From assembly GCA_020205615.1 (NCBI GenBank), contig CM035151.1, positions 46,677,409 to 46,741,408 on the forward strand: a stretch of 64,000 nt of DNA, written 5' to 3'. The translations under genes were made by a program, and so were the position numbers. This stretch comes from Panax quinquefolius (lineage: Eukaryota; Streptophyta; Magnoliopsida; Apiales; Araliaceae). Shown in pieces: positions 1-64,000 of this stretch; position 1 is the first letter of the stretch, and every line of letters begins with the position of its first letter. Under the pieces are notes generated by a model. That model was not told the origin of the DNA, searched no databases, and was given only the letters and a program-made list of their open reading frames with translations.

Positions 1-1
1 G

Positions 2-637
2 GCTCCATTTGAGGCGTTGTATGGAAGAAAGTGTCGTTCTCAAGTATGCTGGGATGAGGTGGGTGAAGCAACGTTGTTTGGACCGGAGTTGGTACGTATG
101 ACTACGGAAAAGATTCAAACGATCTGATAACGTATAAAAACCTTACAAGATCGACAAAAGAGTTATGTTGATCTTCATCGAAAGGACGTGGAATTCGATA
201 TAGGAGATCATGTGTTGTTACGTGTTGCTCCATGGAAAGGAGTTACGAGATTTGGAAAGAGAGGAAAGCTCAATCCTAGATTCATCGGCCCATTTTTAAT
301 CCTCGATCGAGTAGGAACTGTGGCCTATAGACTCGCTTTACTGCCATGTATGTCTCGTGTTCATAAAATTTTTCATATATCCATGTTACGTAAATATGTG
401 GAAGACCCGAACCACATTATTGAGTTAGAACCGGACAAAATAGCGGAAGATTTGACGTATGAAGAGGTTCCTGTTCAAATCTTGGATAAGAAGGAACATA
501 TTCTACGCTCCAAGGTTATACCTCAAGTCAAAGTTTTGTGGAGAAACCACGATGTTGAGGAAATGACTTGGGAGTTAGAATTTGAAATGAAATCAAGGTA
601 TCCTTACCTCTTCGACATACCAGTGCACGCACTCTAA
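2..637 (+). pseudogene. gypsy integrase C-terminal region with chromodomain-like end (element A)
   Basis: Frame 2 reads the end of the integrase core ([13 protein letters not shown], then WDEVGE), followed by two consecutive stops at 125-130 (TGA TAA). It then continues in the same frame through the GPF/Y-type motif (LNPRFIGPF), the FHISMLRKY motif and a chromodomain-like tail (EEVPVQILDKKE, VKVLWRNHDVEE) to a TAA at 635. The integrase C-terminus of chromoviruses binds DNA, and the chromodomain steers integration toward heterochromatin. Homologous tails occur in B (12.6-12.8 kb) and E (41.3-41.8 kb). The double stop makes this copy non-functional as read, though it may be a sequencing error because the region is otherwise open. 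Confidence 0.85.
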
Positions 638-656
638 TTTCGAGGGTGAAATTTCA

Positions 657-670
657 TAAGAAGGGGAGGT
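657..670 (+). other. polypurine tract of element A
   Basis: A purine run (AAGAAGGGGAGG) lies immediately before the LTR start TGTAAGACC at 671. It is the plus-strand priming site for reverse transcription. The mirror copy in element B is at 12501-12516. Confidence 0.8.
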
Positions 671-1084
671 TGTAAGACCCCAACTTTTATGAATAAAGAT
701 GAATTTTCTATAAATATCTTTTTTGAATATTATGGAATGAATTTGATATAATGTTATAGATGTGGGTAATATTTATAAATTTTGCAAAGTACGCAAGTTG
801 TTATATAATATTCGATTGGTCGGGGAATATTCGTTTTAACAGGGAATATTCATACAACGGCACAATCATTGGTGGAACCCACAACGGAATTATTATCGAA
901 TTGAGAAAACGACAAAAATAGTTTTTTTATGAAAATAACTGAAGCATAAAGTTTTACCGTTAATTGTTGAAACACCGGTGTTAAAATTATATAAGAATAC
1001 GCGTGGTTGCATAGTAGCACATTATTAGTATTAATTATTGATGCTTACGTGATAAGTCACTCAGAGTTTTGTTGGTATTATTAA

Positions 1085-1440
1085 TGTAATAATACGTAAA
1101 ATCTTTTTATATAAAATGAATACTTTTATAAAGTTATTCTATAAATAGAATATATTATATTCTATTATGCATAGTGTTGCATAATATTTGCATAGTGTTT
1201 TGCATAGTAAAATTTTTTTATATAAAATGTAATACTTTTATAAAGTTATACATTTTATTAGACAATAATTAGAAAATATTATAGTTTATTATGCATAGTG
1301 TTCAGATAGTGCCTGCATAGTGTTGTTTCAGATAGTAAAATCTTTTTATATAAAATAGAATATTTTTATAAAGTTATTTGTTTTATTAGATTATAAATAG
1401 AATATATTATATTTTATTGTAAACCAATCTGGACCATTCG
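1085..1440 (+). repeat. tandem repeat of about 125 bp, three units, in A's U3
   Basis: Three diverged units share TTTTTATATAAAAT, CTTTTATAAAGTTAT and TTTATTATGCATAGTGTT. The homologous places in the other LTR copies (37.50-37.57 and 56.51-56.59 kb) carry TA microsatellites instead, so the triplication is specific to this LTR copy among those in view. Confidence 0.7.
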
Positions 1441-1496
1441 CTTAAAGTAAATCCATCTCGGACCGCTCATGAATTAGTTACTATGTATCCATTCTT

Positions 1497-1505
1497 CTAT
1501 AAATG
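1497..1505 (+). promoter_or_regulatory. TATA-like box of the A LTR
   Basis: CTATAAATG. Sister LTRs read CTATAAATAG at the same place (37438-37447 and 56440-56449 on -). It is followed by the conserved AAGCTCATTCCTTCATTAT and an ACTCTAGGAGAGAAA tract, consistent with a transcription start just downstream. Confidence 0.6.
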
Positions 1506-1779
1506 TAAGCTCATTCCTTCATTATTTCTTATTTAATTCAATTTAAACTCTAGGAGAGAAACTATAGAGAGAGTTCTTCTTCTATTATCTTGAGCGTATT
1601 TCTTTAGAGTTTAAGAAAACTTTGAGCGTAGTACAAGTTTTCTTTGAGTATATCCTCGCCCTACCAGTCAAAATACTCTTCTTTACGGTAAGGGATATTA
1701 TTTGTTGTACTCGTTCGGGGTATTCTTTCTTCCTTATTGGTGAAATTCTTTTGTTATCCCATTCTTTATTATTCTGTTG

Positions 1780-2080
1780 GAATAACCTGTATATGCGGGA
1801 TACCCTATACTTGGTGAAATTCTTCCGTTATTCCATTATTTATTATTTCGTTGAACATCCCGTGCATGCGTGCCACGCATGACCGGTTTCGCTTTTTTTA
1901 TTATTCATTTGAACATCCCGCTCATGCATTTACGCATGACTGGTTCCATTATTTATTATTTATTCATTGGAATATCATGTTTTATGCGTTTAGGCATGAT
2001 TTGGTTCCATTATTTATTATTCATTGGAATAACTATATCATGCGTCTATCGCATGCCCGGTGATTTCTTTTGTTATTCCA
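1780..2080 (+). repeat. short tandem repeats of about 70 bp with internal palindromes in the A LTR
   Basis: Four diverged units contain a TTCCATTATTTATTATTC...TTGGAA hairpin core and a GCATG...CATGC core (for example GCATGCGTGCCACGCATG at 1866-1883). The same array, inverted, is present at 36960-37270 and 55960-56260, so it is a conserved part of this LTR family downstream of the TATA box. Confidence 0.65.
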
Positions 2081-2521
2081 TTCTTTATTATACTCGGTTG
2101 GTTAAAGTTTTGACTTCTATACTCCATGAAATTAGTGGAATATCCTTGATATTTGCGCTTCATCCAAGATATCTTTTCATGAAAATATTCTTCGAGCATT
2201 CTTGAGTGTTACTCACAAAGAAGTATCATGTTGACAATTTGAACAATATTAGTTCCTGGATAAATTAATTCTTGAACTTGTTTTATTGAATTCTTATATC
2301 ATTGTCATCATCCTCATGTTTATATTATGTTGAAAGTCATATGTGGCCTGTAGTGCATAGATGGACTTCGTATGATTATGATTAGAGATTATTCGGTGTA
2401 ATCATGACCGTAATGTTACAAATGATGTGGAAAAAGTCCTCATTGACCCGTAGTGCATTGATGGATAGTTGTTGGCATGATCATGATCATTGATGAATAC
2501 ATGAATATCCTTGGCTGTGGT

Positions 2522-4297
2522 TGTTGCCTCTTTTTTAAGACTAACAAAAGAGCTCTAACTCATGCAAGTATACATGCGTCAACAAGTAATACAGAGTAAG
2601 TAGAGTATCGATCCACAAAGAATTAACTAATAAAGTTTACCAAGCATTAACCCATAACCATTTCAGTCTTATTTAAACTAATGACAATATATTTTATATT
2701 TAAACTATGAAATTAAATAAAACTAACTACTTCTAGAGTGAGACTAGATAACAAAGACCTGAGATTACAATTTCGTCTATTGACTCATTCAAATCCATAC
2801 ATTTCATGTTAAGCCAAACTAATTGTACCGATTTGTTAGTCGAGAACACTAAAGTAAAGTATAGCCATCTTTCAATGCACCATACCCATATCACATATAA
2901 TCCATAATTGATAGAATACACATGAACACCCACATTACCTAAATCACTATATGTCTATGTGATTTACAAATAATTAGGGTTTAATTCTAAGTTCTCAATT
3001 GACTACGAGTGGTGCTTCGGTATATGTATATCCTAAGCACAAATCATACATCCCTTCACAACGTAGAATATACAAGCTATCAAGATCAGATCTAAACCCA
3101 TACTTCATCTTTCAAGTTTGTATGGGTTGTCACAGTAATTGATGGCCAATCAACTAAGCAATTAAGCATGAATCTTAATAGACAAATCCATAGAAATCAA
3201 TAAGGCTAACATTGAAACATATCAGAAATAACTAATCCATAGAATTTATTGCAATCTCAGAATAGAAGTTAAGTCATAATTGAATTAATGCTATTATCCA
3301 CATATTGAAGACACCTCATGAGATACAATAAGCAATCAAAGAGAGAATAAGGATGGAGAATTATAGTGCAAATCTGTTCTCTTGAGCCAAGGTTGAATCT
3401 CTAATGATTTCCAATTGCTTCAAGTCTCCAATACAATCAACTCTAGAAAATACCTACACTAATCTACTCTATTCTATTATTGAAATTAAAGAGAGAAGAA
3501 GACAATAGCTTTCAGCCCCCAAGGTGTGGAAATTCTTTATATGATGAAAATATGTCTAATATATAAGCCCTAATTGAATCCCGCTCTCAATTACGCATCA
3601 ATTGCACTGTTTAATGAAAAGTCAGTGTTGGTCAAGATAGAAGTCGCGTGGCAGCGTAGAGGAATTGGTTTGAGTTATGCTACCGCCATGAAAAGCTAAA
3701 AATCACGTCTTTTTGCTACTGTAAGTCGCGCGGCCACTCGATTTTCGCGTGCCCGCGGTGGGTGATTTTCTGTTGTAGTGTGCTCTGGTAAAATGGCCAT
3801 AACGTTTGATCCGGGAAGAGTTACGGGGCCTGCCACCTATCAAATCTAAGATATCGACGAGCTCTACAACATTCATTCTTTGATGATTGAGAAATTCTGG
3901 CCGGATGAAGGTTGAAATTGAGCTGGAAGGGACTGCTATGAAAATAGCTAACCAAAACAGCGAAGTTTGACGTCCGTTGGTACAACAATCATAACTCTTG
4001 CATCCGAACTCCGATTAGAGCGATTCAAGATGTTCCGGAAAGCTACGAAGACGCTCTAAAATATAGTCCAAGTTCCAAGCCAAGAACATAAAGTAACATG
4101 AAAGCCCAAATGATGTCCGGATTGCCTTTTCTTTGCATTTTCTTTGATTTTCCTTACCAATAATCGTTCACACCGCTCCCAAACGTATAACCTACAAAAT
4201 GAACACAAAATGCATGAAAAGTAACTAAGACACATGAATATAAGCAACTAATTCAAGTAAAAGATACCGGATAAGTGTATAAAAAATCCACTTATCA
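2522..4297 (-). repeat. 3' LTR of element G
   Basis: This is a 1776-bp LTR. On the minus strand it starts TGATAAGTGGATTTTTTATA and ends AAAAAAGAGGCAACA. It aligns over its whole length with 7216-7641 plus 10324-11706. A TATA-like GGGCTTATATATTAG (minus, about 3557-3571) suggests the promoter. Open frames inside it are not conserved. Confidence 0.85.
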
Positions 4298-6012
4298 AAT
4301 ACCCCCAAACTTAAACCGTTGTTTGTCCCCAAGCAACACAATATAATGCAATCTATATGCTGTCCAAGCTACGCTACTATGACAATGAATCCCCAGATTT
4401 CCAACCATGTTATTAATTCCAGTGAGACATGCCTCAGAAAAATATAAAGATTCAAGAACAAAGCATCGAACTAAGCTAAAGGCATAATGACACACAATCA
4501 GATAATCCTAACCTGCTATAAAGATGTTGTGTGTGTGTGATGTGTTCACATATAAGCTTGAAAAAGGTGAGGATTTCACATGTTATACTGCTTAAGAAAG
4601 AAAACTGAGGTTCAAACAAAGAACTATGCATACAAATGAAATAACAACTACTCCAACACATCAGTACAAGCTAAGGTTCAACAAAGGGTTTATTCTGCTT
4701 TATTTTTACTCACGGGGCAACTTTTGCACTTTTCCGCGGTGTTTATTGATTTTTATTTTATTTTATTTTATTTTTTTATATATATATTTCCCATGTCTGT
4801 GCAATGTCTCATTCCTTTAGGCTAACAGTGCTACCCCTTAGCGAGCTTTCAACCAATGACTCCTGGACCATTAAGACCTTAGGGCGCTAGGTGTAGAGAC
4901 AATCCCCTCGGGCGTACTTACTCAAGTAACAAAGGCCCCGAAACAAGACTAGCCACAGTAATTATTCAATTTTTTTTCTATTTTTATTATAAAGCAAGCA
5001 TACCCATGCGTTCCCCAAAACATGAGTTTAAGTGTCTTCATAGTCATTACTCACTTCCTACACAATTCTATCATTAAAAACAACATTTTCCTCTCAGCAT
5101 ACAAGCATGCTAATCTTAACCAACAAGCAAATAGGAACATTGTCGTGCTACCTGGTAACATCTAAACAACAAGCATGAATTATATCATGTATAAAATTAT
5201 AACTAAGCTCAAGATATCCACTAAATTTAAAAATCTATCAAATTTCTACATCATCATTGGCCAAATTAGAATTCAACTAACTAAAAGCCTGGGATTATGC
5301 AATGTTATGCAACTAAACACATACTAAGTAATCAAGACAAAAGAACACTAATAAAAAAAATTCATACTAAAATACCTCTACTATGCAACTTAAACATGCA
5401 ATCAAACTATGTGCAACAACTAAAATACCCCTACTATGCAACTTAAACATGCAATCAAACTATATGCAACAACTACTCACTACAACCCAATACCCCCAAA
5501 CTTAAAATAAATAATGCCCTCATTGTAATTAAAAGTGAAAGAATACTCCCCTAAGTGGCAATGTCATCTCCGTTCGCCTCCTCATGATCCGATGGTATAT
5601 CAAAGCGATGGCTAAGTTTGAGATATTCTATAGTTTGAGATCGAGTGTGGACTTTAAGCGTCAAGAATGCTTGAGTCAGAAATTCTAAAAATTCAGCATT
5701 TTTTTTGTGATCGAGCTCTCATATGCCATGCATGTGAATGTTTAGCTTAGTAGTCAAGCACTACCGCATTCACGACCTCAGACTCTGGCGGTTCAGGTTT
5801 TTGACTTGTTTGATCCCGAATGCTTGCAAAGAATTGGATTGAACACGAGAGGAGAAACAATCAAACCATTATTAATACTTACCATTATCTAACATCTACT
5901 AAATATGGAAATGTAAATTAGAATTAAACAAGGAGGGAGAAAGATTGGATGGGGTGCCTCCCATCTAGCGTTCGGTTTATAGTCCGTTAGCTGGACTCTT
6001 TTCTTGACACCG
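4298..6012 (-). other. non-coding 3' internal region of element G
   Basis: About 1.7 kb between the end of the G ORF and the 3' LTR. No recognisable retroviral domain is seen in any frame. It contains a duplicated segment of about 60 bp (ACTATGCAACTTAAACATGC at 5381-5400 and again at 5433-5452) and T/A-rich runs. The purine tract for plus-strand priming adjoins the LTR at 4298-4312. The sequence near 5950-6000 (GGGTGCCTCCCATCTAGCG on the plus strand) resembles a leader motif often seen in plant non-autonomous gypsy elements. Confidence 0.6.
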
Positions 6013-7074
6013 CTATCCGATTCCTCTACGATAATATAAGAACCCTCCATCCATTAGAACCGCTATGTGCTTTGGTAGGTTCCCCATCATGAGAGTCTTC
6101 GGATTGAAGTCACCTAGCATATTTCCTGTACAAGATGTCCCTAGTTCCACTGCAATGCCAGGTGCTTCTCCCGTTGTATCTGTGAATAGATTTTTGCATT
6201 GAGGCATGACAGATATAACAAGATTTTCTTCTTCTATTATCTCTTCCTCAGCCCCCCATGGTTTGTAAGAGGCCTCGTAATCGTAAAAATTCTTGCTTTG
6301 GATGTGACTACCAAGGGGACATGGGTGTGCAAATTTCACTGAATTTTTCAACTCTAACTGAGAAAGCACTTGGGGTATTATACAAGTCAGCTCATGTTCT
6401 TCATTTTCCATACCCCCAGTTGTCTCCTCTATGTCCACTCCTTTCAGTTCATTCCGTGGCATGCACATTTCTGGTTCTCCATCAGTTTCATCATCCATGT
6501 CATAGCACCAATTGTTTGGAGGGCGATTGTTCAAGGCTTCGAACATTAGATCCATCTGATTCTGAAGATTTTGAATTGACCTCTCTTGCTCAATCATCTT
6601 CTTCTCAGTTGATGCTATAAATTTGAACCACAAATCCTCCAATCTTGAGTCATCTTTCTCAGTTTTGAAATCTATGTATTGAGGACCATTCATTGAGGAG
6701 TTAATGAGTTGTTCCATCTGTTTGTTAAGATTTTGGATTGATGACTCCTGACTCATCATCATCTCTTCATGGTCTGCTATGTTGTTTGACATAACTTTCT
6801 TCAACCTTGAATTTTCTTCTTGTTGCATTGGAGGTGGATATGAGAAATTTGATGGATGTGTTGGACTTGCGGCACAGTATTGGTCTCGATAGTTATAACT
6901 CCATTCAGAATCTGGGTGATACCCCCAACCTTGAGGATAATTGGGATAAACATAGTTGTTGAGGTAATCACCCCCAAACTGTACTTGTCCAACTCTGACA
7001 TTGAGTCCTTCAGTTCTTGTGTCCCTTGGTTGAATCCTATTTGCACAAGGCCCTTGATAAGAAAAGTCACCCAT
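6013..7074 (-). CDS. 353-codon ORF of element G, coiled-coil, Gag-linker-like, function unknown
   Basis: This is the longest uninterrupted frame in the window. It starts at ATG 7074, about 120 bp inside the primer site, where a gag ORF would begin. I do not recognise a full domain. Visible are an aromatic N-terminus rich in Y, N, W and P (residues about 35-95) and two similar heptad-like segments carrying SIQNLNKQM and SIQNLQNQM (residues about 105-190). These resemble the coiled-coil linker found after the capsid part of Athila-type Gag. A highly acidic C-terminal half follows (residues about 195-300, DDETDGEPE, EEEIIEEENL). There is no zinc knuckle and no protease. The open frame in an element with no pol suggests recent activity or selection on the frame. 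It could be a shortened Gag accessory protein or simply a young non-coding relic. Confidence 0.55.
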   Translation of the reverse strand: MGDFSYQGPCANRIQPRDTRTEGLNVRVGQVQFGGDYLNNYVYPNYPQGWGYHPDSEWSYNYRDQYCAASPTHPSNFSYPPPMQQEENSRLKKVMSNNIADHEEMMMSQESSIQNLNKQMEQLINSSMNGPQYIDFKTEKDDSRLEDLWFKFIASTEKKMIEQERSIQNLQNQMDLMFEALNNRPPNNWCYDMDDETDGEPEMCMPRNELKGVDIEETTGGMENEEHELTCIIPQVLSQLELKNSVKFAHPCPLGSHIQSKNFYDYEASYKPWGAEEEIIEEENLVISVMPQCKNLFTDTTGEAPGIAVELGTSCTGNMLGDFNPKTLMMGNLPKHIAVLMDGGFLYYRRGIG

Positions 7075-7192
7075 GGTACCTGAAAAGAGAGAAATATAGG
7101 AAGAGAATTAAAATAAAATAAAATAAAATAAAATGTTTAAATTAAGACTAATTTGATTGAAATTAATGTTGGCAAAAAATATTAAAATAATT

Positions 7193-7209
7193 CCCCGGCA
7201 ACGGCGCCA
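7193..7209 (-). other. primer-binding site (tRNA-Asp) of element G
   Basis: The minus strand reads TGGCGCCGTTGCCGGGG, complementary to the CCA end of plant tRNA-Asp. It lies six bases after the 5' LTR end (AACA at 7216-7219). This fixes the element's orientation as minus. Confidence 0.9.
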
Positions 7210-8508
7210 AAAACTTGTTGCCTCTTTTATAAGACTAACAAAAGAGCTCTAACTCATGCAAGTATACATGCGTCAACAAGTAATACAGAGTAAGTCGAGT
7301 ATCGATCCACAAGGAATTAACTAATAAAGTTTACCAAGCATTAACCCATAACCATTTCAGTCTTATTTAAACGAATGACAATATATTTTATATTTAAACT
7401 ATGAAATTAAATAAACCTAACTACTTCTAGAGTGAGACTAGATAACGAAGACCTGAGATTACAATTTCATCTATTGACTCATTCAAATCCATACATTTCA
7501 TGTTAAGCCAAACTAATTGTACTGATTTGTTAGTCGAGAACACTAAAGTAAAGTATAGCCATCTTTCAATGCACCATACCTATATCACATATAATCCACA
7601 ATTGATAGAATACACATGAACACCCACATTACCTAAATCACTGTAGACACTCGAAATTTTCTGTACTACTGTTACTAACATTGTAGGAGGACAGATTCGT
7701 CTTTTAAGAAAGAACCTTGAAAGACAATCCAAATACATATCGAATACTACCGAAAGTTCATCATCAACCCCAGATCGCAATCTGGGAGTAACGATTTCAA
7801 CGTCGGAGATAACCCCGAGGCATGCAGAGCCAATACCGGAACACACACCGAAGAAGACCGATTAATCTCGGAGACAACTCCGAGATATCCAGTCTCAGTC
7901 CCAACCATGGGAATAGCTACAAACCTTGGTAGTAACCCCAAGGAATGCAAATTCGGCGATAACCCTGGAAATGTTTGTTTCAAATGCGACCAGCTTCAAT
8001 CTTGGCACTCACAACGAGATACACTGCACCAACCCGGCAATAACATCAGGAAGACAGGCACACCTCAAAGATGACAATGAGGACCTTCAACAATTGCAGC
8101 AGTCCAATCTCAGCGAAGTCTGAGCAACGTCTGCTTTATCAGCCTAATCCGGCGATTACACCAGTGAGGGGCAACATCGTCATCTCGTCAAACACGATGC
8201 CACGTCACGTCTCTATGCAACAATGTCCCATAAGGCTAACCAATCCCGAGTGAATATTGTGCGGGGTAACGGATGAAAGTTGAAGCTTGAAGACCGAAGG
8301 GCATCGTCCCATCTTCAATGACTTCGTACAAACTCTAATCCCATGCCATCGTACAACTCTCGACAGCCATGGTCCGAAATAGGTCTCAGTATACCTCAAA
8401 CGGATGCGGATTGCACTTCTAAAAACCGAGTGGACATTCACGATTGCTGGCGCACGCACTTTGAGAGACGACTGACCCGACAAACCCGGGCCAACCCGGG
8501 TTGCCTCT

Positions 8509-8563
8509 GGTACACCTGCGGCTCAGCTGCAGGTACACCTACGGCTCATATGCCTATAAATAG
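8509..8563 (+). promoter_or_regulatory. promoter region of solo LTR H: direct repeats plus TATA box
   Basis: CTATAAATAG at 8554-8563 is followed by GGGCTTAGGG. Just upstream, a 17-bp direct repeat (GGTACACCT[G/A]CGGCTCA) occurs at 8509-8525 and 8532-8548, a spacing suited to paired factor binding. A CCCGGGCCAACCCGGG palindromic stretch lies at 8485-8500. Confidence 0.55.
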
Positions 8564-8858
8564 AGGGCTTAGGGTGCTAATTTTCTAAGAGAAAAAGACA
8601 GGAAAACCCTGCACAATTCGCTCTGCACTCGCCCATACAGTGTATTTCCCATTTTCAAACACCTGTGAGCTCATATATAGCCCTTTTGTACCCATTAGAG
8701 CCAGTGTTTATTCACTATAAAGATATAGAAGCCTTTTTTAGCAGTCAGCTGTAAGCCTTCTCACACACTTTAGAGTCTTTCTCTTTATCTTTGCACACAC
8801 CATTCTACACGTTGAGAGTCGTGTTGCTTGCTTTTTGCGGACTTGATGCTGTGGTTTC

Positions 8859-8863
<5 letters not shown>

Positions 8864-8922
<59 letters not shown>
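8864..8922. repeat. (TA)n microsatellite
   Basis: About 29 TA units inside solo LTR H, the first of three long TA tracts in that LTR. Confidence 0.95.
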
Positions 8923-8924
<2 letters not shown>

Positions 8925-9075
8925 ACTAACATTGTTTCGAGTTATGCCTCGATTGAGCCTGAGACTTGATGCCCCGAGCGTTTACTTGCTTTTCTATATA
9001 TATACATTTATATATATGAATCGTGTGTCGAACCTTGTTCGATGAGCCTAGACTTTGGTTTGGAGCATTTACTGC

Positions 9076-9118
<43 letters not shown>

Positions 9119-9275
9119 CTGTGTGTCCAACTTTGTTCGATGAGCCTGGATTTTATATCTGGTGCATTTATTCGCTTATATGTATATATATCTATATTTA
9201 TACTTATATATATATGAATCGTGGTCGAACTCATTTCGATGAGCACAGATTTTACATCCCGTTTAATGTTTAATG

Positions 9276-9280
<5 letters not shown>
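8923..9280 (+). repeat. tandem units of about 110-150 bp separated by TA tracts in H
   Basis: Diverged units share GTTCGATGAGCCT[A/G]GA...TTTGG.GCATTTACT.GCTT followed by (TA)n, at about 8926-9000, 9010-9115, 9117-9205 and 9215-9337. A second series built on CTTTGGAGTTTCCTTCGTGG and TTCTGACTTTATTTAC follows at 9346-9530. The TA tracts seem to have expanded within each unit. Confidence 0.65.
9080..9115. repeat. (TA)n microsatellite
   Basis: About 18 TA units inside solo LTR H. Confidence 0.95.

Positions 9281-9337
<57 letters not shown>
9280..9337. repeat. (TA)n microsatellite
   Basis: About 29 AT/TA units inside solo LTR H. Confidence 0.95.
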
Positions 9338-9339
<2 letters not shown>

Positions 9340-11706
9340 CTTTAAATCCCTTTGGAGTTTCCTTCGTGGTGGTTGAGCATATTCTGACTTTATTTACGTT
9401 TCGTCACTTTGGAGTTTCCTCTGTGGCGGTTGATAGCTTTTCTGACTTTATTTACATTTCGATCCCCATGGAGGTGCTTCGTGGTTAGTGATCATATCTC
9501 AGATATATATATTTCTGACTTTTATATATATACTTGCTTCCCCGCTTTCATACAAATTGCGGTATCTTGTGCTTTAGGAATCATGTGATCATGATTCAAA
9601 TTTTATTGGATCTAGATTCGGTTCCCATGATGGACATTTTCGGTTTGTAAGCGACTTTGTAAATTATTCTGCGGTGTCTGAATTTCCTCAGATGGTTTCC
9701 ATACCCATGAGGAAGTCGGCATTATTTTTGTATATTATTTTCATACGAATGCCTCGCATTCGTCAAATAAAATCAATTCAACCGCTCACTTAATAAAAAT
9801 GGGAGTGTAAAAGGTCTCAATTCCTATTGAGCATCAGGGTTTGAAAAACCTCTTTTATAAAACATCACTGCCATATCATGTTAAAAACTGAATTTTTACA
9901 TAAATTCAAACCCTGTGTATATAGGTTAGAACGAGGCCTCGCACAAACTTCCATATAACAGCACTTTGACCCACACACACACATTCAGATAATAGTTTCT
10001 TGAAAAGAGGCGATCACCGTGGTAACACGGATGTCGGGGGGTGCCTAACACCTTCCCCCAGATAACCAAGTCCCGGACCCTAATGAATCTCGGTTTCATT
10101 AGATTCGTTTATGATGTCACATCATTTGGGTCAATGTGCAAACCTTTTCTCGGTTGTGTTGGTACAACCATTTAAAAAACCAACTGGCGACTCTTAATAG
10201 TCCATTATCAACATCATACATGTCGGACCTTTTTCACTTATTTTTTCAAACAAATCTCACCTAAAATGAGAACACCAAAGAACAAGTAGCGGAAAGGGAC
10301 ACCCAAAAATCCCGACATCGACAATCACTATATGTCTATGTGATTTACAAATAATCAGGGTTTAATTATAAGTTCTCAATTGACTACAAGTAGTGCTTAG
10401 GTATATGTCTATCCTAAGCACAAATCATACATCCCATCACAACGTAGAATATACAATCACAAGCTATTAACATCAGATCTAAACCCATACTTCGTCCTTC
10501 AAGTTCATATGGGTTATCACAGTAATTAATGGCCAATCAACTAAGCAATTAAGCATGAATCTTAATAGACAAATCCATAGAAATCAATAAGGCTAACAAT
10601 GAAACATATCAAAAATAACTAATCCATATAATTCATTACAATCTCATAATAGAAGTTAAGTCATAATTGAATTAATGCTATTATCCACATATTGAAGACA
10701 CGTCATGACATACAATAAGTAATCAAAGAGAGAATAAGGATAGAGAATTGTAGTGCAAATCTATTATCTTGAGCCAAGGTTGAATCTCTAATGATTTCCA
10801 ATTGCTTCATGTCTCCAATCCAATCAACTTTTGAAAATACCTACACTAATCTACTCTATTCTATTATTGAAATTAAATAGAGAAGAAGACAATAGCTTTC
10901 AGCCCCCAAGGTGTGGAAATTCTTTATATGATGAAAATATAAGCCCTAATTGAATCTCCCTCCCAATTACGCTTCAATTGCACTATTAAATGAAAAGTCA
11001 TTTGTCAAGAAGTCAAGTCACGCTACGCCAGCAGAATTGGCCTAAGTTAGGCGTGTGCCTGCGAAAAGCTAAAAATAGCGTCTTTTTAATCGTAATCATG
11101 GTCGGGAATTCAGCGCCATGCAAGGGAATTCATTACGCATACATATGCACATGAATTCGCGCATGCCGCATGGTCATTTTCTATTGCAGTGTGCTCTTCG
11201 TAAAATGGCCATAACTTTTGATCCGGGAAGAGTTACGGGGCCTGCCACCTATCAAATCGAAGATATCGACGAGCTCTACAACTTACATTTTTGATGATTG
11301 AGAAATTCGGGCTGGATGAAGGTTGAAATCGAGCTGGAAGGGACTGTTATGAAAATGGCTAACCAAAACAGCGAAGTTTGACGTCCGTTGGTACAACGAT
11401 CATAACTCTTGCATCCGAACTCCGATTAGAGCGATTTAAGATGTTTCGGAAAGCTACGAAGACGCTCTACAATGTAGTCCAAGTTCTAAGTCAAGAACAT
11501 GAAGTAACATGAAAGCCCAAATGATGTCCAGATTGCCTTTTCTTTGCATTTTCTTTGCTTTTCCTTACCAATAATCGCTCACACCGCTCCCAAACGTATA
11601 ACCTACAAAATGAACATAAAATGCATGAAAAGTAACTAAGACACATGAATATAAGCAACTAATTCAAGTAAAGATCTTAGGATAAAGTATAAAAATCCAC
11701 TTAACG

Positions 11707-12309
11707 TTGGTGCATGGATAATTTGTGGTTGTGATACTAATAAATATCCGTAGTAGTAGTAGTGTGAGGATGATGTGGATTATTTATTTGTCGAGTCTAA
11801 ACGATAAAAGTCATAAAAACCTTTTAAATCATAGAGGATAGTAGATTTTATTCTCTACTTGACTCTTCTAATGGATTGCTTGTTCCACTGTAGTTAAACT
11901 TGATGTTTGTTATATTTTATCAGTTTAACACTGTTGAAGGCTAATGATAATTTATTAAGCATTATCTTAGTCATAATATTTCTTACTGGGCTAGTTGAGC
12001 TCACCCTTTTGCTTTCATTGTTCTCTTCAGGAAATGAGAACGTAGTAGGGACTAGTCGGGAAACAGAGTGATGGTCCAGATAATAGCATTAGTAGTCCTC
12101 ACTATTCTATGAAATAGTGTGTTAATAAATGTAATGAGGACCCCATTGAGTTTGTATATTGTCTAGATGACAATATTTGTATTAAAACTCATAGCATATG
12201 TTTAGTCGTATTTTACACGATTGTTGTATAATTAAGTTGTATTTGAATTTTGTACCATGTATTTGGCAACTCAGAATAGGAGATGTATATCGATTGTGGG
12301 GGCGTCACA
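11707..12309 (+). repeat. 3' LTR of element A, second part
   Basis: Continues A's LTR after element G and ends GGGGGCGTCACA at 12309. Inverted homologues are 15241-15702, 35909-36490 and 54874-55470. The conserved block GGGCTAGTTGAGCTCACCC (11990-12008) is shared by all of them. Confidence 0.85.
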
Positions 12310-12500
12310 GTGCCGTCGTACAATATTCCCTGTTAAAATGAATATTCCCCGACCAATCGAGTAATATATAACCATTTGCTTACTTTGCAAAATTTATAAA
12401 TACTATCCACAACTATAACATTATATCAAATCCACAACATAATATTAAAAAATTATTTCGAGAAATTTAAATATTTATTCATAAAATCTGGGGTCTCACA
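12310..12500 (-). repeat. 3' LTR remnant of B (first 191 bp)
   Basis: On the minus strand it starts TGTGAGACCCCAGATTTTAT at 12500 and runs to 12310, where A's LTR end abuts. It equals A's LTR positions 671-861. The first five bases next to A (GTGCC, 12310-12314) are the expected right-hand target duplication of A; the left copy lies outside the window. Confidence 0.8.
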
Positions 12501-12516
12501 ATCTCCCCTCCTTATG

Positions 12517-13240
12517 GAATTTCGCCCTTGAAATTTACGTACGTACCTAGTATGCTAAAGAGGTGAGGGTATCTTGACTTCATTTCAGATTCTAACTCTT
12601 GAGGTATAACCTTTGAGTGTTGAATACGATCCTTCTTATCCAAGATTTTAACACGTACTCCTTATACGTTAAATCTTCTGCTATCTTGTCTAGTTTTAAT
12701 TCAATAATGTTGTTCAGGTCATCCACATATTTACATAACATCGATACGTGAAAAATGTTATGAACACGCGACATACTTGGCGGTAAAATGAGTCTATAGG
12801 CCACAGTTCCTACTCGATCAAGGATTTAAAATGGGCCAATAAAATCGAGGGTTGAGATTTCCTCTCTTCATCGATTCTTGCTTCTAGAATAACGCCCTCT
12901 TGAACCTTCTTCTTCACATTCATTAGCTCTGAGTATGTAGCTTGCACGGCTTTAACTTTATCGATTAAAGTCGATTCTACTCGTATATTTGATATCACCA
13001 CGTGGGTCCTTATAGTCTTTAACTCTATCTTCATCATTTGTAAGTTATACAAAATAGGTTTTTGTGTTAACAACATCACACTCGTAAACGCATACGATCT
13101 TCTACTCAACGCGTCAGCTACCACATTAATTTTTCCTACGATGGTATTGAATGGTGCGATCGTAAACTTCAACAACTCAAGTCAACGTCTTTAGCATATG
13201 TTACGTTCATTTTAGGTGTAGAAAATATTTGAGGGTTTAA
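12517..13240 (-). pseudogene. B: RNase H end, integrase linker and chromodomain tail joined by deletions
   Basis: The 12592-12804 segment carries the integrase tail (SRVHNIFHVSMLCKY, then a chromodomain-like EDLTYKE). The 12810-13175 segment carries the RNase H end ([11 protein letters not shown]) and the linker before integrase (VQEGVILEARIDEE). This runs straight into the GPF/Y region, so the whole HHCC/DDE integrase core is missing at about 12865. Near 13230 the RT start (GTKPIF-like) is fused to the RNase H motif LKYF, so RT is deleted too. Several frameshifts remain. The product cannot act in replication. Confidence 0.75.
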
Positions 13241-14105
13241 AAAATGGGTTTTGTACTGGGGTCAATACAAAATTCGATTTCACGCTCTAGGGGTAGGCTA
13301 AGAAGTCTTCAAGAATACGTCAGGAAATTTATTAACAATAGAAATATCATTCAAAACTGTGACCCTCATCCAAGACTTGGATAGTACGTCACATTGATAC
13401 CTATCAACTTGCCATCGTCATTCATGACGTCACCTAAAGAAAGTTTGTCTTCGGTGCATTTCACACAAGGAAGTCATCAACGAAAGGATTGGTGCTCTTT
13501 ACTTATGGCTTGATATGACAATGATTGAATTTAGTGGTTTGGTTGCTTGGATTCGCATAACAGGTTGGTTAGGAATATGAAAGCTAACAACCTTACGAAA
13601 AGCATGATGAGTAGTTAACCAATCGATTCCTAAAATCACATCAAACGCAAGTATTTTCAAAGAGATAAGATCGACAGGTAACGTGAAAGTGTTGATTTGA
13701 ACAAGATTTATAAATAGTAGAGGTAACGAAGGTTTCTCCCAACTGAGTTTCAACAGATAAATCAAAATCTAACTTCTCCGGAGTTAAATTCAAACATTGA
13801 ACACAACTAGGTGAAATAAAAGAGTGCGTAGAACCGGTATCTAACACGGTATAGACTTCGCAAGAGTTTATGATTAACTTACCCGTGATAATTTTATTCA
13901 GGTTCCTTGTAAAAAAAATGCTCTCTCTTAAACTACCGGCTTTGGCTTGTTTGGGACATCCTTTGGCATCACTATCCCAGCTGGACTTGACTTTGGTGCA
14001 CGACAAAATCGGACTAGGTGATCTTCTTTTCCATAATTGTAACATGCTTTGGACTGCATCACGCAGTTTGGACTGATATGTCCCTCCCCTCAGCATTTGA
14101 AGCAT
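13241..14105 (-). pseudogene. B: Gag end, aspartic protease and start of RT
   Basis: The frame 13641-14105 contains the retropepsin active site VLDTGSTHSFIS (residues about 88-99), preceded by an out-of-frame zinc-knuckle region near 14040-14110. The frame 13499-13765 holds the protease C-terminal motif DVILGIDWLTTHH, the flap-distal ILGxxWL signature of gypsy proteases. RT begins near 13300 but is cut short. Protease frees Gag and Pol parts from the polyprotein. The two frames overlap at 13641-13765, so at least one frameshift separates them. Confidence 0.75.
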
Positions 14106-15053
14106 ACGACCGACGGTCGTTCTCCTTCCTTAACAGGTGCTGGTGTTATTGTCTTTCCATCATTATTGAACCTTCTCTTCTTGAAATTTCCACTTCTATT
14201 ATCTTGGCGTGATAATTTCCCCCACGATGGTTATCATTGTTCGATGGCCATTGCCACCGGTACGATTATTATCATGTTGTTGGTCGTTACCTTTTGGTTG
14301 TGCTGAATCATTATCGTGCTCCAATAACTGAGCCCTATTCACAACATCTGAATATAAACAAAGTTTGTGAGAAATGAGGTATTAACGTATATCGGGTTTC
14401 AAACCTCTTAGAAATATTCGCGTCATTCGCTCCTCATTATCGACCAAATGGGATGTAAATCGGGATATCTCGGCAAACTTAGCCTCGTACTGCGACACAG
14501 ACATATTATTTTATTCTAACTTGATAAACTCCACCTCCTTCATGTGACGAATACTTTCTGGAAAGTACTTGTCGTTGAACAGCTCTTAGAACTTCTCCCA
14601 AGACATCTTGAGTGCGTCAAGCTGGGTACGTTTTATAGATTCCCACAAGTAATCTGCCTCTTCACGCAACATAAAGGTGGCAAAGGGAACCTTTTGCTCC
14701 TTGGAGCATCCCAAGACATCAAATATCTTGGTGATCTTCTTTAACCACGTCTCCGCCTTAAGTGGTTCTGGCTTTCCCAAAAACTCCGGTGGTCCAAGCT
14801 CCTTGAACTGCTTAGCGGTGACCGACCATGGGTTGCCATTGTTTCCACCTGTATTATGAACATTAGTCTCTCTCGCCTGATGTTGCATAAATTGCATAAA
14901 GCCTCTGAACATCCTATCGTTCATCATTTCATCGGTGTTATTGTTTACCTGAGGATTATTGTCTTCCTGTAGCACATTATCCTGGATATTGATCATTGGT
15001 GACTCAACGGTCTCATGTTCTTCATTGCTTATCCCAACATTTTCGGATGCCAT
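14106..15053 (-). pseudogene. B: gag (capsid region) fragment
   Basis: ATG at 15053 opens a 155-codon frame ending at 14586. It has an acidic, Asn-rich start (VQEDNNPQVNNN-like), the segment FRGFMQFMQHQAR, then the gypsy capsid start (FKELGPPEFLGKPEP, AETWLKKITKIFDVLGCS). The rest of capsid continues in other frames to about 14380 (minus strand: motifs around SRFTSHLVD and RGLKPDI). Gag forms the particle shell. C carries a paralogous gag at 18.5-19.7 kb with a very similar start. The frame breaks after MSWEKF. Confidence 0.8.
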
Positions 15054-15225
15054 TTTGAAATAATGCTACAAAACAAGGGTTAATTAACATGTCACATATT
15101 ATCCATATACTCTGACCGACCAATTAAATACCAAATAAACTTAGGTAGGTCATACTAGCGAACGAATTCCCCGTCTCTCCCCTCCTAGTTTTTATCTCAC
15201 ATCTTAGCCAGGGATCATATCCATA

Positions 15226-15238
15226 AGCTTTGATACCA
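15226..15238 (-). other. primer-binding site (initiator tRNA-Met) of B
   Basis: The minus strand reads TGGTATCAAAGCT, two bases after the LTR end at 15241. It is complementary to the 3' end of plant initiator tRNA-Met (consensus TGGTATCAGAGC) with one change. Confidence 0.85.
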
Positions 15239-15240
15239 AC

Positions 15241-15702
15241 TGTGACGCCCCCAAAACAGGTATACATCACCCATCTTGGGACGCTAGATACAAGGTATTG
15301 AATACAAATACAACTTAATTATACAATAGTCGTGTAAAATACGACAAAACATAGGCTGTGAGTTTTAATACAATTATTTTCATCTAGACAATACCCACAC
15401 TCAATAGAGTCCTCATTTTATTTATTATCACACTATTTCATAGAATAGTGAGGACTACTAATGTACCATCTAGCACCATCACTCTGTTCCCCGACTAGTC
15501 CCAGCTACGTTTTCATTTCCTGAAGAGAACAGTGAAAGAAAGGGTGAGCTAAACTAGCCCAGTAAGAAATATTATGACTAAGATAATATAGAATAATTTA
15601 TCGTTAGCCTTCAATAGTGTTAAACTGATAAAATATAACAAACATCAAGTTTAACTGCAGCGGAATAAGCAATCCATTAGAAGAGTCAAGTAAAGATTAA
15701 AA
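15241..15702 (-). repeat. broken middle LTR shared by B and C (last about 460 bp)
   Basis: The segment is the terminal 460 bp of the A/B/C LTR, ending GGGGGCGTCACA on the minus strand. On the low side it is followed by B's primer site. On the high side it joins C's integrase after a few filler bases (about 15703-15710), with homology to integrase resuming at about 15711. One deletion therefore removed C's integrase tail and the first about 2 kb of this LTR. The order LTR-C-LTR-B-LTR fits a tandem array with a shared middle LTR. Confidence 0.7.
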
Positions 15703-15710
15703 CGTTGTTG

Positions 15711-16398
15711 ATACTGGAGAAACACACTTTCTTCCATACAACGCCTCAAATGGAGCCATGCCAATACTTGCTTGATAACTGTTGTTGTAGGAAAACTCCA
15801 CCAATGGTAAGAACTTATCCCAACTTCCCTTGAAGTCAAGGACACAGAGTCTTAATAAATCTTCAAGAGTTTGAATAGTCCTCTCCGACTGCCCGTCTGT
15901 CTGAGGATGATATGCCGAGCTAAATCGTAAATCTGTGCCCATAGCTTTCTGTAAACTAACCCAAAATCGTGAAGTGAATCTTGGGTCTCGATCAGAAACT
16001 ATGGATACTGGCATACCATGCAGTCTTACAATCTCGTTTATGTACATACGAGCAAGATGTTCAAGTGTATAAGTTTCTTGTATCGGTAAAAAATGAGCAG
16101 ACTTGGTTAATCTATCAACAATGACCCAAATCGCATCTATACCTTGAGAAACCCTAGGAAGACCGGTAACGAAATCCATGGTAATGTGCTCCCACTTCTA
16201 TTCTGGAATTTCAAGTGGTTGTAGTGGACCTTTTGGTACTTGATGCTCCGCTTTATCTCGTTGACAAGTTAAACACCTTGAGATAAACAGCGCTATCTTT
16301 ATCTTCATATTGCTCCACCAAAATGTATGACGAATATCATGATACATTTTGGTACTCCCAAGATGGATTGCAAACGGTGTGTTGTGCGCCTCCATCAT
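15711..16398 (-). pseudogene. C: integrase (HHCC and DDE core), C-terminus deleted
   Basis: The upstream frame (16198-16398) holds the zinc-binding part: AIHLGSTKMYHDIRHTFWW and CLTCQRDK. The next frame (15697-16179) holds the catalytic core: [12 protein letters not shown] (first Asp), [14 protein letters not shown] (second Asp), [14 protein letters not shown] (Glu), and ends at [12 protein letters not shown]. It then runs into non-homologous sequence. Integrase inserts the cDNA into the genome. A stop between the two frames near 16197 and loss of the GPF/Y and chromodomain tail leave it dead. Confidence 0.85.
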
Positions 16399-16563
16399 GA
16401 TTTTATACTTTAAATCGTGGTCGTTAGGAACACAAAGTCCGGAGTTGACTCAAGTATTCCTTCTTCATCGATTCTTCTTCCAAGAAAGCACCTTCTTGCA
16501 CTTTCTTCCTCATACGCAAAGCACCTTCTTGAGCAACTTTAATTTTATCAATTAAAGTCGGTT

Positions 16564-17144
16564 CTACTCGATATTCACCATCATCACATAGGTCTCCGGA
16601 GTCTTTAACTCTATCTCCATCCTTTGCAAGTCACACAAAATGGGCCTTTGTGTTGACAATATCGCACTCGTACTTGTATATGATCTTCTACTCAATGCGT
16701 CAGCTACCACGTTCGCTTTTCCAGGATGATATTGGATGGTATGATCATAATCTTTAAACAGTTCAAGCCAACGTCGTTGTCGCATGTTGAGTTCCTTTTG
16801 AGTGAAGAAATATTTGAGGCTTTTATGATCCGTAAAGATCTCCACCTTCTCCCCATACAAGTAATGCCTCTAAATTTTAAGTGCGAAATAACAGCTGCTA
16901 ACTCTAGGTCATGAGTAGGATAATTCCTCTCATATTCTTTGAGTTGTCTTGAGGCATAGGCTATGACTTTTCCATGTTGCATGAGAACATATCCCAACCC
17001 TTTGCCCGAAGCATCACTGTAGATGACAAATCCCTTCGAGCCAGATGGTATTATCAGAACAAGTGCTGAAATGAGTCTCCTCTTGAGTTCTTGAAAACTC
17101 TTCTCACATTCTTCGCCCAACCAAACTTTGTATCTTTCAGTCAA
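16564..17144 (-). pseudogene. C: RNase H
   Basis: The frame 16704-17144 carries [13 protein letters not shown] (first Asp), [20 protein letters not shown] (Glu) and AAVISHLK. The frame 16564-16860 carries [15 protein letters not shown] (Asp) and [12 protein letters not shown] (last Asp). The four catalytic positions are recognisable but lie in two frames, so one frameshift occurred near 16860-16880. RNase H removes the RNA strand during cDNA synthesis. Confidence 0.85.
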
Positions 17145-18031
17145 GTCGGTGAGTTAATGGAGTAGCTATTCGAGAAAATCCTTCCATGAATCTCCGATAA
17201 TAACCACCATTAAGCGAGAAAGCTACGATATTCGATCATCGATTTAGGTTGCTCGACTTTAAATTGCTTCAATCTTTCTTTGGGTCAACAGATATTCCAT
17301 GACTTGATACTACGTGCCCAAGGAATGCTACTTCTCGCAAGCCGAACTCATATTTCTTCAACTTGGCGTAAAGCTTGTATTCACAAAGCTTTTGGAGTGT
17401 CGACCTCAAGTGTTGCTCATGATCTTCACGGCTTTTGGAATAAATAAGGATGTCATCAATAAAGGCGACCACAAAGTGATCCAAATATTCTTGAATACTC
17501 GGTTCATCATATCCATGAAGGCGGTAGAGCATTAGTCAATCCAAAGGACGTGACTAGGAATTCATAATGCCCGTACCGAGTTCTGAAAGTCGTCTTTGGA
17601 ATGTCATCGGTTCTAATCTTCAATTGGTGATATTCGAAACGAAGATCAATCTTTGAAAAGAATTTGGCTCCTTGCAACTGGTCAAACAGATCATCAATAC
17701 GTGGCAATGGGTACCTATTTTTGATGGTGACATGATTCAACTCCCGATAATCAATACAAAGTCGCATAATCCCTTCTTTCTTCTTTAGGAATAGAACAGG
17801 AGCACCCCAAGGAGACGTACTAGGACGAATGAAACCAATGTCTAACAGTTCTTGCAATTGGGTCTTTAACTCCTGAAGTTCAATAGGAGCCATTCGATAT
17901 GGGGCTTTGAAAATGGGTTTTGTACCGGGTTCAAGGTCGATACAAAATTCAATTTCATATTTCTGGGGTAGGCCAGGAAGTTCTTCAGGGAATACGTCAG
18001 GGAATTTATTAACAATAGAAATATCATTCAA
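17145..18031 (-). pseudogene. C: reverse transcriptase
   Basis: The frame 17507-18031 covers the fingers and first palm motifs: [76 protein letters not shown]. The frame 17269-17532 carries the catalytic box [14 protein letters not shown] and [11 protein letters not shown] frameshift at about 17507-17532 separates them, and the connection segment to RNase H at 17145-17268 is broken further. RT copies the element RNA into DNA. Confidence 0.88.
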
Positions 18032-18420
18032 AATTGACGTATTTTTGTTTAGATCCGTGACATGAGCTAAGAAAGCTTGACATCCGTTTGGTCACTTGAA
18101 TTCGCATAATAGGTTGATTAGGAATATGAAAGCTAACAACCTTACGAAAACAATCAATTTTAGTATGATGAATAGTTAACCAATTAATCCCTAGAATCAC
18201 ATCAAATGCAAGTATTTTCAATGAAATAAGATCGACAGGTAATGTGAGGGTACCGATTTGAACAAAACAAGACTTATAAACATTGGATGTAATGAAAGTT
18301 TCTCCCAACGGAGTTTCCACGGATAAGTCAAAGTCTAATTTCTCCGGAGTCAAATTTAATCGTTGAAATGCAAGTAGGAGAAATAAAAGAATGGGTAGAA
18401 CCCGGTATCAAATAAAGTAT
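18024..18420 (-). pseudogene. C: aspartic protease
   Basis: The frame 18024-18353 has LDFDLSVETPLGETF and the C-terminal signature FDVILGINWLTIHHTKID, matching B's protease. The active-site DTG region lies just upstream (18354-18420) in another, frameshifted frame. It normally cleaves the Gag-Pol polyprotein. Confidence 0.75.
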
Positions 18421-18528
18421 AGACTTATTTAGAGTTTATGATAAGCTTACCGTGATGACCTCATTCGGGTTCCTTGCTTTTCGGGAGGTCACAACAAACT
18501 CTCTCCCTTAGACTACCGACTTTGACTT

Positions 18529-18774
18529 TTACGGGAATGACCTTTGGTGCCTCCATCCTAGTGAACTTGTCTTACGTGAACAACAAAATTGGGCTAAGTG
18601 ACCTTCTCTTCCACAATTATAACATGCTTTGGAATGGCATCGCAGTTTGAATGATGTGTCCCTCCCTCCGCATTTGAAACATATGATGGGTGGTCGTTCT
18701 CCTTCCTTAACAACGGATCTTTGGTCTTGACATCTTTCCATCATTGTTGAATCTCCTCTTCTTGAAATGTCCAT
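18529..18774 (-). pseudogene. C: Gag zinc-knuckle region
   Basis: An 81-codon frame contains an intact CCHC knuckle, CYNCGREGHLAQFC, after a first knuckle (CFKCGGRDTSF) that lost its spacing. Knuckles bind the packaged RNA. Continuity with the capsid part upstream and the protease downstream is broken. Confidence 0.8.
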
Positions 18775-18813
18775 TCTTATTATTTTGTACGATTACCACC
18801 AAAGTGGTTACCA

Positions 18814-19674
18814 CTACGGCCTGTTGATTCCTCCACGCTTGTTGTCAAAGCCGATGTGACTCTCACTAATATTATCATTTTGCCGACTGCTCTCTTTTGG
18901 TTGCGTTGACTCGTTATCACGCTCTACTAACTGAGCCCTATTTACAACATCTGAATACAAACACAGTTTATGAGAAATAAGATGTTGACGTATCTCTAGC
19001 TTTAAACCTCTTAAAAACATTCACTTCATTCTATATTTATTATCCACCAAGTGGGACGCAAACCGAGACAACTCGGCAAATTTTGCTTTGTACTGCGACA
19101 CGGTCATATTATTCTGCTCCAACTTGATGAACTCTACCTCTTTTATGTGATGAATACTTTCAGGAAAGTACTTGTCATTAAATAGTTCTTGGAACTTCTC
19201 CCAAGACATCTTGGTCTGGCCGAGTTGACGACGATTCTACCGATTCCCACCAATAATCGCCTCTCCTCACAACATAAAAGGCGGAAAGGGAACCTTTTGC
19301 TCCTCGAAGCATCCCAAGACATCAAATATCTTGGTGATCTGCTTTATCCATGCTTCCACCTTAAGTGGTTTTGGCTCTCCAATAAACTCCGGTGGTCCCA
19401 GCTCCTTGAACTGTTTAGTGGTGATCGTCCGAGAGTTTCCAATGTTTTCACCTATATTTTGGACAGGAGCCGCTCTCGTCTGCTGTTGCATGAATTGCAT
19501 AAAGCCTCTAAACATTCCAACATTCATCATTTGGTCAGTGTTGTTGTTTGCATGAGGATTGTCGCCTTCCTGATGCACATTATCCTGATTATTGATATAT
19601 GGTGAATCACCGGTCGCTTGTGCTCCATTGCTATTCTCAACATTCTCGGATGTCATTTTCAGATACTGCCACAA
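18814..19674 (-). pseudogene. C: Gag capsid region in three frames
   Basis: The frames 19267-19674, 19021-19209 and 18814-19020 together cover the gypsy Gag. They contain MTSENVENSNGAQ (likely start near 19656), FRGFMQFMQQQTRA, FKELGPPEFIGEPKPLK, MSWEKFQELFNDKYFPES, FIKLEQNNMTVSQYKAKFAELSRFA, and FLRGLKLEIRQHLISHKL with a QPKESSRQND linker. The order and spacing match a plant chromovirus retrotransposon-gag domain. Two frameshifts interrupt it. B's gag is close in sequence. Confidence 0.85.
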
Positions 19675-19829
19675 AACAAAGGTTAATTGACATGTAACAT
19701 ATTATCCCTATATTCTGACCGACCAATTAAATACTAAATAAACTTAGGTAGGTCATACTAGTAAAAGAATTCCCTGTCTCTCCCCTCCTAGTTTTATTCT
19801 CACATCTTAGCCAGGGATCATATCCCTAA

Positions 19830-19841
19830 GCTCTGATACCA
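19830..19841 (-). other. primer-binding site (initiator tRNA-Met) of C
   Basis: The minus strand reads TGGTATCAGAGC, the exact consensus. The next bases (AACTATGAC at 19841-19849, plus strand) look like the first bases of C's LTR end (TGTGAC with one change). Array D then begins at 19850. Confidence 0.85.
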
Positions 19842-20670
19842 ACTATGACTGTGACGCCCCCTAATTCAGGTACTTGAAACCCGAACTCATTGCTTCACGA
19901 TACCATTTCTATGAGCAGAATAATACTAATAATAATAACAATAATATAAATAACAAACTTAGTTTACATATATCATAGTCTAATCCCAAGTACGCAACCT
20001 TTACTATAATTCCTTACATGATAGATAATATATATCATTGCCTTATTACTGTCTAACTATTAAAAAAGATACCATTACACATATTCAGTTTGCTTTTCTT
20101 TTTCACTTGTTCTTGTCTGAACCTTCAGGTTGATCACGCTTAGCTGAAAACATTTAAATTTAAGCAAGGGTGAGCATTTGAGTGCCAATGACAAGTAATA
20201 AAAATTAGAAATATAAATAAGTGAAAGAAATAAATATTTTCTTTGTACATCACTTCTCTACAATGAATTTATAGTTGTGAAGTAAACTGAACCGATAATA
20301 ATAACATAACAATTCTATATATCTCAAATTTTTGAAACTACGTATTGACTATATATATATAGGGTAGTCGACATACTATGAACATTATTTTTTACTTTTC
20401 GATAAGGTTTAGCGAGAACTTCATCCATATGAAAGCCGTCATAACTTACTGACGCGAGGGTGATCTTGATGTGCCTGTATTGATCAATACTACATTCTGA
20501 GAACGATATTATCGTTCACTTCTATCACTTTGGTAGCATAAAAGTTTTCCGTGATCGGGATGTTCATACCTAATGGAATCAGAACCAAAACAATTTGATT
20601 GGATACAAAAAGTTTTAACTTATTCAACGATATTTACGAATTTGTGTCTGGTGGGTCAAATAGCTTAGGC

Positions 20671-20675
<5 letters not shown>

Positions 20676-20724
<49 letters not shown>
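20676..20724. repeat. (TA)n microsatellite
   Basis: About 24 units inside D LTR copy 1. The homologous tract in copy 2 at 27640-27680 has about 20 units. Confidence 0.95.
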
Positions 20725-20726
<2 letters not shown>

Positions 20727-21259
20727 ACATGTGATTAAATCTGATGATTATCAAGTGGGGACACTTGTGTAACCATATTTAGAAATTAACGAACAAAATA
20801 TATATATCCGAATTACCATATACTAACATGTTGATAAACAATGATCGGATATAGAATATATCACAATAGGGTTAATAATATAGCAGAATGATAATATAAT
20901 TGTGAAACTTCTTACTCATGTCCATTGCATAAAGAAAATGCAAAGGTAAGATACTTGCACGATCTTTTTACTTACGATTAAGTAACTTAGTTCTATCTTT
21001 ATATAACACCTATCGGTAATAAGATCATTTGATCGATTAGAATAACATCTTATAACACATAACACCTTTGCTTATTGCGGTTAAAGACATAACCTAATCA
21101 CATTGTCACATATGTTCCATGAACCATTGAATCACAAAAATAAACATATCGATTCAAAATATATAAGTCAGGATCAATTTAAAAAATATAGCCGATTATC
21201 TTGATGGCTTTATCGGGTAATTATCGAGTCTAAGACTCTATCGTAAGTTCAATATCTGT

Positions 21260-22370
21260 AAGTATTGGTCGTATTATTTTTAAAAGACTTATAATATTTT
21301 TAAACATTTATTATCTTTTATCATGAATTTTCAAACATAGGAATCATTATTAATTAATTTAAATATTAAACAATTCTATTATCATTAATATTTAAGTAAT
21401 ATTAAACTATTAATGAAATCATTTCCAAAATGTTAAAGTTATTTATAATAACTTAAAATACTTTTAAAGTATTAATATTACCCTTAAATGATTTTTTAAA
21501 ACATTTAAAATCATTTTAAATAATTACCATTAATATATAAATATTAATGTACTATTTATCAAAATATTAAAAGTCTTTAATCATTACATAAAAAAATATT
21601 TTAATTCCTTTATATTCTTTTTAAATGATTTTTAAATTAATAAAACCATTTATAAACTATTTATTTAATATAATTATTAAATAAATTTAATATCATTTAA
21701 TAATAATCATTAATATTAAATTATTAATGAAATTATCCTTTAAATATTAAAAGTTATATTTTATAACTTAAAATATCTTTAAACACTTTATTTTCATTTA
21801 AAATGATTATTATAATATTAAAATCATTTTTAAACTAAATTATTTAATATAATTATTAAATAACTTTAATATCATTAATAATAATTAATTAATGAAATTT
21901 ACCTTTAAATATTAAAAGTTATATTTTATAACTTAAAATATTTTTAAATACCTTATTATTATTTAAAATGATTTTAATATAATAAAATCATTTTTAATTA
22001 ATTTATTTAATTTATTTAGTAAATAACTTAATTATCATTAATATTAATTTATTAATGAAATTTATCACAAAATATTAAAAGTCATTAAAAATAACTTAAA
22101 ATATTTTCTTATATCATAATATAATTTTAAATGATTTTCAAATATTAAAATCATTTTTAACTAATTTATTTAATATTATAATTAAATAAATTAAATACTT
22201 TTATATTTCAAAAATATTAAATATTTATGAAATATATTTAAAATAATTAAAACTAATTTTTAGAATTTAAAATAATTTTTAATAATTTTTTTGGTATTTT
22301 TAATAATTAAAAACTATTTTTTCTATTTATTTAATTAAATTAATTAATTTTGGAAATTAAATTAATTAAA
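21260..22370 (-). repeat. AT-rich tandem hairpin array in D LTR copy 1
   Basis: Diverged units of about 135-180 bp (starts near 21405, 21540, 21720, 21885 and 22045 at the recurring ATTAATGAAAT). Each contains two short palindromes: AAAAGTTATA.TTTATAACTT and AAAATGATTTT...AAAATCATTTTT. The same array is present in copy 2 (28200-29310) and, diverged, in both F LTRs (45700-46420 and 52700-53440). Confidence 0.75.
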
Positions 22371-23626
22371 TTATCTTTGTCATCGCTAAAGACCACTATA
22401 GTGACATAAAATTTATTATAGGTGTTCTTTCATTGTTCTTCATACAAACCAGAGACATTACCGATTAACTAAGTGAGGTACTTTACCTTTGATTTGACGT
22501 AATTATCTTAATCATGCGTTTACGGGAATGTTGTTAGTCGATATATTGTAGTACAAATTCACGACTACAAGATCCAACAACAAACATGTCCATCATAACA
22601 CATAACTGACAAGAGATCTAGGAGCCCTCCAAAAATGTTGAGAAACATTCTTCATTTACAGGTTACCTAGAAATGAAAACGATTCATCATGATAGTGATA
22701 CTTTGAGCCTCCACAACTTGTTAATCATGTAATGTTTTTGTGATCTAACGATTTTGCGGTTATATACAACATGTAACTAAATAGATCTATCACAACAAAA
22801 TATTACTAAAACAACAACAAATCTAGCGAGATATAATTTGGTCAAAACCATGTCGGAAATAGCGTTCTTTAAGTTTTTGAGGTTACCGAAAATGCATTTA
22901 TCTTTCATATAGCCTACTACTATTGACGATTTCCTTCATTATCTTGTTTATATAAGCGATCTAGGAGCATACATATATAGTAAACATAAGACTTACAATA
23001 CAATCTCGAGTTAATAACAACATCAAAACATCATACAAACGCAAGCGATCTAGCCTCGGAAAAATCTTGTCGAGACCATTTAAAGGATTTACAGGTTACC
23101 CAAAAATCACTTGGTAAATGGTTGGTCGGCGACTTTGACCAAGTATAACTTTCAATCCATACATTATTTGGCTTTGATTCAAGTTTTTGCATATCAAAAG
23201 ACCACATACCATACTACAAGTACAAGGCTTTAAACTAAAAAAAACACATAACATGTAGCGATTAAAGATGCGACATTCGGTTGTCGACATCAAACAAAAA
23301 ATTTTCAGATTTTTCAAATCTTCAAATTGAGCCTCTAGATGTTATGGATCTAACATCTATAACCCCGAATCATCATTAGACACTATAATAAACATATTTT
23401 AACACTCAAACATAACATCTAACACATAATTTATGAATGATTTTTGGGAAGGTTTTATACCTTCTTTTTGAAAATTTTGATTCATTGATTACGATTTGAT
23501 GTGGTTGTTCGTGGGCTTTGATTTGGGAATGGTTTGTCTTATAATTTAGTGGGTTTGGGTGAGAGAAAAGGTTTGGGTGTTTGGTAAAAATGGCTAACAA
23601 AAAAGTAAACTTTTTTCTCTCTCAAT

Positions 23627-23636
23627 CTATATATAG
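23627..23636 (-). promoter_or_regulatory. TATA-like box of D LTR
   Basis: CTATATATAG in both directions, downstream (minus) of the telobox cluster and next to a CT-rich CTCTCTC tract. The related F LTR has a similar TATATAG at 47635-47643 at the equivalent place. Confidence 0.5.
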
Positions 23637-23949
23637 AGCTTCTTATAGATTATGAATGGGTCGTTAAGACCTTGAATATTGTTCATTTTAAGTCGAGGTA
23701 GTGGGTTAGAGTTTGGTCACCAACTCTCCTATTAAGTCAAAACCTATTCTAGCCAAAATAATATCAATTAGGGGCAATCTAGTCTTTTGATAATTCATTT
23801 AAATGGAAAAATAAAACTTTCAAAATCTAATAATACAAGAAAGGTATTTTGGTCTTTTAAATGAATTGAATTTTTAATGGCATCTTGTAATCATGCAAAC
23901 CCTTAAAGTTTAACTCTAAGGTTTAGCACAAAGATTTTAGTAGGATTTG

Positions 23950-24650
23950 GCAATTAGGGTTTGTACAAAAATAATAAAATTAAATAAAAATTAAATAAAT
24001 TTTAGTTTCTAAAATTTTTAAATTAGGGTTTCATAATTATGATTAATTTTCTAATTACTTTTTTACACGTGAACATTAGGGTTTAGATCATAATTATCAT
24101 TAACTTTGCTAATTTAGCAATTAAGGGTTTATACTTTTGGTAATTAGGTTTTATAATTTCTAATTAGGGTTACTAATTATAGGGTTAGAGTTTCTAAAAA
24201 TTAATATTTCAAAATGTTAATTAGGGTTTACCTAATTATTCATAAAATCATATAACACAATCACATAATAATCTCGAACTCATAATTGAGTTTCAAATTA
24301 GGGTTTAACATTTAAAATTAGGGTTTTTTAATAATTTAGGGTTTTCTAAAAATTATTTAGGGTTTCTAAACTTTTAATTAGGGTTTACCTAATTAATCAT
24401 TTATATATATGACATAAATTATATAACACACTTATAAAACAATCTTGTACTCTAATTTGGATCTCAAATTAGGGTTTAACATTAATACTAGGGTTTGGTC
24501 ATAATACACCATAATTGACCAACCCAATTTATCAACCATTAATCTGATACATCTGATACATATTATAGACCTTTGAAAAATCAAAATATAATTAATTTTA
24601 TATTATTATCCTTATTTCCTTAATAATAATCCAAAATTAGGGTTTGGATT
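23950..24650 (-). promoter_or_regulatory. telobox cluster in the U3 of D LTR copy 1
   Basis: About eleven exact TTAGGGTTT words (AAACCCTAA, the plant telobox, on the transcribed strand) lie in 700 bp, 0.3-1.0 kb upstream of the TATA-like box. Similar clusters occur at 30830-31570, 34780-35510, 47830-48540 and 54840-57340 in the related LTRs. Confidence 0.65.
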
Positions 24651-25042
24651 CCATATCGATTTATTCTTCATATTTAACATTAATAATTAAGTTAAAATAA
24701 TTAACTTAATTAATAGCATAAATTAAAATTCATATAATAAAATAATTATTATAATTATTCTAAAAATCATTTCATATATTATTTAAATAATATATAATTA
24801 TATTTTTATGGAAAATAATTAATAAAAATATTTCTACTATAAAATTAATTATTATAAGAATATACTTTATAATAATCAATAATTCTAAAATAAAATTTAA
24901 AATAAATATAATAAATATATTTTATTTATTACAAATACATATACACATTATCTTGTACAAATCCTCATCCTTAAAATAAAAAAAAAAATTATATATGCAA
25001 AATTTCTTATTTATTTTATATAGAAAATATCGGGTTATTACA

Positions 25043-25062
25043 TTCACCTCCCTTATAAAGAT
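25043..25062 (-). other. polypurine tract of D, first unit
   Basis: The minus strand reads TATAAGGGAGGTGAA just before the LTR start TGTAATAACCC at 25042. The second unit has the same tract at 31971-31990. Confidence 0.7.
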
Positions 25063-25264
25063 TTAGTCCCAGGAATTACCGTTTTAAAACCTATACATAT
25101 ACCGGTACATAGCATACACAATCATTGCAAGTAGATCTCGATCCTAATTTGATCGAACTGATCTTTAACTATTCACATAAAGCTTGTCTTTTTTGATTAA
25201 GCGGAAATTTGATTCCTAAAAGAACTCAAATTCCTCCTTCAAAATATCTTTATAAAATAATTTA

Positions 25265-26037
25265 CTATATATAGAAAATAATATAAGAAAATAAAATTTG
25301 TTTGAGTAATACAGAGTTGCATCCCCATTTGCTCTGGTTTCTTGAAGCAGTCGTGTTGAAGACTCCTTCGGTTGGTTTTTTTGGTTCATTTGTAGAAGTC
25401 GATCCCGCTATCGTCAATGTCTTACTGTCTTTCCTCGTATTTGCATTCTTTGCCTCCCTTCTCTTCCTTGGACAGTCTTTCGCCTTATGCTCCATTGATG
25501 CACAAATAAAACACCCACTATAAATTATTGGATTGGGGCAGTTAGGAGAGATATGTCCCTCCTGCCCACACTTGTAGCACACATTATTTCCTTTTAAACA
25601 CTCTCCCGAATGATTCTTTCCACAATTTCTACAACGCACAACTTGTTTCTTTCCACCTTCTGGCCTATTTTCCGTAATCCCAACCTTATCTCCTTTCCTC
25701 TTTCCAGTTCTACTACCACTACTCCCATCTCTCGGCTTTAACTTGAGTTGTCTCCCACAAAAATTCACCCCTCCTTTCGTTGTATAGGTGGCAAAAAGTT
25801 GTATCTTTGCCCTCCATTACCCGAAGCTATCACAACAACTTCTTCTGAGGTTAGTTGATCCTCTAAATCCTGGTGGTTCGATTGTCTTGAAGTCTTGAAG
25901 TTTCTCGATCGATTGCTGGTGATTTCCATGTTGGTAATCCATTCTGCATAGCTCGAGCATCTATATTCATCAAATTCTGTATCAGGTCTGGTTGTCCTCC
26001 AGCTTTGTTGACAAGTTCTTTTGTCCTTTGGTTTCAT
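25265..26037 (-). pseudogene. D unit 1: truncated Gag with three zinc knuckles
   Basis: The frame 25265-25768 has a basic linker (RTGKRKGDKVG) and three knuckles: CRNCGKNHSGEC (short form), CYKCGQEGHISPNC and CFICASMEHKAKDC, then a KRREAKN basic stretch. It stops 223 bp before the LTR. The frame 25765-26037 (MKPKDKRTCQQ...) supplies a short N-terminal part in another frame. The capsid domain of a normal gypsy Gag (about 200 residues) is missing, as are protease and all of pol. The knuckles could still bind RNA if the frame is read. The second unit carries a poorer copy at 32.3-33.0 kb. The 4-bp overlap of the two frames marks a frameshift or an artefact. Confidence 0.75.
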
Positions 26038-26818
26038 TTTCGTTTTGGCGGCATTATCTGAGTAAATAAATCATGTTCATCTAACTAATTCATAGTACTT
26101 TATAACATAGCACATACTGCTTTAAACATTCGATATCCCTTTGTGACATAAAAGTCGGGAATCACTGCCAACACTTATACAAAAGTTAAGAATATTACAT
26201 TACACATCATAGAGCATACATATTCTATTAATACTAATACTACTTATTTCTTACACATTCACTAATGATCATTTGCTTAATATTCTATATATTCTCATTA
26301 TCCTCAATAATCCATTTACACTTAAATATACCTAGTTCGTCAAACTTACCACACATTATGAGTTTAAGAACTAACCACAAACATATGAGTTTAAGAACTT
26401 GACATTGCCCACATATTCTTTAACTATACTTTACCTATTAGACATATTATCGCCTCTGGGTCTGGTACTACACTTTTCAAACCAACCACCTCATTGAGGT
26501 AGCTTTCAATGTGAGCCTCTATTTCAGCTATTGGCTTTGATATTGGCTCGGTTATGAAGGTTGACTTCTTCTTCTACGATTTGAGGTATCCTAATCCTTT
26601 CTATCGATCATCTACCCACATAGTTTATCTAGACTAGCATATAATATATACAAATGACAAATAATAGTTTTATATAAGTTATCTTTTATTTTGTTTAACG
26701 ATGAATTTATTCAATTCATCTCTCTTTTTAAACTCTATATGAGTTATTTATATTTTCAACGTTTCCCTCAATTCTAAAGTTATAGCCTAAGGTCTAACCC
26801 ACCTAAGGTTTTAACCTA
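26038..26818 (-). other. D unit 1: non-coding leader between primer site and gag
   Basis: About 780 bp with no recognised coding. It shares motifs such as TATGAGTTTAAGAACTT and TCATTTGCTTA (plus strand) with F's internal region at 50.84-51.07 kb, which supports kinship of D and F. Confidence 0.6.
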
Positions 26819-26830
26819 GCTACGATACCA
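26819..26830 (-). other. primer-binding site of D unit 1 (altered)
   Basis: The minus strand reads TGGTATCGTAGC, where unit 2 has the consensus TGGTATCAGAGC at 33766-33777. The CAG-to-CG-type change fits the error pattern reported in the findings. Confidence 0.75.
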
Positions 26831-26833
26831 TGA

Positions 26834-27638
26834 TGTGGCGCCCCCAAATTGGTACTTGAAACCCGAACTCGGTGCTTCACGATACCATTTCTATGGCGGA
26901 ATAATACTAATAATAATAACAATAATATAAATAACAAACTTAGTTTACATATATGAGTCTAATCCAAGTATGTAACCTTTACTATAATTCTTTACATGAT
27001 AGATAATATATATCATTGCTTTATACTATAACTACTTTACAAAGATACCATTACACATATTGATTTGCTTTCCTTTTCACTTGTTCTTATGCGAACCTTG
27101 AGTTGATCACGCTTAGTTGAAAACATTTAAATTTAAGCAAGGATGAGCATTTGAGTGCCAATGAGTAATAACAATTAGAAATATAATTAAAGTTGAAAGA
27201 AATAAATGTTTTCTTTGTACATCACTTCTACAATGAATTTATAGTTGTGAAGTAAAGCTGAGCAAATAATAATAACATAACAATTTATCTCAAATTTTTG
27301 AAACTACGTATTGACTATATATATAGGTATTAGTCATGATTATGAACATTATTTTTTAGTTTTTCGATAAGGTTTAGCGAGAACTTCATCATGGCAAACC
27401 GTCATAACTTACGAAACACGAGGGTGATCGCTTGATGTGCCTGTGTTGATCAATACTTACATTGCTAAAACGATATTATCGTTCATCCTTTATCCTTGAA
27501 GCGCATAAAAATTTTCCGTGATTGGGATGTTCATACTTAGATGGAATCGAACCAAAACAATTTGATTGGATCAAAAAGGTTTTATCTTATTCAACGATAT
27601 TTTTGAATTTGTGTCTAGGTGGATCAAATAGCTTAGGC

Positions 27639-27683
<45 letters not shown>

Positions 27684-30600
27684 CATGTGATTAAATCTGA
27701 TGATTATCCAGTGGGGACACTTGTATAACCATATTTAGAAATTAATGAGCAGAAATATATATATCGAATTACCATATACTAACATGTTGATAAACAATGA
27801 TCGGATATAGAATATATCACAATAGGGTTAATAATATAGCATAATAATAATATAATTACGAAACTTCTTACTCGTGTCCATTTCGTAAAGGAAATGCGAA
27901 AGGTAAGATACTTGCACGATCTTGGCGCTTACAGTTAAGTAACTTAGTTCTATCTTTATATAACACCTATCATTAATAAGATCATTTGATCGATTAGAAT
28001 AACATATTATATAACACATGCTTTGCTTATTGCGATTGACACATAATCTAATCACATTGTCGTATATTTTATGACCATTGAATCACAAATAAACACATAT
28101 CTAATCAAATTATCTAAGTCAGGATCAATTTTCGAAAAATATGCCGATTGTACCAAGCGGCTTTATCGGTAATTATCGAGTCTAAGACTACTATCACGTA
28201 AGTTCGATATCTGTAAGTATTGGTCGTATTATTTTTAAATGACTTATAATATTTTTAAACATTTATTATAATTTATCATGAATTTTCAAACACAGGAATC
28301 ATTATTAAATGATTTAAATATTAAACAATTCTATTATCATTAATATTTAATTAATATTAAACTATTAATGAAATCATTTCTAAAATGTTAAAGTTATTTA
28401 TAATAACTTAAAATACTTTTAAAGTATTAATATTACCATTAAATGATTTTTAAAACATTTAAAATCATTTTTAAATAATTATCATTAATATATAAATATT
28501 AATGTACTATTTATCAAAATATTAAAAGTCTTTAATCATTACTTAAAATATTTTTAATTCATTTATATTCTTTTAAATGATTTTTAAATTAATAAAACCA
28601 TTTATAAACTATTTATTTAATATAATTATTAAATAAATTTAATATCATTAATAATAAATTAATAATCATTAATATTAAATTATTAATGAAATTATCCTTT
28701 AAATATTAAAAGTTATATTTTATAACTTAAAATATCTTTAAACACTTTATTTTCATTTAAAATGATTATTATAATATTAAAATCATTTTTAAACTAAATT
28801 ATTTAATATAATTATTAAATAACTTTAATATCATTAATAATAATTAATTAATGAAATTTACCTTTAAATATTAAAAGTTATATTTTATAACTTAAAATAT
28901 TTTAAATACCTTATTATTATTTAAAATGATTTTAATATAATAAAATCATTTTTAATTAATTTATTTAATTCATTTAGTAAATAACTTAATTATCATTAAT
29001 ATTAATTTATTAATGAAATTTATCACAAAATATTAAAAGTCATTAAAAATAACTTAAAATATTTTCTTATATCATAATATAATTTTAAATGATTTTTCAA
29101 ATATTAAAATCATTTTTAACTAATTTATTTAATATTATAATTAAATAAATTAAATACTTTAATATTCAAAAATATTAAATATTTATGAAATATATTTAAA
29201 ATAATTAAAAACTAATTTTTGGAATTTAAAATAATTTTTAATAATTTATTTGGTATTTTAATAATTAAAAACTATTTTTTCTATTTATTTAATTAAATTA
29301 ATTAATTTTTTGGAAAATAAATTATTATTTATCGCTAAAGACCACTATAGTGATAGTAAGCAATATCGCTATAGGTGTTCTTCATGTTCTTCATACAAAC
29401 CCAGAATATTCTTGGGTTAACGAGTTCTTTAGGATTGATTGAAAGCGTAATTCTTAATTCTAGCTCGCGTTTACGGGAATGTTGTTAGTCGAGATATTGT
29501 AGTACAAATTCAACACTACTGAGATCGACAACAAAAATGATCATACAACCACATGTCTGAGAGATCGAGCCGTGAAAATGTTGTTGGGAATTTGTTCTTC
29601 ATTTTACGGGTTACCCAGAAATGAAGAATAGATCATAGTGATACTTTGAGCCTCCACTACATATTTAATCGTCTAATGTTTTGTGATCTAACGATTTTAG
29701 GTTATGTAGCCGACATGTAACTAAATAGATCTATCACAAAATATTACAAAAACAACAACAAATCTAGCGGATACCAACCCGGTCAAACCATGTCGAAAAA
29801 GCGTTCTTGAACTTTACGGAAATTCCGAAAATGCATTTCATGTCTCATCTGACTACTTTGACCATCGATTTCCTTCATTATCTTGTTTATATAAGCAATC
29901 TAAAGCATACATATATAGTACACATACTACAACACAATCACGATACAACTAACAACATCAAAACATCATACAAAGCGCAAGATCTAGCCTCGGAAAAATC
30001 TTGTCGAGACACGGTTAAAGATTACAGGTTACCCGAAATCACGAGTCAAGCGTCGGTCGGCGTGACTTTGACCAAATATAACTTCAATCCATACATTATT
30101 TGGTCACGATTCTTTTTGCATATCAAAGACCACATACCATACTACTGATACAAGGCTTTAAACTACTAAAACACATTTCGGAGTAACGATTAAAGAGGCG
30201 ACATTCGTTTGTCGGACATCAAAACAAAATTTTCAGATTTTTCAAATCTTCAAATCGAGCCTCTAGATGTTATGGATCTAACATCTAGCAACCCGAATCA
30301 TCATTAGACACTATAATAAACATATTTAACACAAAAACATAACATCTAACACATAATTTATGGGGATGAATTTTTTGGTAGGGTTTATACCTTCTTGAAA
30401 AATTTTGATTCATTGATTACGAGTTTGATGTGGTTGTTCGTGGATGATTGATCTTGGGAATTTGATTTTGTTTTATAATTTCGTGGGTTTTGGGTGAGAG
30501 AAAAGGTTTGGGTGTTTGGTACAAAAATGGCTAACAAAATAAACTTTTCTCTCTCTCGATCTATATTATAGAGCTTATATAGATGTATGTTCTTGATCTG

Positions 30601-31970
30601 AAGATGAGAATGTTGTCCATTTTAAGTCATGTGTAGTGGTTAGAGTTTGGTCACCAACTCTCCTATTAAGTCAAAACCTATTCTAGCAAAAAATAATTCA
30701 ATTAAGGGCAAACTAGTCTTTTGATAATTCATTTAAATGGAAAAATAGAAACTTGTCAAAATCGAAATACAAGGGTTTATTTTGGTCTTTGCTTGAAATT
30801 TTAAAGGCGATCAATAGGGTTTATAAAAAAAAAATTAGGGTTTAACCTAAGGTTTAAGCACAAAACATTAGTAGGAAAATTAGGGTTTTACAAAAATAAT
30901 AAAATTAAATAAAAAAATTAAATAAATTTTAGTTTTAAAATTTTTAAATTAGGGTTTCATAATTATGATTTAATTTTCTAATTACCTTTTTCTTAATATT
31001 AGCATTTAGATTATATAATTATCATTGATTTTGCAAATTTAGTAAATTAGGGTTTATACTTTTTGGTAATTAGGTTTTATAATTTCTAATTAGGGGTTTA
31101 ATTATAGAAATTAGAGTTTTTCTAAAATTAATATCTCAAAATGTTAATTTAATTTTAATAATTATTAAATAAAATCATATAACATGATTACATAATAATC
31201 TCGAACTCTAATTTGAGTTTCAAATTAGGGTTTAACACTTAAAATTAGGGTTTTTAATAATTTAGGGTTTTTAAAAATTATTTAGGGTTTTAGCACTTTA
31301 ATTAGGGTTTACTAATTATTAATACATTTATATATATACATAAATTATATAACACACTTATAAAACAATCTTGTACTCTAATTTGGATCTCAAATTAGGG
31401 TTTAACATTATTACTAGGGTTTAACCAAATAATACACCGTAATTGACCAACCATTATCACCATTATCAATATATACATCTGATACATATTTATAGCCTTG
31501 AAAAATCAAAATATAATTAATATTATATTAATATCCTCATTACCTTGACAATAATCCAAAATTAGGGTTTGGATTCCATATCTGATTTATTCTTCATATT
31601 TAACATTAATAATTAAGTTAAAATAATTAACTTAATAATCTATACTAAAATTCATATAATAAAATAATTATTATAATTATTCTAAAAATCATTTCATATA
31701 TTATTTAAATAATATATAATTATATTTTATGGAAAATAATTAATAAAAACATTTTATCTATAAAATTAATTATTATAAAAGAATATACTTTATAATAATC
31801 AATAATTTTAAAATAAAATTATTTGTAAATATTTATGTAATAAATATATTTTTATTTACCACATAAATACATATACACATTATCTTGTACAAATCCTCAT
31901 CCTTAAAATAAAAAAAAAATTATAGGCAAAATTTCTTATTTATTTATATAGAAAATATCGGGTTGTTACA
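26834..31970 (-). repeat. D LTR copy 2 (shared middle LTR)
   Basis: A 5137-bp LTR, matching copy 1 along its full length with scattered substitutions and small indels. Its telobox cluster is at 30830-31570, its hairpin array at 28200-29310 and its TA tract at 27640-27680. It serves both flanking internal regions, which is why the block is called an array. Confidence 0.88.
27640..27680. repeat. (TA)n microsatellite
   Basis: About 20 units inside D LTR copy 2. Confidence 0.95.
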
Positions 31971-33780
31971 TTCACCCTCCCTTATAAAGATTTCGTCCCC
32001 GGAATCACCGTTTTAAAAACCTATACATACACGGCACATAGTATACACAATCATTGCAAGTAGATCTCGATCCTAATTTGATCGAACTGATCTTTAACTA
32101 TTCACATAAAGCTTGTCTTTTTTGATTAAACGGAAATTTGATTCCTAAAAGAACTCAAATTCCTCCTTCAAAATATCTTTATAAAATAATTTACTATATA
32201 TAAGAAAATAAATTATAAGAAAATAAAATTTGTTCGAGTAATACCTGGAGTTGCATCCCCGGCTGCTACTGTTTCTTGAACGGTCATGTTGAAGACTCCT
32301 TCGGTTGGTTTTTTTGGTTCATTTTGTGAAGTCGATCCATTATATCGCCGATATCTTCCTGCATCTTTCCCACGTATTTGCATTCTTTGCCTTCCTTCTC
32401 TTCTTGCCGGTGGTCTTTAGCCTTATGCTCCTTTGATTCACAAATAAAACACCTTATAAATTATTGGATTGGGGCGGTTAGGAGAGATATCTCCTCACGC
32501 CTTACACTTGCTTTTTACATTATTTCCTTTTAAACACTCTCTAGAATGATTCTTTCCACAATTTCTACCATATGTGACTTGTTTCTTTCCACCTTCCGGC
32601 CTTTTTTTTAGTATTCCCAACATTATCTCCTTTCCTCTTTCCGGTTCTACTACCACTACTCCCTTCTTGGCTTTAACTTGATTTGTCTCCCACACAAAAA
32701 TTCACCCCTCCTTTCATTTGTATAGGTGGCAAAAATGTTGTCTTTTGCCCCTCAGTTACTAGCTATCCTGACCACTTCTCTGAGGTTAGATTGATCCTCT
32801 AAATCTTGGCGGTTTGATTGTCTTTAAGTCTTGAAGTTCTGCCGATCGATTGCTGGTGATTTCCATGGTTGGTAATCCATTCTGCGTAGCTTCGAGTGTC
32901 TATATTCATCAAATTACGCATCGAGGTGCAGTTGTCCTCGACTTTGTTGATGAGTTCTTTTGTCCTTTGGTTTCATTTTCGTCTTGGCAAATTATTATCG
33001 ATTAAATAAATCATGTTCATCTAACTAATTCATAGTACTTTATAGTATAAGCACATCTTTGCTTTAAACATTCGATATCTCTTTGTGACATAAAAGTCGG
33101 GGAATCGCTGCCACACACTTATCTGAAAGTTGAGAATCTTACATTACACATCATAGAGCATACATATTCTAGTAATACTAATACTACTTATTTCTTACAC
33201 ATTCACTAATGATCATTTGCTTAGTATTCTATATATTCCCATTATCCTCGATAATCCATTTCACACTTAAATATACCTAGTTAATTAAACTTACCACACA
33301 TTATGAGTTTAAGAACTCACCACAAACATATGAGTTTAAGAACTTGACATTGCCCACATATTCTTTAACTATACTTTACCTATTAGACATATTATCGCCT
33401 CTGGGTCTGGTACTACACTTTTAAAACCAACCACCTCATTGAGGTAGCTTTCAATGTGAGCCTCTATTTCAGCTATTGGCTTTGATATTGGCTCGGTCAT
33501 GAAGGTTGACTTCTTCTTTACGATCTGAGGGTATCCTAATCCTTTCTATCTGACATCTACCCACATAGTTTATCTAGACTAGCATATAGTATATACACAC
33601 AGCACATAATAGTTTTATATAAGTTATCTTTTATTTTGTTTTACGATGAATTTATTCAATTCATCTCCTTTTTAAACTCTATACGAGATATTTATATTTT
33701 CAACGTTTCCCTCAATTCTAAAGTTATAGCCTAAGGTCTAACCCACCTAAGGTTTTTAACCCTAAGCTCTGATACCATGA
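31971..33780 (-). other. D unit 2 internal region with decayed gag
   Basis: Homologous to 25043-26833. The zinc-knuckle frame survives only as 32495-32695 (GRNCGKNHSRECLKGNN), with the second and third knuckles degraded. The leader (33.0-33.76 kb) and primer site TGGTATCAGAGC (33766-33777) are well kept. Confidence 0.8.
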
Positions 33781-35908
33781 TGTGACGCCCCCAAATTCAG
33801 GTACTTGAAACCCAAACTCAGTGCTTCACGATACCATTTCTATGAGCGGAATAATATTAATAATAATAACAATAATATAAATAACAAACTTAGTTTACAT
33901 ATATCAGAGTCTAATCCCAAGTATGTAACCTTTACTATAATCTTGTGGGACTGGCGGTTAAAAGATTTACAGGTTGCAGAAATCACTTGGTCATCAGTCG
34001 GTCAATGAGCTTTGACCAAATATAACTTCAATCCATACATTATTTGGTCACGATTCTTTTTGCATATCAAAGACCACATACCATACTACAAGTACAATGC
34101 TTTAAACTACTAAAACACATTAGAATGTAAGCGATTAAAGAGGCGACATTCGTTTGTCGGACATCAAACAAAAATTTTCCAGATTTTCAAATCTTCAAAT
34201 CCGAGCCTCACAGATGTTATGGATCTAACATCTAGCAAACCGAATCATCATTAGACACTATAATAAACATATTCTAACACTCAAACATAACATCTAACAC
34301 ATAATTTATGGACAAATTTTTGGGAAGGTTTTATACCTTCTAAGAAGAAAATTTTGATTCATTGATTACGAGTTTGATGTGGTTTTTAATGAAAGGGTGA
34401 TCTTAGGGATTTGGTTTGTCTTATAATTTTGTGGGTTTGGGTGGAGAGAAAAGGTTTTGGTGTTTGGTATAAAATGGCTAACAAAAGTAAACTTTTTCTC
34501 TCAATCTATATGTAGAGCTTGCTAGATGCATGAATGGCTAGCACAAGAAAGTGAATGTTGTCCATTTTAAGTCGAGGTAGTGGTTGAGTTTGGTCACCAA
34601 CTCTCCCTATTAAGTCAAAACCTATTCTAGCCAAAATAATTCAATTAGGGCAAACTAGTCTTTTGATAATTCATTTAAATGGCAAAATAGAAACTTGTCA
34701 AAATCCGATAATACAAGAGGGGTATTTTGGTCTTTTTAAGCATGAAATTTTAAAGGCGATCTTGTAATCATGCAAACTGTTAGAGGTTTAACCCTAAGGT
34801 TTAGTACAAAACATTAGTAGGATTTAGCAATTAGGGTTTGTACAAAAATAATAAAATTAAATAAAAATTAAATAAATTTTAGTTTCTAAAATTTTTAAAT
34901 TAGGGTTTCATAATTATGATTAATTTTCTAATTACCTTTTGCAGTAACATTAGGGTTTAGATCATATAATTATCATTGACTTTGCTAATTTAGCAATTAG
35001 GGTTTATACTTTTGGTAATTAGGTTTTTATAATTTCTAATTAGGGTTACTAATTATAGAAATTAGGGTTTCTAAAAATTAATATCTCAAAATGTTAATTA
35101 GGGTTTACCTAATTATTCATAAAATCATATAACATCGTTACATAATAATCTCGAACTCATAATTGAGTTTTAAACTAGGGTTTAACACTTAAAATTAGGG
35201 TTTTTAATAATTTAGGGTTTTCTAAAAATTATTTAGGGTTTCTAGCACTTTAATTAGGGTTTACCTAATTAATACATTTAATACATGACATAAATTATAT
35301 AACACACTTATAAAACAATCTTGTACTCTAATTTGGATCTCAAATTAAGGTTTAACATTATTCTTAAGGTTTGGTCATAATAACACCGTAATTGACCAAC
35401 CATTATCAATCTGAATATACAAATGCATATTCATAGCCTTTGAAAAATCAAAATATAATTAATATTATATTAATATCCTCATACCTTGACAATAATCCAA
35501 AATTAGGGTTTGGATTCCATATCGATTATTCTTCATATTTAACCTTAATAATTAAGGTAAAATAATTAACTTAATAATCGTACTAAAATTCATATAATAA
35601 AATAAATATTATAATTATTCTAAAAATCACTTTATATATTATTTAAATAATATATGATTATATTTTATGGAAAATAATTAATAAAAACATTTCTATCTTA
35701 AAATTAATTATTATAAAATATACTTTATAATAATCAATTAATTCTAAAATAAATTTATTTGTAAATATTTATGTAATAAATATATTTTTATTTACCACAT
35801 AAATACATATACACATTATCTTGTATAAATCCTCATCCTTAAAAAATAAAAAAAATTTATCATAAAATTTCTTATTTATTTATATAGAAAATATCTAAGA
35901 GGTTATTA
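33781..35908 (-). repeat. D LTR copy 3 with about 3-kb internal deletion
   Basis: Matches the LTR end over 33781-33941 and then jumps to the homologue of copy 1 position about 23064, losing about 3.05 kb that includes the TA tract and the hairpin array. The junction is ACTATAAT|CTTGTGG, with 2-3 bases of shared sequence, typical of illegitimate recombination. It keeps the telobox cluster (34780-35510). The far end (GGTTATTA at 35901-35908) is short of the expected terminal CA. Confidence 0.8.
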
Positions 35909-37437
35909 TGTTGGACGCCCAAAATAGGTATACATCACCTATTACGAGTTAGCCAAATACATGGTACATGAATATAAATACAATCTTAATTATACAAAAA
36001 GAGAGTTTGTGAGTTTTAATACAAATATTGTCTTCTAGACAATATCCACTCTCGAGAATAAGTCCTCATTACATTTATTGTCACACTCTTTAATGAATAG
36101 TGAGGACTACTAGCTAATACTATCATCAGGACCATCACTCCCATTCCCAGACTCAAATCACGACTACGTTCTCATTTCTTGAAGAGAACAGTGAAAGAAA
36201 GGGTGAGCTCAACTAGCTCAGTAAGAAATATTATGACTAAGATAATGCAGAATAAATTATCATTAGCCTTCAACAGTGTTAAACTGTTAAAATATAACAA
36301 ATATTAAGTTTAACTGCAGCGGAACAAGAAATCCATTAGAAGAGTCAAGTAGAGAATAAAATCTACTATCTTCTATGATTTAAAAGGTTTTTCATAACTT
36401 TTATCGCTGAGACTCAGCTTAATAAATAATCCACATCATCCATGCTCTACGGCCAAGGATATTCATTAGTTTCACAACCACAAATTATCCATGCACCACA
36501 GCCAAAGATATTCGTGTATTCATCAATGGTCATGATCATGCCAACAACTTTCCATAAATGTACTACGGTCAATGAGGACTTTTTCCACATCCTTTGTAAC
36601 ATTATTGTCATGATTACACCGAATAATCCTCAGTCATAATCATACCAAGTCCATCTATGCACCACTGAGCCACAGATGACTTTCAAACATAATATAAACA
36701 TGAGGATGATGACAATGATATAAGAATTCAATAAAACAAGTTCAAGAATTAATTTATCCAGAACTAATAATGTCCAAATTGTCAACATGATACTTCTTTG
36801 TAGAAAGTAACACTCAAGAATGCTTTCGAAGAATATTTCCATGAAAAGATCTTTGGATGAAGCGCAAATATCGAGGATATTCCACTAATTTCATGGAGTA
36901 TAGAAGTCAAAACTTTAACCAATTTGAGTATAATAACGAATGGAATAACAATAGAAATCACCCATGCTAGTACTTGCATAGATAGGTTATTTACAGAATA
37001 ATAATAGTTATTTAAACGGTCAAAGTGAAATTTGCAATAAGTATGGATGTTCCAATGAGAATAATAAAGAGCGGAGACAGTCCCGCGTAAAGCGCATACA
37101 GACGGGATATTCCAACAAAATAATAATAAAGACGGAACCAGTCCCTAAAAAACTAACAAACAGGATATTCCAAATGTAATAATAATAAAAGGCGGAATAA
37201 TAGAAGAATGTCACCAAGTATAGGGTAGTCGCGTATCTTTGGTTATTCCAATGAGAATAATAAAGAATAGAATAATGAAGTTCTCTTCATGAATACAAAA
37301 GAAATAATACCCCTTACCGTAAAAGAAACTGGATATAGGAAAAGAAAGGTAGGAGACTTCTCTTCTTCTTTCTCTCTATAATTTTCTCTCTCTAGAGTTT
37401 CAGTGAATTCGTAAGAAAATAATGAAGGAATGAGCTT

Positions 37438-37447
37438 CTATTTATAG
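37438..37447 (-). promoter_or_regulatory. TATA box of the C LTR
   Basis: CTATAAATAG on the minus strand, followed by AAGCTCATTCCTTCATTAT, identical in arrangement to A (1497) and the solo LTR at 56449. Confidence 0.7.
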
Positions 37448-37624
37448 AAAAATGGATTGCATAGTAACTAACTCATGAACGATCCAGATTGATTTACTTT
37501 AATCTGACGGTCAATATTTAAAGCAAAATCTTTTAAATAAAATATAATATATATATAATAATAATAACAATCACAGTACTCCCCCGTGAAACCAATAATT
37601 CAATTCTTACGACAATTTTTCAAA

Positions 37625-37625
<1 letters not shown>

Positions 37626-37678
<53 letters not shown>

Positions 37679-37694
37679 TCAAATAAAGATGGAC

Positions 37695-37736
<42 letters not shown>
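37626..37736. repeat. two (TA)n microsatellites in the C LTR
   Basis: TA runs at 37626-37674 and 37699-37736, separated by a short unique stretch. A third, imperfect run lies at about 37887-37930. They occupy the place where A's LTR has a 125-bp tandem triplication. Confidence 0.9.
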
Positions 37737-37743
<7 letters not shown>

Positions 37744-38362
37744 ACATGTTCCCACTAACACAACACACACACACATACCACTTGATAATATCATTCCCAC
37801 CAAAACCCACTAACAAACAATAATGAAATAATACTCCATGTGACAATTTGATCCCCCCTTTCCCAACCCATTTTGACTAACACGTATACATATATATAAA
37901 TATATAATATATATATATATATATATATAACTAAATTAAGATAACTTTCCACCGACAATTTTAAAAATGTGTAAGTAGGGGTCTAAATAATACGCCAAAC
38001 TTACTATAAATACTGAGGCAATAATTGAACAAAACCGGTGACTTCTCACGTAAAGCATCAATAATCAATACCGTGCTCTTTATGCAACTCACGCAGTACA
38101 TTTGTTTTTAACACCGGTGTTTCAACGATTAATCTCAGAAACTTCTGTAGATTATTTTTTATAAAGTATTGTAATCGTTATACGAATAATCCTATTAAAA
38201 TGAATATTCGAACCAATCGAATATTATAAAACAACTTGCGTACTTTGCAAAATTTATAAATATTACCCGCAACTATAACATTATATCAAATTCATTCCAT
38301 AATATTCAAAAATGATATTTATAGAAAATTCATCTTTATTCATAAAAGTTGGGATCTTACAC

Positions 38363-38734
38363 TAGTCATGATATATCTCCCTTGTATATAACTTGCTAAG
38401 AAAATTAGTTGCTTACCCTTGTTATATCATGACATCTATTTTAGCTAAGCCCGAAGGATCCAACACAAAAGATAAGGGCAAGGGTAAAATCCAGGAGTAG
38501 CTTAGAATGAATGTTAATTTAATTATTATCTGATGAAATTTCTTATAAACCTTTTGTAATATGAATGGTGTGTTTAAATTTAAGGTTAAGAAAACCTTGG
38601 GACCATGTTATGGAACTTTATTATAATGAACAATGCATGTTTATTATTCCGTAATAGTTATAGAATGCTTATGATGATGATAGATTGTGAGCACCGAATC
38701 TGAGGTTAGAGAACATGGATTTGGTGGCGTCACA
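38363..38734 (+). repeat. probable 5' LTR remnant of element E
   Basis: The segment ends GGTGGCGTCACA at 38734, the terminus shared by gypsy LTRs here. Its start (ACTTGCTAAGAAAATTAG) resembles the last visible part of E's 3' LTR (ACTTGCTGAGCTAGTTAG at 44698-44715). I infer it is the final 370 bp of E's 5' LTR, cut by insertion of the C/B array. The match is weak. Confidence 0.45.
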
Positions 38735-39919
38735 ATTATAGATTGTCAAAAGAAATGCATAAATATTAGGACATTAAAACAACCTCAGATAGTATTTTAC
38801 GATAATAAATCGTTGGGACGTTCGTGTTGTCTTACCATGACACAAACTAGGAAACTGTTAAGGAAGGGGTGTGTAGGTTATTTGTGCCATGTGGTTGATA
38901 CCTAGAGAGTGGGAGCGACCATGGAAAAAATACCAGTAGTGAGTGAATTCATGGATGTATTTCCAAGTGAATTACTGGGTCTTCCACCGGATAGAGAGAC
39001 CGAGTTCGTGATAGACATTGTGCCAGGAGCGACACCAGTTTCTAGGGCACCGTATCGTATGGCGCTAGTGGAGATGAAGGAGTTGATGGTGCAGTTGCAA
39101 GAACTGTTGGACAGGAAGTACATTCAACCGAGTGTTTCACCGAGGGGAGCACCGGTACTATTTGTTAAGAAGAAGGACAGATCGTTAAAACTTTGTATCG
39201 ACTATCGTGAGTTGAACAAGTTAACAATAAAGAATAAGTATCCATTGCCCAGGATCGATAATCTTTTTGATCAATTGAAAGGGGCAAAGTATTTTTCTAA
39301 AATAGATTTAAGGACGGGGTATCATCAGCTGAAGGTTAGGAATGAAGACGTACCAAAGACGGCATTCAGGACTCGTTATGGTCATTACGAGTTTCTGGTG
39401 ATGTCGTTTGGGTTGACTAATGCACCAACTGCATTTATGGATATGATGAACATAGTGTTCAAATAATATTTGGACAAGTTCGTTTTGGTGTTTATCGATG
39501 ATATTCTAGTCTATTCTAAGACGCCAGAAGATCATGCTGAACACCGAAGAATATTGTTGGAGACACTAAGGAAGGAGAAGTTATATGCGAAGTTCACTAA
39601 GTGTGAATTTTTTTTAGAGAGGGTACAATTTTTAGGTCATGTCATTGACCACGAGGGGATTTCAGTAGATCCAGCGAAGGTGGAAGCCGTGATGAATTGA
39701 GAACAACCGAAAACGCCGACTGAGGTGCGGAGTTTCCTAGGGTTAGCGGGTTACTATCGGAGATTCATCCAGGATTTTTCAAAGATAACTACTCCATTGA
39801 CTAACTTGACAAGGAAGACGGTGAAGTATGTATGGACTGAGAAATGCGAAGACAGTTTTCAAGAACTGAAGAAGAGATTGAGTGAAGAGCATGTTTTGTC
39901 ATTACCCGATGACACATGA
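38735..39919 (+). pseudogene. E: protease-RT linker and reverse transcriptase
   Basis: The linker reads IIDCQKKC, then LLRKGCVGYLCHVVDT. A frame from 38909 follows with [98 protein letters not shown], then the catalytic box FIDDILVYSKTPEDH (39493-39537), FLGHVIDHEGISVDP and VRSFLGLAGYYRRFI. All are in one frame, interrupted by single stops at 39464, 39698 and 39917. Apart from these, the RT is the best preserved pol domain in the window. The stops suit decay of methylated cytosines. Confidence 0.9.
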
Positions 39920-40392
39920 AATTTTGTAGTTTATAGCGATGCTTCGCATAGAGGACTTGGTTGCGTGCTCATGCAGCATGGCAAGGTCATTGCATACGCA
40001 TCTTGGCAGTTGAAATATTATGAGAAAGTTTACCCTACTCATAATCTAGAACTGGTCGTGGTAGTGTTTGCCTTAAAGATATGGCGACATTATCTTTATG
40101 GGGAAAATGTGAGATATACACGGACCATAAGAGTCTAAAATATATCTTCACACAGAAGGAGTTGAATATGAGATAGAGGAGATGGCTGGAGTTGATAAAG
40201 GATTATGACTGTGAAATCATGTATCACCCTGGAAAAGCCAATGTAGTGGCTGATGCCTTAAGTAGAAAGGGTCGGGAGAAGTTGTCTATGTTAACAGCTC
40301 AGACTGAGTTAATAACAGAGATGGCTAGGATGGAAATAGAGGTGAAGCTGCCGAGTGAAGCGGATCAAAGACTATTTACGACAGAGATCTAA
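39920..40392 (+). pseudogene. E: RNase H
   Basis: [19 protein letters not shown] and [20 protein letters not shown] keep the first Asp and the Glu in the RT frame. A frameshift near 40110 follows (region YLYGENV). The frame 40192-40392 then carries [15 protein letters not shown] with the last Asp. A TAG at 40174-40176 replaces the usual Gln in the NMRQRRW motif. Confidence 0.85.
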
Positions 40393-41341
40393 TCTTCCAT
40401 CGTAGAGAGAATCAAGGAAGTACAACTCAAAACTGATGAGTGTGACCAGATGAAGAAGCTGTTGACTAATGAAAAAGAAATTAAGTTTAGTCTTGATAAT
40501 GAGGGATTATTAAGATTTGAAGGAAGAATTTGGGTCCCGAATGAGACGGAATTAAAGGAGCAAGTGTGGCAGGAGGCTCACAGTTCAAGGTACTCGATTC
40601 ATCTTGGTAGCACTAAGATGTATCAAGACCTTCGACAGAGTTTTTGGTGGTCGAACATGAAGAGAGAAATAGCTGAGTATGTGAGTAGGTGCTTGACTTG
40701 TAAAAAAATTAAGGCTGAACATCAACGACCAAGTGGCTTGTTACAGTCATTGGAAATTCCGGAGTGGAAGTGGGAGTATATCACGATGGACTTGGTGGTG
40801 GGACTTCCGACTACTTAGAAGGGGTATGATGCGATTTGGGTAATAGTGGCACCGGTTGACAAAGTCGACTCACTTTTTGCCAATTCGGGTCAAGTATAAC
40901 TTAGATCAATTAGCGAAACTTTATGTTAAGGAAATTATTTCCAGACATGGAGTACCAGTTTTGATTGTGTCAGATCGTGACCCACGATTCACATCAAACT
41001 TTTGGAGAAGTCTACAAGAGCAGTTAGGGACGCAGTTGAAGTTGAGTACATCATATCATCCACAAACTAATGGACAGAGCGAGAGGACAATTCAGACGTT
41101 AGAAGATATGTTAAGATCTTGCGTCAAGGATTTCAAGGGTGGTTGGGATGATCATCTACCATTAGTAGAGTTTGCATATAATAATAGTTATCATGCAAGC
41201 ATAGGTATGCCGCCCTACAAAGCATTATATGGAAGGAAGTATCGAACGCCATTGTATTGGGATGAAGTGGGAGAACGAAGAATGCTAGGACTAGAATTGG
41301 TGCAGCAAGCAGCAGATATAGTGAAGCTAATACGAATGTGA
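40393..41341 (+). pseudogene. E: integrase, zinc-binding part and catalytic core
   Basis: The frame 40450-40818 holds EAHSSRYSIHLGSTKMYQDL, FWWSNMKREIAEY and CLTCKKIK. After a TAG (40816) and a frameshift near 40845 that destroys the first catalytic Asp region, the frame 40856-41341 holds [14 protein letters not shown] (second Asp), [13 protein letters not shown] (Glu) and YKALYGRKYRTPLYWDEVGE. The order matches C's integrase; here the C-terminal part is retained. Confidence 0.88.
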
Positions 41342-41824
41342 TTGGTGGCTGCTCAAGACAGGCAAAGAAAGTTTACGAATTTACATCGAGTAAATAGGGA
41401 GTTCGAAGTAGGCTCGTATGTATTTCTAAAGGTATCTCCCTGGAAAGGAAAGATAAGATATGGAAAGAAGGGAAAGTTAAGTCCCAGGTTTATAGGACCT
41501 TTTGAGATATTAGAAAAAGTGGGAGGGGTAGCCTACGTGGTAGCATTACCTCCAGACCTAGAATGAATACATAACGTGTTTCACGTATCGGTATTACGAC
41601 CAAATAAGCCTGACTACAAACACGTAATAGAGTATGAGCCGATTCATCTCGAGAAGGACTTAACCTATGAGGAAGTGCCAATTCAAATCATTGATCAAAA
41701 AGAGCAAGTTCTACGAAATAATTTTATATCTGTAAAGGTGTTATGGAAGAACCACGATGTCCAAGAAGCAACGTGGGAATTGGAAGAAAAGATGAAGAAG
41801 AATTACCCTCATCTGTTTGTGTAA
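41342..41824 (+). pseudogene. E: integrase tail with chromodomain-like end
   Basis: KVSPWKGKIRYGKKGKLSPR and FIGPFEILEKVGGVAYVVAL form the GPF/Y module. FHVSVLRPNKPDYKHVIEYE and the chromodomain-like EEVPIQIIDQKEQVLRN, VKVLWKNHDVQEATWELEE follow, ending in TAA at 41822. Stops at 41339 (TGA) and 41564 (TGA) break it. Both look like CGA-to-TGA changes. Confidence 0.88.
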
Positions 41825-41860
41825 AAAAAAAATTAGCGAGATTCTAGGGACAGAATCCTT

Positions 41861-41875
41861 ATAAGGGGAAGAGAG
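41861..41875 (+). other. polypurine tract of element E
   Basis: AAGGGGAAGAGAG directly precedes the LTR start TGTAACGCCCC at 41876. Confidence 0.8.
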
Positions 41876-44743
41876 TGTAACGCCCCGGAAAATCGAACCA
41901 TTTGTAAGTACGTTTATAATGAATAAAATAATATTATTTATTATTATTATGTGTTAGCAAGATGAATGTCGTTCTATAACCTAGAAGCGTCGGAACATCG
42001 TAGTATGTGAACCACGTGAGAGAATTAAAGTGTTTAAATTTCCAAGACTAAAATAAAAGCTTTCTGAGAAATTTTAATAAAATAGTATTCACTGTTTATC
42101 GCTCAGGAATTATTTTTGAACTTCCGAGAAATACGCAACGTTATAATATCAAAGCGAGATGGATTATGTAATAATAATCTAAGTATGGAAAACGCAATAT
42201 TTCGCATGCGGACTTAATTCAAGAATGTTATGTATTAATTTATAATGAATTAAACTTGTGGATTGTGTATGAAGTGGAAGTCCATAAGCTCTAAGGGGCA
42301 AGCCCAGGATGAACTAAGGTTTAGCCCAAGTGATTAATAATATGGAGCCCAAGCTAAATGAATGTAAGCCCACAAGAAATAGATTAGTTGATTACAACCA
42401 AGCCCAAGATTTGATCCATTAACTAAATAAGATCCATGGGGAAACCCATGTGTGAAGTAGTGGGCAAGAACTTTGTGTGATGGGCAAGAATGAAGAGTGA
42501 AGGCCAAGATTACTTAGGGATTAAGGAAGGAATAGTAAGGAGGTTAGTTAAGGAGGTGGATGGTCTTAATGACCATTATGCCCTAGCTTTGAAAGCTCTA
42601 TAAATAGAAAGCCCTTGAATTCATTTGTTGGTTGTTAGTTTTCATCCAATACACAAACAACTTATTTGTTAGAGCTAATAAGCACTTTGAAGCTTAACTT
42701 CCATTACTAGATTTTCCAAGAAGAAGAAGTACTAGTTCATCAAGGGTAAGGCTCTTCTCATAATTATATCTTCCATCTTTATCATAGTAGGGTGATAAGA
42801 GAAGTGTAACCTAATGAACTTATATGCTAAGAACATATGAGAACTGGTTAAGCAATGAACTTGAGCCGAATAAGTTATAAATAAGTAACTTGAACCTAAA
42901 CAAGTTATGAACTTATAGAATACACATATGAACTCGTCATATGATTAACTTAAGAAGTTTGTATGAATAATAAGATGTAAGCATGTAGCTTAAATGACTT
43001 AATTAAGAGTAAGTCATAAGGAAATGAAAGTCTTATATAATAGAAAATATTAAGTTATGAATTCATAAGAAATAAGCCATAACCTAATTTGAATATAAGT
43101 TGTTGTATCGTGTAAGTTGAGATGTCTAAATATTGAAATGAATCCATTTGGAATGATGAACAAATAGTTAATAATATAGTTTTGCCGGAATTCACACGAT
43201 TGGACGATAATCGTCGAATTCGTGAAATTCTCGAAATGGAAGTCGTATTTTGTGTTTGAACTCAGAAACATTGGTTTTTGATGGAGACAAGTCGTATTTG
43301 GCATTATAGAGTTGCGGGCTCAAAATGGCTCGGATTCCGACTTAGGACGAAGAAACGAGAGTTGAACGTTCACGAACGTTTATCGTTTTCGTTAAAAATG
43401 GACTAATAGGTGAATTTTTAGCAAACGAAGTCGAATAGATAAAATTTTTGCATGAACACATAGAGTATGTGATTTGTGAACCGTATGCTCTTGAACGAGC
43501 CAATTCGGACTTATAACGAAGAAGTTACGAGTCAGGGAATCTCAGAATTCAAAAATTTCGCAAAATTTTTCTGTGTACATAGTAGTCAGCCATGCGCGAC
43601 TCCAAGCTTAATGATTGGCGTCGCGGTGCCAAAGCAAGCCTCAGCCCCTAGAGACTCACGGTCGCAGAGCGACCTTTAACAAAGGGACTCGTGACTGCAA
43701 CAATGAAAGTCCCGGGTTTCTAATAGTAACATGTGATGTTACATGAACAAGACATGGCACCAGAAGTAATAGTTGGCCAGATCGCCATGATTTTATAACC
43801 TAGACAATAAGGAATGTTTATATGTTGAACATAAATAGTAATTGATGAACACTTAATTAAGGATCTTAATGAAACATTGTTAAGACTAAATTAAACCTTA
43901 AGTATGAACACTTAGGGTTAAGTTAAGTCAATTACATATGAACGTAAGAATGACCTAACGAAAAGCTGGAACCAATAATAACAAATCTAATATGTAATTA
44001 GATTGAGAAGAAGGGTAAGATTCTTTAGAAACCATGTATGTTTATTCATGACCTAATGTGTATGTGATGTTATCATCTACTGTAGAGACTTAAATACTTA
44101 AAGTGCACATGTTATAAACTGTAGCAGACGCTAAAGGCAAGTACTCTAACCCTTGTTCCAGTTTGATCTGGATAAGTCTTTGTGATTCATGTATTCTTCG
44201 CATGAATTAATATCTGATGAAGTCAACGCCAATGCTTTCGGCTAGACTTATGACATGTGGATTTATAATAATCTATCAAGTATTGACAATGATTTACCAA
44301 ACTAATATTGTTGTGGGTTTCATAAGGAGACTGAGTATGCTAAATTGTTTTGTCGTCAAACGACAGGCACGTGAGGTTGCCACAACTTAAACGTATACAC
44401 GTTTAATGAATGTAGTGTTGATCAATATAGATTACAATAGGCTGATCACCTAGATGTGCTCGTAAGCTATGCCGGACTTACGAACTTCGTGCCGGGATGT
44501 CCTTTTCAAAGTACTTATGAAATGCTCATGGTCTTGGACCGAGAATTGATGTTTTACTAAATATTATTGTTGTAAAACGTTTTGAAGGAAAAGAAGTGCT
44601 ATTTTTAATTATCAATAGTACTTCGTAACTATTGTTCAGTTATTGAAGATATATGATTCCTATGTCTCAAGCATGTTATTTTCCTAGAATTGTTGTACTT
44701 GCTGAGCTAGTTAGGCTCACTCTTGCTTGAACCATACGAATGC
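41876..44743 (+). repeat. 3' LTR of element E, cut by element F
   Basis: At least 2868 bp, from TGTAACGCCCCGGAAAATCG to the F insertion. It has TATA CTATAAATAG at 42598-42607, followed by AAAGCCC. No coding frame is credible. The conserved ACTTGCTGAGCTAGTTAGGC at 44698-44717 marks the late LTR. The remaining terminal part would lie beyond F and is not seen before or after the assembly gap. Confidence 0.8.
42598..42607 (+). promoter_or_regulatory. TATA box of the E LTR
   Basis: CTATAAATAG, the same core as in A/C/H LTRs, located about 720 bp from the LTR start. Confidence 0.65.
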
Positions 44744-47700
44744 TGTGAGGGCCCCGAATCCGAGGTCCCGAATCACCGTGGATCCGGTTCGATCATTCTA
44801 TCACTTTTACTATATTTGTAGAAGATATAAACATAAATTGTGTATACATTAAACTTACATACTTTTCCCTAAGGTCGAGTAACCTTAACTTAATCACAAT
44901 TCATAACTTAACTAACACATAACATTATTATCAAATTATACTATTACAAAACTAATCGCGCACATTCACTCTAAGCTGGACATGTCTTTAACATTTCCTT
45001 GTATCCGAAGCATTCGCCTTAATCTGCAATGTTTTATCAATGATATAGCAAGGGTGAGCATGAAAGTTGCCCAGCAAGTTTAAATTCAACAATATAACGA
45101 TATATCTTGATTGAAATGATTTGAATAATTGGCTGGCTATAATTCAACAATATAATTGTGAACTAGCAGGAACAAATTTATAACTGAACAAGTATTATAC
45201 ATGAACAAATATATCTCGAACCAACTAGTAATGAAGGTGATCGACCTTTCATACACGACTTATACATGCAATATGTACAGAGTACAATTCATGGCAACCA
45301 GCAATGATTAACCATAAGCTTATCCAAATAAAAAAACTCTTAGTAGAGTTAAGTAAAAACAAACTTGCATGAACCGTTGATTACCGCTACGCAATTTATA
45401 ACGCCTTATACGAAGACCTAATATTAGTAATATAGATCTCAAATATTAAAATAATATCATCACAATATAATCTTATATATATATATAAATATACAGAATA
45501 ACCTAAACACATAACCCTATCAGTCTATTCAGCACATAAAACTTAGCATCAAGTCAAACTATTTCAGTTTGACTTGAAACCGACACAAATTCTAACATCC
45601 CGACGGTATAGTCGGACTTTTATCGAGTTTAAGTTCAATTAAACTCTGTATAAATGCTTAACAATTATCTTAGATAATTTTAATAACAGCCAGAATATTT
45701 TTCCAAGTCTCATAATAATTTTTAAATAATTATTATCAATTATCGTGTATTTTCAATCATTAAAATCGTATTTAAATGAATTAAATACCACATAATTCTT
45801 TTATCATTAATATTTATTTATTATCAAATATTAATGAAATACATGTCATAATATTATAATATATTTATAATATATCAAAGTATTTTAATAACTTAAAATC
45901 ATAATTATATGATTTTTAAACAATTAAATTCATTATTCGATAATTGTTTTTAATATTAAAATATTAATATTTTCATGACAAAATATCAAAAGTTATATTT
46001 TATAACTTAAAATATTTTTATAACACTTAGATCATTTTATATGATTTATAAACCATTAATTCTATTTTTCTATAATTTATTTAATATATTTATTAAATAA
46101 ACTAATTATCATTAATATTAATTAATTAATGAAATTCATCCTAAAATATTAAAAGTCACTAAAATAACTTAAAATATTTTATTATACCATAATATTATTT
46201 TTTCATGATTTTTCATGTATTAAAATCATTTTTAAATCATTTATTTAATATTGTAATTAAATAAATTAAATACCATTTATATTCCAAAAATATTAAATAT
46301 TTATGAAATATACTCAAAATAATTAAAAACTATTTTTGATTTTAAAATAATTTTTACGAATTTAGTTAGTATTTTAATAATTAAAACCATTTTTATCTAT
46401 TTTAATTAATTTCAGAAAATAATTATAATAAAAATGTCGCTAAAAGGGGCCTATAGCTTACGTAATCTGTCATTATAGGTGTTCTTGAGCCTTCATATCG
46501 GCGCTAAAAGGTATTAGGTTTGACCGAAGGTAGATATGTCTTCATAAGGTTTTCTGGGCTGCTAATGTTGTTAATCATGTAGTATAAGTGTAATACTACA
46601 ACTAACATTTGATTTCATGACCAAACAACAATAAAACGGAGAGATCTAAGCTCTCAATCTTCATGTCGTAGAGGATCGGTGGGTTTTCGGTAACCCGTAA
46701 ACCAAAGCGATTCATGGTGCCTACTTTGAATCCTTATTTCATGCGTTCGGGTTTCTTTTTGCATGGATCAATAGTTCATAGTTGTAGTCGAGGTGTTGGG
46801 AATAACTCTAAAACAACACATCAATCTAACAACAACATATATAAGCAATAATGTCTAATAAAACACGGATCGTTTCAACCTTTCGGGTTTTAGGAAATGT
46901 TCTTTGAAGCGATTCGGTCCAAAGAGTTTAACCACTAATTTCTACGATTTGGCTATAGATCCGAAGTGATATAAAGGCATATATGTATATGTCGATGTCG
47001 ACCACAATAATAAAACAACAACCCGACTAAACAATAAAAAAATCGCAAGATCTAGAGCCTGCAAATCGTTGTCACGACGGTTTGCGGGTAAATCTAGGTT
47101 ACTAGAGCGATTTGGTCAATGCGGGTCAACGACCTTTGATCCTTCATAACGTACCAGATACACGTGATCTGAGCTTGATTCAAGATTCAGATCAAAGACC
47201 ATACAACACAGAACAAATCTATAACACAAAATACACCAAACATCAAACACACGCGTAGATTCTATTAAGTCCGATATACGATCATCGGACCATCTTTTCT
47301 GCTGATTTCAGATTTCTAAAAATGCTAGATTCGAGGACTTTAATGTTATAGATCTGGGATTTTACAACCTAGATCACTAAATAACACCCTATTACACATA
47401 TCTAGCCAATAAATTACAACATCAAACATAAGATCAAAGGATTTCTAGAATTAGTATTTATACCTCCTTTAAGGCTAAAATCTTGAATCTGACTTTTGGA
47501 TCCTGATCTTGGAAAGCTAATAACTGATAATGGTTTTGTTTATCACTCCCTCTCACTCTAAGTTCCGAATTTCTAGAGAGAGAAAGGCTTTGGCAAGTAT
47601 GAGAAATAAAGTTGGTTTTCTCTCTCCCTTTAATCTATATAATTGCTTAAATGTAATGAAATGGCTGAGCTCTAGCTGCTGGATTGCTGTGAAATAAGTC

Positions 47701-48771
47701 ATAAGCTAGGGCTAGGGTAGTTCACCAACTCAAATAAGGCAACTCTTGCAAGTTATGTTCAATAATACAATAAAGGACACTTTGGTCATTTTGTATTTAA
47801 TTTAATGGCATTCTAGTAAATGGCCAAACCCTTAGGGTTTAGGGTTTGGATTTAGGGTTTAGAGTTTGGACCATTTTAGGGTTTAGGGTTTGAACATTTA
47901 GGATTTGCAATTTAATTTTTTAAAATTTCCAATTTAGGTTTTAAAAATAGAAAATTAATATTTTTAAATTATAATTAGAATTTCTAATTATATTAAAATT
48001 CATTAATTATACTTTAAATATTCTTTTGATTAGGATTAGTATTTCCTAATTAAAATTTCTAATTTAGCAATTAGGGTTAAAATCACGAATTAGGGTTTAT
48101 AACCCAAAAATTAGGGTTTCTAATATAAAAATAATTTTCTAAATTAGAAATTAGATTTTGTAATTAGATTAGGGTTTTCTAATTACTTAACTTTAAAATT
48201 AGAATTAATATATTCTAATTAACATTAAAAGTATTAAATTAACACTTGGATTTTTCCCCTATTAATAAATTAGGGTTTCAAATCCATAATTAGGGTTTTA
48301 AATTTGGAATTAGGGTTTTGTAACCAATTTGTTAAGATTAACCCTAATTAATCTTATAATTATTTACACTTACGCCATTAAGTTCCCGATTTAGGGTTTT
48401 ATGCACCAAATTGGTGTTTCGGATTCCCGAAACTAAAATTAGGATTTCCAGAACCGGACTCTAGGTTTCTTATTAATCGTTAGGGTTTTCTAACCGAACG
48501 TTGACGTTCTTAATATATTCTTAGGGTTTGCCACAGATATCGTTTATCTGGTCAACCCTTGACCCTTAACCACATACTGTACACATATACACAAAACATA
48601 AATGCTTATTCCCTTAATCCTGAATAATTCACTTAAATCCTTAACAGAATTTTGAAATCCTCAAAATTCCTTCTTAAAAATATCAAACGCATACACTAAT
48701 TTTCTATTTAGGTTCTAATTTTTAACATTGAATCAATTAATTAAAATTTTCAAAATTCTCGGGTTGTCACA
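44744..48771 (-). repeat. 3' LTR of F (4028 bp)
   Basis: Homologous to 51746-54868 plus 57302-57340. In the transcribed direction it has a telobox-rich U3 (48540-47830), TATA-like TATATAG (47643-47635), a repeat-rich leader with ACCCAGAAA-type cores (47.3-46.6 kb) and an AT-rich hairpin array (46420-45700). Differences from the 5' LTR are concentrated at CAG/CTG sites. Confidence 0.88.
47830..48540 (-). promoter_or_regulatory. telobox cluster in the U3 of F LTR
   Basis: A dozen or so TTAGGGTTT words, including telomere-like tandem pairs (TTAGGGTTTAGGGTTTGG near 47840 and 47880). It lies just upstream of the TATA-like box, the same position as in D. Confidence 0.65.
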
Positions 48772-48998
48772 TTCACCCCTTCTTCTAAAAATTTCGTCCC
48801 CGAAATTTACCTTACACCTTACACCATACTGCTTACACCATACATACACAGCATTAAATGCTACCCAATACACCACTCACAAGAGTAAAAATTTTCAAAT
48901 TTTGCTGAGGGGTTTTACAAACTATTGTCTGTCATTTTCGCAAAGGTTATAGGAAATTCATCCGCAAACCGTCATAACTTATAGACATAATGGGTAAT

Positions 48999-50177
48999 GG
49001 GAAAAGGGAAAAGAATCCAAAAAAAGCCCGACGATGTTTTGATGTCCCATTCAAGCACCCTAAACTAATTTTTTTTCTAAAAGTACCCTTAATGTTACAT
49101 TTTTGGGTCATCCGTGCCCCTACCGTTAACAAAAGACAAACGAGGTTAAAATGTGATGACGTGACATGCTTAAATATAAAATATATTCTAAATAAAATAA
49201 CATATATCATTTAATCAAAATAAAAAATACTAAAATTCAAAAAAAAAAGCATAACATATTTACATCATTTAATCAAAATAATAAAATTCAAATTATTTTG
49301 TTAACTAATCAAAACAACTAATTAAATAAAATAAGTTGTATAACATATTTACATCATTTAATCAAAATACTTAAATTACTAAAATCATAATACTAAATAA
49401 TATTTTTAAAATTCAAAACCTGGAGTATTATGATTATTTTAGTAATTTTTAATATTAATTTTAAAATCATATCAATTTAAAAATATTATGATGTAATTTG
49501 AATTTTTAATACATTTTTAAAATATTATTACATCATCAAATTATTTATATTATTTATAACATATATAGATTATGTATAGATTATTACATCATCAAATTTT
49601 ATATATTTTAAAAATATTATTTAGTATTATGATTTTAGTATTTTAATGATGTAATTTGAATTTTGTTGTTTTGATAAATTAACAAAATAATTTGAATTTT
49701 AGTATTTTAGTATTTTTTAATTTGATTTTTTTAGTATTTTATTTAAATTAGTATTTTAGTTTTTTTTTAAAATTAGTATTTGATGTAAATATGTTATGTT
49801 TTAAATTTTAGTATTTTGATTAAATGATGTAAATATGTTATACAACTTATTTTATTTAATTAGTTGTTTTGATTAGTTAACAAAATAATTTGAATTTTAT
49901 TATTTTGAATAAATGATGTAAATATGGTATGTTTTTTTTTATTTTGAATTTTAGTATTTTTTGTTTTGATTAAATGATATATATTGTTTTATTTAGAATA
50001 TATTTTATATTTAAGTCTGCCACGTCATCACATTTTAATCCCGTTTGTCTTTTGTTAACGGCAGGGGCACGGATGACCCAAAAATATAACGTTAAGGGTA
50101 CTTTTGGAAAAAAAATTAGTTTAGGGTGCAAGTGGGACATTGCGGTAAACATCAGGGGCTTTTTTTACCCTTTGCCC
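48999..50177. mobile_element. Mutator-like foldback MITE (1179 bp)
   Basis: Flanked by an exact 11-bp direct repeat TAATGGGTAAT (48988-48998 and 50178-50188). The ends are inverted: GGGAAAAGGG at the left, GGGCAAAGGG when the right end is reversed. Inversion extends through most of the element: AAACTAATTTTTTT.C (49061-) pairs with AAAAAATTAGTTTAGGG (right), and TAAGTTGTATAACATATTT (49332-) pairs with AAATATGTTATACAACTTA (49791-). The arms are about 580 bp around a centre near 49590. No transposase is present. Long inverted repeats with 9-11 bp duplications point to a non-autonomous Mutator-like element. Confidence 0.8.
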
Positions 50178-51732
50178 TAATGGGTAATTAATCCAGTATG
50201 TCCTGTACTTATTAAGTACTGCTGGTTGACTCTGTTTCTCGTCTCTGCCAAAGGCACAAAAATTCTACCTCAGTCTTATTGGATTCCGCACCAAAACAAT
50301 TTGGTTCGGGAAATTTCTTCAATGAACACTTAAAGTTTTAATAAACTTTAGTCTAGCTGAATCGAATAGCATAGACTCATATCAATAATTCAATTCAATC
50401 GAATTATTAAGGTGTAGCCAAACCCCGTTGGCACATTAAAATTTTTTAAAATATTTTCGAGAATGACATCATGATGTCGTATTGTATTAACAGTCTGTTT
50501 GAGGATGCCGTCATTGTATGACTTTGTCATAACACATCATACAATAGTGGAACAATGATTTTCAGATCGAATTCGCACTAAGTATTTCTGTATTTACAAC
50601 TCTATCAACTTTTTATCATCTCTGCACCAGGTTACATGGTACATGAGTGATAAATAAAATATATTTTGATATTTCAAATCGTTTGTGTCTAGCTGAAATA
50701 AGTAGCATAGACTATACTTTAAACTGTTTCAAAAATGATTACGAGTCTACATTTTTTTTAAAGCACATAGTGCGTATTTAGCTTGATGTCAAAATTTCAA
50801 AGTCTAGCATAGCTAGGAGTTTTGGAAAACTTAATTCTTCACTAATAATCATTTGCTTAAATAGTTTATCTATTCTTATTATCCTTAATACTCCATTTAC
50901 ACACAACTATACCCAGTTCATAAAACCACACTTATGAGTCCATAAATTGCCACAATCATATGAGTTTAAGAACTTTCCTAGTCTGACCTTTGGCGTCCGT
51001 TCGCTGAGGGGTTCATAAACATTTCATATAACTATGAATCAAGTATGTCACATAAGTATAAGTTTTAAGAACTTGTACTTAACCTTATATCCTCTACCTA
51101 TAACCTATCTATCTGTTATACACATGAGAAAGGAATCACCCTCTTAACATGTATATATCAAATAGCACAACACAAACATTTCAATGATTATCATTGTCAG
51201 AACTAAGTAGTTTTTACACTAAGTACAATTCCCGCCCACACAAGGAATCATACTGACTCGATTCTTGAGCATGAATCCTCAATTGAATCCCCACCTAACA
51301 CTAACACCCTTCTCAATACGAATTTCATTTAATCCGTATTCATAATCCTTTCCTGAATCAGTACCAATTCATAGTACAACTGTCACACATCAATCTTGCT
51401 GTAAACTGTTCAATCATTCGCTTGATCCTTCTTCATACTATAACCTTATCTAATCACGGGGTGATCTCATCGTATATGTTACGATTCATTTCTATGTCTT
51501 AATCATTTTATTTTACGATCTTCTATCACTGCACTTTTAGTCTTTTAGACTCGATCTATTCATCATTACTGTTCAACTTTATTATTAGAGTTAGGGAACT
51601 CTGTATCTTTATAACTCGCCGAGATTCGTCTTTGAATCTTACCTACCAACTAACTTTATGTGAGTTAGTACTTATCCTAATCACAGCGGTTATTAGTCTC
51701 AAGTATTCCTACCTAAGGTTCATAACCAACAA

Positions 51733-51743
51733 CTCTGATACCA
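51733..51743 (-). other. primer-binding site (initiator tRNA-Met) of F
   Basis: The minus strand reads TGGTATCAGAG, two bases after the LTR end at 51746. Confidence 0.85.
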
Positions 51744-54700
51744 ACTGTGAGGGCCCCGAATCCGAGGTCCCGAATCACCGCGGATCCGGTTCGATCATTC
51801 TATCACTTTTACTATATTTGCGGAAGATATAAACATAAATTGTTTATACATTAAACTTACATACTTTTCCCCAAGGTCGAGTAACCTTAACTTAATCACA
51901 ATTCGTAACTTAACTAAGACATAACATTATTATCAAACTATACTATTACAAAACTAATCGCGCACATTCACTCTAACCTGGACCTGTCTTTAACATTTCC
52001 TTGTATCCGAAGCATTCGTCTTAATCTGCAATGTTTTATCATGATATAGCAAGGGTGAGCATTAAAGTTTCCCAACAAGTTTAAATTCAACAATATAACG
52101 ATATATCATGATTGAAATGATTTGAATAATTGGCTGGCTATAATTCAACAATATAATTGTGAACTAGCAGGAATAAATTTATGACTGAACAAGTATTATA
52201 CATGAACAAATATATTTGAACCAACTGGTAATGAAGGTGATCAGCCTTTCATACCTGACTTATACATGCAATATGTACAGAGTACAATTCATGGCAACCA
52301 GCGATGATTAACCATAAGCTTATCCAAATAAAACAACTCTTAGTAGAGTTAACTAAAAACAAACTTGCCTGAACCGTTGATTACCGCTACGCAATTTATA
52401 ATGTTTTATCCGAAGACCTAATATTAGTAATATAGATCTCCAATATTAGAATAATATCATCACAATATAATCTTATTATATATATAAATATACAGAATAA
52501 CCTAAACACATAACCCTATCAGTCTATTCAGAACATAAAACTTAGCATTAAGTCAAACTATTTCAGTCTGACTTGAAATCGACACAAATTCTAACGTCTC
52601 AACGGTCTAGTCGGACTTTTATCGAGTTTAAGTTTAATTAAACTCTGTATAAATGCTTAACAATTATCTTAGATAATTTTAATAACAGCCAGAATATTTT
52701 TCCAAGTCTCATAATAATTTTTAAATAATTATTATCAATTATCGTGTATTTTCAATCATTAAAATCGTATTTAAATGAATTAAATACCACATAATTCTTT
52801 TATCATTAATATTTATTTATTATCAAATATTAATGAAATACATGTCATAATATTATAATATATTTATAATATATCAAAGTATTTTTAATAACTTAAAATC
52901 ATAATTATATGATTTTTAAACAATTAAATTCATTATTCGATAATTGTTTTTAATATTAAAATATTAATATTTTTATGACAAAATATCAAAAGTTATATTT
53001 TATAACTTAAAATATTTTTATAACACTTAGATCATTTTTATATGATTTATAAACCATTAATTCTATTTTTCTATAATTTATTTAATATATTTATTAAATA
53101 AACTAATTATCATTAATATTGATTAATTAATGAAATTCATCCTAAAATATTAAAAGTCTTTGAAAATAACTTAAAATATTTTATTATACCATAATATTAT
53201 TTTCATGATTTTTCATTTATTAAAATTATTTTTAAATCATTTATTTAATATTGTAATTAAATAAATTAAATACCATTTATATTCTAAAAATATTAAATAT
53301 TTATGAAATATACTCAAAATAATTAAAAACTATTTTTCAGATTTTAAAATAATTTTTCTGAATTTAGTTAGTATTTTTAATAATTAAAAACCATTTTTTA
53401 TCTATTTTTAATTAATTTCCAGAAAATAATTATAATAAAAATGTCGCTAAAGGGCCCTATAGCGACAGACCCGTCGCTATAGGTGTTCTTGAGCCTTCAT
53501 GTCAGTGCTAAAGGTATTAGGTTTGACCGAAGGTAGATATGTCTTCATAAGGTTTTCTGGGCTGCTAATGTTGTTAATCATGTAGTATAAGTGTAATACT
53601 ACAACTAACATTTGATTTCATGACCAAACAACAATAAAACGGAGAGATCTAAGCTCTCAATCTTCATGTCAGAGACTGGTCTGGGTTTTCTGGGTAACCC
53701 AGAAACCCAGGCAGTTCATGGTGCCTACTTTGAATCCTTATTTCATGCGTTCTGGGTTTCCTTTTTGTGATACAATAGTTCATAGTTGTAGTCGAGGTGT
53801 TAGGGAATAACTCTAAAACAACACATCAATCTAACAACAACATATATAAGCAATAATGTCCGGTCAAAGTAGTAGTCCGGACTGTTCTTGAACCTTTCTG
53901 GGTTTTTCAGAAATGTTCTTGAGCAGTTCGGTCAACGGTAGTTTGACCACTAATTTCTACGATTTGGCTATAGATCTGAGTGATATAAAGGCATATATGT
54001 ATAGCCTGTATGTCAGTCTACAATAATAAAACAACAACCTGACTAAACAATAAAAATACTGCAAGATCTAGAGCCTGCAAATCGTTGTCAGACGGTTTCT
54101 GGGTAAATCTGGGTTACCCAGAACAGTTGGTCAATGCGGGTCAACGACCTTTGATCCTTCATAACGTACCAGATACACGTGATCTGAGCTTGATTCAAGA
54201 TTCAGATCAAAGACCATACAACACAGAACAAATCTATAACACAAAATACACCAAACATCAAACACACGCAGATCTATTAAGTCTGACATATGACTGTCAG
54301 ACCATCTTTTCACAGATTTCCAGATTTCTAAAAATGCTAGATTCGAGGACTTTGATGTTATAGATGTGGGATTTTACAACCCAGATCACTAAAAAACACC
54401 CTATTACACATATCTAGCCAATAAATTACAGCATCAAACATAAGATCAAAGGATTTCTAGAATTAGTATTTATACCTCCTTTAAGGCTAAAATCTTGAAT
54501 CTGACTTTTGGATCCTGATCTTGGAAAGCTAATAACTGATAATGGTTTTGTTTATCACTCCCTCTCACTCTAAGTTCCGAATTTCTAAGAGAGAAAGGCT
54601 TTGGCAAGTATGAGAAATAAAGTTGGTTTTCTCTCTCCCTTTAATCTATATAATTGCTTACATGTAATGAAATGGCTGAGCTCTAGCTGCTGGATTGCTG

Positions 54701-56439
54701 TGAAATAAGTCATAAGCTAGGCTAGGGTAGTTCACCAACTCAAATATGGCAACTCTTGCAAGTTATGTTCAATAATACAACAAAGGGCACTTTGGTTATT
54801 TTGTATTTAATTTTAATGGCATTCTAGTAAATGGCCAAACAATTAGGGTTTAGGGTTTGGATTTAGGATTTAGTGTGACGCTCCCAAAATTATGTATACA
54901 TCACCCATCTTGGGTCGCCAGATACATGGTACTGAATTTAAATACTACTTACTAATACAACTGTCGTGTACAATACGACAAAACATAAACTGTGAGTTTG
55001 AATACAAGTATTATCTACTAGAGATTATACAAACTCAAAAGGAGTCCTCATTATAATTATTATCACACTATTTTACAGAATAGTGAGGACTACTAATGCT
55101 ATCCTCTGGACCATCACTCTGTTTCCCGACTCGTCCCAGCTATATTCTCATTTCCTGAAGAGAACAGTGAAAGAAAGGGTGAGCTCAACTAGCCCAGTAA
55201 GAAATATTATGACTAAGATAATGCAGAATAAATTATCATTAGTCTCCAACAATGTTAAACTAATAAAATATAATAGACATCAAGTTTAACTGCGACGGAA
55301 CAAGCAATCCATTAAAAGAGTCAAGTAGAAAATAAAATCTACTATCTTTTATGATTAAAAGGTTTTTCATCATTTATTGTATTTGAGACTCACTTAATAA
55401 ATATTCCACATCATCGAATCACCCTCGCACTACGCCGAGGATATTCTTTAGTATCACGACCACAATTATCCATGCACTATGGGCCAAGAATATTTGTGTA
55501 TTCATTAATGGTCATGATCATGCCAACAACTCGTCCATCAATGCACTACGGCCAACGAGGACTTTTTACCGCATCATTTGTAACATTACGGCCATGATTA
55601 TACCAAATAATCCACGGTCGTAATCATACCAAGTCCATCTATGCACTCTGTGCCACAGATGACTTTCAACATAATATAAACATGAGGATGATGACAATGA
55701 TATAAGAATTCAATAAAACAAGTTCAAGAATTAATTTGTCCAAGAACTACTAATGTCCAAATTGTCAACATCATACTGCTTTGTAGAGTAAAATTGAAGA
55801 ATGATCATAAGAATATTTCCATGAAAAGATACTGGATGAAGCGCAAATATCAAGGATATTCTACTAATTTCATGGAGTATAGAAGTCAAAACTTTAACCA
55901 ACCGAGTATAATAAAGAATGGAATAACAAAAGAAATCACCATGCATGCAGTGCTTGCATGTATGAGTTATTCCAATAGAATACTAAATAACGGAACGGTC
56001 AAAGCGAAATTAGATTGCAAGCTGAGGATGTTCCAACAGAATAATAATAAAGACGGAACCAGGTCCAACGTAAAAAACACATGCATGTGATATTCAATGT
56101 AATAATAAAGACGGAATCAGTCCCACAAAAGCCATGAATAGGATATTCTAATAGTAATAGTAAAAGCGAAATAATAGAAGAATGTCACCAAGTATAGGGT
56201 AAAAGCGTGAAACAAAGGTTATTCCAATAGAATAATAAGCAATGGAATAACAATGATTCTCTTCATGAATAAGAAAGAATAACACCCCTTACGAATACAA
56301 CAAATAATATTCCCTACCTTAAGAAGAAAATCTTGGATATATAAGTAGTCAAGTAGCGAGAATACTTTCTTCTTCTCTCTATAATTTATCTCTCTAGAGT
56401 TTTAGTGAATTCGTAAGAAAATAATGAATGAATGAGCTT

Positions 56440-56449
56440 CTATTTATAG
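56440..56449 (-). promoter_or_regulatory. TATA box of the solo LTR
   Basis: CTATAAATAG on the minus strand, in the same context as in the C LTR. Confidence 0.65.
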
Positions 56450-56542
56450 AAAAATGGAATGCATAGTAACTAACTCATGAGCAGTCGAGATTGATTTACT
56501 TTTAATCGACTATCCATATTTAAAGCAAAATATTTTAAATAA

Positions 56543-56546
<4 letters not shown>

Positions 56547-56584
<38 letters not shown>
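56547..56584. repeat. (TA)n microsatellite
   Basis: About 19 units inside the solo LTR. Confidence 0.95.
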
Positions 56585-56588
<4 letters not shown>

Positions 56589-57340
56589 TAATGATTGTAC
56601 TCTTCTTCCCCCCCCACTTGCCAACAAAGTCACAATAATACTCCCCCAATTCCTTTCTCCCTCCCCACTTTCTCGATTACCAAATCTTTATATATATAAA
56701 TATAAAAGACAAAAGTTATAATATATATATATATATAATCACATTATTATGTATTCACGGTTTACAACTTTGTGAACAAAAATCCCACCTCCAATCTCAT
56801 ATTCCAAAGTCATACATACATGGCCTCTACATGTATGGCCCCACCTTTATAATATTAAATAATTTTCTACCGATTATTTTGAAAACGGGTAAATGGGGTC
56901 CATAAAATAAGCAAAATTGAGTGACTTCTCACGTAAGCATCAATAATCAATACCGTGCTGCTACTATGCGACCAGCGTATTCATCGTAATTTAACACAAG
57001 GGTGTTTCAACAGATTAACAGTAAAACTTCCGCCGTTATTTTCATAAAGTATTTTTTGTCGTTTTCTCAATCAAATAATAATTCTATTGTAGGTCCACCA
57101 ATGATTGTGCCGTTGTATGCGAATATTCCTGTTAAAAACGAATATTCCCCACCAATCGAATATTATATAACAACTTCAATGTACTTTTGCAAAATTTATA
57201 AATATTACCCACAACTATTATATCAATTTCACTCCATAATATTCAAAAATAATATTTATAGAAAATTCATCTTTATTCAAAAGTTGGGGTTTTACATTTA
57301 GGGTTTGGACCATTTTAGGGTTTAGGGTTTGGAACATTTA

Positions 57341-57440
57341 NNNNNNNNNNNNNNNNNNNNNNNNNNNNNNNNNNNNNNNNNNNNNNNNNNNNNNNNNNNN
57401 NNNNNNNNNNNNNNNNNNNNNNNNNNNNNNNNNNNNNNNN
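57341..57440. other. assembly gap (100 N)
   Basis: Exactly 100 N, a conventional placeholder for unknown length. The sequence to the left is F's 5' LTR, telobox region. The sequence to the right is unrelated, so at least about 0.9 kb of F, and possibly the end of E's LTR, is missing. Confidence 0.98.
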
Positions 57441-57670
57441 AATAATGCAAATTGAAAAATATTTCTTGTTTTATAAACAAAAATTAAAATATTTACAAGA
57501 TACCTAAAACCGATAAAATAGGTGAATCGTACATCTTACAGACCATATATCCCAACATTTTCTAACAGCCTCTCTAGACAAAATCCCCTTACAACCAAAC
57601 CACAAAAGTTTTTATTCTTCCAAGATACTCTTCTGTCTCCAAAAGCTAATTGCCTTTCGAAACTCAGTTT

Positions 57671-57671
57671 C

Positions 57672-57703
<32 letters not shown>
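57671..57703. repeat. (ATA)n microsatellite
   Basis: About eleven trinucleotide units. Confidence 0.95.
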
Positions 57704-57706
<3 letters not shown>

Positions 57707-58179
57707 AACTAAAATATGTACAATTCTTTACTCTATCCACTGGATTGTTATCCACTGAAAGGAACTTCGGAATGCTAGAGATCCAAAACCCATCCGTTCT
57801 GTAAAACCAAAATTTCCATTAACACGGATCAGCTTCAATGAAAAGGTTAACATACTAATATCATGTATGACGGAGACCAAGCATTTCATAAAATATTGAC
57901 ATACCATAAAGATCGACCCCATCCCCAGACCATAACCCAAATCAAACCGAGAACAAAGAACAACAAAAGACAAATTTGCGAAGTAGCGAGACATCAAAGA
58001 ACAGAGCAACAAACTAACGCACCAATAGAGTGTTAGAATTTTTTATGGAAGAGACTAAGGTTTACCTACAGATTCTCACATCTTTATAATCATTTAGTCA
58101 TCTATCTCTCTCCCTCTCCCTCTAAAAGATTTAAACTTATTTTATACGGGTTAACGTTCATTTTCATTTCTCGCAGGAC

Positions 58180-59043
58180 AATGATCCTCAGGCTGGTTCA
58201 AATTTGTTACATGCGGTTGGAAATCCTTATATCCGGGGTATATTCTTAACCTTCAATAAACAAGATTGAATATTTAATATAGCATGGCTCATTCAATTGT
58301 TTAGTTTCTAAACGACTACATGTCAAATATTTTATCTTTAAAGCTAATTTATATAATCTGTATTATATTTCTTAACATCTACTATACTAAGTCGCTATAG
58401 AAATTGCATATTTATTAATGTGTAATTATTATGTGAGTTGTAGATATAGGTGCTCACCTATTTTGATGCTTTTATCTTTCGGTTGTTCTAACTTATAACT
58501 TACATATATATGATTTATGCACTATTGATAAACAAACTCTCCTTGATTACGGGATCTTATCTTCGCATTTATCTATATACTTGGTGTTCTTTTGGGTTCT
58601 AATGAAGGAAAAGTCAAGCAAAATATTACCCTTGTAGAGTCGTTACCGACATCAAAAAATTCAGATGGCAATAAGTTATATGTTCGCAGATTTGAGGTAG
58701 CTTTCTTTAGTTTCTTGTCCTCTATTTACTGTCATATACTTCACAATACTAGAAACTATCTTTTGCTTATTTGTAATCCTGTTGGTAGATTCACAAACTA
58801 ACAATCTGTAGGAACTTGATGGCACTCGTACATTTTCTTCCACATATGCATCAGCCTACACTTTTATTTTTCTATGAGAATGAATTAAATAAGTGTATAA
58901 TGTGTCTTGACAAGAAGAAAGGTAGAGCATCCTCCAAGAGACAAAATATAGAGGCATGTAAGGAATTTTCATCCTTGATCAAGAAAGAAGAATTTGGACA
59001 AAATTATGGTAATATCTTAATTTACGAGGATCATCTAATATGA
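58180..59043 (+). pseudogene. possible host-gene fragment, unidentified
   Basis: Three segments have coding-like composition and plausible splice borders. The first is 58179-58240 (after TTTCTCGCAG; reads DNDPQAGSNLLHAVGNPYIR). The second is about 58592-58696 (reads KVKQNITLVESLPTSKNSDG then NKLYVRRFE, donor GAG|GTAGC). The third begins at 58811 after CTGTAG (reads ELDGTRTFSSTYASAYTFIF, then stop TGA). The second and third join in frame across a 114-bp intron. Another frame over the third piece runs 58816-59043 (KKKGRASSKRQN). I do not recognise the protein. The early stop suggests a broken gene fragment or chance. Confidence 0.25.
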
Positions 59044-59472
59044 CCTCAATTGACTGGCCTTTAAAGAATATATGAACTTTTTTGTTGGTGATTTCACAAC
59101 CTAGTCTAGCAATTTTAACTTGGTTTAAAATACTTGACCAACTTCACAGATTTGCAAACAGAAAGGTCAGTTTCCTTAATTTTGATTTGAAAAGCATTCA
59201 GTAAATGTAACACAAGTCTAGTGCCTAATCCAAAGTTTAAAGTTTCAAGTACAATTTTGAGTCCATGCAATACAACAAAAAAAATAATAGCATAGTCGAA
59301 ATACATTTAAAGAATCACGGAAAACAATTTAAATAAAATCATATGCAAAGAATGAATCATACATTTAAAGAATCCTAGAAAATAATTCAAATAAAATCAT
59401 GGAATTAGCACATGGTCGCCATGATCTTAACAATTATACAAAATAAAATATATATATTGGGAGAATCATAGT

Positions 59473-61038
59473 TGTTGGGAGAATGCATATTATGATTTGA
59501 TGTTTTAAATGTATATGTTCATGATTATTTGTAAGGTCCTTAAATGAATATATGTACAAGGACTTAGTGATAGATCAAAATTGTTAGGTTGATCTAAGCT
59601 TTCAGCGTGTACCATTACGATAAAGAATGTATAGATAGAAAGATCAAAAGCTATTAGGTTGATCTTAAGATGTAATAGATTAGTCTTGAAGAAATCGTAG
59701 TGCATCCATCGATCGACATTTAATTAATCGAGAAGTGTAAAGCTGAAAGCGTAGAGCCTAAAAGAGATGTAGTGTACGCCTTGAAGAGGACTCTTCGGAA
59801 ATCGTAGAGTGGTCCCAGCGTTTTAGAGCTAACTCTACGATCGCGGTATCTTTGAAGGAAACATGAAGTTTTACAAGTCGGCGATCGTAGTGTGCTCTCG
59901 GGGCGTAGAGTCAACAACACGAGCAAGAGAAGATCGTAGTGTCTGCGAAGGATGAAGGAAATCGTAGTGCTCTCGAACTAATAGCCCGTAGTATGCAAAG
60001 ATGTCAAAGACACTCTGATCTAAATCGTAGAACACCACGATCCAAATCGTAGAGCATCATCATCTCGTGTCGAGAAAAGCGTCGAGCCTCGTGATCTGTG
60101 TTTTTCAACAAAGTGAGAATGGATCCCGAGATCTTTGCGGTGCTCATCGGTCCAGAATATATGAAATATCCTTAGTATGCAACAAACAAAGCGTAGTGAA
60201 GAAGCTAAGGATAGTACCATGGGTAAGAGGGACAAAATACCTTTTTCGGTGGTAGGTGAAAGCGACTGCGGTGTCGGTGGGCGAATCACGAAATCGGAAG
60301 ATGTGCGAAATGTCTCCATCACGATCTGAGAAAGTTCGGATGCATTTAATGCCACAGCGGATGGATCAGCGGATAGTTTTCAACATCACATATATCTGGA
60401 TCAGACGGATGAGAGAGAAAAAAAGCAAGCATTAATCAAACAAGCGTGAACATCTCTCTCAAGCTCAACTCTACGATCGAGATATTGCAAAAAGCTTGCT
60501 TTCGACTACTCGGTTCTTAACGAACCGGTGCTTACTGACAAGTGAGTAGCAACCATCGAGAACTCAACAACTATCGATCAATTGAAGAAGAGTACCAAGT
60601 CTGCTTTGGACTTGAAGAGTTAAATAGTGAAGCTGTAAGAAAGCCAAGTCTGCTTTGGACTTGAAGAGTTCAAAGTGAACTAGAAGTTCTGGGCTTTGGT
60701 GCAGAAGGAATCTATGTGATTTAGGAAGATTGTAAAAGACATCCTTAGTGGATATCCTACTCGTTGAGTAGAAGAGTGGACTAGGAGCTTTGAGTGCTCT
60801 GAACCACTTAAAAACAAGCTATGTCATTTACATTCATGCTTATAAGCGCTATAAGCTGCTATATCTCTGCTATAAGCGCCTTACTAGCTCATAACTCCAT
60901 TGCTTGGTAAAGAAGATTAAAACAAATACTAATTCGCAAAGTTTTAATCATTATCTAGAAACAAGTTAAAAGCGAAAAGATTTTCAAATATCTATTCAAC
61001 CCCCCTTACAGATAACTTGTGCCTACTAGGAACTAACA
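59473..61038 (+). repeat. 5' LTR of copia element J (about 1.57 kb)
   Basis: The end is fixed by the primer site at 61041: the LTR ends AACTAACA at 61038. The start is taken at TGTTGGGAGAATG (59473), which gives TG...CA termini; an alternative start is 18 bp upstream at the related TTGGGAGAATCATAG. The LTR holds many ATCGTAG / AAATCGTAGAG repeats (59.69-60.06 kb) and a duplicated AGTCTGCTTTGGACTTGAAG (60598-60617 and 60646-60665). Confidence 0.6.
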
Positions 61039-61040
61039 AT

Positions 61041-61055
61041 TGGTATCGAAGCGAG
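61041..61055 (+). other. primer-binding site of element J (altered)
   Basis: TGGTATCGAAGCGAG, where the usual initiator tRNA-Met match is TGGTATCAGAGCC. The change is CAG to CGA, in line with the error pattern noted in the findings. Confidence 0.75.
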
Positions 61056-61091
61056 GTTCTATTTTCTGACTTACACGCTTTAGTAGATCAA

Positions 61092-62808
61092 ATGGCTTTT
61101 CGTACCAAGCGAATCCGGGCCAGGGGAAGCGTGAAGCCACCGATGTGCTGTGAGGATAAATTTGCTAAGCTGGAAAGTCGGGATGCAAGCATACATGGAC
61201 TCGATAGATGAAGATCTATTTGAGGCTATTCTTAATGGGCCCTATATACCAACAAAGCTTGCACTGACCATTGTGATCAAATAGAGTACAAATCAAAGTT
61301 AAAGAAGAATGGGCGGAACCACAGAGAGAGAGAGTTGTCGACTTGATAAAAAGCGAAGAACATCTGTTCCGATCCTTAGAGGACGATCTGTTTGAAAATG
61401 TTGTAAGCAACAAAAGCAACTAAGGAAGTTTGGGAAGCTCTTGCGATTATGCACGAAGAAATGAAGAAGTCGGAGAGAACAAGCGGTCTCTCGACGACAC
61501 GTGGTATGAAATGTTACGCGCTCGTATGCGAGGAGAAAGCGTGTATTGCAACTTATGAAAGATTCAACGTTTTGCTCGACTCTCTCTACGGCGTATGGGA
61601 AGATCTATCTAACAAGGATCTAACCATAAAGTTCATGAGAGCCCTACCAGCGAGGTGGGATGCAAAGACCACGACAATAAGAGAATCAAAAAATCTTAAT
61701 GAGATGGCAGTTCAACATTTGTATGGAAATCTCTGACGTCTGAGTGGAGTTGACCCAACGTGCTTTGAAACCTTATCGGAAGGAAGAAGAAAGGATAAAG
61801 GGTGTTGCTCTCAAGGCAAATGAAGGTGTATCAAAAGTCATGCTTTGAGATTGACTCGATGATGATGAAAGGCGATGATGATGACTTTCTTTATCTTTGG
61901 TAAAGAGACTAAGAAGGTTAAATGCGACAAAAAGAGAGCCAACAAACGAAAAGAAAGTCGACAACTTCATCGACGAGGAACAAATGAATGATTTATGCTA
62001 CAAATTGCAAGAAACTGGTCATTTCATTGCCCAGCTGCAACAAACCTATCAAAGAAGAACTAAAGAAGAAATCTCATGCAAAGAAAGAATCTGAAAGGAA
62101 CGAGAGGCCTCGAGAAAAAAAGAGACAAAGGCACGGTTCTTGGGAGGATCGTGGAGTGATTAGGATAATGACTCAAATCACGGACTCGGAGATGAGGAGG
62201 AAGAACCACATATAGCCAATCGTGCTTAATGGCCAAACATCTGAAAGGACAAACAAAGCCTAAACATCATGATGTAAGTATCGATGAGGTATTTGATTTT
62301 AATTCTCTGATGTAGATATAAGTGACTTAGAAGCGCTTTGCATGGCATAACCAGCGACTACATCAATACATGAAGTGGTTCAGAGTCTTGTCTAAAGATC
62401 ATTCACTTCTTCAAGAGGAGAAGAAGAAAGTTCAAGAAGAGCTTGAAACAGCCCTTCTAAGTACTAATCTTCTCTCCAAGCTTGAAGCTGAGAATGAAAC
62501 TTTAAAAGCAGAACAAAACACACATCATACACAAAAGAGAGTCTAAGCTAACCTCTAAAATTGAGGATCTAGAGAAGACTATCTCTGCATGGAACAGATC
62601 CTCATCATCCATGGACTGCCTGCTCTCTAGTCAGAGAAGCACATTCGACAGAACAGGCTTAGGCTTTGGGGAATCCATCTCAGAGCTAAGTGTGGAAAAG
62701 ATAATGGAAACTAGCACTAGTAATGTCTCAAGTTTTGGTAGAGGCATTGCTTTTGTGAAATCCTCACGAGTTGGAAGAACCGGTTCAACCTTGTTCTCTT
62801 GTCTCTAG
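61092..62808 (+). pseudogene. J: copia Gag (UBN2-type) with zinc knuckle and coiled coil
   Basis: ATG at 61092 starts a frame that soon breaks (GSVKPPMCCEDKF). The capsid continues in other frames: LFEAILNGPYIPTK (about 61213), then 61449-61736 with YERFNVLLDSLYGV, NKDLTIKFMRALPARWDAK and TTIRESKNLNEMAV. The knuckle region at about 61985-62045 reads CYKLQETGHFIAQL, a damaged CCHC. A coiled-coil linker follows (KDHSLLQEEKKKVQEELETA, about 62397-62456), then FGRGIAFVKSS near the end. Gag builds the particle. At least six frame changes are needed to read through. Confidence 0.8.
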
Positions 62809-63229
62809 TTATACTCGGAGAAGTAAAAAGGATCTCTCGTTGGTGCAGGTTTCATCGAGGAAAAAGTAACTTGACCTCTACTTACCAACCTCGAAGAATC
62901 GTGAAAGTAAAGCAAAACCAACTCTACGAATCGGCTGGGAAAGTATGCAGTAGAGGTAAAGGCACACTCATCACTATTTATGAAACCTAAGGACACGTGG
63001 AAGAAAAGAGAATCGGTTTAACGAGAAGGTTAACTAAGGAACCACACAAGTCCAAGTGGAAGATGAATCACCACACACACTGAGGCATGCATTATAATAG
63101 ATGTTTCATATCTGATAAATATGGTCATAGGGCTACAAAGTGTTATTATAATTCCATGCATGTGAGACCCAAGATTAGACAAATTTGGGTCCCCAAAGGC
63201 ACTAACAAAGAAGGACCCATGCAAATATG

Positions 63230-63640
63230 GGTACCAAAATGAAGGTTCAAATGTTTGGCGGGAAAAGAGCTCCACGACCTCAACATGGTATCTGGGCGGT
63301 GGTTGCTCGAGGCATATGACGAGGAACAAAGCTCTCTTATCCAACTATGTAGAAAAGGAGGGTCCCTCGGTCATCTTTGGAGATAATGGCAAAGGCAAGA
63401 CAAGAGGATATGGCTCTGCTGGCAATGGTGCGGTATCTTTCAACAAAGTAGCTTATGTGGAAGGACTTGACAACCTGACCTTCTAAGCATCGATGACTCT
63501 GCGACAAGGGTCGCAAGTAACATTTCTCAATAATCAATGTCAAGTCGGAGATTTGAAGACATCGCCGTAAAAGGTGGTGGGAACAAGAGAAGGAAATGTC
63601 TACATAGTAGATCTTGGTCGACTAAGTTCGATGAAATAAT
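63230..63640 (+). pseudogene. J: copia aspartic protease
   Basis: One frame reads TWYLGGGCSRHMTRNKALL (about 63283-63339), then SVIFGDNGKGKTRGYGSAG and GAVSFNKVAYVEGL. The family's active-site motif is D-S/T-G followed by CSxHMT. Here the triplet reads GGG (bases CTGGGCGGTGG at 63292-63302), so the catalytic Asp is missing as written. A CAG-to-CG error would explain it. A TAA/TGA-rich stretch follows from 63484. Confidence 0.75.
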
Positions 63641-64000
63641 ATGTTTTACGGAAAAAAGCATCAGAGGAAATAAATTTGGCTATGGCATAGAAGGACATCT
63701 CACTTAAACTTCAAAAAACATGTCAAGCGGCATAAAAAAGATCTCGTGGTTGGCTACCCAAGTTCAACTTTGTGAAGGAAAGGCCGTACAGCGCTTTGCC
63801 GACTTGGAAAGCAAAACGAAGCTCATTCGAAAGCAAGGCGCCAACTCCATTGACAAGCCCCTGCGGTTGCTCCACATGGATCTCTTTGGGCCGATCCCAA
63901 CAACGAGTCTTGGAGGAAAAGATACTCTCTGGTTGTAGTCGGCGACTACACAGATTCACATGGGTATTCTTCCTAACTTCAAAGGATGAAACGAGCTCGA
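63640..64000 (+). pseudogene. J: start of copia integrase
   Basis: After a degraded HHCC segment (AFADLESK-like region at 63785-63825) the frame 63720-63938 reads IDKPLRLLHMDLFGPIPTTS then LGGKD, the hallmark entry to the copia integrase core with the first catalytic Asp region. Past the TAG at 63936 another frame gives VVGDYTDSHGYSS-like sequence (DDYTRFTWV equivalent). The window ends inside the core. Confidence 0.8.

Follow-up and report, generated by a model that had tools for sequence, protein, structure and literature searches.

Copies of the same repeat in a 64,000-nucleotide stretch of the Panax quinquefolius genome (contig CM035151.1, positions 46,677,409 to 46,741,408; hereafter the window) differ at CAG and CTG in a peculiar way, one copy reading CG where the other reads CAG. 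Most of these CAG-to-CG differences very probably stem from systematic errors of base calling that the assembly has retained. The features on which the analysis relied are collected in Table 1.

Table 1. Positions in the window of the repeats and sites compared
Feature	Position	Strand	Basis or remark
F left LTR (3′ LTR), corrupted copy	44743..47865	-	self-comparison and alignment
F right LTR (5′ LTR), CAG/CTG kept	51745..54876	-	self-comparison and alignment
Patch in F left LTR, many sites reading CG plus A/T	46338..47302	.	31/39 CAG/CTG of the other copy disrupted
F primer-binding site TGGTATCAGAG, CAG unchanged	51733..51743	-	string search
Primer-binding site reading TGGTATCGTAGC	26819..26830	-	neighbouring copy at 33766 reads CAGAGC
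Element J primer-binding site reading TGGTATCGAAGC	61041..61052	+	
Unchanged primer-binding site TGGTATCAGAGC	19830..19841	-	string search
Unchanged primer-binding site TGGTATCAGAGC	33766..33777	-	string search
7-kb tandem duplication, first unit	19842..26988	-	self-comparison, alignment
7-kb tandem duplication, second unit	26827..33941	-	self-comparison, alignment
gag-like open frame with zinc knuckle (PF00098), first tandem unit	25265..25816	-	
Control pair, first copy	13537..15262	-	complex differences not enriched at CAG/CTG
Control pair, second copy	18086..19872	-	complex differences not enriched at CAG/CTG

The two LTRs of element F

The LTRs of one element are identical at insertion. 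Since F lies on the minus strand, its right copy is the 5′ LTR and its left copy the 3′ LTR. The alignment of the two showed 94.0% identity, with 114 mismatches and 75 gap columns. CAG and CTG of the right copy were disrupted in the left copy at 39 of 70 sites, whereas the reverse comparison gave 5 of 36; the baseline for all trinucleotides in this pair was about 13%. Of 113 clusters of differences, 36 fell on a right-copy CAG/CTG where 1000 circular shifts gave an expectation of 9.9 ± 3.1, and CAA, CAT, CAC and TAG tested in the same manner showed no excess in the F clusters. The excess at CAG/CTG is far beyond chance and directional. The preliminary description had the two LTRs differing mainly at CAG/CTG, which holds for the strong directional excess but is too strong as worded, since the other 77 clusters left right-copy CAG/CTG untouched. 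The strings that it quoted were all present, three of them at other positions than given: GACTGTCAGACC at 54292 (not 54291), GATCATCGGACC at 47280 (not 47287) and GTTACTAGAGCGAT at 47098 (not 47097).

Of the 63 complex differences, defined as indels or adjacent changes, 28 fell on CAG/CTG where 6.5 were expected, as did 8 of the 50 simple ones (3.5 expected); the complex CAG/CTG clusters accounted for 77 of the 189 differing columns. With the right copy as reference CAGT became CGAT five times and CAGA became CGTA five times, and with the left copy as reference neither change was found. The outcome of the change in F depends on the next base after CAG. Disruption was patchy, affecting 31 of 39 CAG/CTG at 53338–54313 of the right copy versus 8 of 30 elsewhere, a count that covers 69 of the 70 right-copy sites and omits the one nearest an end. 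The observed/expected ratio of CAG was 1.47 in the right LTR, 0.71 in the whole window and 0.64 at 13.5–19.8 kb. Scarcity of CAG in the window was rejected as proof of artefact, because the last stretch, which holds an unaffected repeat pair, is as poor in CAG.

Other repeat pairs and coding regions

That unaffected pair, at 13.5 and 18.1 kb, served as a control. Its complex differences at CAG/CTG (7 of 90 with 9.7 expected, and 11 of 90 with 12.1 expected, in the two directions) showed no excess, and its simple changes there numbered 8 of 80 in each direction (3.6 and 4.6 expected). Between the units of the tandem duplication CAG/CTG were disrupted in both directions, complex differences reaching 20 of 301 (9.2 expected) and 23 of 301 (10.5 expected). 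Eleven repeat pairs on the same contig outside the window gave 222 complex differences at CAG/CTG versus 72.9 expected, with eight of nine other motifs at 0.70 to 1.83 times expectation and CCG at 2.38 times; no enrichment of complex changes was detected at CAA, CAT or TAG in these pairs. Loss of the middle base in them was observed for CAG (to CG) in 16 of 425 cases, versus 8 of 996 for TAG to TG and 3 of 985 for GAG to GG. The CAG/CTG effect extends beyond the window.

Ordinary decay, in which CHG and CG deamination combine with random small indels and the pattern comes from ambiguous alignment at clustered changes, would account for some of these differences. The changes of CAG to TAG or CAA listed for F are ordinary CHG deamination, the CAG/CGG pairs may come from deamination of a CG in the right copy, and simple CAG/CTG changes exceed expectation in the control pair. 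We nevertheless consider decay a very improbable source of the pattern as a whole: CGT, CGA and loss of the middle base are not products of deamination, complex changes are enriched at CAG/CTG but at none of CAA, CAT and TAG, and the genome-wide counts of primer sites given below do not depend on alignment.

Damage to coding sequence was explained less well by such errors. Of the 9 CAG/CTG of the gag frame in the first tandem unit, 8 were disrupted in the second unit, and 4 CAG/CTG of the second unit were in turn disrupted in the first. The frame breaks nine times in the second unit; three of the breaks lie no more than 2 nt from a disrupted site but the other six are at least 21 nt away. Two pol regions were compared with homologs scoring at least 400 (out of 112). 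The region at 38.7–39.9 kb contained no frame break backed by five or more homologs, and its three stop codons have no CG within three bases; the region at 16.9–18.4 kb contained several frame breaks, one of which, at 17528, occurred in 109 of the 111 covering homologs. Changes of conserved residues were not significantly enriched in CG in these two regions (2 of 16 changed versus 24 of 142 unchanged columns; 5 of 15 versus 20 of 141, p 0.07), and the pol regions were set aside as a truth set. The earlier suggestion that pseudogenisation in the window is partly artefact would hold to a partial extent at best, the pol damage not being clearly explained. Element J is copia-like by PF14223 (just below the family cut-off) and PF22936; its protease stretch, said in the preliminary description to be hit by the same change at the active site, keeps a CTG, and seven homologs with a protease or its flank gave no alignment to J beyond a score of 42. 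Rfam matches at gathering scores were absent from the window.

Primer-binding sites in the window and the genome

The primer site is recopied from a tRNA in each round of retrotransposition. The changes at the primer sites at 26819 and 61041, pointed out in the preliminary description, are real, both strings being found there. Across the genome the tRNA-primer site occurred 5,346 times with both last bases of its CAG changed (tail TTAG), and among the matches listed these sites nearly always read CGT. The identical double change of the AG three bases on, after G, occurred 8 times only, and the intact TGGTATCAGAGCNNNG was found 21,789 times (any tail ending in G). The contrast of 5,346 with 8 is one of string counts and is independent of alignment.

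When 20 copies with a changed primer site were compared with 50 with an intact one, other changes were found to occur together with it in the same copies. CAG just upstream of the site was present in 3 of 20 changed versus 41 of 50 intact copies; the four-base string at this position took 12 different forms in the 20 changed copies and was CAGT in 38 of the 50 intact ones. CTGG downstream was retained in 6 of 20 versus 44 of 50 and the full GGG run in 8 of 20 versus 47 of 50, while CGTAATGG occurred in 9 of 20 versus none of 50 and CAGAATGG in 1 of 20 versus 15 of 50. Over the final 400 nt of the LTR, CAG+CTG averaged 3.40 in changed and 5.82 in intact copies; CAC+GTG and GC content were lower too in the changed copies, and CG (10.70 versus 9.72, p 0.16) did not differ significantly. 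Column counts over LTR families, made on copies chosen for an intact primer site except for one window copy, covered 79 cells at 6 CAG sites, 2 of which showed a collapse, and were set aside as too thin at CAG.

A real retrotransposon subfamily that carries TGGTATCGTAGC as its primer site together with other inherited CG variants, and has spread through the genome, would also produce copies of this kind, the rest being ordinary subfamily differences. On a quick tree of the copies, with the 60 nt adjoining the primer site left out, one branch held 14 of the 20 changed copies (and one intact copy inside it). In a separate comparison 15 of the 20 had a changed nearest neighbour. Shared errors could also produce such clustering. 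The six changed copies outside that branch lay elsewhere on the tree, so that the single clade expected of an inherited primer-site subfamily was not found, and the state changed at least seven times (a raw count). The changed copies moreover vary among themselves exactly at the CAG before the primer site, the site itself is recopied from the tRNA every round, and the difference in F is one between two LTRs of a single element, which should have been identical at insertion. We therefore regard a subfamily as improbable.

The corrupted copies lose bases of the G run and differ outside CHG too (GCGTCAC to GCGCCA), and the patch in F also contains differences in the length of A/T runs. These observations would suit a sequencing artefact arising from the CAG word itself or from general low-quality patches, with methylation not involved. 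Such an origin is unlikely, though it deserves some weight: stretches of the F LTR close to the patch keep their CAG/CTG, and the literature links errors of this type to modified bases in CAG/CTG motifs (PMC6591954, PMC10687267).

Base calling at methylated CAG/CTG

The changes were tied to one short sequence context, and identical wrong letters recurred at that context in different places, as expected of modification-mediated nanopore error. Base-calling error at CHG-methylated sites had been proposed in the preliminary description; a systematic artefact specific to CAG/CTG is well supported, as it recurs across copies and in thousands of cases at one functional site, while for nanopore reads and methylation we infer their part from the pattern. 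Plant retrotransposons would carry 5-methylcytosine in CAG/CTG (CHG), where the pore current would be unlike that expected by a model knowing 5-methylcytosine only in CG. The model may then write CG followed by a further base (CGT, CGA), or leave out the middle one. If the reads of one copy agree, the long-read consensus would retain the error, and reads of repeats that have no unique placement would probably let it escape short-read correction. The outcome would be corrupted copies, or patches within copies, beside clean ones. A real change seems very improbable: it would require a germline process not yet described, possibly faulty repair where CAG/CTG are methylated, that rewrites CAG as CGT or CGA in plant transposon copies by the thousand and alters some of them at many sites together.

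Related errors have been described. The Dcm motifs CCAGG/CCTGG accounted for approximately 70% of consensus errors with then-current ONT basecallers and default models (PMC6591954). Those errors in Enterobacteriaceae share with the presumed ones here a 5-methylcytosine within CAG/CTG, an untrained model and persistence in the consensus, but they concern a bacterial five-base motif, whereas the changes here hit plant repeats whatever the neighbouring base, and often write a regular CG plus A/T. The modification-mediated nanopore errors of Listeria (PMC10687267), found at GCAGC/GCTGC and GCTGG, likewise have a CAG/CTG core, are systematic and are left after standard polishing; the motifs are lineage-specific and bacterial, whereas corruption here varies among repeat copies. 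Lower nanopore accuracy with general basecallers has been reported for plants (PMC9749173), a setting presumably alike in its native methylated plant DNA and general model, but the main text of that report does not contain the words CHG and CAG, and the signature is not named there.

If base-calling error is the cause, about one fifth of the primer sites in a large group of elements would be misread in this 3.57-Gb assembly (5,346 changed, counted with tail TTAG only, beside 21,789 intact, for which the tail had only to end in G). LTR dating would be inflated, as in F, where the distance fell from 0.0369 to 0.0232 with the complex CAG/CTG clusters set aside. In repeats, bias would enter frame breaks, CG content and the annotation of primer sites, and methylation analysis would be misled by false CG sites. 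A simple count of primer-site strings is a possible screen for other plant assemblies. Element ages and broken genes inferred from affected copies may be partly wrong.

Differences between repeat copies in the window

The window consists of plant retrotransposon DNA, and the named-species rows among the nearest protein matches listed were all plants. A single run of N interrupts the window, and one more was seen in 159 kb taken from elsewhere in the assembly. The strings quoted in the preliminary description were all found, three of them at slightly shifted positions. Since the primer site of the minus-strand retrotransposon F adjoins its right LTR (51745-54876), we took this copy as the 5' LTR and the left one (44743-47865) as the 3' LTR.

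Features of the window and of the repeat copies
Feature	Position	Strand	Remark
364-codon open frame	6013-7107	-	no Pfam family above cut-off; three relatives, 35-80% identity
AT-rich internally repetitive stretch	21274-22350, 28230-29382, 45696-46425, 52695-53490		common to F LTRs and tandem units, ~67-76% identity
TTTAGGG words, like plant telomere repeats	47838-47857, 54849-54855		near outer end of F LTRs
Primer site of F, TGGTATCAGAG	51733-51743	-	adjoins right LTR
Inverted repeat CCTATAGCGAC...GTCGCTATAGG	53456-53483		right F LTR
Gap of exactly 100 N	57341-57440		within window

The F LTRs aligned with 94.0% identity. CAG/CTG of the right copy was disrupted in the left at 39 of 70 sites and that of the left in the right at 5 of 36, against 13.6% and 13.3% for all trinucleotides in the two directions; the words of the left copy most disrupted in the reverse direction contained CG (42-53%). 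Of the 113 difference clusters, 36 lay at CAG/CTG of the right LTR, where circular-shift permutation predicted 9.9; CG of the left LTR held 28, the permutation value being 7.4. The claim that the LTRs differ mainly at CAG/CTG thus held as a large excess with the right copy as reference, but not as a majority of the clusters. The disruptions were concentrated in one patch (31/39 sites, versus 8/30 outside it). Read along the CAG strand, CAG often became CG plus A or T, or bare CG. With the right copy as reference we counted CAGT>CGAT five times, CAGA>CGTA five, CAGA>CGA two and CAGA>CGAA three, some of the last possibly being simple loss of the middle base ahead of A; with the left copy as reference all four counts were 0. 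Of 69 CAG sites classed, 25 were unchanged across eight bases (11+7+3+2 the same, two kept partly) and 16 had 'other' or mixed outcomes. At the inverted repeat the left copy showed C-to-T type changes plus a CAG change.

Differences of CAG from CGG, TAG or CAA can be explained by deamination, and single substitutions were therefore counted apart from complex clusters (indels or adjacent changes). In F, 28 of 63 complex clusters lay at CAG/CTG (6.5 expected; 0 of 1000 shifts as high), versus 2 of 63 in the reverse direction (3.5 expected). The 7-kb tandem duplication (units 19842-26988 and 26827-33941) gave 20/301 (9.2 expected) and 23/301 (10.5 expected). No significant excess was found in the pairs at 13.5/18.1 kb (7/90, 9.7 expected; 11/90, 12.1 expected) and 3/10 kb (3/30, 2.4 expected; 5/30, 2.8 expected), so that among the four pairs tested only F and the tandem are affected. 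At 34-36 kb lies a third, partial copy, for which simple and complex clusters were pooled; it gave 6/119 (2.1 expected) and 7/117 (2.3 expected) at CAG/CTG when used as reference, and 2/119 (1.0 expected) and 4/117 (1.6 expected) in reverse. The pair at 2.5/7.2 kb is very short, with 11 mismatches. Small indels were abundant in the tandem, with 287 gap events alongside 388 mismatches; the 13.5/18.1-kb pair had 43 and 274, respectively. Parts of the AT-rich repetitive stretch were almost difference-free within each pair.

Primer sites and repeat pairs beyond the window

A primer site has to match its tRNA, and its true letters are therefore known. Across the assembly (3,565,155,480 bases, 821 contigs), TGGTATC, two changed bases and AGCTTAG occurred at 5,346 places (reversed-pattern control, 2); among the ~100 matches listed, CGA was found in two, CGT in the rest and the other seven pairs in none. 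The AG three bases on, after G, was doubly changed at 8 places (reversed control, 3). Intact TGGTATCAGAGCNNNG occurred at 21,789 places, a wider count since it takes any tail ending in G.

We compared 20 copies with an altered primer-site CAG (the first plus-strand places listed) with 50 intact copies (three duplicate loci dropped), all on the contig carrying the window (46677409-46741408). CAG within 12 nt upstream of the primer site was present in 3/20 changed versus 41/50 intact copies, TTAGGG in 8/20 versus 47/50, downstream CTGG in 6/20 versus 44/50 and CTAGGAGG in 6/20 versus 48/50. A second CAG carried the same wrong letters (CGTAATGG, 9/20 versus 0/50; CAGAATGG, 1/20 versus 15/50). Over the final 400 nt of the LTR, changed copies had a lower mean CAG+CTG (3.40 versus 5.82) and also fewer CAC+GTG (8.15 versus 10.50), while mean CG was 10.70 versus 9.72, a rise that, contrary to expectation, was not significant. 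The changed copies are thus corrupted at further sites besides the primer site, and the copies exist in two states. GCGTCAC was found in 1/20 versus 28/50 and GCGCCA in 13/20 versus 0/50; the latter, 20 nt before the primer site in the changed copies (L069-L088), replaces the former, a non-CHG change accompanying the CAG corruption. With the 60 nt adjoining the primer site left out, a quick tree required at least seven state changes for the labels as observed; 14 of the 20 changed copies fell in one branch enclosing one intact copy, and six elsewhere.

Self-comparison of ten ~16-kb places around primer sites on the same contig gave 20 repeat matches (>=500 bases, >85% identity). Nine were dropped as overlapping or the same stretch, leaving 11 pairs from eight places, which are repeat matches rather than assigned LTR pairs of single elements; part of one locus (L027) is counted in two of them. 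Complex clusters at CAG/CTG numbered 222 (72.9 expected). Observed/expected ratios were 0.83 for CAA, 0.70 for CAT, 1.11 for CAC, 0.95 for CCA, 0.97 for GAG, 0.91 for AAG and 0.78 for TAG, and 1.83 for GCA, which may overlap GCAG, and 2.38 for CCG, which is both a CHG and a CG site. The middle base was lost or displaced in 48/426 CAG versus 1,005/60,826 of all words, and CAG>CG was the most frequent exact change (16/425; TAG>TG 8/996, GAG>GG 3/985).

Base calling and coding regions

From these sequence comparisons, most CAG>CGA and CAG>CGT differences are very probably a methylation-linked base-calling artefact; we are somewhat surer of the artefact than of the methylation. In the simplest account, the basecaller would write presumably methylated CAG as CG, and the corruption would persist in copies or patches missed by later correction; in F, reads of near-identical copies may have corrected just one LTR and left the other corrupted. 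Published work describes precedents: the Dcm motifs CCAGG/CCTGG accounted for ~70% of the consensus errors that then-current ONT basecallers made with default models, and Dcm errors also arose with Chiron after training on human reads (PMC6591954); Listeria showed errors at GCAGC/GCTGC and GCTGG (PMC10687267), and species-specific models bring gains in plants (PMC9749173). Literature listings and abstract openings, which leave most subscription literature outside, contained no report of a CAG-to-CG signature in a plant assembly.

It had been proposed that part of the pseudogenisation is artefact. In two pol regions the CAG/CTG pattern had no clear explanatory power for the damage, and of nine breaks in the gag-like frame of the second tandem unit, most lay away from CAG/CTG (six at least 21 nt away), leaving three within 2 nt of a disrupted CAG/CTG. 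The frame is open for 183 codons in the first unit, with a zinc knuckle; 8 of its 9 CAG/CTG are disrupted in the second unit; conversely, the first unit has disruptions at four CAG/CTG of the second within this interval. The comparison suggests that CAG is the true version at most disrupted sites of this gag-like frame.
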